Source: Orobanche coerulescens (Eukaryota > Streptophyta > Magnoliopsida > Lamiales > Orobanchaceae). From it: a DNA stretch of 64,000 nucleotides. The stretch lies in NCBI GenBank assembly GCA_033398695.1, contig CM065803.1, positions 42,585,501-42,649,500 on the forward strand, written 5' to 3'. Positions 1-64,000 of this stretch are shown here, piece by piece. Both the position numbers and the translations under genes were made by a program. Each line of letters opens with the position of its first letter. Within the stretch, counting starts at the first letter, position 1. The notes beneath the pieces were generated by a model. That model saw nothing but the letters and a program-made list of their open reading frames with translations. It was not told the origin of the DNA and did not search any database.

Positions 1-292
1 GCGATCCAGCGCACACAACTATAGATTCCCATGATCATCCCAACAGACCAATGCATGGTGGAATTACCTTTCCAACTATCCAGCACACACAACTATAGAT
101 TCCCATGATGATCCCAACGGATCAACGTATGGTGGAAATACCTATCCAACGATCCAGCGCACACATCTATAGATTCCCATGATGATCCAAACAGATCAAC
201 GTATGGTGGAAATACCTGTCCAACGATCCAGCACACACAGCTATAGATTCCCATGATGATCCTCAACGGACCAACGCATGGTGGACATATTA
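1..292. repeat. 74-bp tandem repeat, about four copies
   Basis: The phrase atccagc recurs at positions 4, 78, 152 and 226, a regular 74-bp period, and each unit contains ctatagattcccatgatgat and catggtggaa. The array continues off the left edge. It lies inside a minus-strand LTR (see 1-2522), where the other chromovirus-type LTRs of the window also carry short tandem repeats in the R/U5 half. A minus-strand reading frame across the array is a by-product of the repeat and is not called as a gene. Confidence 0.9.
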
Positions 293-999
293 CAATAATG
301 CACAACTCCACAAAACAACAATACACAATACACGACAACATGATCGAAACAAAATGACTATAAAATGATATATTACTTGTCCCGAGTCCTTCGAGAGCAA
401 TCTCGATGTCAAAACCATCACCAACAATTATCCTCAATATTCGACGGTCCAAAATGTCACGGACGGTAGGTAATTCATGTCTTCGTCTATACCACAATGT
501 ATCCTCGATACTAAGTATACCAACAATAAATGTAAATCATATACATTATGATTTAATTCCCAAAACTCGAATACAACTTATAATCCCAAATCTCCTGTGA
601 TTACGATTATAAACATTGCTATACGAATTATAAACGAATGAAACGGAAATCATTCATTAAATATTATAAACTGAGCAAGTAATAACTTGCCTCCATACCG
701 ATACAACGATGAGGAAGCCGTTATCAATTCCATTGCCTTCGTCTACAAGTTCCTCGGTCCCGACCAAAGCAATTCACGAACATCCTCAAACTCGACCGCA
801 ACACACGGTTATAATCACCGATAAATATTCTCAACCTATTACAATAATTCTATAAACAACAAGTTCGATAACAATCAACAATCCAATCAAAAATCCCAAC
901 AGTTCTACAACATCTCGGTTTACCACAAGTCTGAACAATCCAACTTAAACGATCACGAATTCATAACCAAAACAGGATATACTACACTGCCTGTTGACT

Positions 1000-1081
1000 T
1001 AGCGCACGTTAATCACTTAACATAGCGTGCGCTAAGTCGCTTACGTTAGCGTGCGCTAGCCAGCAACACTAGCGTGCGCTA
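1000..1081. repeat. Inverted-repeat cluster TTAGCG..CGCTAA (proximal)
   Basis: Four copies of an inverted repeat with arms TTAGCG/CGCTAA around a TG or CA centre occur near 1000, 1023, 1047 and 1069. It is the same motif as the larger cluster at 1746-2247 but lies about 650 bp on the other side of the TATA-like box. It may mark a duplicated or second LTR segment. Confidence 0.8.
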
Positions 1082-1726
1082 ATGACATGCAGTTGCATGC
1101 ATTTCAGATACCGATCAACATATGGCGATTGTCAAGAACACTAGGTGATTTCGAAACCATGTTCATAGCTAACAAAACAACGAAATCCAATATCCTTTAA
1201 CATATAAATAATCATCCAACTCACATATTCATATATCATCTTCTTCCTCATAATCAACATAAGAATACCAAGAATTCATAATCATCGCCATGTTCACCAT
1301 CATACGAAGAAACCAACAACAACAACATCAAGACCCAAATTGAAGGAGGACATTAGCCAACATATCTCTTTGAAGATAAACAACACAATTCGAAACCGTT
1401 CGAATCATATCAATAATCGTATATCAATAATAACATCAACTTAACTCGGTAACCAATCTTGTAATCATCTTTATCAACTTGGTTATATGATAATCATTAA
1501 CTCAAGAACATCAACATTCAATCTAAAACAAAATCCAAAGTGAAGGGTAATTACCTCTTTGAAGGGATGGATTGATTTCCAAGGTTGAATCCATTCGCAA
1601 TCACTTCCAAGCTTCAAATGTTGTTCGGAACGATAAGTGTTTGGAACCTCAACTTCTTTCTAAGAACTCTCTCTATCGGTCGTGAGGAAGGAATGGACAA
1701 AATGAAGAATAATGGCCAACTACACA

Positions 1727-2247
1727 CATATATACGGTACATTATTAACGTACGCTAACATCCTCTTTTAACGTACGTTACATGCTTAGCATGCGCTAAC
1801 TGTCTTTTGTTAGCGTGCGCTATCGTGGTCTAGAGGCTACTGCCTTACTGCATACATTGATTTACGTACTCAATGCCCATGTAATAGTGTACGTAAAGGA
1901 CTCTATTTAGTGTACACGAAGTTTCATCCATAGCGTGCGCTACTCATAGTTGACTTGCTACAGTTTGCACCTACCCCCGTGTCCCCACATGCCGAAAGTA
2001 ACCTGACAAAGCCAAGATTCCTTTGGACCGATCTGATTAGCGTGCGCTAATCAATATGCATTAGCGTGCGCTAATCCTTCATAACAAACATCTGTTAACC
2101 TAGTCGGAACATGCGCCGAAAGTAGCCGGGTCCACACGTATATTCCTTCTGATCTGGTTTGTACTAGCATGCGTTATCCTTTACCATTAGCGTGCGCTAA
2201 ACCTGCACGATAGCGTGCGCTAGGCTTGAATATTAGCGTGCGCTAAT
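1727..2247 (-). promoter_or_regulatory. U3 inverted-repeat array plus TATA-like box
   Basis: Reading the minus strand, about nine inverted repeats (tagcgtgcgcta and variants such as taacgtacgtta) lie between 2247 and 1746 and are followed at once by TATATATG at 1734-1727. This is the order expected for an LTR promoter: upstream element array, then TATA, then transcription start. That the repeats act as an enhancer is inference. Confidence 0.55.
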
Positions 2248-2522
2248 AAGGCTATACTTAGCCATTTTCAGCTATTCTTGTCCAACGTCTTCAACATATA
2301 GAATACGAACATACAACATACTGAATACATATACTCCTTCAAATAATATTCCCATATGATACACAATATCCTCAAATGCACTTGTCGACCAAATACGACA
2401 ATTATACCAATACTGACATCTCAATCCTTCATTTATTTTATCCATATTGTACAGATTCCACGCTGTACAATAAAACTCGGATAAAATAAAATTTAACAAC
2501 AGTAGAAATTCCGGATATTACA

Positions 2523-2865
2523 ATGGAGGACAATGATGCTAATCACACAAAGAGTCAGAGTCTTTTCTTTTGTTTCATCTTGGTCGGTATTTTCTCATTT
2601 GGTTGAGTATTCACCCTTGCACGGGTGTAGATTTCATTTATTAAACTGAGTCGTCATTCCTTTCCGTGTTCAGGTTGATTATTGTCTATGAGCTGTGGAT
2701 TATGTTGGTTTTTGAACTGTATTATGACCTTGTCGGTCTGTTTGGTAATTATTTTGACCCCAGTCGGTCAATCATTGTGTAGTTTTTTGGAGTTTAGCCT
2801 GGTAGATCCTTGTGATAAGGGTATACGGCATGTGACATTTCCGGTCGTATTCTGGGAGTGTTACA
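2523..2865 (+). mobile_element. Right-end remnant of a chromovirus-type LTR
   Basis: The segment ends tctgggagtgttaca at 2865, like the LTR termini ggggtgttaca of B, F and A. Before that it has agcctggtagatcc and acggcatgtgacat, which align with agcctggtgggtccc and acggcgctgtaatac of the F LTR. No primer site follows, so it is an LTR fragment interrupted on its left by L0. Frames inside it are not called. Confidence 0.4.
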
Positions 2866-4612
2866 CCAAGAATGTCAAAATAGTTTCTTCTATTCAAAAT
2901 ACTCAACAGATTTACTTTAAAATACATGTTTTATTTTGCAAATTAATTTGTTTATATCCAGAAATATACTGGCATTAAGCCAATAACAAATACACATGAG
3001 TAAGTACCTACAGACTTCAGATCATAATCACCATAAAAAATTCAAAATCACAACCACAAGGATTGACCATCTGTAAGCATTACCCATTCAACAATATTGA
3101 CCTCCACCTCAAACAGTAGAACAAGTCTTAACTTACCTCAAGGCTATATTCCCTTAAATTAATTTCAGTTGTAGTTCAATTAAATCATATAATCACATGC
3201 AGACTCATAATATCAGCCATCATTACCCGAACAAGTTGTAAACATAGTGACACAACACCGTAAATCCCAATTCCAATACATAAAAGATTCACAATTATCA
3301 CCGTGAATTTATAAAAATCATATAATATACTCTTTCAGAAAGAAAAACACATACTTGTGAAGGCATTTTATCAAATATTTAAGGTGTAAACTTAATTATA
3401 CCATTCCTCTTAAATCAAAACTCCAATTTTCGTCATCATTTCCCCCAGATCTGGTCGAGTCATGAATAAAAATTTTATAACTCAAGTTTATTAAGCAAAT
3501 AATATATTAGAATGAGAAAACTAAGATTGCAGAACTAAAACACAAAGATATAGAAATAGAAAGACATAGATCTACCTAAATAATCTTGAATCCAGTTTTT
3601 ACTAGAATGATTTGTATGTTTTCCGTCGTCTTCATACTCAAATCTTTTAGACAATCACCAGACCTGGATCCAGAAATAAACAAAACTTATCAGTGGTTGA
3701 ATATTAAGTCAGATAATACATTAGATCGAGAAATAAAATTTCAAAATCGAAAGAAAAACACATATCTTACCATCGTAGACGAATGCCGCTTAAAAATCAA
3801 AGCATCAACAGTAAGCCCTTATCACTGAACTGAAATGAAAATTCGAATAAGGGAGAAGCAATCGTGATGAAAGTGTCTAGAAATGAGTGATCAGTGTCTA
3901 GCAACCGTGTTGGGAGTGGAAAGATTTAGGGATAAAAACGATGCGGGTTCTAAGGAGGAAGAGAGAAGAGAATAAGTGGATAATGTCAGAATGGATTAGA
4001 GAGAAATTCGGGCGGTGGCAAGAGAAAGTATAAGTGAAGGGAAGAGTGTGAAAGTGGTGGCGGGGAGGGGGAGTTCTTTCTTATATAGGTAGAGTTTTTC
4101 GGAGCAATCTAAATGGGTGAGGTAGAAAAATCAGGCGGTGGGATTTGAGGGTATGTCGGTGGGATTTGAGAAGGTTTTATCTGATGTATAAAAATAGGGC
4201 GGTGGTATTATACCACATTTTTGGGGTCGGTAGAATTAGCGGTTTTATCTGATATTGAAATACACTTTGACGTCTAATTAATTATGTTCAGTTGCTCTTT
4301 TAATTTATTTTTTGTGTTTGCTTTTGCGTGTTTAATTTTTCCCCCCTGATTTAGGTAAATGCTGTGGACCCACTAATCGTATGCAATATTTTCTTCTTCG
4401 TGCTGGATATTATTAATTTATTTTACAATATGAAATTTGTATACTAAAAATATAAAATGTGTATTAGATGATTTACTGCGAATTTGTACGGACAAATAAT
4501 GAACATTTGTGGTTTAGTGCATTTTTATGAATATGTCTTCTCATGTAGATTTATTTATGTACTTACTAGACTCTAATAATCAATTTTTTTTTTTTTTTAT
4601 ATGGTTATTTAA
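2866..4612. other. Non-coding stretch, possible minus-strand promoter and leader
   Basis: No recognisable protein is seen. On the minus strand there is TATATAAG at about 4088-4081. It is followed by a pyrimidine-rich leader-like tract down to about 3840 and then an ATG immediately followed by gtaaga at about 3771. A possible acceptor (ctggatccag) lies near 3668, and other donor-like sites follow. The layout resembles a plant promoter with a spliced 5' leader, but the frames after the sites are not convincing. It could be a captured host promoter, a Helitron flank or chance. The 4250-4600 part is AT-rich. Confidence 0.25.
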
Positions 4613-7600
4613 TGGATACAGGATGTCGTAAGTCTTTGCAATCAAGGAATCGTGCTCCATTGTATAACGAGGGACCGAGTTCTACTGGAAAAAGGAATAG
4701 AGTTTTCAACAATCTGAGTGGCGAATTACCGTTTAATGATATAACTAATGGTAACATTTTTAGTATATAAATAAATTTATTATATATTAAATATTTATAT
4801 AAATAGTCATAATTTCTTTTTCTTTTTCTTAGTTTAAAAATAAAGTGAATCATGGATACATTGCGAACTTGAATAATAATGATGGATTGTATCAAAGTAC
4901 GAGTTATCGATCTTCAATTGTTACAAATTCTACATTATTCTTCAAATAATGTGTCGTTAATAGATAATAATTGTTATATGTTTATTAATTGTTTTGTTAT
5001 TGCTACCTCAAATAATGTGTCGTAATAGATAATAATTGTTATATGTTTATCAATTTTTATAAAATATAGGAGGAACGACAGCTCAAACTTTGAAAAGAAA
5101 TACTCAAGGACGTGGGGCCGGAATATCACCTTTCAGTGACATTACGAATGGTATATGTTACGTATCAAATTATTAATTGTTTAAGATATTATTAATCTTT
5201 ATTTCTATGACATTTTTTTATTAGTTTTGTAACCGATACATTGTTATCGTGCAGAGACAATTACACCAAAGGTCGGTAGTGCGAAACAGGTGTATACGCA
5301 AAGCAATAGGCTCACCCCAAGTTCATATCCATTTAGTTGTGTTACTGATGGTAAATACTTCTATATATTTCATATTATAATTTATATGATACCAATTTAT
5401 GATGATTTATTGTAATGTTCAATTCATGTATTTATTACAGTTCATGGAAATGCGTTATTGACTCTACCAAATTCCTATGATATTCCTAGGACCTTTACAT
5501 CAGTTAGACCTGACAAACACTTAATTGTTGGGCCTGACATTCTAAATCAACTTAGAAGGCATATTTATACCGAAACTACTACGTCCAACAACGCACTTTA
5601 CTCAAGTAAGATATTTATAATTGAAGACATAAGTAGTTAAATATGTTGTTTCTCACATTAAAATATTTATAATTGATATTTTATCATCTTACATATGTAG
5701 GGAATATGGATGAAGATTACAAAATAGTGTCAAGGTTCAACAAAATTAAGCTAAGATTCACACTATCAATGAGAAGACATCTCAAGTCACATCTGTTTGA
5801 TTATTTTATGTATCATGAAGATCTTTGAGGATACAGTAAGTGTAATCGTGTTATATAAATATTCACTAATTTAGAACATTTTTATTACATTAAATCTGGA
5901 TAAATTTAAAAAAAAAACTATAATTCATCATCAATTATATATTTTTTTTCACTTTATATAGGAATAAAGGTACCTCCGTCGGTTGAAGAGTGCATGCCTC
6001 TTGCGGAAAGGCGTATAGAGTAATTTCTAGATAAATATACTCTTAATGAGATAAGAGTTATTAGTGAAGAGCCATCACATGTTGACATGCTTAGGGAATC
6101 ACGAAAGAGAGCTATGAAAAAAATACATGAAAAGAAAGATATTATTGCGCGGAGAAATAATGGGATATCGGCAGTAGGTAATGTCATTACCACTAAATTC
6201 TATATACACTAAATAAATTAAAACATCTTATAATAATTGACATTTATATGCTTTCATGGAGCAGCTTACGAAGATATGGGTGATCCTACATATGCGTGTG
6301 GATTTTGCGGTGCACTTATGTGGTTTGACGAGAGGCTAAAAAAAACCCCATTGAGTAGTCCGGAATTTAGTTTGTGTTGTAGTCGTGGTAAAATACAACT
6401 TCCTCTTCTAAAACAACCTCCACGTCTGCTACGTGATCTTATACAAAATAGGCATATTAAGAGTCGGAATTACATTGAGAACATACGTTCTTATAATATG
6501 ATGTACGCTTTTACTTCGATAGGTGGGATCCAAGATAAAATAGTCAACAATGGGCATGGTCCGTATACATATAGGCTTGGTGGAAATAACTATCATCTAC
6601 TCGGTAGTTTGTTACCTAAAGAAGGCGATTCGCCAAAGTTTTCACATCTATATATGTATTGTGGCGAGGATGAAACTCAAGACAGAATCGATGTTTTCCG
6701 GTATTTATTCTCTTGGATCCATATTAATCCCACTACATATGTATAGTTTTTAAAAATATTCTATATATATTGTTGATTCTCATTATATTTTTGTTTCATT
6801 TTGTAGATCAAAAAGTCCTGCTGCGATTGATCCATCAATTGTGGATGATCTAAGGAACATGATAGATGTCGAAAATCCAATTACCCAAAATTTTCGAATG
6901 GCTGCTGAACGATTCAAGGAGAGCGCCGATATAGATGTAAAGTTATGTCTCATGGGAAGGAGGTCACGCGATGGGCGCATGTATAATCTACCAACATGTT
7001 CAGAAATTGCTGCATTAATTGTTGGTATATTGGAATATCACTATTATTTATCCATGATAAATATATATTCCATAAGTAGTTTAATATATTCTAAATAATT
7101 TTATTTCTCAATAATCAGGAGATGATGAGTACGACATGGATCCCCGCGATATTGTATTGGAACGAAAAAATGGTGATTTCCAAAGAATTTCAGAATTGCA
7201 TCCAAGTTACCTTCCAATGCAGTATCCCCTACTTTCCCCATATGGTGAGGATGGATACCATCCAGAGATTTCGCACTCGGATAAGTCCAAAGGTGTCAGG
7301 CACACACTTTGGCTTTTAGAATTTTTGACCATATTGATGAGGCTCAGACAATATTACTCAGTAGAAAGTTATTCCAATAGTTTATAGTAGATGGCTATAT
7401 GATGATGGAAGCACAGGGGCTTGCTTTTTATAATGAGGAACCAACCATTATTGAGGTCTGATAAGTATAAGTCACTTGATGATGCTATTAGAACAGGTGA
7501 TATTGATCCAGCTGAGCCAACAGAAAACGTTGGTAAACGCTTTATTTTGCCATCTTCTTTCGTCGGAGGTCCTCGATATATGGTCCAGAACTTCCAAGAC

Positions 7601-8078
7601 ACTATGTCCATATGCAAGAGTATAGGATATCCGGAACTATTCATCACATTCACGTGAAACCCCAAATGGCCTGAGATAACACGTTTTGTTGAGTGCAAGG
7701 GTTTACGACCCGAGGATAGGCCTGATGTTATGAGTCGCATTTTCAAGATGAAGTTGGACCAACTTATAAAAGACTTGAAGACAGAAAATATTTTTGGCAA
7801 GGCAATTGGAGGTACCACGTTATAAATCTCAGTTCCTTTGTTATTTTACTTGACCGCTTCATTATTAATTTCACTTCGAATTGATTGATTTGTATTCTAT
7901 TTACTTTGTAGTTGTGTACACTATTGAATTTCAAAAATGCGGACTTCCTCATGCACATATATTGTTGTGGATTGATCGAGCAGATAGAAATATGTCTGCA
8001 AATTCTATAGATGATTTTATCAGTGCTGAGATACCGAATAAGGAACTCAATCCGGGATTGTACAAGGCTGTCTCTGAG
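4613..8078 (+). pseudogene. Helitron Rep (Helitron_like_N) multi-exon pseudogene, truncated
   Basis: About ten blocks flanked by AG...GT sites can be read: 4621-4750, 5070-5150, 5255-5350, 5441-5605, 5701-5835, 5962-6177, 6265-6700, 6807-7024, 7119-7811 and 7912-8078. The 6265-6700 block has the Helitron signature CGFCGALMW and FSLCCSRGKI followed by LP..PP..L. Later blocks have YPLLSPYGEDGYH, RPDVMSRIFKMKL and QKCGLPHAHILLW, whose HAH is the metal-binding HUH motif of rolling-circle Rep. The catalytic tyrosines and the helicase domain are missing because the reading stops at 8078, where chromovirus sequence begins. In-frame stops occur in the blocks at 5701, 5962 and 7119 (near 7386 and 7655), and there is a frameshift around 7319-7420. 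It is a dead fragment of an autonomous-type Helitron. The first blocks are identified only by splice-site logic and are less certain. Confidence 0.8.
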
Positions 8079-8084
8079 TGAAGT

Positions 8085-10287
8085 CCATCGAAATATCTTC
8101 CTATTTCCATTCCGAAACGGGAAGCGACTGCGATAAACCAGCAGGTCGCTGATGCTCGATTTTGACCTGCTGACAAGTCAAACATCTCGCTACAAACCGT
8201 GCGACCTCCTCCTTTATATCATTCCACCAAAAGTTCCTCCTTAGGTCCTTGTACATCTTACGTGAACCAGGATGAACGGAGTAAGGCGTAGCATGGGCCT
8301 CACGCAAAATACCCTGTCTCAATTACAAGTCGTTCGGCACACACAACCTACTCTGGAATCTCAATACCCCATCTTAATTAATCACAAACCCAAGAGACTT
8401 TCCCTTAAGAACATTCTCTCGGATTTGAATAATCATCGGATCTTCCAGCTGCTTCAGTTTAATTTCATCGATCAGAGACGACGAAATCTCTAAAGCGCAA
8501 AGTTGCCCGATAGCCCCAGGCAACAAAATCTCAGCATCCAACTCGATCAAATCCCGCTGAAGCTCAGTTGAGGCGTAAGGATCTCAAGCGTCCATAGCGA
8601 CCGGTTTCCGACTCAAGGCATCGGCCACGACGTTCGCCTTGCCCGGATGATAAAGGATTTCAAGGTCATAATCCTTAATCAACTCTAACCACCTCATATG
8701 CCTCATATTCAACTCCCGCTGAGTAAATATATACTTCAAACTTTTATGATCGGTGAAAATCTGACATGTAGAGCCAAAAAGATAGTGACGCCAAATCTTG
8801 AGCACAAAAACAACTGCCGCTAACACCAAATAATGATTAGGGTAGTTAAGCTCATCTGATCTCAAGCGCCTCAGCCTTAAACGCAATAGTCTTGTCGTGC
8901 TGCATCAACACGCACCCAAGACCCTGACCCGAAGCATCGCTATAAACGGCAAAACCCTCGTTGCCACATGGAAACGCCAAAATTGGGGCTGAAGTCAAAC
9001 GCCTCTTCAGCTCCTCAAAACTCGCCTGCCTCTCGTCATTCCAGACGAACGTCTCGGACTTCTGAAGCAACTATGTAAGTGGCCGAGCTAGTTCGAGAAC
9101 CCCTCGACGAACCTACGGTAGTAGCCAGCCAAACCCAAGAAACTACGGACCTCCTTCACATTCTTGGGCGGTGCCTAATCCAATACTACCTCAATCTTCT
9201 GTGGATCCATACGGACCCCCTCGGCTGAAATCACGTGACCCATAAACATCACTTCCTTCAGCCAGAACTCACATTTCGAGAACTTCGCATAGAGTCGCTC
9301 GGTCCTCAAAATGTCTAACACCACATGCAGATGATGGGCATGCTCTCCCTCGTTCTTCAAATAAATAAGAATATCATCAATGAAGACGACGCCACACTTA
9401 TCCTAATACTCGATAAAGACCTTGTTCATCAACTGCATGAACACGGCCGATGCGTTAGTTAACCCAAAGGGCATAACCACAAACTCGTAATGTCCGTATC
9501 TCGTTCGAAAAGCTGTTTTCGGGACATCGGACTCCTTGACCTGAAGCTGATTGTACCCCGATCTCAAGTCAATCTTCGAGAATACCACAGCTCCTTGCAA
9601 CTGATCGAACAAGTCATCAATCCTCGGCAAGGGATACTTGTTCTTGATGGTTACCTTGTTTATCTCGCGATAGTCAATACATAAACGCACCGAACCATCC
9701 TTCTTCCTCACAAACAGGACCGGTGCGCCCCAAGGCGAAGCGCTCGGTCGAATATCCTGACTCAAGAAGCTCACTCAACTGCTTCTTCAACTCGGCCATC
9801 TCTGAAGGTGCCATACGATACAGCGCCTTCGAAATCGGCGCCGCACCCGGCTCTAACTCTATAGCAAACTCTACCTCACGGTCCGGTGGCAACCCCAGTA
9901 ACTCGCCAGGAAAGACGTCAGGAAACTCACTAACAACTGGAATCGATGAAAGCTCGAATCCACCACTCCCCGCCTTCAAGGCGTAGCACCAATAACCAGT
10001 ACACCCTTTCCGCAGGAGTCTCATCGCCTTCAAGGCGTTAATCACTAACTTCTGGTTTCCCTTCTTTCGCCTCGCAAAAGAGTGCTCGGTGCCGTCCTTG
10101 GCTAACATGGTGATGATTATCATGCGGTAGTTCATGATCTCACCATGTCGCTCGAGCCAATCATCCCTGAGAATCAAATCCTCACCCTCAATTCCCACGA
10201 CAATAAGATTAGAGATCCAAGTCTTCTCGCAAATAATCAATGAACAATCTCGGATCTCTTGATCACCAACGATCATATCACCGATGG
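8085..10287 (-). pseudogene. pol: Element D: chromovirus pol fragment (PR to INT start)
   Basis: From right to left on the minus strand it holds the end of a retropepsin domain (GEDLILRDDWLERHG), the linker ([20 protein letters not shown]), reverse transcriptase ([32 protein letters not shown]), RNase H ([23 protein letters not shown]), and the integrase zinc-binding region ([16 protein letters not shown]). It stops just after SEWK.EDISMDF at 8085. It has a frameshift near 9745, stops near 9403, 9175 and 8100, and a scrambled stretch around 8860. It closely resembles element A, so the two are related families. No LTR belongs to it. It abuts the Helitron on the left and the LTR of A on the right. 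Confidence 0.9.
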
Positions 10288-12172
10288 TGTAACACCCCCA
10301 AGATGATCAGGGCATATTACAGCGCCGTGGACCCCACATTGTGGAATCTACCAGGTTAACGTACCAAATGACATTCGACAAAAGACATACAATCATCAAC
10401 AAAACGACAATTTCACAATCCACGACATCCAGACCAAAGACAGAAATTTGAAAATTCAGTCTGACATTAAATACATTCCCCAAAACGGGTACACAACAAT
10501 AATAAATTCAAGAAAGAGTACTTGAGTACTTAAATAAATGAGAACATAAATAAATCCTAAACAAGACACCAACAGACAACCACTGAACAGGATCACGCTT
10601 GCCCATCATCCTCGTACGGCTCGCATGCTCGTTTGCTTCCATGAACTGTACCTGAAATACAAAACTATTTTCCCCATTTAAGGGGTTAGCGACAACTGCT
10701 AGTGCAAGTACTATCCATTTGAACTACAGTTCTAATCAGATGAAAATATGCGCCAAAAATCGTTTAAGAAATCATTTATATTCCAGAATATTTACGGTGC
10801 ACAAGCACAAAATACATTTCTTCAACAAAATAATTCAAAGTTAACCGTTGGTACGAGACTCACGGCCACCGTACCCCGCAGAGCCCCGTCGGACATCCCT
10901 AGGTGGTTAACCATAGTTCGTGATACGCACACTCACGGAAATACGTATCCCTAGAGGCCCCGTCGGACCGTCCCTAGGTGAACATACACATATCCATCCA
11001 TACAACCACGAAAAGCCATAATTCAAATACTAGAACGCGTAAACAAATGTAAAGTACTTGCCTTTGAGACATTCTTAACGAAACGGGAAAGAACGATGAC
11101 TACGAATGATCCGGAGGAAAAACGGCCATTCCTAAACGAAGGATTAACATAACGCAGTCCGATACGATAACATTAATCGAATGGAAAACGTCCACAACCC
11201 CGATTACAAGCTATGACACAATGCGATCAATCGATACGGGCGAGGGTTTACGCAAAACCTCCCCGAATCGACAATTCACCGATTAAACTCGATAAAATCG
11301 GATTGGGAGTCACCCAATAACAACAATCGATGAGAAATATCACAACATACTTGAACAATTCAAGTCCTACAAGCAAAACCCGGAACCCCCCCCCCCCCAA
11401 ATTGACAAGTTAGGGTTCTAGACGAAAATACCTCGGATTCGGATGGAAGAAGATGATTACGTTGATGATGATGTAATAGCACGACCATACGATAATGGTA
11501 AATGAAGAACACACAGGTCGAAGGTGGAAGAAATCGCCTCCTGGTGTCGCCCGATGGAGAAAACGAAAGAAGAGATGAGAAAATGAGGTGTTGGCCTCTG
11601 CCCGCTGTTCTTAACACAGCGGACTGTTACGGCCGTAACAAGTGATGCATTACGGCCGTAACAGATGGGGTGTTACGGCCGTAACACCCTGCTGGACAGC
11701 AGTTCTGGGTAGCTGCTGTCCAAATGGTTCCGGACGACTCCGAAACCCGGACCTGCTATCAAACCAAAAATATGGTTACGAAGTACATTCGATGACGAAC
11801 CTAAGCGTAACAATAAAATACAATTCCAACTACCCGAGAATCTGAAATACGACAACGAAGATGAAATTCCCTAACTTATAGGAAAGTACAAAAATAGCCC
11901 AAGTGTCCGCAAATCAACGAACAACTCAACCATACGAACTCATGCAAATCAAGAAACAACGAAAACGAACAAGTTTCACGAGAATCGAGCGCACATACGG
12001 TAAACACAACATAAAATGCAATTACGTAAAAACACCTCCGAAACTCGTCCAAATGGAAAAACTCCAAGAATAAAGTAGGTTCAAAATGTCGAAACGGTTA
12101 CAAGCGAGTCGATAAAAATAGACATACACCACAAATGGAAACTGCTAAAAATGGAAAGGTACAGATATTACA
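10288..12172 (-). repeat. Element A 3' LTR
   Basis: It starts tgtaacaccc and ends gatattaca on the plus strand, matching 17127-18991 along its length. On the minus strand it begins TGTAATATC directly after the AGAGGGGGGGAA polypurine tract. It carries a short imperfect direct repeat around 10880-10970 (gccccgtcggac...ccctagg twice) in the downstream half and a GTTACGGCCGTAAC cluster at 11615-11688. A 10-bp C run at 11390 is specific to this copy. Confidence 0.93.
11615..11688. promoter_or_regulatory. U3 palindrome cluster GTTACGGCCGTAAC, three copies
   Basis: Three copies of the perfect palindrome TTACGGCCGTAA, two of them with outer G/C, lie within about 75 bp. The partner LTR (18424-18510) has a fourth, and the bases around the cluster differ strongly between the two LTRs. 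No strong TATA is seen next to it. A regulatory role is inference from the position equivalent to that of the other LTRs. Confidence 0.6.
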
Positions 12173-12184
12173 TTCCCCCCCTCT
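12173..12184 (-). other. Element A polypurine tract
   Basis: On the minus strand AGAGGGGGGGAA lies directly before the 3' LTR start and follows the conserved tail ttcgggacgaaactt. This is the plus-strand priming site for reverse transcription. Confidence 0.85.
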
Positions 12185-12207
12185 AAAAAGAAGTTTCGTC
12201 CCGAAAC

Positions 12208-15200
12208 TTAAGAATAAAAAAGCTCAGGGTTCCTTGAACGCATATCCTCCTCCAACTCCCACGTTGCCTTTTCTACTCCGTGCCTCGACCATTGCACTTT
12301 AACCAAAGGAATGGTTTTGTGCCTTAATTGTTTGTCTCGACGCTACAAAATTCTAACGGGCCTCTCCTCGAACGTAACGTCCATCTCGATCTCCACGTCC
12401 CCAAAATCAATAACATGGGATGGGTCCGGAACATACTTTTTCAACTCGGAGATGTGAAACACACTATGCACATGACTCAACGACGGAGGTAATGCCAAAC
12501 GGTACGCTAACTCGTCAACTCTCTCCAATATCTCGAAAGGACCAATATACCTCGGGCTGAGCTTCCCCTTTTTCCCAAAACGGAAAACTTCTTTCGACGG
12601 AGACACTATCAACAGAACATGATCTCCCACTTCAAACTCCAAAGGTCGACGCCTAACGTCCGCATAAGACTTTTGTCGACTCTGAGCTGCTAACATTCTC
12701 TTTCTAATCAGCTTAACTTTCTCCCTCATCTCTAACACAAGATCCGGCTCGGTGCCAACTAAATCGGACAGTTCATCCCAACATATCAGCGATTAGCAAC
12801 GTCGTCCATAAAGCGCCTCATACGGTGCCATCTTAATCGACGCGTGCCAGCTATTATTATACGTAAACTCAATCAAGGCCAGATGCTCCTCCCAGTTACT
12901 ACTCCAGTCTAATACACACGCGCGCAACAAATCCTCGAACGTCTGAAATGTACGCTCGGACTGTCCGTCGGTCTGACGGTGGAAAGATGTACTCAAACGC
13001 AAACGTGTCCCCAATGCCTTATGTACCGCCTGCCAGAAATGCGATCCAAATCGGCCATCTCTATCTGAAATAATAGTCTTCGGCGTACCATGAAGTCTCA
13101 CTATCTGCGCGATAAAAATACGAGCCAATTTTTCTGGACCCCAAGTATCCTTGATGCCCAGAAAATGTGCCAACTTAGTCACTCGGTCTACGATCACCCA
13201 CACTATATTCATTTCGGTGTTTGTCCTCGGAAAGTTCGTGACAAAATCCATGGAGATATCTTCCCACTTCCATTCCGAGACGGGAAGTGATTTCAATAAT
13301 CCGGCTGGCCTCTGATGCTCGATTTTGACTTGTTAACAAGTCAAACACTTAGCCACAAAATCGACTACCTCATTCTTCATGTCATTCCACCATAAATTCT
13401 TCCTCAAACCTTTATACATTTTACTCGAGCCCAGATGGACCGAGTAAGGTGGCGCGTCAGCCTCTCTCATAATATTCTGCCTAAATTCCAAGTCGTTTGG
13501 AACACAAAGCCGACTTCGGAATCTCAACACACCATCCTTATGTATCACGAATCCCGGGGATTTCCCCTTCCCTACATTCTCTCGAAGCTGAATAAACATC
13601 GGGTCTTCCAATTGTCCCGATTTAATGTCATCGACTAGAGACGAAGAAATCTCAAGAATACGCAACTGCCCGGAACTCTCTGGTAGTAAAATCTCAACGC
13701 TCAACCTCATCAACTCTCGCTGAAGTCCTGGCTGGGCCGTAAGTAACTCAAGCGCCCGAAGCGACGCTGATTTCCGGCTCAAGGCATCTGCCACCACATT
13801 TGCCTTGCCCGGATGGTAAAGGATCTCGAGGTCGTAATCCTTAATCAACTCCAACCATCTCCGCTGTCTCATGTTAAGCTCTTTCTACGTAAAAATGTAC
13901 TTCAGGCTCTTGTGATCGGTGAAAATCTGACACGACGAGCCATACAAGTAGTGACGACAGGTCTTCAACGCAAACACAACCGCGGCCAACTCACGATCGT
14001 GCGTAGGGTAATTCAACTCGTACGGTTTCAACTGACGGGAAGCATAGGCAATTGTCTTCCCGTGCTGCATAAGTACACATCCGAGCCCTTGGCCCAAAGC
14101 ATCACTAAAAACTGAGAAACCTTCACTACCACTCGGTAGAGCCAAAACGGAAGCGGTCGTCAACCGTTTCTTCAATTCCTCGAAACTTTTCTATCTCTCG
14201 TCAGTCCACACAAACTTCTCTGACTTTTGTAACAACTGAGTCAGCGGTCGAGTGAGCTTAGAAAACCCCTCGACAAATCTACGATAATACCCGGCCAAAC
14301 CCAGAAAACTACGAACCTCTTTCACATTTTTGGGCGGCGCCCAATCCAACACGGCCTCTATCTTATGTGGGAACACACGAACACCCTCATCCGAGATCAC
14401 GTGGCCGAGAAACATAACCTCCCGCAACCAAAACTCACAATTTGAGAACTTTGCAAAGAGATGCTGAGTTCTCAAGATTCCAAACACGATATGTAAATGG
14501 CGTGCATGCTCCTCCTCACTCCTCGAGTAAATCAAGATATCATCAATAAAGACAACTACACACTTATCGAGGTACTCAATAAAGACTTTGTTCATAAGCT
14601 GCATGAACACGGCTGGTGCATTGGTTAGCCCAAAAGACATAACCACAAACTCGTAGTGGCCATATCTCGCCCGAAAGGCCGTCTTCGGAATGTCGGAATC
14701 CTTCACTCGGAGCTGATAATACCCCGATCTCAAATCAATCTTCAAAAACACGGTTGCCCCTTGCAGTTGGTCAAACAAGTCATCAATCCTCGGGAGCGGA
14801 TACTTGTTTTTAATAGTCAATTTGTTCAACTCTCGATAGTCGATACACAGACGAAGTGACCCATCCTTCTTCTTCACAAACAAGACCGGTGTACCCCAAG
14901 GTGAAGTGCTCGGTCGAATATAACCCATATCTAGCAGCTCTCCCAACTGTTTCTTCAACTCAAGCATCTCGGCAGGCGCCATACGGTATGGCATCTTAGA
15001 AATTGGTGCTGCACCCGGCTCTAACTCAGTAAACCCAACCTCTCGGTCCGGCGGCAAACCTGACAACTCGTCTGGAAAGACGTCAGGATACTTACACATT
15101 ACTGGAATAGAAGAGAGCTCGACTCCCCCTTATTCCGATCTCAAAGCATAACACCAATAACCCATGCAACCTCCTCGAAGAAGTCTCACCACTTTCAAAG

Positions 15201-16830
15201 CGCTGATTAGAAATCTCTGGCTACTCCGCTTACGCCCCACAAAATAATGCTCGGTACCGTCGGAGGCTAACATCGAAACGGTTCTCGTTCTATAATTCAT
15301 GATCGCCCCATGACGGTCCAGCCAATCCTCACCAAGAATCAGATCCTCATCTCTAATATCTACCGCAATCAGATTAGAAGGCCAATCCCTCCCCGCGATA
15401 CTCACCGGAAAATCTCTAATCTCACGATCCCCCAAGATGCTATCCCCACTAGACAGTTTAACAACAAAAGGTTCACACACAACTAGGAAATCAACATGAA
15501 GACGACGCACACAATCCATAGATATGAAAGAATGCGTAGCACTGGAATCGAATAACACAGAAACAGGATGGTCAAGGATGTGAACGGTACCTGTAGCCAC
15601 CGTCGCGTCGGGATCTCCAGCTCGTTTCATCTCATATACACGGGACGTAACAGACCCCGCACTAGAAGCTTTCCCTATAGAAGGCTGCCCACATCCTCGA
15701 CCTCTACCAAAACTCTGCTGGGGCTGAGAAACTGTCGGTGCTTGATTCACGCTCGGTTCCCCCGCAGCTGGGGCTGACACCTGAGTAACTGGTGCCCGAA
15801 CCGCATCTGTACAAAACTTAGCACGATGACCCATCCGACCGCAAACAAGACACTGAATCGGAGGCCTGTCACACTCACTCATCATGTGGCCCGGACGACC
15901 ACAGTTAAAGCAGGTAGGACCCCGAACGGAACCAGTAGGAGCAGACTTAGAACCGCTTCCTCGCCCAAATGACGGGGATTGATTCCCGAAGACTCGTGAA
16001 CCAGACTGAGCCTTCGGATACCCGCCAGATTTGCCTCCCGAAAACTAACCGGAGGTCTTCTGTTTCTTTCCCTCGGTTGCCGTCTCTGTCGTAGAAAACG
16101 ACATATCATAAGCCATTGCTTTGTTTTGATACTCTTTCAGAATTGTACATCCGAGACCAGACATGTAGTGACGAACTCTCGGCTTCATCTGCATGTCAAA
16201 GTGGCGGATCTTGTCTAACTCGTCTCGGACCTGGTTTCTCACATAATGTAGTTGTTGGTTGTATTCCTTGATTGCCTGCGAAATCGGAACATCCTGGGGC
16301 ATAGCCTCAAAGAAGGCTCAGATCCTCCCTTCTTTAACTGGCCACAGACAAAATTCGTCCTCCATCAGCTCTCGGAACTCTGCCCATGTGGCTGCCCGAT
16401 AACACGGTTTCACCGCTTGCCACCACGTTGCTGCCTCCTTGGCGAGGAAGTACTGAGCGATGGGTACCTTCCTCTCCTCAGAGCAGTTAGCTGCCTCGAA
16501 CACTTTCTCCATCTCAAATAACCAATTCTCCCAACCGGAAGGGTCGGAAGCACCATCAAACTGCGGAGGACGCATACGAATCACGTCCTGAAGTAGCTTA
16601 TCATTGCCGGATCTAGTAGGCGGAACCGGGTTAGCATTTGCTTTGCCGACTAAGACCGCCTGAGTTAGTAGCGTCATGTGGTTCGCTACTTGCTGTAAAA
16701 TATTAGCCACCCCGATGATCTCATGAGCATTGTCGGAGCTAGAAGACTGATCCTGCTGGCCTCCGGAACTAGGTGGAACACTGTTCGACAAGGAAGGCAT
16801 CGCCGAATCAATTCCCGAGTTATCGGACAT
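12208..16830 (-). pseudogene. gag-pol: Element A gag-pol, one frame with about eight nonsense codons
   Basis: One uninterrupted minus-strand frame of about 1,541 codons runs from MSDNSG at 16830 to the stop at 12208-12210. In order it holds the gag capsid (FDGASDPSGWENWLFEM), two CCHC knuckles (CFNCGRPGHMMSEC, CLVCGRMGHRAKFC), a retropepsin (FDSSATHSF instead of DSGA), RT ([12 protein letters not shown] intact), RNase H, and integrase. The integrase has a zinc-binding domain and a DDE set in ISMDF, IISDRDG and DGQSERT. A chromodomain closes it (VQWSRHGVEKATWELE). It is broken by stops near 16316, 16043, 15128, 14189, 13883, 13331, 12791 and 12341, yet no frameshift is needed. A Gly/Arg-rich run precedes MSDNSG in frame, so the true start could be a little upstream, after a possible splice acceptor near 16912. 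The polyprotein would be non-functional. The DSS change also removes the standard protease Gly. Confidence 0.93.
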
Positions 16831-17108
16831 GGCCGCCCCACCGGCTGCACCACGTCCCCTACCGCGTCCGCGACCGCATCCGCATCCTCTACCAGTAGGA
16901 ATTCTGAAGAAGTAACAGGTGAGTACAATTCAAACGCAAAAATGCAACAAGATATCAAGAAAGGAACAGAACCGAACAACATAATAAGTCAAGTTAGGAA
17001 AAACTTACGAGCACCGGCGTACTGAGATGATGGCGTAGCAGTGATACTGTTCAAAAACGACACTCAACTAGACCCAAATAACCGACAACCTAGGTATCCA
17101 TAAACCTA

Positions 17109-17121
17109 GGCTCTGATACCA
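17109..17121 (-). other. Element A primer-binding site (initiator Met tRNA)
   Basis: The minus strand reads TGGTATCAGAGCC, complementary to the 3' end of plant initiator tRNA-Met, five bases inside the 5' LTR. This is the usual primer of plant chromoviruses and fixes the element's orientation. Confidence 0.92.
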
Positions 17122-17126
17122 TATTC

Positions 17127-18991
17127 TGTAACACCTCCAAGATGATCAGGGCATATTACAGCGCCATGGACCCCACAGTGTGGAATCCACCAGGCTAACG
17201 TACCAAATGACATTCGACAAAAGACATACAATCATCAACAAAACGACAATTTCACAATCCACGACATCCAAACCAAAGACAGAAATTTGACAATTCAGTC
17301 TGACATTAAATCCATTCCCCAAAACAGGTACACAACAATAATAAATTTAACAAAGAGTACTCGAGTACTTAAATAAATGACAACATAAATAAATCCCAAA
17401 CAAGACACCAACAGACAACCACTGAACAGGATCATGCTTGCCCATCATCTTCGTACGGCTCGCATGCTCGTTTGCTTCCATGACCTGTACCTGAATTACA
17501 AAACTATTTCCCCCATTTAAGGGGCTAGCGACAACTGCTAGTGCAAGTACAATCCATTTGAACTACAGTTCTAATCAGATGAAAATATCATCATTTTAGA
17601 AATCATTTATATTCCGGAATATTTATGGTGCACAAGCACAAAACACATTTCTCCAACAAAACAATTCAAACTTAACCGTTGGTACGAGACTCACGGCCAC
17701 CGTACCCTGCAGAGCCTCATCGGACATCCCTGGGTCGTTAACCATAGTTCGTGATACGCACACTCATGGCAATACGTATCCCTAGAGGCCCCGTCGAATC
17801 GTCCCTAGGTGAACATACACATATCCATCCATACAAGAATGCGTAAACAAATGTAAAGTACTTGCCTTTGAGACATTCTTGAAGAAACGGGAAAGAACGA
17901 CAACTACGAATGATCCGAAGGAAAAACGGCCGCTCCTAAACGAAGGATTAACATAACTCAGTCCGATACGATAACATTAATCGAATAGAAAACGCCCACA
18001 ACCCCGATTACAAGCTATGACACAATAGGATCAATTGATACGGGCGAGGGTTTACGCAAAACCTCCCCGAATCGACAATTCACGGATTAAACTCGATAAA
18101 ATCGGATTGGGAGTCACCCAATAACAACAATCGATGAGAAATATCACAACATACTTGAACAATTCGAGTCCAACAAGCAAAACCCGGAAAACCCCCCCAA
18201 AATTGATAAGTTAGGGTTCTGGACGAAAATACCTCGGATTCGGACGGAAGAAGATGATTACGTTGATGATGATGTGATAGCACGACCCTACGGTAATGGG
18301 AAATGAAGAACACACGAATCGAAGGTGGAAGAAATCGCCTCCTGGTGTCTCCCGATGGAGAAAACGAAAGAAGAGATGAGAAAATGAGTTGTTGAACTCT
18401 GCCCCTGTTCTTAAAACAGCGGGCTGTTACGGCCGTAACAAATGATGCATTATGGCCGTAACAATGGACATATTACGGCCGTAACAGATGGGGTGTTACG
18501 GCCGTAACCTATTTGGGACGCGATTACGGCGACATTGTCCAAACTATTCCGGATGACTCCGAAACCCGGACCTGCTATCAAACCAAAAATATGGTTACGA
18601 AGTACATTCGATGACGAACCTAAGCGTTACAAGAAAATACAATTCCGACTACTCGGGAATCCGAAATACGACAACGAAGATGAAATTCCCTAACTTATAG
18701 GAAATTACAAAAATGGTCCAAGTGTCCGAAGATCAACGAACAACTCAACCATACGAACTCATGAAAACCAAGAAACAACGAAAACGAACAAGTTTCACGA
18801 GAATCGAGCGCACATACGGTAAACACAACATAAAATGGAATTACGTAAAAACACCTCCGAAACTCGTCCAAATGGAAAAACTCCAAGAATAAAGTAGGTT
18901 CAAAATGTCGAAACGGTTACAAGCGAGTCGATAAAAATAGACATACACCAAAAATGAAAACTGCTAAAAATGGAAAGGTACAGATATTACA
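17127..18991 (-). repeat. Element A 5' LTR
   Basis: It matches 10288-12172 with scattered substitutions and a small deletion near 17836 relative to the other copy. It ends gatattaca at 18991 in plus orientation. The palindrome cluster at 18424-18510 lies in the U3 part. Confidence 0.93.
18424..18510. promoter_or_regulatory. U3 palindrome cluster GTTACGGCCGTAAC, four copies
   Basis: Four TTACGGCCGTAA palindromes, one with a G-to-A change in its core (tatggccgtaac), lie here against three in the partner LTR. The sequence just beyond (acctatttgggacgcgatt) does not match the partner's (acaccctgctggacagcag). The cluster has therefore changed copy number or been replaced since insertion. Confidence 0.6.
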
Positions 18992-19593
18992 CATGGAAGC
19001 AAAGAGGAGTTAAAAGCAAAAGGGCAAGGTGCAAGGCAAAGTCTTTGTGAGATTAGTTCTTTGAGTGTTTTTCACGTTGTTTGAATGTTCTTCATATTTT
19101 GTTCAAATATTATTCATTTTCTTGAGGGCTCTTCATATTGTTTGAGTGTTCTTCATATTTTCTTCAAGTGTTCTTCATTTTCCTGAGTGATCTTTATTTT
19201 GTTTGAATGTTTCGAAGTCGTATGAGGGTAGTTTTTGATTTGCCAAATTATGTGTTTGTTTTCTATTGCTCTTAAGCAAATAGGAGGTCGATTTATCTTG
19301 TTTAACCCCGTTGAGTCTTTATATTGTAAGAGACCGACTGTCTGGTATGGATACTTCCATGTAGATAGTATATCCTCGTTGTGTTCGGCAGACCCATAAG
19401 ATGTGTTTCTGTTATCTTTTTGCTGACTTATTTTGTACGATTGGTTTGCTGACCATTTTTAATTATGATGATTTTAAATAATGATATGTCTGGATGGTCA
19501 TCCAAGTACTTTTGTCAATATCTTTCGACTGACACCATCCGCCCCTCCCCTTATTTTACCTTTAGGTAACCCGTCAGTAGAACATCTAGTCAT
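18992..19593 (+). other. Tat element non-coding region upstream of antisense ORF
   Basis: No gene is seen. A degenerate repeat of about 25 bp built on tgttcttcatattttgtt occurs four or five times between 19060 and 19205. The stretch lies between the LTR of element A and the ATG of the plus-strand ORF, so it would be the promoter or leader of that ORF. No LTR of the Tat element is recognised here. Confidence 0.4.
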
Positions 19594-21566
19594 AATGTCT
19601 TCCTCCAACAGAAGTGAGTCTAGTAGGTCGACTAGTGACAGGGTCGGGAGTTCAATGTTGGAGACAGTCAAGGTGATGTGTTAACTGACGTACCGTGTTA
19701 CGATTTGAAAGTCAGGAAGGATAAGGTAGTTATATCTATACCTCCGATGTCGGCGTAGACTGCGTTGGGCGGTTAGAGGTAGTCTTTCTAAAAATTGCTC
19801 TAGGGGAGGAACCCAAAGTTCGAGATCACCTTAGAGCATCTCAAAAGGTCTCGCCAGAGCTATAATATCACAATGCATGTCTGTCTGGTTGCTCCTTCTT
19901 ACCTAGAGACAGCTGATTGGATTTATCCAGGTTGGTTGGTGATGTACGAGCTTTCGTTTGTGCTGGGTGCTCGATTTCTGCTTCTCCGGCTGATGTTAGT
20001 AGCCTGTAAGTTCCATATCATCGCGCCAAGTTAGTTGGTGCGAATGTCTAGTGTGTTTTGATGGCCATCCAGGCGTTCACTGAGGCGAGGGAAGTTAGCT
20101 TTTCTTATGAGGACGTCCTCATTGCCTACGGTCTTAAGGCGCATAAGAGCTACTACGGCCGATACTAGTTTTTGAGTTGTTCAAATATACATTAGATCCT
20201 TGGCCTTAAGGATTGATATAATCGGTGGAAGGAATGTTACTTTCTTGTTCCTTTTGATGTGTTGGGAGTGCCGACTGATCACGGCATTCCGCAAGCATGG
20301 TTCGTTGCCCATGAGTGACTGTATTTGATTGGTTAGAATGTTTAGTTTCCTTATGTGCTTCTGATTTGTCTGATTGATTCATCCCTTTATTCTTTTACAG
20401 AGTGCTTAAAGATAAGAAATCTTATACTTTACAAGTCTACTCAGGAGAAGATTGCCTGGTTCTTTAGATTCTCTGAAGAGGATCGCGACTATCGCAACAT
20501 TCTATCTGTGCAGAGTGTCTCGACTAGTTCTTTTCTTACAGGTATTATTGGTCAACAAGTTTGTGTAGTTACTTTAGTTGATTTGGATACATCTAGGCTA
20601 ACATGTTGTAATTGTATTATTAATAGGTGAGAATATGTCTGACGTTTTTCTTTCTCTACTGGCCGGCAATAAAGCCATGGAACTTTATCGCCAACACCGC
20701 AAGAAAAAGATGGTTGCTGGCATAAGTGATGAAAGCCATAAAGAGGTTGAATAAGTTATTACTCTTCCTAATCCTCTCCCAGCTCGCTTGCTGAAGAAAA
20801 AGAAGCGTGATGGTGCGCTGATCTGACGGACTTGTCCGGTTGCATCAATTTGTTATTTCCTTCTTCTGCTGCTGCTCACTTTAAATTTGCTCCTCATGTC
20901 GGGGAGGTTGAAAAGGCTTTATTTGAGGAGGACAATGACCAGCTCGAGGCCATGGGAGATGACTCCTTTGGTACTGCTAGCTTGGAACGTGTCTTCATGG
21001 TAAATGTGTCTATTAGTACAACAACTCTGCCAAAAAATTATCGTGCAACTAATGTCTTGACTTGTTTTTCATATCTTGTAGGTTCTTAAGAAGACTATTT
21101 ATGCGAAGAATAAGATAAAAAAGTTGGGAGAGCAGGTTGTCGGGCTCCGATCTGAGAAAAGTCAGTTGCGCAATGAAGTAAGGGAAATCCGTCCCTTCAT
21201 GAACAAGTCGGACGGGACATTGTCGATTTGAAGGCCAAGCTGTTTGCTGAGGACCAGGACGTTCGGCGTGCTGCTTCCAACTACGCCTCTCATGAAAAGA
21301 GGGTAAAAATGCATGAATATCAGATGACAGACACGTGCCTTAAGCGAAAGTCAGAATCCGTGGCATGTTCGTGGAGGGGTATGAGAGTTGCCCCTCAGGA
21401 ATATGGGATTATTCCAAATATAAAGCTGAATATGAAGAATTTAAGCAAATGTAGACCGAGGACGCCGAGTAGGCCGACCAGGATGGAGACTCCATCTTTC
21501 TGCCTGAAGATTGATCTTCATGTTCCCCTTTGTTGTGTTGTTTGTTGTTTTTACTTCGGATTGTAG
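19594..21566 (+). pseudogene. Tat-lineage antisense extra ORF, Transposase_28-like, with introns
   Basis: From the ATG at 19594 (MSSSNRSESSRSTSDR) a degraded protein can be followed through several frames. Around 19920-20060 it reads GWLVMYELSFVLGARF and FHIIAPS, resembling the plant 'putative gypsy type transposon' family (Pfam Transposase_28). At 20080-20160 it reads SYEDVLIAYGLKAHKS. At 21080-21180 it has a charged, probably coiled-coil stretch (LGEQVVGLRSEKSQLRNEV). Splice-like introns are visible at 20542-20626 and 21000-21081, with another acceptor at 20400. It is on the strand opposite to the Tat pol and just beyond the pol stop, as in Tat elements that carry an antisense extra ORF. 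Frameshifts and stops make it a pseudogene. The family assignment is from pattern memory. Confidence 0.55.
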
Positions 21567-21798
21567 TTTTAATTTCCATGTAGTCTGTATTTTCTCCCAA
21601 TTCAGGTTTAAGCCTATTTGTCAGGTTTAGACTTTGATTGATATTCAGGATGTTGCTTGATGGCTTGTTCTCATACCCGGTTTCGAGGATCAAGCCCAGA
21701 TGTAGTACTGAGAAGGACCTGCATAAAAGTGTCAGACATAATGTGGCTGGAGGACCGGTCCCGTAAGACCCAAAACATATTGAAATCATGAAAAAGTT
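21567..21798. other. Spacer between convergent Tat pol and antisense ORF
   Basis: This is about 230 bp between the end of the plus-strand ORF and the pol stop. Nothing coding is recognised. It would hold the 3' ends of two converging transcripts. Confidence 0.4.
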
Positions 21799-21856
21799 TT
21801 AGGCGTGATACTGTTTCAGATGGTTGGCGTTCCAGATATTGCTTGGAGATTGTAAG
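21799..21856 (-). pseudogene. pol: Tat element integrase extreme C-terminus
   Basis: Minus-strand reading gives WNANHLKQYHA followed by a TAA at 21801-21799, the usual C-terminal end of Tat-lineage Ty3 pol. A one-base shift separates it from the preceding block. The rest of the integrase continues at 31151 because element B is inserted here. Confidence 0.8.
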
Positions 21857-24198
21857 TGTAATACCCGGTTGTAATTCAGTCACTATCATTCAGTAATTTC
21901 ATTCGGTGATTGTCACTCAGTGGATTTTCACTCATTTATAATCATTCATCAATCATATTCATTCACCGTGTTCACCATTCGGAAAAACTTCGAGTTGTGT
22001 ATCGTTATTGTTCATTGTTTCAACTTTCCTCATATGAGTTCGACTTTGTTAGATCACCATTAATTTTTGGTAACTCCAAAAATTCTAAATCTTTGCAATA
22101 TTATAGAGCATCGAGTTAGCTTTCCAATGGTTCAAACGATGAGTCAATCGGAGTCCGGACGAGAGAGTTATGGTCGTTTTAGCTCACCCGCTCATTTTTC
22201 AGATTTTGGCCGATCACGGCCGACCGGACTCGGCCGTGTCGTCCGACACGGCCCGTGCCGTACTCGTCCGGATAATGCCGAAGTGTCTGCCTCAGGCCCG
22301 ACCGTGTCGTCTGGCACGGCCGAGTCGCACCCTTCCGGATAGGCCAGAACCGTCTGACCAGAGGCCCGACCGTGTGCCAGGACACGGTCGAGTCAATACC
22401 GAGCGCCGCGGACGGGTCACTATCGGTAGGCCCCTTTGCGCGCGACCGTGTCATGCGGACACGGTCGAGTCAATGCCGGCCAGCTGCGCGCCGCGACCGT
22501 GTCAGGCGGGCACGGTCGAGTCTGGCTGCCGAGTCAACCCCTATAAATTCATTTTTTGAGCATTTTGAGCTCATTTCTTCCATATTTTTCCATCTTCTTC
22601 ACCTGCAACTGAGAGAGAATAACTTGAGGGAGAGATTTCTTCATCAATTATCATTTGAGTGTGTATTTTCATCACCTTCAATCATTTGGGAAGCTTGGAT
22701 AGTCGTTTTTACGCGTTTTCATCGGATCGAATTGGTTGGATCTTCAAGAGGTAAATTCTTCAACACTTTGGACTTCGATTTTGTGTTGAGATATGATGTT
22801 TTGGACGTTATAATCATGTTATATGAAGGGATATGTGTATGATTATGAGTTTGTATAAGGATTCATTGGATTATTGAGGAATTATTCAAGAACACGTTGA
22901 AAATCGAGTTGGAATTGGGGATTTTCGACTAATTGTTGTTATAATCACATTTTTGGATATTCATAACGGATTATTGATCGTATTGGAGATGTTTTGTTGG
23001 TTTGAAACACTTCTTGGGGAATTTTGATATTGGTATATCGAAGTTTGTTTGTAAACAATCGGAGTTGGATACAACGTGTTTGATTTAATGTCTCTATGGA
23101 CTTGGTTTAGTCGTATCGACGTTTGGAATTCGTTATATTCGTGTATTGATCGGATTGTTGGTAATTGTATTGAATTAAGGTTGTTCGAGCGACCGATATC
23201 TCAATTAGGACGTTGTTCGTGGAAGGATAATTGTCATCGGTATTGTGTAAGTTAATTCTTACTCGGTTAAAAAGGATATCCATACCTTTTGTTGTTGATC
23301 GTTCATAATCATAACTCATTCATCATTGTATTAATCATATTAAAACTTGTTATTGTCAATTAATCACTTCAGTCATAAGGAACGACGGTTCCAATCTTTT
23401 CATTGAGCTATCATTCATTTCATTATTACCCTCATCTCGGTGAGTCACTCTTGACTTTGTCAGATTATTATTTATCCATTGATATTCATTACGGTCATTT
23501 TCGTTCATATGACCTTCTAGGTTCATATTGCGTGGCCGGGTGTGGCTGTGTGGAATTTTTAGTTGGGCACATGATGGTCATGTATTGGGTTCACCGATAC
23601 ATCGGACCGTGCACACAGTAACGCTTACCTCCGTGAGACTAATTAGGTACAAGGACGGGTGTATCCGGTCATTCGTCTTGTACACTTGCACAGAACATTA
23701 CGGGCGTACTATGATACTCCTCTTCAGCGAAATTCATAATTAAGAATATTTCATAACTTCAGTTAATCATGATTGTGTATTTTCAACCCTTGAGGATTGT
23801 TGTTCTTTGTAACTGACCCCGTTTGGGGATTTTGTTTTTCAGGTCATGGCAAGGCAAACGCACGGGAATAGCATGTTGATGTCGAGGAGTCCTAGTAATA
23901 CTAGTAGGGGGCCCCAAATCCTTTCAGTCATTCCTATTGTTGTCATTTATTTTCCGCTGCAGATTTTCATTTGAATACTCCGTTTCATTCAGTGTTGTGT
24001 ATTTTATCTTCATATAAAATACACTAGTATTCGGTATTGTCCTGGTGTGTTGTAACTAAACTCCTCATCGGAGTAATTATCGTTGTAATGTAGTTCGGTA
24101 CTACATTTATCTTGTGTAATTCATTCATTTTCATTTGCACAGTGGGTCCCAGGTTGGGGATCTACCGCCGTAATATCCGCCTAGTTTGGGGTGTTACA
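21857..24198 (+). repeat. Element B 5' LTR
   Basis: It starts TGTAATACCC and ends ggggtgttaca. U3 has cattca-rich sequence, then the inverted-repeat cluster 22200-22525, then TATAAAT at 22542-22548 and a pyrimidine-rich leader. Several plus-strand frames inside it recur at the same places in the 3' LTR and are not genes. Confidence 0.95.
22200..22548 (+). promoter_or_regulatory. U3 inverted-repeat cluster (GACCGTGTC/GACACGGTC) plus TATA
   Basis: Repeated stem-like units such as gaccgtgtc-atgcg-gacacggtc, with 9-bp arms and a 4-6 bp spacer, plus shorter variants (cggccgtgtcgtccgacacggcc), fill about 320 GC-rich bp. They end just before TATAAAT at 22542. The partner cluster at 29165-29485 differs by many substitutions and small indels while the flanks match. 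Confidence 0.65.
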
Positions 24199-24202
24199 GA
24201 GT

Positions 24203-24214
24203 TGGTATCGGAGC
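24203..24214 (+). other. Element B primer-binding site
   Basis: TGGTATCGGAGC lies four bases after the LTR end. It differs from the initiator-Met-tRNA complement TGGTATCAGAGC at one base. The inverted copia element C carries the same variant. Confidence 0.85.
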
Positions 24215-24732
24215 GTGGTTTTGAATACTACCCTCCAAGTCATGTCTTATTTGAAATCATCGTCATCAGACTAGTATCATTGGACTTTCGCGTCACGTGT
24301 GACCTGTGCAAATGCCGAGCCAATCAGACCGGAAGAACTGTAAGGTTTCTAACGCCATGGTATAATTTCTGGCAATAGTCATTCATTCATCATTCATCAA
24401 TTAACAATCCTCAAACATCATCATTCATTGTGATTAGGACGATCATGTTAACTCATTAATCACTTAATTCATTTCATTACGCAGTTAATAATCGGGACGA
24501 TCACGTTAACTCATTAATTACTCAATTCATTTCATTACTCGGTTGTCAACTGGAAGATCATATTATCAATCTTGTTAAGTTATTCAAGATAGTCATTTTA
24601 AGAATTTCATCGAGATAATCATGTAACTTGAAGAAATCATTCATATAATCACTAAGTTAGAGCATGTATACTCATTTTCATCATCTCATGACATAATCAT
24701 AACGTGTTAATCATGCGGGAAATATAATCATT
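24215..24732 (+). other. Element B leader with a tandem duplication
   Basis: This is the untranslated leader between primer site and gag. A block of about 57 bp containing gacgatcatgttaactcatt and taattcatttcattac is duplicated in tandem at about 24432-24547. No coding sequence is recognised. Confidence 0.5.
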
Positions 24733-25524
24733 ATGCGACCTTTCTACTTCAGTATGGAGAGAACTGTCAGGAGATGCACGGGGAGAGGCCGCGGTGCGAA
24801 CCGAAACCCGAGAAATAATCACTCGCTGCCGAGAAATCGTGCCCAGGACTCGGCTCGATCAGAAGATGTTCGGGTTGATCCACTCACTTTTATGCAGGCC
24901 ATGATGACCCATGTGCAGTTGCTCAATCATCATTGCGCCACTCTGACCGGATTAATCGAGAGAACCCTCCCGTATGAGCCAGCTGCTAAGGAAAGTGCTG
25001 AACAACAACCTTCATTTGTCAGCAAGAAATCAACGAAGCGTAATCAATCCGAAGGCGGTCAGTCAACCTTCAAGAAGCCTCGTGTGAGTCCTATCATTTC
25101 TGAGCGACCTCCTACGGTGCATAGTTGCGCGGGATCTCAGTCTCGAGCGGCCAGTTCAGCCGTCACCTGTTTCAACTGTGAAGAACAGGGTCATTTCAGC
25201 ACCAAATGTCCGAAGCGGACTGTCACGTGCCATAACTGTGGAATTGCTGGGCATAGGGCCCGTTTTTGCCGAAGGGACTCCAAGTCGGCTCCGGCGGCAT
25301 CTCAGGCCCCGAAGCAACCAGCGTTTCAGAATCAGACTGCTTTGTCATCGTCGTTTAAGATAATGGAAGCAAATAGAGTTGGAGCTCGTATTTATCAGAC
25401 GGGAGCGTCCGGTTCGGGGACCGGCAAGTCCCAGATTCATATGATGAGGAGGATCGACGATCCGGTGGCCCGAATGATTTCAGGTATACTCGTAATTTTA
25501 TTTCAACTTGTGTGTACCTTTTGA
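24733..25524 (+). pseudogene. gag: Element B gag remnant: nucleocapsid with two zinc knuckles, capsid missing
   Basis: The frame of 263 residues may begin at the internal MERTVRR (24754) rather than at 24733. It has a Gly/Arg-rich start (GRGRGANRNPRNNH), a short helical stretch (FMQAMMTHVQLLNHHC) and a Lys-rich linker. Two CCHC knuckles follow, CFNCEEQGHFSTKC and CHNCGIAGHRARFC, at about residues 150-185. The capsid block with a W..W..E pattern, present in element A, is absent between the N-terminal helix and the linker, so the protein should not form particles. It runs on into the protease region, where a frameshift occurs just before the DSGT motif. Confidence 0.8.
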
Positions 25525-25880
25525 TTCTGGTACACCGCATTCATTCATTTTCGAATCATGCTTGAATAGACTTATTTCGGGATAGTCCTATTGCTTGTGG
25601 ACCTCATACCATCGGTCTACCTGACGATGGAAGAATTTTCGGAATCATACCGAATTAAGCTTAATGACCGCGATTGGTTGATAGATCTAATCGTGGTGAA
25701 CCTATCTTAGGACGATGTAATTTTCGGTATTAGTTGGTTTAACCGTCTTGATACTATCCTCAGTGATTGTTAGCGTTTGGTCGCTATCTTTCCGTCGTTT
25801 GTTGTCGAATGTATGCTTCAGGGAAGTAATCCCCGTTGTTCCAATAGAATTTCTATTATGGCGGAAGCAGAGAAATTCCG
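25515..25880 (+). pseudogene. pol: Element B protease remnant
   Basis: After a frame change the retropepsin motif DSGTPHSFI is read near 25520. It is followed by FGISWFNRLDTI near 25715-25760 and GSNPRCSNRISIM near 25820-25860, matching the usual PR/linker order of chromoviruses. Several stops intervene. The protease-RT linker downstream is replaced by a minisatellite. Confidence 0.7.
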
Positions 25881-26205
25881 CAATCGAACTATTCAATCAT
25901 TCATTGTATCATTTCCACCGATTGGCCTTTCTAAGACAATCGAGTCATTCAATCATTCATTGTATCATTTTCATCGATTGACCTTTCTAGGGCAATCGAG
26001 TTATTCAATCATTCCTAGTATCATTTTCATCGATTGACCTTTCTAGGGCAATCGAGTTATTCAATCATTCATTTCATCATTTCCATCGATTGGCCTTTCT
26101 AAAGCAATCGAGTTGTTCAATCATTATTGGTATCTCTTTTTATCGATTGACCATTCTAAGACAATCGAAATGTTCAATCATTCGTGGTATCATTGTCATC
26201 GATTG
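25880..26205 (+). repeat. 56-bp minisatellite inside element B pol
   Basis: The core atcgattg recurs near 25917 (as accgattg), 25973, 26029, 26085, 26142 and 26199, a 56-57 bp period. Each unit reads roughly atcgattgacctttctaggg, caatcgag and ttcaatcattc. It lies between protease and RT where a coding linker is expected. The same unit forms an array in LTR J (63418-63690). Confidence 0.9.
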
Positions 26206-27250
26206 ACGATGTATTTCCAGACGAGTTATCTGGTTGCCTTCACATAGATTAGGGGAATTCAGGAGTGAGTTGGAGCCGGTACGTCCCATTTATCGAAGGC
26301 ACCGTATCGGATGGCCCCGACCAGAATGCAGGAGTTAAAGACTCAACTTGAGGAGTAGTTCGAGAAAGGTTATCTTCGACCGATTGCGCCCCCATGAGGA
26401 ACACCAGTGTGATCTGTCAAGGAGAAGGATGGCTCGTCTCGTGTGTGTATTAATTACCAGGAGTTGATCAGGGTGATGATCAAGAGTAGTATCCCTTACC
26501 CCGTATTGATGATCTTTTAGATCAACTTCAGGGAGCTTCAGTATTTTCCAGGATCGACTTAAGATCTGGATATCACCAGTTGCGGATTCGAGAGTCGGAT
26601 ATCGCGAGGACAGCGTTTCATACACGCTATGGTCATTATGAGTTCGTAGTTATGCCGTTCGGGCTAACTATTACACCTGTGGTATTCATGGGGTTAATGA
26701 ATCGGGTTTTCATCGACTTTTTGGATCAGTTTGTTGTTGTCTTCATCGCCGACATTTTGATTTATTCTCATAGCCGAGAGGAACACGAGGTTCATCTTCA
26801 TCAGGTTCTCGACGTGTTGAGACGAGAACAACTATATGGAAAGTTTTCCAAATGTGAGTTCTGGAGGTCCGAAGTGACTTTCTCGGGCATGTAATTTCAT
26901 CAGCGAGTTCGTGTCGACCCTCGGAGACGGAGACTATCCGAGATTAGCAACCTCCGAAAGATATTAATTAAATCCGATGTTTCCTCGGATTAGGTGGTTA
27001 ATTATCCACCCACGACACGGAACTAGCGGTAGTGGTGTTCGCTGAAAATTTGGCGTCGTTACCTTTATGGCGTCACCTTTGATTATTCACCAATCACAAG
27101 AGTTGAAGGATATATTTACTCACAAGGAGTTAATATGCGACAGGCGGTGGTTGGAACTAATCAAAGATTTTGATATCGAGATCCTTTACCACGGACAAGG
27201 CGACGTTGTCGCCGACGCTTTGAGTCGTAAGTCCGTTCAAGAGCAAATGC
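26206..27250 (+). pseudogene. pol: Element B reverse transcriptase and RNase H, broken
   Basis: It starts with DDVFPDEL-like linker sequence and reaches the RT palm at 26580-26894 ([20 protein letters not shown], then [12 protein letters not shown]). The catalytic box should be FIDD, so one aspartate is Ala. Sequence after 26894 is deleted or scrambled up to 27000. RNase H resumes with HKSLKDIF near 27090-27110 and ends at [11 protein letters not shown] near 27205-27230. Multiple stops and frameshifts preclude function. Confidence 0.85.
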
Positions 27251-27519
27251 TTGCTCGTTTAACGATCGGAAGGAGCTTCGGCGGGAATTCCTTAGACCCG
27301 AGATCGAAGTCGGCTTCGGCGAATTCGGGGACGACTTTGTATGTTAGAGATTTCATCGTCACTTGAGGAGGTAATCGGAGAGAATCGAGTTCATACCCTT
27401 CATTGTTGCGCATACGTGAAGATGTGGCTCGGGGAAAGCCCACGGATTCGTGATCCACGAGGTGGACTTTTGAGATTTAAGAATCGGATGTGTGTACGGA
27501 GAATGATGAGTTGAAAAAC

Positions 27520-28784
27520 TCGATTTTGAGAGAAGCTCATGCTACCCCTTATTCTGTTCATCATCCGGGGTCCAAGAAGATGTAAAAGGACTTGAAACAA
27601 AATTCTTGGTGGAGTAATATGAAGCGAGAAGTCGCGAATTTGTTTCGAGATGCTTAACTTGCCAACAAGTCAAGATTGAACATCGGCCCGTGGGTATCTG
27701 AAACCTCTCCTATTCAGTGGAAGTGGGAAGACATTTCCATGGATTTCATTACGAGTTTGCCGACGAGTCGTCGTGGCATGAATACGATCTGGGGGATTGT
27801 GGACCGCTTAACTAAATCAGCTCATTTCCTTGAGATCAAGGATACGTGGGGTCCCGAGAGACTGGCCCAGTTATTCATCAAGGAGATAGTAAGACTGCAC
27901 GGTACTCCTAAGAGTATCATTTCCGATCGTGACGGTCAATTTGTGTCTCATTTTTGGAAATCAGTTCATCGTGCTATGGGAACTCAGCTTAATCTCAGTA
28001 CTGCCTTTCATCCTCAGTCCGACGGACAATCAGAGAGGACTATTCAGACATTAGAAGACATGTTGAGAGCTTGCGTCCTCGATTGGAAGGACGATTGGGA
28101 AGCCCAATTACCGTTGATCGAGTTCACGTATAATAATAGTTGGCATGCTTCCATTAAGATGGCACCTTACGAGGCCTTGTACGGTCGTCGTTGTCGCTCT
28201 CCTTTGTGTTGAGATGACTTGTCAGAATCAATCGGCACCGAGCCCGATATACTTATAGCCGTCCGGGAGAAGGTAGCTATGATCAAGAGTCGTATGTTGA
28301 CAGCTCAGAGTCGACAGAAATCGTATGCGGACAATCGTCGTCGACCACTAGAGTTCGAGACGGGTGACCATGTTTTGGTCAAGGTATCCCCGAGTCGAAG
28401 TATTTTTTTTGTTTCGGAAAACGGGGGAAGTTGAGCCCAAGATTCATTGGACCGCTTGAAATTTTGGATCGAGTAGGCGAGTTAGCTTATCGATTGGCTT
28501 TACCTCCGGCTTTGAGCAGGATTCATAATGTCTTTCACGTCTCTCAGTTGCAGAAGTATGTTGCCGACCCGAGTCACATACTTCAGTTCGACGAAATCGA
28601 GATCGCGGATGATCATTCGTACGAGGAGCGTCCTGTACAAGTGTTAGAGCGGCGAATCAAACAGTTGAAGAATAAGTCGATTCCTTTGGTCAAGATTCAG
28701 TGGTCTAGACACGGAGTCGAAGAGGCTACTTGGGAAACTGAGGATAGTATGCGGGAGAGTTATCCCGAGTTGTTTGACCCTTAG
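27520..28784 (+). pseudogene. pol: Element B integrase with C-terminal chromodomain
   Basis: The zinc-binding part (EAHATPYSVH) has stops. The core at 27676-28212 is nearly intact, with DDE residues in ISMDF, IISDRDG and DGQSERT. It ends at a TGA after RCRSPLC. The GPY-type C-terminal part continues to a frameshift at a T run (28405-28412). It resumes at 28431 (RFIGPLEILDRVGELAYRLA) and closes with a chromodomain (VKIQWSRHGVEEATWETE) and a stop at 28784. Chromodomains direct integration to marked chromatin in this lineage. As a whole it is inactive. Confidence 0.9.
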
Positions 28785-28800
28785 TTTCGGGGACGAAACT

Positions 28801-28817
28801 CTTTTAAGGGGGGTGTA
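28801..28817 (+). other. Element B polypurine tract
   Basis: cttttaaggggggtgta lies directly before the 3' LTR and after the conserved tail ttcggggacgaaact. Confidence 0.75.
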
Positions 28818-31150
28818 TGTAATACCCGGTTGTAATTCAGTCACTATCATTCAGTAATTTCATTCGGTGATTGTCACTCAGTGGATTTTCACTCATTTAT
28901 AATCATTCATCAATCATATTCATTCACCGTGTTCACCATTCGGAAAAACTTCGAGTTGTGTATCGTTATTGTTCATTGTTTCAACTTTCCTCATATGAGT
29001 TCGACTTTGTTAGATCACCATTAATTTTTGGTAACTCGAAAAATTCTAAATCTTTGCAATATTATAGAGCATCGAGTTATCTTTCCAATGGTTCAAACGG
29101 TGAGTCAATCGGAGTCCGGACGAGAGAGTTATGGTCGTTTTAGCTCACCCGCTCATTTTTCAGATTTTGGCCGATCACGGCCGACGGTTCGGCCGTGTCG
29201 TCCGACACGGCCCGTGCGTACTCGTCCGGATAATGCCGAAGTTCGCCTCAGGCCCGACCGTGTCGTGCAGCGCGGCGAGTCGCACCCTTCCGGATAGGCC
29301 AGAACCGTCTGACCAGAGGCCCGACCGTGTGCCAGGACACGGTCGAGTCAATACCGAGCGCCGCGGACGGGTCACTATCGGTAGGCCCCTTTGCGCCGCG
29401 ACCGTGTCATGCCATACACGGTCGAGTCCCTTCCGGCCAGCTGCGCGCCGCGACCGTGTCAGGCGGGCACGGTCGAGTCTGGCTGCCGAGTCAACCCCTA
29501 TAAATTCATTTTTTGAGCATTTTGAGCTCATTTCTTCCATATTTTTCCATCATCTTCACCTGCAACCGAGAGAGAATAACTTGAGGGAGAGATTTCTTCA
29601 TCAATTATCATTTGAGTGTGTATTTTCATCACCTTCGAACATTTGGGAAGCTTGGATAGTCGTTTTTACGCGTTTTCATCGGATCGAATTGGTTGGATCT
29701 TCAAGAGGTAAATTCTTCAACACTTTGGACTTCGATTTTGTGTTGAGATATGATGTTTTGGACGTTATAATCATGTTATATGAAGGGATATGTATATGAT
29801 TATGAGTTTGTATAAGGATTCATTGGATTATTGAGGAATTATTCAAGAACACGTTGAAAATCGAGTTGGAATTGGGGATTTTCGACTAATTGTTGTTATA
29901 ATCACATTTTTGGATATTCATAACGGATTATTGATCGTATTGGAGATGTTTTGTTGGTTTGAAACACTTCTTGGGGAATTTTGATATTGGTATATCGAAG
30001 TTTGTTTGTAAACAATCGGAGTTGGATACAACGTGTTTGATTTAATGTCTCTATGGACTTGGTTTAGTCGTATCGACGTTTGGAATTCGTTATATTCGTG
30101 TATTGATCAGATTGTTGGTAATTGTATTGAATTAAGGTTGTTCGAGCGACCGATATCTCAATTAGGACGTTGTTCGTGGAAGGATAATTGTCATCGGTAT
30201 TGTGTAAGTTAATTCTTACTCGGTTAAAAAGGATATTCATACCTTTTGTTGTTGATCGTTCATAATCATACCTCATTCATCATTGTATTAATCATATTAA
30301 AACTTGTTATTGTCAATTAATCACTTCAGTCATAAGGAACGACGGTTCCAATCTTTTCATTGAGCTATCATTCATTTCATTATTACCCTCATCTCGGTGA
30401 GTCACTCTTGACTTTGTCAGATTATTATTTATCCATTGATATTCATTACGGTCATTTTCGTTCATATGACCTTCTGGGTTCATATTGCGTGGCCGGGTGT
30501 GGTTGTGTGGAATTTTTAGTTGGGCACACGATGGTCATGTATTGGGTTCACCGATACATCGGACCGTGCACACGGTAACGCTTACCTCCATGAGACTAAT
30601 TAGGTACAAGGACGGGTGTATCCGGTCATTCGTCTTGTACACTTGCACATAACATTACGGGCATACTATGATACTCCTCTTCAGCGAAATTCATAATTAA
30701 GAATATTTCATAACTTCAGTTAATCATGATTGTGTATTTTCAACCCTTGAGGATTGTTGTTCTTTATGTGACCCGTTTGGGGATTTTGTTTTTCAGTCAT
30801 GGCAAGGCAAACGCACGGGAATAGCATGTTGATGTCGAGGAGTCCTAGTGATACTAGTAGGGGCCTCAAATCCTTTCGATCATTCCTATTGTTGTCATTT
30901 ATTTTCATTTATGATTTTCATTTGAATACTCCGTTTCATTCAGTGTTGTGTATTTTATCTTCATATAAAATACACTAGTATTCGGTATTGTCCTGGTGTG
31001 TTGTAACTAAACTCCTCATCAGAGTAATTATCGTTGTAATGTAGTTCGGTACTACATTTATCTTGTGTAATTCATTCATTTTCATTTGCCTGGTGGGTCC
31101 CAGTTGGGGATCTACGGCACTGTAATATCCGCCTAGTTTGGGGTGTTACA
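28818..31150 (+). repeat. Element B 3' LTR
   Basis: It matches 21857-24198 closely. Differences are scattered single bases, except for a dense group in the inverted-repeat cluster (29165-29485) and a few small indels in the last 450 bp. TATAAAT is at 29499-29505. Confidence 0.95.
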
Positions 31151-31524
31151 GTAAGCTCCATGTCCGACCACCTTGGTGATCAAGTAAGGTGCTTCCCAGT
31201 TTGGGTCCAGGTTGCCGGATCCAGCTACTTTCGTATTCTGGATGACTCGTCTGAGCATGCAGTCTCCTTGTTTGAATGCTCGTGTACGATTATTTTTATT
31301 GTAACATTTGGCGACTCTTTGCTGGTAGGCTGCCATCATAACTCTTTCTTTATCTCTCTTTCATCAAGTGTATCGAGTTCGTGACACATATCCCGCTAGT
31401 TATGATCGGCTGTTATGAGTTCTTGCCTTGAAGTATGCACTTTACTTTCTGTTGGAATGATAGATTACATACCGTAAGCTAGGGAGAATGGGGTCTCTCC
31501 CATCGAGGTCCTGACTGTAGTTCA
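31151..31524 (-). pseudogene. pol: Tat element integrase C-terminal part
   Basis: Minus-strand residues read GETPFSLAYGM (near 31460-31495), then AYQQRVAKCYNKNNRTRAF, LRRVIQNTK and NWEAPYLITKVVGHGAY, the typical C-terminal end of a Tat-lineage integrase. It is continuous with 21799-21856 across element B and with 41079-41824 across element C. Frame breaks are present. Confidence 0.85.
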
Positions 31525-31658
31525 TGTTAGGAGTATTCCCTCGAATGCCACTCAGGAGATATATGAGTGAGGGCATTGTACTTGTTATTATGTAATTCAT
31601 TATCATAAGGCAAATAGATAATTCTTTATTTACTGGTAGTTACTGGCATTCCTAACTC

Positions 31659-31727
<69 letters not shown>

Positions 31728-32473
31728 CTATTCCGTGTATTTGTGAGCAAAACATTCCACTCCTTATCAGATAAGGGGGTCGGCACTGGAAAGGTTTATA
31801 GCTCAAATTCTTAATCGTTCGCAAGTCGATATAACTTGACTCGGCGTTGAGTTTATGTGAAGACTTGTATGATGTGTTCTTTGATATGGAGAGTGCCTGT
31901 CGAACACTAATGGTTAGTGGGAGAACATGTTATAGGTATGTTAATCGGATTAGTATACTCGAACCGACTCACCCTCGATTCGTCACACGGATTTCACTCC
32001 GGGACAGTCAATGACGGAATCAAAAGGTTGTGATAGGTATTCGTGAACCTTCAACTTGAGAATTTAGTAGGGATGTGCTTGTGACGTTAAGATTTTCATT
32101 AGAGTAGTTCGACCCTGTAAACCGGAAGGCGAGGGTCAACCTCGACGTGCGTCTTGACGGGCAAGTAGCAGGTCCTAACTGAATACCAAGATAAAATTCT
32201 TTATCCTGTTAGTGAACGGGTTACATATCCTATGCGGTTATTGGCAGATGAGATCATAAGTCTTTGGCCAAAGCATTGGAGCTAGTTGTATTGGATACAC
32301 GAGAGCTCGATCATCTCGATTTGCATTAACTCATGTATAGCATCAAGTACATATAGGGTTTGACTGACCGTGACCCTATAACTTGATCAGGACATTTGAA
32401 AGATGGGTTTAGACGTATACTGTTATTCACGACAGAATAGTTCTTGAATGATCCCAATCATTCGATCTCAGTT
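31525..32473 (+). repeat. Element C 5' LTR, left half in direct orientation
   Basis: It matches the start of the 3' LTR (39096-39997) up to tctcagtt and then stops matching at 32474. It contains an AT dinucleotide run absent from the 3' LTR. Confidence 0.88.
31661..31720. repeat. (AT)30 microsatellite
   Basis: About 60 bp of pure alternating AT. At the same place the 3' LTR has only aactcgtaaatagatatatag, so the run expanded in this copy after insertion. Long AT tracts can extrude cruciforms and are prone to slippage. Confidence 0.98.
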
Positions 32474-34203
32474 AAATGGCATTCATAATTAATCTAAATA
32501 TTGATCCAATCAATATAAATTAATCCATCCAAACGAATTAATCCAATTAATTCAAACAACCATTAAGTTTAACTTGTTCCGGGCGAGAAAATATTTCATT
32601 AAATTAATTCCCCTAAAAATTAAATTACCATAATTATATCTTAGTCAAATTAAATCTAATTTAATTTGTGGGAAATTAATTATCGAACGAAATATAAAAA
32701 CGGAGCCAAAAACACAAGGCCCGGGCCAAGCCCGCGGCCGTGGCTGCCAGCCCGGCCAGCTGACCCTCCCTAGCCCACTGCTGTGCCCTGTGCCCGGCCC
32801 AGCCACCGCTTTGTCAGGCGATCCGGCCCCAGCGACCAGAGTGCCGGGTCTGGCCATTTTTCCGGCTCGTCTTTTCTTCCCGAATCCAAAAATAATATTT
32901 TTTTAATTTTTATATTACACAATTAAATCAGTTTTTCAAAAGAAAAATAGATTTATAGTAACATAAAATCATGAAAATTTAATTTTTAGATGAACAATAG
33001 AAAATCAACAACCAATACGATTATGATTCCAAATCATAAACCATCCAATCAAGCATTCCAAATGATAAATATCGTATATATGATCGCAAGACCTATGCTC
33101 CGATACCACTGTTTGGATTCGGTGCCTAAATCGAAGCCCCAGCGGAAGCGGTAAAACGAAAATTAATTCGATCCGAATCCCTTAGAGGATCGATCGAGCT
33201 ACGTATATACGAATATAAAACGAAGCACAAGAAGATACGAGAACATACTCTCGTAATCCGTTGATTAAATTATGATCTCCGAGAAAGCGATTCCCCAAGC
33301 TTTATGCGATCTCCCTACGATTCCAATCCGCTCCAAGCTCTTGGATGATCCAACGCCGAAAATATTGCGTCTCTACTTGCCACGCGCCGGAGAAACAAAC
33401 GGAATGACTATACCTCGTTACTCTCCAAGGATACGGCTAGAACAAGGTTATAGGAGCTAATCTAAAATGTGATTATAACACTCCAAGTGTATAACTCACA
33501 ATCCCTCAATATTTCTTGAATTTTTTCCAAGAAAAACTCAAGATGTTAAGTGAAGAAGATGATGACTATGAAAAAGAACTTTTATCTCTTTCTCTCTCTC
33601 AATGTGTCGTGTGAATACTTGGTGTAAGTGAGAGTGATCAAGTCTTCACTTTTATTCATCAAGGAATCAAGACCAAATCCCCAACAAAATATCACACTTG
33701 ATATTTGTCCCCTTGGTTGTCACAAGTCTTCCACCTACCAAAGTGAAGACTAAGACCAAGGGAGGGGTTAGGTATGGGGCGGCCATCTAGAAGGAATTGG
33801 ACGAGTTCAGTCCGTTTCAGACTCCCGTGAGTCCAAACAGATAAACTCCAATTCCGTTCCGATGTATTTGTATCAATTAATTAATCTAATTAATTAATCA
33901 CATCAAATACAAAATAATATAATTAATTTCTCCAAGAAATAATTATATCTATGAATTAAATTAATCACCCAGTAATTTATTTAATTCATTAGGCCGTAAA
34001 TTAATTTATCCAATAAATCAATTTAGACATCCAATGTCCCAATAAATTAGATATCTAATATCTAATATTTATACTGGGATAATAAGCTCGATTCATTCCG
34101 TCGTCAATCCTATTGCGCGACTCGGTAGGTCCGTCTCAGTCAGCAATGAGAGGAACCAAAGAGTAGTAGCACCACCTAGCCAGCCTGGCGGCCTACACTG
34201 TAC
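32474..34203 (-). repeat. Inverted segment of element C: leader, primer site and right half of 5' LTR
   Basis: 33110-34203 is the reverse complement of the right half of the 3' LTR (about 40001-41078), including the terminal tgttgggatt-like end and the cctggcggcctacactgta end. Next to it, on the minus strand, is the primer site at 33108-33097 and then leader down to 32474. All pieces of a normal 5' end are present once, so one inversion with breakpoints near 32473 and 34203 explains the order. A GC-rich island (32715-32875) lies in the leader part. No gene is recognised. Confidence 0.88.
33097..33108 (-). other. Element C primer-binding site, inverted
   Basis: The minus strand reads TGGTATCGGAGC one base after the end of the inverted LTR half. 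This is the initiator-Met-tRNA type with one change. Its reversed orientation relative to gag-pol would prevent normal minus-strand synthesis. Confidence 0.85.
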
Positions 34204-35173
34204 TAATACGTTTGATGCATTATTTTCGAATCGTGATGTGGTTCATGGACTTAGTTTTTTAATCGTTCGATTTTATTTGATTGGGTTGTAAAGGCCGTTT
34301 TGAGCCTATTTATTTTGCTAGAAATATTTGTATCTAGGATGCAATTTTTCCATGTAAAATTTATATGTAATGACAAAGACTGGAGGAAGATCCATTCAAG
34401 AAGACAAAGATTCAAGACTGAAGACTTGTAATTAGATTACGAAGTTTTTGATTTTAGGAATGGTCCATGAACTACATGTTGGTAGCAATTAGGTTGTAAA
34501 TGGTTATTCATATTGTATGAATGCTACAAACGCGCTTAAATTAATTAATGTGCAAAGTGTAACATTAATCGCGAAAATTCTCCCACGACAAATTATTAAG
34601 TTTATAAGGTTTCAAGGTTTTCCTTCCCTCCATCGAGCTTTCGGGAAATTGAAATCCAAATCGGATGTGCTATGCTTCTGAGTTATCGGGGTAGTCGTTC
34701 GGAGAGGATGGATAAATTACCGGGAGCGCATAGGATGCCTTGGGTTGGAGCAAAATTTATCCCTAGAAACCTGATAGGTTGCCGGATAAGATTCAATTGT
34801 GAAACTGATTTGCGTCGTTGGTACAAACTTAACTTGTTCACGAACCATAGAAACCGTATAGGTTGAGGGGAGTGAACAAGGGGAAAAAGAAGATCGAATC
34901 ATCCATTAGATGGGTTGGTGTTGGACACCACCTTATGAAAATTAATAGACTAAACCTGTTCGGTTGCCCTCTATTAAGATTTATAAAGAACTCGATTACC
35001 ACTATGAAGTAGAGCGAACGATACTTCCAGATTTCACATGGGAGTGTGTTATTCCGATAAAAATAGTTGGAGCTGGGTAATAAGAATAGAAAAGACCTTA
35101 ATTCTGTACTCAAATCATAATTGAACGAGTCACTAATTAACCTGTCGTACTTAATGCAGACATAACTCTCAAT
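34204..35173 (+). other. Element C leader, gag-proximal part
   Basis: This untranslated region precedes gag. Short pieces such as gaaacctgataggttgccgg and gaaaccgtataggttg recur, suggesting a small imperfect duplication at 34760-34870. No coding sequence is supported. Short frames here are not called. Confidence 0.5.
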
Positions 35174-36055
35174 ATGACAATGGACCCACTCGCAATTCTA
35201 CTCGAAAAGAACACCTTGATTGGACCTAACTTCGTGGATTGGCTCCGCAATATGATGATAGTCCTCAGTATAGAGGCACTGGGATACGTCTTTGAGATGG
35301 ACATTCCGGCGCCTCCAGTGCGGACAAGAGCCAATCAGGAAGAGATTGAAAACCACAAAAAGTGGGTTAAGGATGACATAAAAGTTCGTGCTTACATGAT
35401 GGCTTCTATGTCTAATGAGCTTCAGAGAGCTCATGAGAAAATGACTTCTGCCTGGCAGATTCTATCTCACTTAACCGAGCTTTATGGTGAGCACAGTCGA
35501 ACTGCTAGATATGAGATATCCAAGAAATTGTTCGGTGCAAGGATGAATGAAGGTGAGAAGGTTGGGGACCACGTCCTCAAAATGATATCTATGATCGAGA
35601 GATTGGAGGCTCTTGATTTTAAGATGGATACTTCTCTTCATACCGACCTTATCCTACAGTCTCTCCCTGATTCCTTCTCACTGTTTGTTATGAATTTCAA
35701 CTGCAATGAGATTGCATGCAACTTATCAGGGCTAATGAACAAATTGGTGACCGCTCAGTCTCAGATGAAGACTCCGCGGATGAAGGAGTCCGCCCTTGTG
35801 ATTTATTCTGGACCTCGGAGGTCGAAGAATAAGAATAAGAAGAAAAAAACCAAGAAGCAGACGGGACCACAAGTCAAGGACTTCAAGGGTAAGGGCAAGG
35901 CCCCGATGGTTCCAAAGACCAAGAAAAAGGACGCTTGTCTCAAATGCGGTGAGCTGGGCCACTGGGCAAGAGACTGTCCAATTCTTCATGGCACTTCAGG
36001 TACAGAACTTTTAGTTTTGGAAAGAAAATGTTCTGCTACTGTATTTTCTACTTCT
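35174..36055 (+). pseudogene. gag: Element C gag with one zinc knuckle
   Basis: The frame of about 294 residues begins MTMDPLAILLEKN at 35174. It continues with FVDWLRNMMIVL, a copia-type gag core (WQILSHLTELYGEHSRTARYEI, about residues 95-120), a Lys-rich linker and the knuckle CLKCGELGHWARDC near residue 258. It is uninterrupted until the TAG at 36056-36058, which lies two codons before the protease motif LDSGASSH in the same frame. At that position copia elements usually have Trp, so the stop looks like a point mutation. Gag is the least damaged part of the element. Confidence 0.88.
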
Positions 36056-36058
36056 TAG

Positions 36059-39000
36059 ATACTAGATTCTGGTGCCAGTTCTCATATTTGTACCGTGAAT
36101 CAGGATCTGGAACAAAGTAGGAAGCTTGGAGCTGGGAGCGGTCATAGTGTTGAGGCAACCGACATAGGATCACTTCTTTTGGGCTTAGAATCCGGTTTTG
36201 TTCTGACTTTAGAAGATGTACTTGTTTTGCCCAAGGGGTATAAAAATATTGTATCCATTCCAGTCATGGATCAGAAAGGCTTTCCATTTTTCATTGGTGA
36301 TGATTCCTACAAAATTTATTTTAGAAATAAACTAGTGGGCACTGCTACATTGTTAAATGGACTGTATCATCTAAACCTGAGTAACAAAGTCATTGTGAAT
36401 ACTATGACTAGGAATCGTGGTAGGGATGAAACTAATCAAGTTTTGAAATGGCATCTTAGACTTGGTCATATTGGTCAGACCAAGGTTTATAAAATAGAAA
36501 AGGGTGGACTTATGGGTTCACTGGGATCAGATCCCTTTCCTACTTGTGAATCTTGTCTTAACGGCAAAATGACTAAGTCCCCCTTCACAGGGACTTTTGA
36601 AAGAGACGTTGATAAACTAGGATTAATCCATACCAACGTATGTAGTGCTTTGGAAGCAGCACATGACGAATATCAGTATTTCATTACGTTTACAGATGAT
36701 CATACTAGGTATGGTTATGTATACTTAATGAAACATAAATCCGAGGCCTTTGAGAAATTCCAGGAATTTAAGGCCCTAGTCGAGAAACAAACTGGAAATC
36801 ATATCAAAGCACTTCAGTCGGACCGAGGTGGCGAGTATATGAGTATGGAGTTTGACGAGTTCCTTAAGGAACATGGAATAGTATCACAACTAACACCTCC
36901 AGGTACTCCTGAGTTAAATGGTGTGTCAGAAAGAAGGAACCGGACCTTGTTGAACATGGTCCGTTCCATGCTAGGCTATACTGACTTACCGATTTACCTA
37001 TGAGGGTATGAACTCCTGATTGTCGCTTATATCTTAAACATATGTCCTTCCAAATCCGTTCCTAAAACTCCACATAAGATGTGGGAGGGCAGTAAACCAA
37101 GTCTTAATCACATTAGGATTTGGGGATGTCCCACCTATGTCAAGAAGATTAAGGTGGAAAAGTTGGAAGCGAGGTCCGTGAAGGGACGTTTCATTGGATT
37201 CCCATCTGGGATGATGGATTATCTATTCTACATGCCCGAATATCGAAAGATCGTTGTTGCTTTGCAAGCACACTTCCTGGAAGATGAGTTCATTCAGGAA
37301 GGCGGAGCAGGTAGAAGTATTTATTTGGAAGAATACAATGAAACTCCTCAGGAGACACCTGTGCAAGAAATTGGAACCGAACATTCTGAAACATAAGTAC
37401 AACCACCTCGTAGGTCTAGTTTGGTGTCTCATTTACCTGAGAGGTATGGCCTTGTGCACTTGGAGAAGCTGGGTCTCCATGAGGTTCCAAGTGATAGCCA
37501 AGAGACCGACCCAACGACCTATGACCAAGTGATGGTGGATGTAGACTCCGCGAAATGGAGTGAAGCTATGGAAGCTGAGATAGACTCGATGCATGTCAAT
37601 CAGGTCTGGACTCTAGTAGACCGCTCCGAGGGCATAGTGCCTATTGGGAACAAGTGGATCTACAAGAGAAAGACTGATGGGGATTGCAAGGTTGACGCCT
37701 ATAAGGCCAGGCTTGTGGTAAAGGGTTATACCCAAAAGGAAGGGATCAATTACCACGATACCTTCTCGCCCGTATCCATGATCAAGTCTATTCGCATGAT
37801 GCTTGCTATAGCTGCCTACCACGATTATGAGATATGGCAAATGGACGTAAAGACGACTTTCCTTAATGGATTCCTAGAGGAGAAAATCTATATGGAGCAT
37901 CCTAAAGGCTTTGTGTCCGAGGTTGATATTCATAAAGTGTGCAAGCTTCAGCGTTCCATTTATGGACTGAAGCAAGCATCGCGTAGTTGGAACCTTCGTT
38001 TTGATGAGGCGGTCAAAGAGTTTGACTTCGTGCAAAATGAAGAGGAACCTTGTGTATACAAGAGGATTAGTTGGAGCAAGATCGCATTCTTAGTACTATA
38101 TGTAGGTGACATTATACTAATAGGAATGATGTGGGAATGCTCAGTTCTGTGAAAGCTTAACTTTCGAGTAATTTCTCCATGAAAGACTTTGGAGAAGCAA
38201 CCTATATTCTTAGTATTCGACTCTATCGGGATAGAGCGAAGAGAACGATAGGCCTTTCCCAAGCCCTCTATATAGATAAAATCTTAAAGCGATTTAAGAT
38301 GGATGATTCTAAAAGAGGGTTCCTTCCGATGCAACATGGAATAAAACTCTCCTCGAAGGTGTCTCATAAAAGTGAGGAACAACAAAAGGAAATGAGTAAT
38401 GTACCATATGCTTCGGCCGTGGGTAGCCTTATATATGCTATGTTGTGTACAAGACCTGACATTGCTAAGTGAGTGTGGTAAGTAGGTTTCAGGCAAACCC
38501 AGGTAGGGAACATTGGACTACCGTAAAGAACGTTCTCAAGTACTTAAGAAGGACTAGAGATATGGTTCTTATATATGGCGGTAGAGAACTGAATGTGATG
38601 GGATTCACTGATTCGGACTTCCAAGGACAGAAGGACGATTCGATGTCTACTTCTGGCTACATATTTACTCTTCATAGAGGAGCAGTATATTGGCATAGCG
38701 CCAAGCAAAGCGTGACTACTGATTCCACCTGTCAGGCTGAGTATCAAGCAGCCTCGGAGGCTTCTAAGGAAAGGTTCTCGATTAAGAAGTTTCTGGCAGA
38801 ACTTCAAGTGATACCATGTGCTGAACTGCCTGTTCCGATGTACTGCGACAACAACGGAGCTGTAGCGCAGGCCAAGGAGCCGAGGTTTCACAACAGCACC
38901 AAACACATTGAGAGGAAGTACCATCTCGTTAGAGAATTGGTTCGCAAGGGATACATTGTGCTGCATAGAGTAGACTCAGTCGACAATATCGCTGATCCAC

Positions 39001-39080
39001 TGACCAAGCCACTTCCTCACATTATCTTGGAGCGTCATCTTGAGAACATGGGTATTAGATACCATAATGTGTGGCATTGA
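36059..39080 (+). pseudogene. pol: Element C pol (PR-INT-RT-RH), copia type
   Basis: Protease LDSGASSHIC is at 36062. Integrase has the zinc motif WHLRLGH...CESCLNGK (36446-36570), a core with IHTNVCS (normally HTDVCG), LQSDRGGEY and ELNGVSERRNRT. RT (37421-38152) has the copia signatures IYGLKQASRSW and LVLYVGDIILIG, in which one aspartate of the YVDD box is Gly. RNase H (38469-39080) ends ADPLTKPLP...ERHLENMG. Breaks are an in-frame TGA at 37001-37003, a TAA at 37394-37396, a one-base loss near 38125 with a following TAA, and a frame change near 38470. Loss of catalytic residues in both INT and RT means it could not act even if the stops were suppressed. Confidence 0.92.
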
Positions 39081-39084
39081 GTGC

Positions 39085-39095
39085 AAGTGGGAGAT
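39085..39095 (+). other. Element C polypurine tract
   Basis: aagtgggagat lies directly before TGTTAGGAG of the 3' LTR, the usual copia plus-strand primer sequence. Confidence 0.85.
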
Positions 39096-41078
39096 TGTTA
39101 GGAGTATGCCCTCGAATGCCACTCAGGAGATGTATGAGTGAGGGCATTGTACTTGTTATTATGTAATTCATTATTATAAGGCAAAGGGATGTTTCTTTAT
39201 TTACTGGTAGTTACTGGCATTCTTAACTCGTAAATAGATATATAGAAACTAGTCCATGTATTTGAGAGAAAAATATTCCACTCCTTATCGGATAATGGGG
39301 TCGGCATTGGAAAGATTTATAGCTCAAATACTTAATCATTCGCAAGCCGATAAAACTTGACTGGGCGTTAAGTTTATGTAAAGACTTGTCTGACGTATTC
39401 TTTGACATAGAGAGTGCCTGTCGAACACTAATGGTTAGTGGGAGCACACATTATAAGTATGCTAATTGGATTAGTATACTCGAACTGACTCACCCTCGAT
39501 TCGTCACACGGATTTCACTCCAGGACATTTAATGACGGAATCGAAAGGTTGTGATAGGTATTCGTGAACCTTCGACTTGAGGATTTAGTAGGGATGTGCT
39601 TATGACGTTAAGATTTTCATTAGAGTAGTTCGACCCTGTAAACCAGAAGGCGGGGGTCAACCTCGACGTGCGTCTTGATGGGCAAGTATCAGGTCCTACT
39701 GAATACCAAGATAGAATTCTTTCTTCTGTTACTGAACGGGTTACATGTCCTATGTGGTTATTGGCAGATGAGATCATAAGTCTTTGGCCAAAGCATTGGA
39801 TCTAGTTGTATTGGATACATGAGAGCTCGATGATCTCAATTTACATTAATTCATGCATAGCGTCAAGTACAGATAGGGTTTGACTAACCGTAACCCTATA
39901 ACTTGATCGGGACATTTGAAAGAAGTATTTATACGTATACTGGTATTCACAATAGAATGGTTCTTGAATGTTTCCAATCATTCGTTCTCAGTTGGGGTAC
40001 AGTGTAGGCTGCCAGGCTGGCTTGGTGGTGCTACTACTCTTTGGTTCCTCCCATTTCTGACTGAGATGGACCTACCGAGTCGCACAATATGATTGACGAC
40101 GGAATGAATCGAGCTTATTCTCTCAGTATAAATATTAGATATTGGATATCTAATTTATTGGGACATTGGGTGTCTAAATTGATTTATTGGATAAATTAAT
40201 TTATGGACTAATGAAGTAAATAAATTACTGGGTGATTAATTTAATTCATAGATATAATAATTTCTTGGAGAAATTAATTATATTATTTTGTATTTGATGT
40301 GATTAATTAATTAGGTTAATTAAATGATATAAATACATCGGAATGGAATTGGATTTTATCTGTTTGGACTCACGGGAGTCCGACCGAACTCGTCCAATTC
40401 CTTCTAGATGGCCGCCCCATACCTAAACCCTCCCTTGGTTTTGGTCTTCACTTTGGTAGGTGGAAGACTCGTGACAACCAAGGGGACAAATATCAAGTGT
40501 GATATTTTGTTGGGGATTTGGTCTTGATTCCTTGATGATTAAAAGTGAAGACTTGATCACTCTCACTTACACCAAGTATTCACACGACACATTGAGAGAG
40601 AGAAAGAGATAAAAGTTCTTTTTCATAGTCATCATCTTCTTCACTTAACATCTTGAGTTTTTCTTGGAGAAAATTCAAGACATATTGAGGGATTGTGAGT
40701 TATACACTTGAAGTGTTATAATCACATTTTAGATTAGCTCCTATAACCTTGTTCTAGCCGTATCCTTGGAGGATAACGAGGTGTAGTCGTTTCGTTTGTT
40801 TCTTCAGCGCGTGGAGACGCGGTATTTTCGGCGTTGGATCATCCAAGAGCTTGGAGCGGATTGGAATCGTAGGGAGATCGCCTAAAGCTTGGGGAATATC
40901 TTTCTCGGAGATCACCATTTAATCAACAGACTATGAGGGTATGTTTCTCGTATCTTCTTGTGCTTCATTTTACATTCATATATACGTAGCTCGATCGATC
41001 TTCGTAGGGATTCAGATCGAATTAATTTTCGTTTTACCGCTTCCGTTGGGCCTTTGATTTAGGTACCAAATCCCAACA
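39096..41078 (+). repeat. Element C 3' LTR, complete
   Basis: 1,983 bp from TGTTAGGAG to cccaaca. It matches the direct left half at 31525-32473 and the reverse complement of 33110-34203, so it shows the original LTR order. Confidence 0.93.
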
Positions 41079-41824
41079 GTTAAGTATGACCATAGAGCTC
41101 CAGAAAGTTCATCCGCCCATCTTCCCTTAGCCTTTTCCAATCGTTTATTTAAGGTGTTGATGCTTGTGTTGTTGGAAGACTCTACTTGGGCATTGGCTTG
41201 TGGGTATGTTGGATCTCAGAAGCTCAATTTGATGTTCCAGAATTGTAAAAAGTTATGGAATTATGTGCTTATGAATTTTTAGCCGCTGTCTGTCACGATT
41301 TCTTTAGGTATACCGTACCGACATATCACATTCTTCCATATGAAGCCTTTCACTTCCCTGTCTCGGACCTTATGGAATGATTCTTCTTCAATCCATTTGC
41401 TGAAGTAGTCAATTACCGCCAGCATATACACCTTCTGTCCAGGTGCGGTAGGTAACTTTCCTGCTATATCCATTCCCCATTTCATGAATGTCTAGGGTGG
41501 CGTAATCGCGGTCATTGGCTTCAGATGAAGGTGAGACACCTGAGCAAAGCATTGACACTTTTCGCATTTTCTCACATAATATGTCGAGTCAGAACTCATG
41601 GTCGGACAATAGCACCCACTTGTCAGAGCTTTGTGAGCCAAGCTTCTTCCACCGTAGTGGTTTCCACATTTCCCCTCTGCTAGCTTAGCCAGGACGTATT
41701 CTGCTTATGCAGGGCTAATGCATCTCAAGTATGGATTGGGAAAAGAACATTTGTAAAGTATACCTTGAATGATGGAGAATCGGGCTGATTGAGCTTTGAT
41801 TCGGCGTGCTTCATTCCTATCACA
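41079..41824 (-). pseudogene. pol: Tat element integrase core and zinc-binding domain
   Basis: On the minus strand from 41824 it reads ARRIKAQSARFSIIQG and LYKCSFPNPYLRC, then the zinc-binding region (HYGGRSLAHKAL, YVRKCEKCQCFA), then the core at 41485-41279 (WGMDIAGKLPTAPGQK, IDYFSKWIEEESF, CRYGIPKEIVTDSG). It ends near the insertion of element C. Stops lie near 41489 and 41280. Wording of the core is typical of the Tat lineage and differs from the chromoviruses of the window. The element's RT would lie to the right and is displaced by LTR E beyond the window. Confidence 0.88.
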
Positions 41825-42959
41825 TGTAATATCCGCATTTTTCCTTTCTCCTGTATTTTTCATTTTGGTGTATTTTTTTTCGTTTTTAGTTACTCGCTCG
41901 TAACCGTATGGATATTTCGAGAATATTTAATACTGTACTTTTTATCATCCGAGCTTATTCGGACTTCTTTTACCCAATTCTGCGTTTATTGTCATTTCCG
42001 TCTCTATTTGGTTCGATTCGTTATCGTTGTTCGGAATCGCCGCTTCAGGGTTGCCACAAATCTATCATATGTTATTATGCATGTTATGAGCTCTTGGTTG
42101 GTGTTTCGATCGTGTATCTTGTATTTCGGAGGTTTTGGGCCGTCTTATAATTTCCCAAAGTTATGGGGTAAATATGTTTGTCGTTGTTTTCCGAACCTTC
42201 GGGTAGTCAGGAACATGTTTTCTTTTGGTGTTTAACGTCATCTCAAACTCTTCGTAAGCATGCTTTTGTTTCGTGTTTGTATCGTCTCGTGACTTCGTCA
42301 CACCCTTACTCGTCAAACTGCTCGTATGATGCTGGGGAACCTTACGTACGCTATGTGAAGAGCATTACGTACGTTAAGGCTTCTGGAGTATTACGTACGT
42401 AATGGCTCTTATCATAACGTATGTAATAGTCTATGTGTGTTTGGGCAGATTCTTGTGCCAATCTATTATGTATGTAAGCTTGGAAGGCTTACGTACGTTA
42501 AGCTACTAACGTACGTTAGCTGTGCAGGGGTTACGTACGTTATCGGGGCCTGGGTTTAAATACCTAGTAGTTGACCTGTTTCGTCATTTTTCTTTCCTTC
42601 TTCTCCTCCTCCGCATTTTGGGCGATTCATAGGCTATTTTGGGCGATTTCGACTGGGCAATCATCTAGCTATCATCCTTCTTAAGTTCTCGGTGTATATT
42701 AACAACACCAACACTTGTTCTTCGTCTCCGATCCTAGGTAAAACTCTTAGAACTCTATATTTGGGTAAATTGGGGGTTTTCAAGTATTTGTCCGATTTGC
42801 TCCGTGTTGTTGATTAATTCATGTTGTATATGATTAATCCTTGTGTATCCCTTGTTTTCCCTACGAGTTCATGGTAACTTTCGTGGTATTTGTGAAATCG
42901 AGAGGGTTCGGTTGTGACCCACCCTCGTTGTTTTTGTACGAATTTACATGAATCGTAGG
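41825..42959 (+). mobile_element. LTR E (chromovirus-type), left part
   Basis: It starts TGTAATATCC and resembles the F LTR (catccgagcttattcgg, cgtatggatatttcgag, gggccgtcttataatttc). U3 palindromes at 42340-42545 precede TTTAAATA at 42555-42562 and a leader with a donor-like ctaggtaaa. It is interrupted at 42960 by element H, and its continuation is 60267-60420. It is inserted in the Tat pol. Frames within are not genes. Confidence 0.8.
42340..42562 (+). promoter_or_regulatory. U3 palindrome cluster TTACGTACGTAA plus TATA-like box
   Basis: About eight copies of the perfect palindrome (T)TACGTACGTAA or close variants such as ttacgtacgttaa lie here, followed by TTTAAATA. Two overlapping ACGT cores occur per palindrome. 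ACGT is the core recognised by plant bZIP factors, so a dimer-binding site is plausible but unproven. Confidence 0.6.
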
Positions 42960-44443
42960 TGTTAGGATTGTATACTGCAAAACATACTTTATGCGTGTAT
43001 TACCTAATTTCCCTGTTACTACCTATGAGAATATTAGTCACATGTTTTGCATATTTATTCACGTTATGGTTATGCAAATTAAATGTCTAATTATTTTATA
43101 TTGTAGATAATGTGGTGTGTTGGGGTCACACAAAAGATCACATTATCTGTGCCTTATAAAATAATATAATAGTTCACAACCTATATAATTATTAGACAAA
43201 TTATATAAAGGGTTGTAGTGTATGCTTGAGAATAGTTGGTCTTGACTATTAGCATACATTAGCGTATTTGCATATGTTGAACTGGATCGAGGTGAGATAG
43301 TGTCTTATGTACTGACTGTAAGAAGAACGAAAATATCGGATAACTATTATTTCTTAATTCTAATTATATAATATTTAATTATGTATTTATAATAATTATT
43401 GCTTTGATTTACCATAGGTGAGAGTCAAAATGATCGACTCAATAAGCCTCGTATCTTGGGCAATAATATTGTTTATACGACAGTTATTATTATTACTAGA
43501 AATCGTGTCCCGACTCGTGCGGGTTGATGATGTCCCCTTGAGGAGCTCGATAATGATTATTATATTAAACCCTGCAGGTGGATTTAATTCCGATATAATA
43601 ATAAGGTTCGAGTGGTACTACTCTTGGATAAGATATTAATTAATTAAAGTTGTCAGTAGCTTATAATTAATTAATGGGCATTCGATATCTTAAACACGGG
43701 AAATAATATATTTAATGAGGAGCCTAATTTCGTAATTTGGGATTTTGGTAGGAAGTGCAATATCAACCTTTTAGTGGACTAAGTTGATATTAATAGATTC
43801 ATTATATTAGGAAGAGTCCTAATAAGGTAAGATGAATTTATTGGGAGTCCTTCCATAATCCTCCTTAAGATCCCTAGTAGTAGTCCAAGAGCCTATATAT
43901 AGGACATAAGGGTGTTGGCCGATTTTACATGCTTTTGTGAGGTTGTGTGATCAAATTTTTCCTCTTGTGTTTAATTGTAGATCTAGACTTGTGTCTTTAA
44001 TTCTACAATTTAGATAACACAATTAATTTGCTAAGAGTGTTTATAAAATACTAGAAAGCAAAGAAAAATAAAGTGATCACATACAAGGTGAATTCGGCCG
44101 ATCCCAAGGTTGTCCAAGAAAGATCCGGTAGCTCGTTGCCCACACAACGTCCGGGTTAAGGCGGATCATACTCTAAAAGGTCTAAAGGTAGATATATAAG
44201 GTGATCAAGACGGAAGCAATCAATACTCTTCAAAAGGTAATATCCTATGATCTTTGGATCTAGATTAGGATATTTTAGTTATCAACATATTTAATTAATA
44301 AATAATAAATAATATTTAAATTTCTTATTAGTCGTAGTAATTAATTAATTAGCATGCCTAAATAGATCGTATGCTCGTAGATGCGTAAAACGTGATTATC
44401 ATCTTTACCAAACTTCTCTTCCGTTGCGTTTTACTTTCCAACA
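42960..44443 (+). repeat. Element H 5' LTR
   Basis: It starts TGTTAGGATTG and ends tttccaaca. It has the same length as the 3' LTR with scattered substitutions. It is followed by gtagg, the same five bases as those before it, which alone would look like a solo LTR. Confidence 0.95.
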
Positions 44444-45171
44444 GTAGGTGGATTTTCGGGTGTCTTTCATTTTCATACTCGTGTAGAAATGGTTGTGATT
44501 GTATTATTTGAATCATTAGGTTCGGGATTGTCAGTTCCTAGCGATCGTGGTTGATTTTCTGTTCCGTCCGTTTCGTCGTTAATTACTCAAGGCAAGTTGT
44601 AATATCTGGGGATAATTTTTTTGAGTTGCTGTTATGTTGTACGAATTCATTCGGAATTGTATAAGTGTTGTTGTACTTGACAGGTACAATGTATATTGTG
44701 TTGAAATATTTCAGAATCGAAATATTTATATTTGTCGTCAGTATTGTAGTCACCATTTGTTTTGCTGGGTGAGTTTAGATTTTTGGCCAAGTATAATATC
44801 CATAGCGTACGCTATATGTATAGCAGTACGTACGCTACGGGCGGATTGTTACGTACGTTAAACTTTATTGGTTACGTACGTAACACAGGGCATCCATCCG
44901 GATCAGATCTTTCGGCGTGTGGGGCGGACGAGGCAGGATTCGCGGGGTTCGATTGGGACAGACAGGTCAACTCACATTACGTACGCTATACGTTGAGGTT
45001 AACATACGTAATGCTGAGGTTGGATACGTACGTATTTTTGTTAACGTACTTAACGAGTGTCCCGTTTTGAGGTAGTAGCCTCTGGAGGAGTATTACGTAC
45101 GTAACACCCTTGTGATAGCGTACATAATGGCTCTTACATAAGTTATGCTTTGTGTATAGCGTACATAATGT
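44444..45171 (+). repeat. Duplicated patch of LTR E and LTR I sequence inside element H
   Basis: 44444-45171 matches 60267-61002, the right flank of element H. It comprises the last 154 bp of the E fragment and the first 574 bp of LTR I (TGTAATATC start at 44598). It lies where the primer site and first leader of H should be. It contains a second copy of the ACGTACGT palindrome cluster (about 44803-45165). Confidence 0.9.
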
Positions 45172-46422
45172 AAATGGTGTATTTATTTATTTTTATTAAT
45201 TATGCAATTGTTGGTTTGTCCCGTTTTTTAAGGCATGTAATGGTTTTTCCCTTGAGAAAATCCGCGGGTAGTTCTAGGTGTTTTTATTTTTCATGTAATC
45301 TTGATGTAATTTCGATGTATTTTATTTTGTATAAAATTGTAATCGAATTCAGAAAATACGGGATCACGAAGAAATAGAGCGTAACCGGATCGCTGGGATC
45401 AGCTGGCATGCGCCGACAAGCAAGCGGCGGGCCGCTGAAGACACGGCCGCTTTCCGGAAAGCGCCGAGTAGCCGCTTGCCGCGGGCAGCTGGGTCCGGCC
45501 GGGCCATTGGTTCGGGCCGGTTCGTCCAGTTTTTGGTCCGGTACGTTTCGCCGTCGTTCGTTGCGTCCGCTGGAGAGTCGGGATTTAAAATTAAATTTTT
45601 TTATGTAATCAATTTGCATAAAAGTGAAATTTTAATTTTGGAAATCTACGGATCGGCCGGGGAGGAGCGACGAGATGCTTGATTCAGTGGGAGAGATCAA
45701 GTCGAAGTTTTTTCTCGGGTTCAACTCAAGGAAGAAGACCATGATAATTGGATAATTTAATTATCCATGCCTTATTTTTGGTTTCTACTATTTTGATGTA
45801 TGGCATGTATGGATGTATGCGTGATATGTTTCCTTGCATGTTAGGACGGGAAAATTAAAAACCTTAAGGCTAAAATAACTAAGTGATTAAATTGATTTAA
45901 TTAATTTAATATAAAATCAAATTGGCTTCTATAATTAATTTAAGTTGTGAAGTAATTAGCATGCGCGTTGACATTAGGGTCTTCTTCTATATCGGATGTG
46001 CTAATTATAGGTTCACTAGTTTTAAATTTCAAAATGATAACATAAGGTAAATATTACTTTTTATGATAGGACCTCTCCATCTGTAGGACTATTATTTAAA
46101 AGATAATATTTTAAGGATGTTAAATTATGGTGTTCACTTAGGTGTATTAATTAATAAGCTCCCCATCGGAGTCTATGTTAATTAATACATGGCCAAGAGG
46201 AACCAACTATTAATTTTACTTGTCATAACGTAAGTTGACTAGATAGTAAAATTAAAGACGTAAAACTCTACTTGAGAAATGTGTGTGTAAACGTCCACAC
46301 GATCGTGACTTGCATGTGCGGATTTTTCGAGGTGTTGGTTGCTAGTATATATATTGTGTTTTGAGGTTTTTCGATATATTTTGCTATGCATTATGTGATG
46401 GATGTTTTAATTTTTATCTCAG
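45172..46422 (+). other. Element H leader (truncated at its 5' end)
   Basis: AT-rich untranslated leader ending ttttatctcag directly before the gag ATG. A GC-rich island (about 45380-45560) sits in the middle, similar in placement to the island in the leader of element C. The primer-binding site is not found. Short frames across the GC island are not supported. Confidence 0.6.
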
Positions 46423-47211
46423 ATGTCTTTCAATCCACTAGCTGTTATTCTCAAAGAAAATAAACTTGATGGCACTAACTTTGCCGATTGGAAAAGAAAT
46501 CTTGACATTGTCCTGACTGCTGAGGGGCATAAATTTGTCTTAATCGAAGAGAGCCCTCTAGAACCAGAACCGGATGCCACTCCCGAAGAGTTGGCTGAAT
46601 TCCGAAAATGGAAAAAGTCTAATGAGATGGCTCGCTGTTATATTTTGGCTTCACTGACAAATGTATCGCAGCATCAGCATCAGACAATGGGCTCGGCCGC
46701 GGAAATGATGAAAAGTCTCACCGAGATGTTTGGTCATCAGAACCGGGCGGCTAGACAAAATGCAATGAGGGTGTTGATGACAACCCAAATGTCTGAAGGG
46801 ACCCCAGTAAGGGATCATGTTCTGAAAATTATGTCTCATTTGAACGAGCTGAGCATACTGGGGGCTATTATCGATGCAGAAACGCAGGTCGATATTATCT
46901 TAGGCAGCTTACCAAGAAGCTTTGAGCAGTTCCGCCTTAACTACAATATGAACTATAGGACATAGTTTGGCGGAACTTCTGACAGAGCTTCAATCTGCTG
47001 AAGGTCTCTTCAAACAAGGTTATCATTAGATTCTTGCGGCAACCGGTGCTACTTCTTCCAAACCCAAATGGGGAAAGAAGAAAAAGCAGGTTGGCCAGAA
47101 GCAAGCGGCAACCCTCAAGGTGAAAATCAAAGCTCCTCACCCCGAGCCGAACAAAAAGCCAAAGGGAAAGTGCTACAAGTGCGGTCAAAAAGGACATTTT
47201 AAAGTGGATTG
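46423..47211 (+). pseudogene. gag: Element H gag, up to the insertion of F
   Basis: It starts MSFNPLAVILKENKLDG and continues with FADWKRNLDIVLTAEG, a copia gag core (EMMKSLTEMFGHQNRAARQNA). A frameshift lies near 46958, and after the shift LAELLTELQSAEGLFKQG is read with a TAG at about 47027. A Lys-rich linker follows, then the zinc knuckle CYKCGQKGHFKVDC, which is cut at 47211 by element F. The remaining residues (CPTLKKG) resume at 55556. It resembles the gag of element C in layout. Confidence 0.88.
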
Positions 47212-47784
47212 TGTAATATCCGCAATTTTCGATTTTTGGTAAATTTCTTTTTTCGGCCGGAGTCCGTTTTGACGGCTCGCTCATGACCGTTTCGTCATTC
47301 TGAGAATGATTAATTCTACACTTTTTGTCATCCGAGTTCGTTTGGGTGTTGTTTTGTTGAGTTCTGTGCTTTTTAGCGACTTTTTCGCACTTGAGTTCGA
47401 TTCTTGCGAATCTCGTCCGAAACTGCTGTTTCGAATTTCCCGCAAGTTCGTTTAACTTTGTTAGACGTGTTGTGAACTTCGGTTTGGTTATTCGATCACG
47501 TATCGTGATTTCCGGGTGTTTTGGGCCATTTTGTAATTTCTTGAAAGTTACGGGTATCCATATCTGTATTTGTCATCTTGACCCTTTTCTTAGTCGCGTA
47601 TGATTAATTATTGCATTACGTTTCATCTCGAGTCGTTGATGTCGTCCGCGAACTTTTCGTCGTGTTCGTTCCGTGCGTTTTGGAAATCGAGGCATCGGTC
47701 GTGGCCGAAAGCACCGCCGGACCGGTGCGGCCTTGTCGGCATCGCCGAAAGGTGCCCGGCAGTAATATGTCGAACAAAGCATCG

Positions 47785-48000
47785 CGTGTTCCGCGGCACA
47801 CCCATCCGGTGCCGCGGCACAAGCAGCGATGCCGCGGCAGACACCTATCCGGTGCCGCGGCACACTCGTGTGTCTTCTGCGACCTTAACTTGCATGCGGG
47901 TGCCGCGGCACACGCAGGCTGTGCCGCGGCACAATGCCGAAACCTGGGAGTATTTTTTTGGCATGTGCCGCGGCACACTTCGGCTGTGCCGCGGCACACA
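47785..48000 (+). promoter_or_regulatory. U3 palindrome cluster GTGCCGCGGCAC
   Basis: About eight copies of the perfect 12-bp palindrome GTGCCGCGGCAC (some tgccgcggca) in 215 bp. The partner cluster at 53930-54115 has fewer intact copies and many substitutions and indels, whereas sequence on both sides is nearly identical. Confidence 0.65.
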
Positions 48001-48645
48001 AAGCGGTCAGCTGCGCAACTTCGTCTTTATTAGACGAAATCGGCCATTTCTTCTTCATTTTCACCTGCGCGAGAAGAGGGAGATCCAAGGGGGAGAGAAC
48101 TTCTCAAACAATCTTCATCCGGGGGATGATTTTCATCATTTCCTTTCGGTTGTGAGGCTCGGATAATCAATCTAACGTGTGTTCTACGGATCTTAGTCCT
48201 TGAATCTCCAAAGGTAATATTTCTAGAACCCTATTTTCGATTAATTTGGGGGTTTTTGGGTTTTTCTTCCGATTCCTTCCGTTTTGTTGGTGGATTCATG
48301 ATGAATACGATTAATATTGTTAGTATCTTTAGTTTTCCTACGGATTCATGGATATTTTGTGGATTTTTACGGAATCGAGAGGGTTTGGTCGTGGTCCGCC
48401 CTCATTGTTGTTTATATACGAATATACATGAATCGTAGGCGGGTTTTCGGGTGTATTCCAATTCCGTATTCATTTAGAAATGGTTGTGATTGTATTCTTC
48501 GAATCGTTAGGTTCGGTTTCATTGGTTCCTAGCGTTCGTCGGTGACTTTCCTTTCCGTTCGTTGCGTCGTCAATAATTCAAGGCAAGTATTTTTGGAAAC
48601 CTTTATGCTTAACGTGAAATGGTAATGTATATTGTGTGTGATTTG

Positions 48646-48880
48646 CTCACCTCGGGAGGGTCCGACGGGATCACGGGGGGAATCTATGGCTTCGTCCTGG
48701 ATTCATGAGTTTGATTCGCTAGCCAGCTCGGGAGGGTCCTTAGAGGCCTCGAGTGGGATTCGTGGCTTCGTCCCGGTCCTAGGTGACGTGTGGTGCTTGG
48801 TTTGTTTTATGAATGTGGCGCTCGGGAGGGTCCTTAGAGGCCTCGAGTGGGATTCGTGGCTTCGTCCGGTCTAGGCAAAT
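48646..48880 (+). repeat. Tandem GC-rich repeat in F LTR
   Basis: Units around gctcgggagggtccttagag...ggcttcgtcc start near 48726 and 48820 (94 bp apart), with a degenerate copy near 48648. The 3' LTR carries the same array at about 54750-54990. Confidence 0.85.
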
Positions 48881-49441
48881 TAATTGTGATTGTTTGTTTG
48901 GAAAAGACATGTCCGGTTTTGACTTTTGAAATTGATATTGGTGCATGTACTATGAAATGTGTAAGCGATTGGTTTGCCTTGAATACTTGTACTAGCGTAA
49001 TTGCTAACCCCTTTGGGGACCCGTTGTCGGGAAATTCTTGTTATGGATTTGAGGTTATGTTCGATCAGACAGGGCTACTGGATGGTACGAGGATGTCGGC
49101 CAAGGTTGTTGACATGTGCAATTGAGTCTTGTTATTTCCTACTGTCTCTTTTGATGTGGGTGTTTTCCAAATTGTAAACTTATAGATTATACTCGCGAGT
49201 ACTTAGGCTTTTTCCTTTCAGATTGTGTTTGGACTTCGTTGGAGTACTGTATTTGTCGGTTGATGTTTATTATGCCGGTTGTACCGGACGTGTTGTTTTA
49301 TTTTCTTGTTGTTAATAATTGTTTCCTTGCTAACCGAGATGGTTAGTCGAGTGGTGTTTTCTTGTGTTAGCCTGGTGGGTCCCATGTAGGGGTCCACGGC
49401 GCTGTAATACACCTCGAATATCTTGGGGGTGTTACAGAAAA

Positions 49442-49453
49442 TGGTATCAGAGC
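49442..49453 (+). other. Element F primer-binding site
   Basis: TGGTATCAGAGC, the complement of initiator tRNA-Met, lies five bases after the 5' LTR. Confidence 0.93.
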
Positions 49454-49615
49454 TCTAGGTTTATGGATACCTAGGCTTGTTGGTTATTTGGGTCTAGTTG
49501 TGTTTTGTTTTGCACATTGTCACATCGCTTCCGGCATCTCAGTACATCCAGTGCTCGTAAGTTCTCCTTACTCGATTCTCTTGTTTTCTCGTGTTGAAAT
49601 TCCACTTCTTGAACT

Positions 49616-49837
49616 GTGATTGCCTCTCTCGTACTTATCGTCGAGTTGTTTCTCGATCCATCCGGTTTGTGTACTTTTGATTCTAGTATTGCGCCGTCCT
49701 TTGTCTCTTTGGAGTATGTGCGCCGTTCCGGGCTTGACCGTTTGTCGTTTTGCGAGCCTTCCATCGCTAAACTTCCTAGCATTGGTGGGATTGTTGGTGA
49801 TCGAAAGATCCGAGTTTTGCTCCGTGGTATATTGTGA
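49616..49837 (+). pseudogene. pol: Element F protease remnant
   Basis: The short frame includes CTFDSSIAPSFVSLEYVRR and CEPSIAKLPSIGGIVGDRKI. Placement of D-S-S, S-F, the EYVRR stretch and CEP...GDR matches the retropepsin of elements A and D (FDSSATHSF, CEPFVVKL, GDREIRD). The normal DSGA is changed. It is the only coding trace in the interior, so F depends on other elements for all proteins. Confidence 0.65.
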
Positions 49838-51118
49838 GAGGGCTTGACTCTCTAGTCTTTTGTTGTATGATGGAATCTGTGTTTGGTAATTGCGATATAC
49901 TAAGTGTATGTTGAGCCGAATGTACCGATGAGTTGGACACCGAAGGGTGCAGTATAATGTAGAAGTTTTGAACATTGATATGTTCCGGTATAGGTATTGA
50001 TGGCAGAGTTTGTTGAGAAACTCACATAGTGGTTTCGACATACGTCCAAATCGGTGATCTTTGGTTACGTTGTTAAACTTGAAGAGATAGTTTGACATAT
50101 GCTTGGAATTGGTATTTCCGAGTTACGCTTTTTGAACTGGTGATTTTTGAATGTCGTATATGAGTGTGTCCGGAAATTGTTGGTACTTGGCTAATTATTG
50201 TTATTTACAACCAATGTGTTTCTATTAATAATAATACATGCGGCGTGCATGCTTGAAAATTTCATAGACTTGATCGTATTGTGGGTTTTTGAAAAGTGAC
50301 ATGAATTTGGGCGAGCCAGCCTTGTATTTTCAAATAAAACCTTGTGTCGGTATTTAAGGGTTGTGTTTAAAAGTGTTTTAGGATATTTTATAAAATGCTA
50401 CCGCTGTTAAGCCCTTGTCGTGTTTAAAAAGGGGTCTTGAAAATGATTTTTAACTTATCGGTTTTATTTTCGAATAACTAGAGTATACGATTTTTAAAAT
50501 CAGATTAGCCTGGGGAAACCTAGGCTGTCGAGTCAGGTTGTGTTTGTTGAGTTTTGTCTCGTCGGATTTTGTCTGACTTAGTCGCATCGCGACGCGTTGT
50601 TTGGGATCATTGGTTGTGATTAGTATCGAGGGGCGGTCGTCACTTACGTGCGACTTATGGATGTAAAACTCCCTTCCTTGTGTTGTGCCTCGCGTGACAC
50701 GAGTTATTTGTATGATTAGTCGTTGAATGATGGAATCCTTCTGTGGATTTTGATTTCACGATATGTGTTTATTAGACTCTCGTATTTGATTTATACGAGG
50801 AGTGTCGTCTCTGCTGATGTATTTTCGTACCGTATTTTATCCGCTGCGTGAGTTCTTTCAAGCGGCTTTCGGTATTTTGCAAACTGAGTTTTATTTCGTA
50901 AAACCGATTCCTTGAATCAAGTTTTGGCATTTTGGCCTTGAATATTTCATGATGGTTTGACAAATGATTTTGTGAGCTTTGGAAAAATATTACCGTCATT
51001 GGTCTTTTTAGCATTTTCGAAATGACATGGGAAATTGTGCTTAGCACAGTAAACCCGTGTGAGAAAGGTTTACGGCATGTAACTTTTCGGATATGTTCGT
51101 TGTTGTCTCTGTGGGTCA
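49838..51118 (+). other. Element F interior, non-coding, possible LTR-derived block
   Basis: No protein is recognised. The end (ggtttacggcatgtaactttt) resembles a piece of the LTR remnant at 2820-2845. Minus-strand frames at 49568-50098 and 50772-51119 show no family features and are not called. Confidence 0.35.
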
Positions 51119-51381
51119 TTAGCGCACGCTATGCCTTGCGCTAGCGCGCAAGAGTGCGTTGGTAGCACGCTAAGGGGAGGATAGCGCACGCTACCTGGTA
51201 GTTCAGGGCAATCCAGGAGCTACTGGACTGAGTCTGAAGTTCTCGTTAGCGCACGCTAACACTTGGGGTTAGCGCACGCTAACAGTGTATTTTTGGTGAG
51301 GAGTTTTGTTTGGTGCCGTGAAAGCGCACGCTAACCTTAATGATTAGCGCACGCTAATTGTGTCCAGTATAAATACTGGAC
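51119..51381 (+). promoter_or_regulatory. Second U3-like module inside F: TTAGCGCACGCTAA array plus TATA
   Basis: About seven inverted repeats with arms TTAGCG/CGCTAA lie between 51119 and 51355, the same motif as LTR L0 at the left edge. TATAAATA follows at 51368-51375 and is itself the centre of a near-perfect 20-bp inverted repeat (51362-51381, arms gtccagta/tactggac). A pyrimidine-rich leader with ggtattttct-like donor follows. F therefore carries an internal promoter unit from a different LTR family. Confidence 0.55.
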
Positions 51382-53347
51382 ACCAGTCTAGAAGTTGCAT
51401 TTTTCTTCATTTCTTCTTCTTCCTCCATGATTTTGAGACGTAGCGACTCGGTTTCGCATCTGGGCTGATTTTTCTTCCATCCAAAGGTGTTTTGGAATAT
51501 CCTAGATGATTTTTAACATCGTCTAATCCATTGTTCTTCGCCGAATCTAGGTATTTTCTTGAATCCCTAGAGTTGACTTTTTGGAGCTTTGTTCTTGATA
51601 TCGTTTTCCATCCAGTTTTGATAAACCGATTGTTGTTTTAACGATTGTTGTTAAACATATCCTGAGGATTGTATATCATTGTCGTAATTTTGAGCGATTT
51701 GATGCGTGTGATATGATGTGTTTAAGTGAATGTTGATACGTGCGAATTTTGGGCATTCTGGCCTATTGTACTTCTGAAAAACCTCGAGTATCTTAGAAAA
51801 TAAACCTCGAGACGTACTTTTAAAATAAATTATTTTCTCACAGTGCTCTCAAGATGCCTACTAGTGCCACGCTATGTTTCAAAATTATTCTACTTTGAGG
51901 ATCAAAATATTTTGAGATATTTCTAATGATTTAGAAATGTATTCGCTTAGACCCGAAGGTCGAATATAACTGAAAAGTTTTAATTTAACGAAAGGTGTCC
52001 TCATTTTTACCAAACGCAAGATGGTTTTTGTTTTCAAAACCTATCATTCCTAATTGTGGTCCGGGAAGATATGTGTGATGTTCGTGCTCTCGTTAGGGTG
52101 TTAACCCCCGAGTTGTTGTTGAATTGGTGGTGTGAGCGTTGAGTCGTTCGCCACACAGTTGTCGTGCTAACCTCTGCGAGGGGTGTGATATTGGTATTGG
52201 ATGTTGTCGCCTCGTAGCGGTTTATGCGTTATCGCATATATGCGAGCTGTTAGAGATCGGGTTGGTATGATTGTGTGCATCGGTGATTGTTCCGCGTCGT
52301 GTCGATTGCTTGTTGTATTGTTACCTTGGTTCCGTTGTTGTGAGTTTCGGGAGCGAGGTCAAAGGTAATACCCGTACTATTTTGACTTCTATATCTTCTC
52401 TTTCTCCAGTCTATCGATTCGCTCGTGTTCATTGATACCTTCTGAACTTGTTCTGTATCTTGGTTTCATCGTTCGAACGAGCTGTAATCTGATTTTGAGT
52501 CGATCTGGTTATCGCTGTGACTTTTCCGAATTCGGTTCGATTCTTGTGAACCTTGTTCGGAAGTAACATCTTTTGGTTCTAATAGTTCTTTTATTCAAAG
52601 TGGATCGGATTTTGAACTTCTGTATTTTCGGCTCTATCAACTCGTTTAGGCTCGTTAACATTTCTGAACTTTCCCTATCCCTTGCTTTTGTTGATCGAAC
52701 GAGGGTGGTATTGTTTCGGAATGACTCGTTTGTCGTTGTGACTTTTCAATCGCTATTCCCTTTCCTGTGGATCTTATGGGGATGCACGTCTTGCTGTTCT
52801 CACCAGGTTATCCTGGGAGTTGTTGTTTGAATTTTATTACCCTACGTGTTTCGGACATGATCGTTCGATTTTTGTTGTCTCAATCGTTTGTTTGTTCAGT
52901 TTTTGTTCTCGTTCGTGATTGTTGAGCGTTTAGGCTCCTTCGTAATTCCCTTAAGCTCGGGAAATTAGTCTCGTTTTCGATCTTCCAATCTTTAGGCGGT
53001 GGAATTCCGTATTTGTTCAGCGTTTGGCTCGCATTTTGATTGATGAACCGTTGGGTTGGTCAATCATATTGATTTTTGTTCGTTGTGTTTTGTGATTGCT
53101 CGGATAATTGACTTGATTGTATTATCCGTTTAATGACGCTTGTCACTCGTTGATTTTATTATGTCTCTACCGGTGACGTCGTGTTAGTCGCCCTAGAGCG
53201 TATTTTCTCGCCATATGTCTCTTTGCGTTCCTTGCAGCGTTTCTCCGTCGTGCGCGAGTCTTCGGTTTCTTGTATCTCGTCGAGTTTTCTTGGCAAGGGA
53301 TATTGCTTCTCCCTACTTATTTTAAGTTTCGGGACGAAACTTCTTTT
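51382..53347 (+). other. Element F interior, right part, non-coding
   Basis: LTR leader-like sequence up to about 51700, then sequence with no recognisable coding frames. The end at 53310-53340 (tattttaagtttcgggacgaaactt) corresponds to the extreme 3' end of chromovirus pol and its conserved tail. Confidence 0.4.
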
Positions 53348-53360
53348 AAGGAGGGTAGAA
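53348..53360 (+). other. Element F polypurine tract
   Basis: aaggagggtagaa lies directly before the 3' LTR, after the conserved ttcgggacgaaacttctttt. Confidence 0.8.
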
Positions 53361-55555
53361 TGTAATATCCGCAATTTTCGATTTTTGGTAAATTTCTTTT
53401 TCGTCCGAGTCCGTTTTGGCTCGCTCATGACCGCTTTCGTCATTACGAGAATGATTAATTCTACACTTTTTGTCATCCGAGTTCGTTTGGGTGTTTTTTT
53501 GTTGAGTTACGTGCTTTTAGCGACTTTTCGCACTTGAGTTCGATTCTTGCGAATCTCGTCCGAAACTGCTGTTTCGAATTTCCCGCAAGTTCGTTTAACT
53601 TTGTTAGACGTGTTGTGAACTTCGGTTTGGTTATTCGATCACGTATCGTGATTTCCGGGTGTTTTGGGCCATTTTGTAATTTCTTGAAAGTTACGGGTAT
53701 CCATATCTGTATTTGTCATCTTGACCCTTTTCTTAGTCGCGTATGATTAATTATTGCATTACGTTTCATCTCGAGTCGTTGATGTCGTCCGCGAACATTT
53801 CTAAGTGTTCGTTCCGTGCGTTTTGGAAATCGAGGCATCGGGTCGTGGCGGCCGCCGGACCGGTGCGGCAATCGCCGGAAGTCCGGCATCGCCGAAAGGG
53901 CCCGTGTAATATGTCGAACAAATCAGATCGTGCCGCGGCACACCCATCCGGCAGCGGCACGGTGCCGAGCAGCCGCGCACACTCGTGTCTTCTGCGACCT
54001 TAACTTGCTCGCATCGGTGCCGCGGCACATGCAAGCCGTGCCGCACAATGCCGAAACACAGGAGTATTTTTGCTCAGGCCGCGCACACTTGGCCGTGGCC
54101 GCGGCACACAAAGCGGTCACCGCGCAACTTCGTCTTTATTAGACGAAATCGGCCATTTCTTCTTCATTTTCACCTGCGCGAGAAGAGGGAGATCCAAGGG
54201 GGAGAGAACTTCTCAAACAATCTTCATCCGGGGGTTGATTTTCATCATTTCCTTTCGGTTGTGAGGCTCGGATAATCAATCTAACGTGTGTTCTACGGAT
54301 CTTAGTCCTTGAATCTCCAAAGGTAATATTTCTAGAACCCTATTTTCGATTAATTTGGGGGTTTTTGGGTTTTTCTTCCGATTCCTTCCATTTTGTTGGT
54401 GGATTCATGATGAATACGATTAATATTGTTAGTATCTTTAGTTTTCCTACGGATTCATGGATATTTTGTGGATTTTTACGGAATCGAGAGGGTTTGGTCG
54501 TGGTCCGCCCTCATTGTTGTTTATATACGAATATACATGAATCGTAGGCGGGTTTTCGGGTGTATTCCAATTCCGTATTCATTTAGAAATGGTTGTGATT
54601 GTATTCTTCGAATCGTTAGGTTCGGTTTCATTAGTTCCTAGCGTTCGTCGGTGACTTTCCTTTCCGTTCGTTGCGTCGTCAATAATTCAAGGCAAGTATT
54701 TTTGGAAACCTTTATGCTTAACGTGAAATGGTAATGTATATTGTGTGTGATTTGCTCACCTCGGGAGGGTCCGACGGGATCACGGGGGGAATCTATGGCT
54801 TCGTCCTGGATTCATGAGTTTGATTCGCTAGCCAGCTCAAGAGGGTCCTTAGAGGCCTCGAGTGGGATTCGTGGCTTCGTCCCGGTCCTAGGTGACGTGT
54901 GGTGCTTGGTTTGTTTTATGAATGTGGCCAGCTCGGGAGGGTCCTTAGAGGCCTCGAGTGGGATTCGTGGCTTCGTCCCGGTCCTAGGCAAATTAATTGG
55001 GACTGTTTGTTTCCGGAAAAGACATGTCTGGTTTTGACTTTTGAAATTGATATTGGTGCATGTACTATGAAATGTGTAAGCGATTGGTTTGCCTTGAATA
55101 CTTGTACTAGCGTAATTGCTAACCCCTTTGGGGATCCGTTGTCGGGGAAATTCTTGTTATGGATTTCAGGTTATGTTCAGTCAGACGAGCGGGCGCTGGG
55201 ATGGTACGAGGATGTCGGCCAAGGTTGTTGACATGTGCAATTGAGTCTTGTTATTTCCTACTGTCTCTTTTGATGTGGGTGTTTTCCAAAGTGTAAACTT
55301 ATAGATTGTACTCGCGAGTACTTAGGCTTTTTCCTTTCAGATTGTGTTTGGACTTCGTTGGAGTACTGTATTTGTCGGTTGATGTTTATTATGCCGGTTG
55401 TACCGGACGTGTTGTTTTATTTTCTTGTTGTTAATAATTGTTTCCTTGCTAACCGAGATGGTTAGTCGAGTGGTGTTTTCTTGTGTTAGCCTGGTGGGTC
55501 CCATGTAGGGGTCCACGGCGCTGTAATACACCTCGAATATCTTGGGGGTGTTACA
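53361..55555 (+). repeat. Element F 3' LTR
   Basis: It matches 47212-49436 almost base for base outside 53820-54125. The palindrome cluster (53930-54115) and the preceding 100 bp are strongly altered. The tandem repeat is at 54750-54990. Confidence 0.94.
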
Positions 55556-57251
55556 GACTGCCCTACTCTTAAGAAAGGTATGTCTCGTGCACTAGTAGTC
55601 AAAACATGTTTGGCAACTTGTTCTTCCACTTCGTGGATAGTTGATTCAGGATCCACTGATCATGTTTGTTTTGACTCGCATGGTTTTCAGGTAACCAAGC
55701 AGCTTAGTGCGGGCGAGATTACCATCAACTGGGGCAATTATTCCAGGCTTATGGCTGTTGCAGTGGGAGTCGTGCAATTGAAGATTAATCATAAATTATT
55801 AGTCCTCAATAATGTATTATTAATACCGGATTTTAGAATGAATTTAATTTCGGTTTCTAAATTAAAAAGCGATGGTTATTCAGTTTCTTTTGATGATGAT
55901 GCCATTATTAAGAAAAGAAGCGGTGAATATATTTGCAAAAGTATTTTTAATGATGGACTATATGTCATTAATAGTGCACAAACTCCTATGCATAAATCAC
56001 TTATCTCTTTGTCTAAACCTAAAAAGAGAAAAGAACCTTCAAGCATAAACCAAACATATCTGTGGCATTTACGGTTAGGGTATGTAAACCTTAGAAGGAT
56101 TCAAAGATTGGTAGATGATGGCCCATTGGATGACCTCCAAGTTGAGTCATTTCCAATTTGTGAATCCTGTCTGGAAGGTAAGATAACCAAAAGGGTTTTT
56201 AAAACCAAGGGAAACCGTGCTCAGAGTGTGTTAGAATTGGTTCATACGGAAGTATGTGGTCCAATAAATATCCAGGCTAGGGGTGGTTTCGAATACTTCA
56301 TCACGTTTATAGATGATTATTCGAGATATGGATATTTGATGCGACGTAAGTCTGAAGCCTTTTACAAGTTCAGAGACTTCAAAGCTGAAACGGAGAAGCG
56401 TCATGGTAAGAGTATCAAGTCACTACGATCTGATCGTGGTGGTGAATACCTTAGTGGAGAGTTTTTGGATTTCTTGGCGAATGAGGGGATTTCGTCCCAG
56501 CTCACCGCGCCGGGAACTCCACAACAAAATGGTGTGGCTGAAAGAAGGAATAGGACTCTTTTAGAAATGGTTAGATCAATGATGAGTTATTCAAATTTAC
56601 CTATTTCATTTTGGGGATACGCCTTAGAAACAACGGCGTACATTCTAAACCTGGTGCCTTCGAAATCAGTTCCAAAAACACCCACATAACTGTGGAGTGG
56701 GCGTAAGCCCAGTCTAGGACATGTTCGGATTTGGGGTATTCTAGCACATGTGCTGAATAAGGAAGCTGATAAGTTGGCATCTCGTACAGAAGTACGAGTG
56801 TTTGTAGGATATCCTAAGGGAACGAAGGGTGGCTTGTTCTATAGTCCCCAGGATCAGAAGGTCATTGTTAGCACCAATGCCCGATTTCTGGAAGAGGATT
56901 ATATGATTAGTCACAAGCCCATGAGCGAGATAATTCTGGAAGAGCTGAGGGGTGAGACTCCGTCTATACTAATCGTACAAGCGCCAACTAACACTGCACC
57001 ACGTATAGATTATGATACTTTTAAACCAACTCAGGATTTTCCTCGTCGTAGTGGGAGGGTTGTTCGTCAGCCCGAACGATTCATAGGCATGGGAAAGTCT
57101 TCGGACTTAATCCCAGGCGAAGATGAATCAGATCCCTGGACCTATAAGGAGGCAATCCAAGATAAAAATGCTGACTCCTAGCAAGTAGCAATGGAATCAT
57201 AAATGGGATCTATGGATTCCAATCAAGTGTGGGAGCTAGTAGAGCTACCTG
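55556..57251 (+). pseudogene. pol: Element H pol, protease and integrase
   Basis: It resumes the gag zinc knuckle (CPTLKKG), then protease (STSWIVDSGSTDHVC), integrase zinc motif with WHLRLGYVN (the second His is Tyr) and CESCLEGKI, and core with VHTEVCGP (normally HTDVCGP), LRSDRGGEYL and QQNGVAERRNRT. The frame from 55580 runs to a TAA at 56687 and continues in the same frame at 56750. Stops near 57179, 57200 and 57278 follow within the next block. The changes in the zinc motif and first catalytic Asp suggest an inactive integrase. Confidence 0.9.
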
Positions 57252-58706
57252 ATGGTGTACAAGCCATTGGGAGTAAATGAGTCTACAAGCGAAAGAAAGG
57301 ACGTGACGGAAAGGTTGAAACCTTCAAAGCGAGGCTTGTTGCAAGGTTACACTCAGAAAGAGGGTATCGATTATGATGAAACCTTTTCGCCGGTAGCCAT
57401 GCTTAAGTCAATCTGGATTCTTTTAGCTATAGCTGCGCATTTGGATCTGGAGATTTGGCAGCTGGATGTCAAGACTGCATTCTTGAATGGGAGTCTAGAC
57501 AAGGAAATCTATATGCGCCAAGTAGAGGGATTCATTGCTGAAGGAGAAGAGCACTTGGTGTGCAAACTTAAGAAATCCATTTATGGACTTAAGCAAGCAT
57601 CTAGATCTTGGAACACTCGTTTTGACGAAGTTGTCCAGTCATATGGATTCGTCCAATTTCCAAGTGAGAGTTGTGTGTATAAGAAATGTGATGGAAACGT
57701 GTTGGTGTTTCTTGTACTGTATGTAGACGATATCCTTCTGATTGGAAACAACGTGAAGGAATTGTCGGACGTACGGGTATGGCTATCTGAGCAGTTCGAT
57801 ATGAAGGATCTAGGAGAAGCAGGACACATCCTTGGAATCAGGATCTTTCGTGATCGGAAGAAAAGGATGTTGTGCTTATCCCAGACATCCTATATCGATA
57901 CAGTGCTGAAGCGGTTTAGCATGGAGAATTCCAAGAAAGGTTTTCTACCTTACAGACATGGAATTCAACTATCTAAGGATATGTGTCCTAAGACACAAAA
58001 GGAGATAGATGACATGAAGATGGTCCCTTATGCATATGCTGTGGGAAGTCTCATGTATGCTATGCTTTGCACTAGACCAGATATCTGTCATGCCGTAGGC
58101 ATGGCTGCTAGATATCAGTCAAACCTAGGACCAGGACATTGGATTGCTGTCAAGCACATACTCAAGTACCTGAGAAGGACTAGGGAGTACATGCTTGTAT
58201 ATCAATCAGACGACCTGTTTCCGTTGGGTTACACTGACTCATATTTTTCATCGGACAAAGAAAAGTACAAGTCTACTTCGGGTTATGTGTTTAGCCTGGG
58301 AGGTGGAGCCATTAGTTGGAGGAGTGTGAAGCAGAAATGTATCTCGGACTCTACCATGGAAGCCGAGTACGTGGCAGCCTCTGAGGCAGCTAAGGAGGCA
58401 GTGTGGCTCAAGTACTTCCTGCAGGACTTAGATGTGATTCCCGATTTGCCAGAGGGTATTACACTTTATTGTGATAATACTGGTGCAGTCGCAAATTTGA
58501 GGGAACCACGAGCCCACAAGGCAAGTAAACATATCAACCGCAAGTACCACATCATACGACACTTCGTAAAGGAAGGAGACATAGTTGTCGCTAGGGTTGC
58601 ATCGAAAGATAATCTTGCTGACCCTTTCACGAAACGCCTACCCTCAAAAGTTTTTGAAAGGCATGTGGAAGGAATGGGATTACGGTGTATGGCAGCATTG
58701 CTTTGA
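57252..58706 (+). pseudogene. pol: Element H pol, reverse transcriptase and RNase H
   Basis: After a frame change near 57340 the RT is open and complete: GYTQKEGIDYDETFSPVA, QLDVKTAFLNG, IYGLKQASRSW and the intact catalytic box LYVDDILLIGN. RNase H follows (STMEAEYVAASEAAKEAVWL, LYCDNTGAVANL, ADPFTKRLPSKVFERH) to the stop at 58706. This is the best preserved RT domain of the window. It is called a pseudogene because upstream stops disconnect it from a start. The first residues of the open frame before GYTQKEG belong to another frame. Confidence 0.9.
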
Positions 58707-58782
58707 GTATAAGTGGGAGAAATGAGAGACTATGTAATAGAGTAGTATACTTAAAAGCATGCTTTGAGAATAAGTGGGAGAT
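58700..58782 (+). other. Element H polypurine tract and an upstream duplicate
   Basis: taagtgggagat at 58771-58782 lies directly before the 3' LTR. About 61 bp upstream, gctttgagtataagtgggag (58700-58719) repeats the same context gctttgaga-ataagtgggag, giving two polypurine tracts. Confidence 0.8.
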
Positions 58783-60266
58783 TGTTAGGATTGTATACTG
58801 CAAAACATACTTTATGCTTGTATTACCTAATTTCCCTGTTACTACCTATGAGAATAATAATTACATATTTTGCATATTTATTCACGTTATGGTTATGCAA
58901 ATAAAATGTCTAATTATTTTATATTGTAGATAATTTGGTGTGTTGGTGTCACACGGAAGATCATATTATCGGTGCCTTATAAAATAATATAATAGTTCAC
59001 AACCTATATAATTATTAGACAAATTATATAAAGGGTTGTAATGTATGCTTGAGAATAGTTGGTCTTGACTATTAACATACATTAGCGTATTTGCATATGT
59101 TGAACTGGATCGAGGTGAGATAGTGTCTTCTGTACTGACTGTAAGAAGAACGAAAATCTCGGATAGTTATTATTTCTTAATTCTAAGTATATAATATTTA
59201 ATTGTGTATTTATAATAATTATTGTTTTGATTTACCATAGGTGAGAGTCAAAATGATCGACTCAATAAACCTCATATCTTGGGCAATAATATTGTTTATA
59301 CGACAGTTATTATTATTACTAGAAATCGTGTCCCGACTCGTGCGGGTTGATGATGTCCCCTTGAGTAGCTCGATAATGATTATTATATTAAACCCTACAG
59401 GTAGATTTAATTCCAATATAATAATAAGGTTCTAGTGGTACTACTCTTGGATAAGATATTAATTAATTAAAGTTGTCAGTAGCTTATAATTAATTAATGG
59501 GCATTCGATATCTTAAACACGGGAAATAATATATTTAATGAGGAGCCCAATTTCGTAATTTGGGATTTTGGTAGGAAGTGCAATATCAACCTTTTAGTGG
59601 ACTAAGTTGATATTAATAGATTCATTATATTAGGAAGAGTCCTAATAAGGTAAGATGAATTTATTGGGAGTCCTTCCATAATCCTCCTTAAGATCCCTAG
59701 TAGTAGTCCAAGAGCCTATATATAGGACATAAGGGTGTTGGCCGATTTTACATGATTTTGTGAGGTTGTGTGATCAAATTTTTCCTCTTGTGTTTAATTG
59801 TAGATCTAGACTTGTGTCTTTGATTCTACAATTTAGATAACACAATTAATTTGCTAAGAATGTTTATAAAATACTAGAAAGCAAAGAAAAATAAAGTGAT
59901 CACATACAAGGTGAATTCGGCCGATCCCAAGGTTGTCCAAGAAAGATTCGGTAGATCGTTGCCCACACAACGTCCGGGTTAAGGCGGATCATACTCTATA
60001 AGGTCTAAAGGTAGAAATACAAGGTGATCAAGACGGAAGCAATCAATACTCTTCAAAAGGTAATATCCTATGATCTTTGGATTTAGATTAGGATATTTTA
60101 GTTATCAACGTATTTAATTAATAAATAATAAATAATATTTAAATTGCTTATTAGTTGTAGTAATTAATTAATTAGCATGCCTAAATAGATCTTATGCTTG
60201 TAGATGCGTAAAACGCGATTATCATCTTTCTCAAACTTCGCTTCCGCTGCGTTTTACTTTCCAACA
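58783..60266 (+). repeat. Element H 3' LTR
   Basis: 1,484 bp, TGTTAGGATTG to tttccaaca, matching 42960-44443. Its right flank (60267-61002) also matches the sequence right of the 5' LTR. Confidence 0.95.
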
Positions 60267-60420
60267 CTAGGTGGATTTTCGGGTGTCTTTCATTTTCATA
60301 CTCGTGTAGAAATGGTTGTGATTGTATTATTTGAATCATTAGGTTCGGGATTGTCAGCTCCTAGCGATCGTGGTTGATTTTCCTTTCCGTCCGTTTCGTC
60401 ATTAATTACTCAAGGCAAGT
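60267..60420 (+). mobile_element. LTR E, right part
   Basis: ctaggtggattttcgggtgt...caaggcaagt continues the U5-side sequence of LTR E (compare F LTR 48437-48587) after element H. It stops at 60421, where LTR I begins. The rest of E lies beyond I and J, outside the window. Confidence 0.8.
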
Positions 60421-61838
60421 TGTAATATCCGGGGATAATTTTTTTTTTTTGAGTTGCTGTTATGTTGTACGAATTCATTCGGAATTGTACAAGTGTTGTT
60501 GTACTTGACAAGTACAATGTATATTGTGTTGAAATATTTCGGAATCGAAATATTTATATTTGTCGTCAGTATTGTAGTCACCGTTTTGTTTTTGCTGTAT
60601 GAGTTTGGATTTTTGGCTAAGTATATTAGCCATAGCATACGCTATATGTATAGCAGTACGTACACTACGGGCGGATTGTTATGTACGTTAAACCTTGTTG
60701 GTTACGTACGTAACATAGGGTATCTATCCGGATCAGATCTTTCGGCGTGTGGGGCCGGACGAGGCTGGATTCGCGGGGTTCGATTGGGACAGACAGGGCA
60801 ATGCACATTACGTACGCTATACGTTCAGGTTAACATACGTAATGCTGAGGTTGGTTACGTACGTATTTTTGTTAACGTACGTAACGAGTGTTCCGTTTTG
60901 AGGCAGTAGCCTCTGGAGGAGTATTACGTACGTAACACCCTTGTGATAGCGTATGTAATGGCTCTTACACACGTTATGCTTTGTGTATAGCGTACGTAAT
61001 GTGATGCCCATGTTATATATCTTGGTTTCGTATTTCATTTATTCACGAACCAAAATCGATTTCCCCTCCCTAGATAGGTCCCTCTGGACCTGTTCTTGAT
61101 AATGAGACTCTTCCAATGTGATTTTGATCATCCTAGCTTGGATTGAGACTTGAGGTTGGAAGCTTTTCTTACTCCTTTGGTGTTTGGAGAGTTCATCTTG
61201 TTCTTCTTGGGTAAGTTTTATTAATCTCTTGTTCTTCAACTGATTTTCGAGTATGTTGTTGCTGTGGTTGTTGTTTACTTCATGTATTGATTGATGGATG
61301 GAGGATAACATGATTATTGATGAGTTTTTATAACTTATGACTAAGAACATGATGATTATGTCTTGAGGAGGGTTGTTCTTGATGTTTTTGAATACTTGGG
61401 GGTTATAATCATGTCTAGGAAGAGTTATGTTAAGATGTTAGATGATTAACATATCTTTGAGACGATTATTGTTGTTGGTTGTGTTCTTGGAGGATTATAA
61501 CCATTTTAGTTTAGAATTATGATGAATTATGTGAAAATTTTCATAATCTTGAAATGGTTGATTTAATCGTTGATTAATCCGAATTTATGATGAATTGGTG
61601 GAGGATTATCGGTTGAACTCATGGTTGTTGTGTCGATGATGTTTTTGATGTGTTAGTGTTAATATTGGCGAGGTTATCATTTTGGGGTGATTAGTATAAT
61701 GTTGTTCTTAAGCGATTCTTGTTGAATTGTTTTCACAAGTGTAAGAACATTTGATCGTATTGATAACTGAGGTGTTGGAATTCATAGTTGAGAACTATGA
61801 TATTCGTTTGTGGGGTCTAACCGATACGGGATTGAACC
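60421..61838 (+). mobile_element. LTR I (chromovirus-type), left and middle part
   Basis: It starts TGTAATATCCGGGG. An ACGTACGT palindrome cluster at about 60635-61000 precedes TATATAT at 61014-61020, then a leader with ttgggtaag donor-like site. It is interrupted at 61839 by LTR J. The T run at 60439-60450 is longer than in the copy at 44598. No coding sequence is supported; the short frames inside belong to LTR sequence. Confidence 0.75.
60635..61020 (+). promoter_or_regulatory. U3 palindrome cluster TTACGTACGTAA plus TATA
   Basis: Ten or so motifs (ttacgtacgtaa, gttaacgtacgtaac, attacgtacgctat) precede TATATAT. It is the same motif as in LTR E, although the rest of the LTR differs from E, which suggests that the cluster is shared between LTR families. 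Confidence 0.6.
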
Positions 61839-62199
61839 TGTAATATCCTCGATTTCGATTTCCGATAAATTTTTTTTGGTGTAATTCCATCTTAGAAACT
61901 CTATTGTGACCGTTTCGTCATTCCGAGAATGATTAATTCTACACTTTTTGTCATCCGAGTTCATCTCGGTGTCGTTCTGTTGAATTCCGTGTTCTTAAGC
62001 GACTTTTCAACGTATGAGTTCGACTTTATAAAATCACCATTAATTCTTTAAAACTCCAAAAATTCTGAATCTTTTCAGTATTATATAGCATCAAGTTAGC
62101 TTTCCAATGGTTCAAACGGTGAGTCAATCGGAGTACGGACGAAAGAGTTATGGTCGAAATAGCTAAGGGTGCACCATGTGCCTTTTTGTGCTGGAGCGG

Positions 62200-62312
62200 G
62201 CTGTACCGCGGGCCGCGGCCCCTTCTGGCTGGGCTGCGGCACAAAGGAAGTGTACTGGGTAGTTTTTGGCCGTGGGCCATGGCACACTCATCCTGTGCCG
62301 CGTCACACAGTA
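62200..62312 (+). promoter_or_regulatory. Degraded U3 inverted-repeat cluster in LTR J
   Basis: accgcgggccgcggcccc, gctgcggcacaaag, ggccgtgggccatggcacac and ctgtgccgcgtcacac are broken versions of the GTGCCGCGGCAC motif of element F. They lie at the same relative place in U3. Confidence 0.45.
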
Positions 62313-63417
62313 CAGTTTTGCCTATTTCAGCGGGTTTCATGAGAATCAAGCTCATTTCATCACTTTCCTTCTTCCTCTCCTCCTTGGGCGATTTGTGGGC
62401 GATATTTTGGGCGATTTAGCATCATCAAACTCAGATAATTTCATCTTCTTCAAGTTTTTGTGTGGATCATCAACATATTTGTGGATTCATCATCCTAATC
62501 TAAGGTAAATTCTTCAACCCTTGAATTCGATTTTTGAGTTGGACCATGATGTTATGGGTGGTATAATCATGATTTGTGATGGATATACGTATGATTACGA
62601 GTTTTATGAGTTATCATCGGATTGTTGGAAGTTTTTCTCAAGAATACTTTGAAGGTTGACTTGGAATTGGGATTTTCGAATAAATGTTATCGTAAGATCG
62701 ATTTGAGTATTCCTATTGGATTATCGATAGTATTGAAGGTGTTTTGTTGGATTGAATCATTTGTTTGAAGTTGGTTTTAGATACAATTGGGTTTGGTTGT
62801 TTAGGATGGTAGATTGTTGAAAGGTGTTTGTCGAAATGCCTCAATGAGTTTGGGATTTATTGTATCGACCTCTTGAATTGGTTGTGATCATGCTTGATTC
62901 GTGTATTAAACGAATTGTCGGTAATTTTGTTATTCAAGGTTGTTTCGAGGACCGATAATCACTTCAAGGACGTTGCTCTTGGAAGGACTTTCTAGTCTTC
63001 GGTTTGAGGCAAGTTTCATACTTGTACTAGTCAATGAGATTAATGTCATCATATATGTGTATGAATGTGTTGTATCATTCTGAGACTTAGTCTCTTCAGG
63101 AATTCATTGATATTAAGAGATCGTTCGATATGATACCTTTCGACAATTATGCCAAATGTTATTCTTGTTTGTTAATGGCCGATTCAAGGGATTGTGATAC
63201 TCGTTATTAATGTCATTGTCGATATCCGGTTCGCGGTATCGATGTATCGATTGTTGTTAATATTGATGTCAATTTAAGACATCGTTGAGATCTTTGTTAT
63301 TCCTGCTTGGATGTCATTAAAACTCTACTGGCCGATTAAAGGCATTGGCATATTCATTTCTCACCTTCATCTTCGGTAACCGATTAAAGGTGCCGAGGCA
63401 TCCTTCATATCATTGTT

Positions 63418-63690
63418 ATCGATTCGCCGGTCTCAGGCAAATCGAAGTGTTCAATCATTCATCATATCGTTGTCATCGATTGGCCGTTCTCAGGCAAATC
63501 GAAATGTTCAATCATTCACTATATCATTGTTATCGATTGACCTTTCTAAGGCAATCGAGGTATTCAATCATTCATCATATTACTCTTATCGATTGGCCGT
63601 TCTAAGGTAATCGAAGTGCTCAATCATTCATTAAATCATCCGCTACATCATTGTTATCGGTTGGCCGTTCTAAGGCAATCGAGGTATTAA
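63418..63690 (+). repeat. 56-57 bp minisatellite in LTR J
   Basis: atcgattg or a close variant recurs at 63418, 63475, 63532, 63588 and 63656. Units carry ggccgttctcaggcaaatcg and ttcaatcattc. It is the same family of unit as in element B pol (25880-26205). Confidence 0.92.
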
Positions 63691-63764
63691 ATTGGGACTG
63701 TCGAGGATGGTGCCTATCCGTGTGTTACTGTCATCGTGTTGGCCGACTCAAGGCAGCACACTAT

Positions 63765-64000
63765 CCCTAATTGTGATACGGCTTCGTGCCGTGCCTTCGG
63801 CCCTAATTGTGATACGGCTTCGTGCCGTGGCTTCGGCCCTAATGGTGATACGGCTTCGTGTCGTGGCTTCGGCCCTAACTGTGATACGGCTTCATGCCGT
63901 GGCTTCGGCCCTAATTGTGATACGACTTCGTGCCGTGGCTTCGGCCCTAATGGTGATACGGCTTTGTGCCGTGGCTTCGGCCCTAATCAATAACAGCTGC
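63765..64000 (+). repeat. 36-bp tandem repeat, six copies plus partial
   Basis: ccctaattgtgatacggctt begins at 63765, 63801, 63837, 63873, 63909 and 63945, with a partial unit at 63981. Units are 92-100 percent alike by eye. Since 36 is a multiple of three the array stays open in one frame, but it lies in an LTR and is not called as a gene. Its Cg-rich ggcttcgtgccgtgg core recalls the GC-rich repeats of the other LTRs. Confidence 0.97.

Follow-up and report, generated by a model that had tools for sequence, protein, structure and literature searches.

Arrays of short palindromes upstream of the TATA box as putative activator modules in Ty3/gypsy LTRs of Orobanche coerulescens

Ty3/gypsy long terminal repeats (LTRs) of Orobanche coerulescens carry arrays of short palindromes in their U3 region, and this observation, made in a 64-kb stretch of DNA (the window, C3:42585501-42649500), is confirmed across the host genome of 3,646,015,169 bases (3.65 Gb, 1279 contigs). 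The arrays have a regular geometry, are phased to the TATA box where one is found, are conserved across LTR families, replace one another as blocks, and occur on a genome-wide scale. We favor, with somewhat better than even confidence, the reading that they are promoter-proximal activator modules, in which the palindromes would be sites for a homodimeric host DNA-binding protein.

Results

Twelve arrays in a cluster of LTR elements

The window holds several LTR elements, whose array-bearing LTRs include the following:

10288-12172 and 17127-18991, minus strand: matching LTR pair of element A, with Ty3/gypsy domains
21857..24198, plus strand: 5' LTR of element B, in which the initial annotation had made its finding; starts with TGTAATACCC, ends with GGTGTTACA and is followed by GGTATCGGAGC
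28818-31150, plus strand: partner LTR of element B, a 97.4% self-match to 21857..24198
47212-49436: LTR bearing array F1
53361-55555: LTR bearing array F2

The LTRs of A, B and F have the TGTAATA start and the GGTGTTACA end in common, and the primer-site-like word GGTATC(A/G)GAGC stands directly after the copy at the 5' end. This junction of LTR end and primer site occurs 96,475 times in the genome (control: 0). Elements A and B both contain RVT_1 and SH3_Tf2-1, with RVP_2 and Integrase_H2C2 matches in A as well; in both, RVT_1 lies ahead of integrase and SH3_Tf2-1, which is the Ty3/gypsy pol order, and rve matches fall below the cut-off. The domain search gave no Chromo match in element A and a sub-threshold one in element B (28368-28781, 20.3 bits against a cut-off of 25.1). 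By domain order and this weak Chromo match in B, the array-bearing Ty3/gypsy elements are probably chromoviruses.

All twelve arrays that the initial annotation had placed in the window could be read in the sequence and mapped by motif (B by half-site). Together with their TATA-like boxes, they are:

1745..2246, minus strand: L0 array, 11 palindromes of the TTAGCGCACGCTAA type
1729..1734, minus strand: TATATA of L0, 17 bp past the last palindrome center
999..1082, minus strand: second L0 cluster, on the downstream side of the TATA box, with 4 palindromes stepped by 23-24 bp
11625..11689, minus strand: A1 array in LTR 10288-12172, TTACGGCCGTAA three times with a step of exactly 23 bp
18425..18509, minus strand: A2 array in LTR 17127-18991, four sites with a 23-bp step
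22230..22518, plus strand: B1 array, five dyads CGACCGTGTC..GACACGGTCG, half-sites 13-14 bp apart
22542..22547, plus strand: TATAAA after B1, about 37 bp past the last dyad, read in the sequence
29189..29475, plus strand: B2 array, four dyads and one unpaired half-site
42342..42542, plus strand: E array, eight sites of the TTACGTACGTAA type
42556..42562, plus strand: TTAAATA, the TATA-like box of E, 19 bp past the last center
44802..45104, plus strand: I1 array, eight sites of E type including one ATAGCGTACGCTAT, with weaker copies to 45169
47787..47998, plus strand: F1 array, eight TGTGCCGCGGCACA-like sites, in LTR 47212-49436
51119..51357, plus strand: K array inside the F interior, six sites of L type
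51368..51373, plus strand: TATAAA of K, 17 bp past the last center
53929..54108, plus strand: F2 array, three sites left, in LTR 53361-55555
60632..61000, plus strand: I2 array, eight or more sites of E type
61014..61019, plus strand: TATATA of I2, 20 bp past the last center
62210..62307, plus strand: J array, degraded F-like, three sites with 1-3 mismatches

The window contains other repeats as well. A 2.2-kb segment composed of a copia-like LTR, an E-like LTR end and the start of an I LTR with its array is present twice in the same orientation (42960-45171 and 58783-61002, 95.8% identical, 15.8 kb apart). Both the B interior (25880-26210) and, downstream, the J LTR (63399-63692) contain tandem repeats of about 56 bp (GTTATCGATTGGCCGTTCTAAGGCAATCG-like) that are 72-78% alike, and the window ends in a tandem repeat of about 36 bp with many dyads (63765-64000, tgatacggcttcgtgccgtggcttcggcc), to which an ACGGC..GCCGT array at 36-37 bp steps in a sampled LTR (L037) is comparable. 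A perfect (TA)31 run at 31660-31721 adjoins the start of a copia-like repeat.

The arrays exceed shuffled sequence and recur throughout the genome

When each array was compared with 200 dinucleotide shuffles using 5-bp arms, its largest set of alike inverted repeats exceeded all shuffles in 8 of 12 cases (L0, A1, A2, B1, I1, F1, K and I2). For B2, E and F2 the score was reached by 3 of 200 shuffles, and J (62200-62310) received no support from this test. B dyads, five in B1 and four in B2, numbered at most one in 500 shuffles, and none was found elsewhere in the window. Across the whole window, 319 overlapping 400-bp windows contained 326 inverted repeats with 6-bp arms, against 129 expected, in a test that fails to pick out B, E and J.

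For the wider genome, 20 regularly spaced 10-kb pieces from C1-C4 (200 kb) were sampled. A motif-blind detector found 6 arrays in the window and 6 in these samples, all 12 of the TTACG, TTAGCG or GTGCCG kind, and 0 in shuffles (three per sequence; for the window, of its first 20 kb). Motif scans, which cover types A, E, L and F with B read by half-site, gave 32 clusters in 264 kb at the tolerant setting (0 in one shuffle each, 0 with reversed motifs) and 49 clusters in 321 kb at the looser one (4 in shuffles). The looser scan found 22 clusters in the samples, 15 of the 20 being positive; taken as representative of the genome, the samples extrapolate to roughly one array every 9 kb. A single motif class forms 115,199 neighboring pairs genome-wide, compared with 3 for its reversed control. 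Clusters were also found in 13 (tolerant scan) or 15 (looser scan) of 20 5' LTR pieces taken from every fifth listed junction in the first 6 Mb of C1, where some fetched pieces stop inside the LTR and part of the misses may be out of range. In one of these pieces (L030) the counted cluster is not within the LTR, which has a B-type array of its own; in two others (L032 and L036) arrays were detected by the motif-blind detector. The initial annotation had reasoned that palindromes at random LTR positions, or palindromes no more frequent than in shuffled sequence, would speak against its finding. Both comparisons favor the arrays: 12 motif-blind arrays stand against 0 and 49 clusters against 4, 97 of 100 palindromes with at most one mismatch in the 200 kb of samples lie inside clusters, and the arrays begin some 160-580 bp into the LTR.

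Most palindrome types share one half-site logic

Types A (TTACGGCCGTAA), E/I (TTACGTACGTAA) and L/K (TTAGCGCACGCTAA or TTAGCGTGCGCTAA) have half-sites TTACG or TTAGCG in common, placed around two central bases, and A, E, I, L0 and K form one motif family, TTA(G)CG-NN-CG(C)TAA, whose types are mixed within single arrays (L039, L042, L014 and I). The proposal that each family carries its own palindrome holds only in part, as A, E, I, L0 and K follow a common half-site logic and appear together in single arrays. Nor are the palindromes CG-centered, as had been described: the central bases are GC in A and F, TA in E and I and mostly CA/TG in the L type; in terms of length, short-form sites usually have TA or GC there, and long-form sites CA, TG or TA. 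Two types are built otherwise. The F type is TGTGCCGCGGCACA, with the half on the TATA side better kept (outer TGTG in 40/45 against 13/45), and the B type is a gapped inverted repeat with half-sites 13-15 bp apart.

In sequence profiles, the information stops near the edge of the palindrome. At L sites the outer bases show almost independent variation (44 of 115 equal, 37 expected), which is what separate reading of two half-sites would give. On the sense strand of the sampled arrays, L centers are CA in 90 cases and TG in 8, and 19 arrays have a CA majority, one a TG majority and one a tie. A strict orientation rule for the L center was nevertheless dropped, since TATA-adjacent sites genome-wide number only 67,481 CA against 49,163 TG, part of the TG-form matches being arrays read from the other strand. 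No known motif matched, and to our knowledge none of the NAC, SBP, bZIP and other factor families explains A, E and L together. Further repeated inverted repeats occur in the downstream part of four sampled 5' LTRs (L025 1594-1776, L037 1856-2022, L039 1855-2060 and L042 1793-1998), with CGTGA..TCACG at 75-89 bp steps and GTACA..TGTAC at 63-64 bp steps.

Palindromes keep a regular step and a preferred distance to TATA

The arrays lie in U3, mostly 160-780 bp past the LTR start, and end near the TATA box; second clusters follow downstream of the first in L0 (999-1082) and in a sampled LTR (L018). From center to center, the step is mostly 22-24 bp, or 21 bp in the F type, and the commonest gaps between neighbors in window and samples are 23 (76 cases), 24 (43), 21 (18), 18 (12) and 22 bp (12). 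Among the plus-strand genome matches listed, which are the first places of one chromosome and include copies of one element, 40 of 58 pairs have centers 22-24 bp apart within an allowed range of 13-43 bp; five lie at 19 and five at 20, and none at 13-18, 21 or 25-29 bp. The dyads of B1 follow each other at 68, 68, 76 and 51 bp. Neighboring spacers are 27% identical (24 pairs), the same as random spacers from other loci. On the basis of these 24 pairs, recent tandem duplication was rejected as the origin of the step in types A, E and L, and it was kept for the B type of L030.

A TATA box lies 8-45 bp downstream of 17 of 32 arrays, against 14% expected, the orientation of part of the sample arrays having been set by hand from TATA or LTR start. 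In 15 of these 17, the last center stands 16-22 bp before the box, usually at 16-20 bp; one of the two others (L009) is on the strand opposite its LTR start. The second center stands 39-43 bp before the box in 12 of the 17, and in 7 the third stands at 57-61 bp and the fourth at 80-85 bp. No TATA-like box was in the 8-45 bp range for the other 15 of 32 arrays, among which are every A and F array of the window. Genome-wide, TTACG-type palindromes followed by TATA occur 32,729 times (control: 196) and L-form palindromes followed by TATA 67,481 (CA) and 49,163 times (TG; control: 1 each). Among the genome matches listed, the distance to TATA is 16-18 bp for 46 of 87 of the TTACG type, 70 of 89 L sites with a CA center and 36 of 85 with a TG center. 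The ggttcaaac block, proposed as a landmark on the other side of the array, is present within the window only in B1, B2 and J. At C1:3667723-3668210, palindrome-to-TATA matches point outward on opposite strands about 490 bp apart, with several copies nearby; this may be a two-way promoter or a chance AT-rich edge.

Palindromes are kept between families and replaced in blocks

In the 11 LTR pairs that could be aligned, palindromes are 81% identical (922/1133), spacers 58% (961/1655) and flanks 63% (2290/3643), a difference that may be inflated, as the aligner may favor palindromes. Palindromes are better kept than spacers in 10 of the 11 pairs and better than flanks in 10 of the 11, the exceptions being L039/L042, where spacers are kept better than palindromes, and L007/L022, where flanks are. 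Within single elements (the LTR pairs of A, B and F) this protection is absent: differences affect 62 of the 600 sites inside arrays and 188 of the 5704 sites in the rest of the LTR, partly through indels. With arrays kept across families but more divergent within single elements, selection, if any, acts on lineages that are still moving.

LTRs with homologous flanks can hold different arrays at the same place. Over the first 480 bp of U3, the F1 LTR matches L007/L022 at about 90% identity; in the next 500 bp, inside which the array lies, identity falls to about 40% or less, and the sequences are then similar again; despite the alike upstream U3, F1 carries F palindromes and L007/L022 carry L palindromes. 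Likewise, the B LTR and L020/L023b are 87-89% alike over about 180 bp directly before the array and similar again after it, B carrying B palindromes and L020/L023b F palindromes. Array blocks of the same type are in turn homologous including their spacers (F1 compared with L031, 81%; L010, 73%; L020, 72%). The simplest reading is that array blocks have been exchanged whole between LTR families. The initial annotation's description of a position-fixed, sequence-variable module gains support from these two comparisons, with arrays ending near TATA in about half of the cases.

Discussion

How could these arrays work? We propose that each palindrome is a putative site for a homodimer of a host protein, with the half-site TTACG or TTAGCG in A, E, I, L and K, CGGCACA in F and CGACCGTGTC in B. 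Neighboring dimers would sit at steps of 21-24 bp determined by the protein, the last usually 16-20 bp before TATA, and the array-bound dimers would drive transcription of the element by Pol II. Such a module would be kept in lineages that are still transposing and have no protection in resting copies, and could pass whole from one LTR family to another, perhaps through template switching within mixed particles; block exchange would explain why one place in the LTR can hold different palindromes. The combination of near-loopless dyads, half-sites that vary separately, a fixed step without conservation of the spacers and a favored TATA distance points to stacked protein dimers beside the transcription machinery, and sites kept across families suggest a benefit to the element and hence activation. 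Protein binding, activation, the host origin of the factor and the route of exchange are inferred. The earlier suggestion that dimeric factors recognize the palindromes gains support, by inference from dyad symmetry, fixed step and cross-family conservation.

Clusters of activator sites in LTRs have precedents. ONSEN-like copia LTRs carry clusters of stress-response elements, sites for dimeric or multimeric host activators upstream of the LTR TATA. The arrays described here resemble them as putative activator-site clusters in that place, and differ in that ONSEN-type clusters answer to one known factor; we know of no block replacement between families and no 22-24 bp step in ONSEN-type clusters. 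The closest precedent is found in Sirevirus LTRs, whose palindromic repeated motifs (RM boxes) lie upstream of TATA, are element-specific, mostly have a CGG-CCG core and form clusters that delimit CpG islands, according to the available text of PMC2829016, in which the RM motif is absent from the classic retrotransposons compared. In both cases, many copies of a short dyad-symmetric motif, differing in sequence between elements, occupy the upper half of the LTR upstream of TATA, and the palindromic LTR motif reaches high copy number. However, Sireviruses are Ty1/copia elements and the elements here are Ty3/gypsy; the CGG-CCG core occurs here in type A only, is absent from E, I, L and K, and is turned to CCG-CGG in F and B; and L0 and L018 depart from the upstream-only pattern with second clusters lower down. 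The step, the TATA distance and the block replacement measured here are without description for Sirevirus in the available text of PMC2829016. As the closest precedent has it, the arrays would work like Sirevirus RM boxes, and what is new is their presence in another superfamily, mostly with different cores, together with block replacement and with a step and a TATA distance that were measured here. In the open-licence literature we found chromovirus or gypsy LTRs nowhere described as carrying palindrome arrays, which is no proof of absence: the available portions of two papers on LTR structure (PMC11656987, PMC11963269) do not mention them, and among the papers listed for the motif strings none was, judged by title, on plant LTRs.

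Other roles for the palindromes are conceivable. One, which we regard as unlikely, is that they act in RNA: the transcript's 3'-terminal U3 copy would fold into hairpins or dimerize, for packaging, or feed the production of small RNAs. In maize Sireviruses, as far as the available parts of PMC10760457 and PMC5311732 go, palindrome clusters in the regulatory part of the LTR are highly variable, are small-RNA hotspots and are interpreted through RNA structure and small RNAs; our arrays share the location and the variability. They also fold better than shuffles (z of -2.4 for I1, -3.9 for L0 sense and -4.3 for L0 antisense), although any palindrome array would give RNA structure of this sort. Against a role in RNA, a single palindrome, with its loop of zero to two bases, cannot fold into a hairpin, antisense folding is as good as sense folding, and the CA center that prevails on the sense strand of sampled L arrays would place C-A mismatches between RNA copies, even if the genome-wide TATA-adjacent counts are more even. 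RNA pairing moreover predicts neither a fixed TATA distance nor a 22-24 bp step. Center bias and strand-symmetric folding thus disfavor RNA hairpins as the main role.

We also give little credence to the arrays being entry points for host silencing, bound by sequence-specific plant proteins of the REM-GDE1 kind that would recruit Pol IV. The arrays are CpG-rich, and in Arabidopsis, REM-GDE1 reads short spaced repeats and recruits CLSY3/4-Pol IV (PMC12270911, in the part available), but the REM motifs TTTTGCTTAT and the AAGCGGAT repeats given there are non-palindromic, unlike these arrays. Elements should lose sites of this kind, yet the arrays are kept across families and phased to TATA. The initial annotation's alternative of a silencing target that changes by turnover is likewise not favored, as palindromes are kept across families while their surroundings diverge. 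A double role, in which an activator site is also read by host silencing, is possible.

Much less probable still is local tandem-repeat growth without function. The 69-bp B units of L030 and the stronger divergence of arrays within the element LTR pairs would fit it, but in types A, E and L the step is maintained across unrelated neighboring spacers, palindromes stay conserved from family to family and TATA phasing is present; the B type is still compatible with such growth. We hardly expect the arrays to be bound by a protein of the element itself that would relieve silencing, in the way of VANC on VANDAL repeats: in the available text of PMC5735166, VANC targets are short-motif arrays in noncoding parts of related elements that change fast in type and number, as the arrays do here, but VANDALs are DNA transposons whose motif is not described as palindromic, whose tandem repeats spread by duplication and whose binder is element-encoded, and the ten frames of at least 120 aa inside A and B show gag-pol domains or nothing (16321-16929 is open without any domain match), with no extra domain. 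A binder supplied by another element is possible. Palindromes as insertion targets of other elements were set aside, as the preference reported in the available part of PMC6911290 is weak and concerns the flanks of insertion sites.

Coming back to the arrays as activator modules, the geometry of putative binding (half-site, step and TATA distance) is given by the sequence itself at tens of thousands of places, so that the factor can be sought directly. Block replacement offers a natural comparison, namely alike LTRs with differing control modules. The arrays indicate that palindromes upstream of TATA, known among copia elements as a Sirevirus feature, arose or spread in a second superfamily. 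More tentatively, and with real doubt on our side, we consider a promoter code that spans the genome: a single host family of dimeric DNA-binding proteins, recognizing TTA(G)CG-NN-CG(C)TAA dyads at steps of about 23 bp from TATA, might have been captured by many Ty3/gypsy lineages of this plant. Families would then change factor by swapping array blocks, and array type rather than ancestry would decide where and when an element is transcribed. The arrays bear on why a few LTR families fill large plant genomes and on which host proteins these families need.
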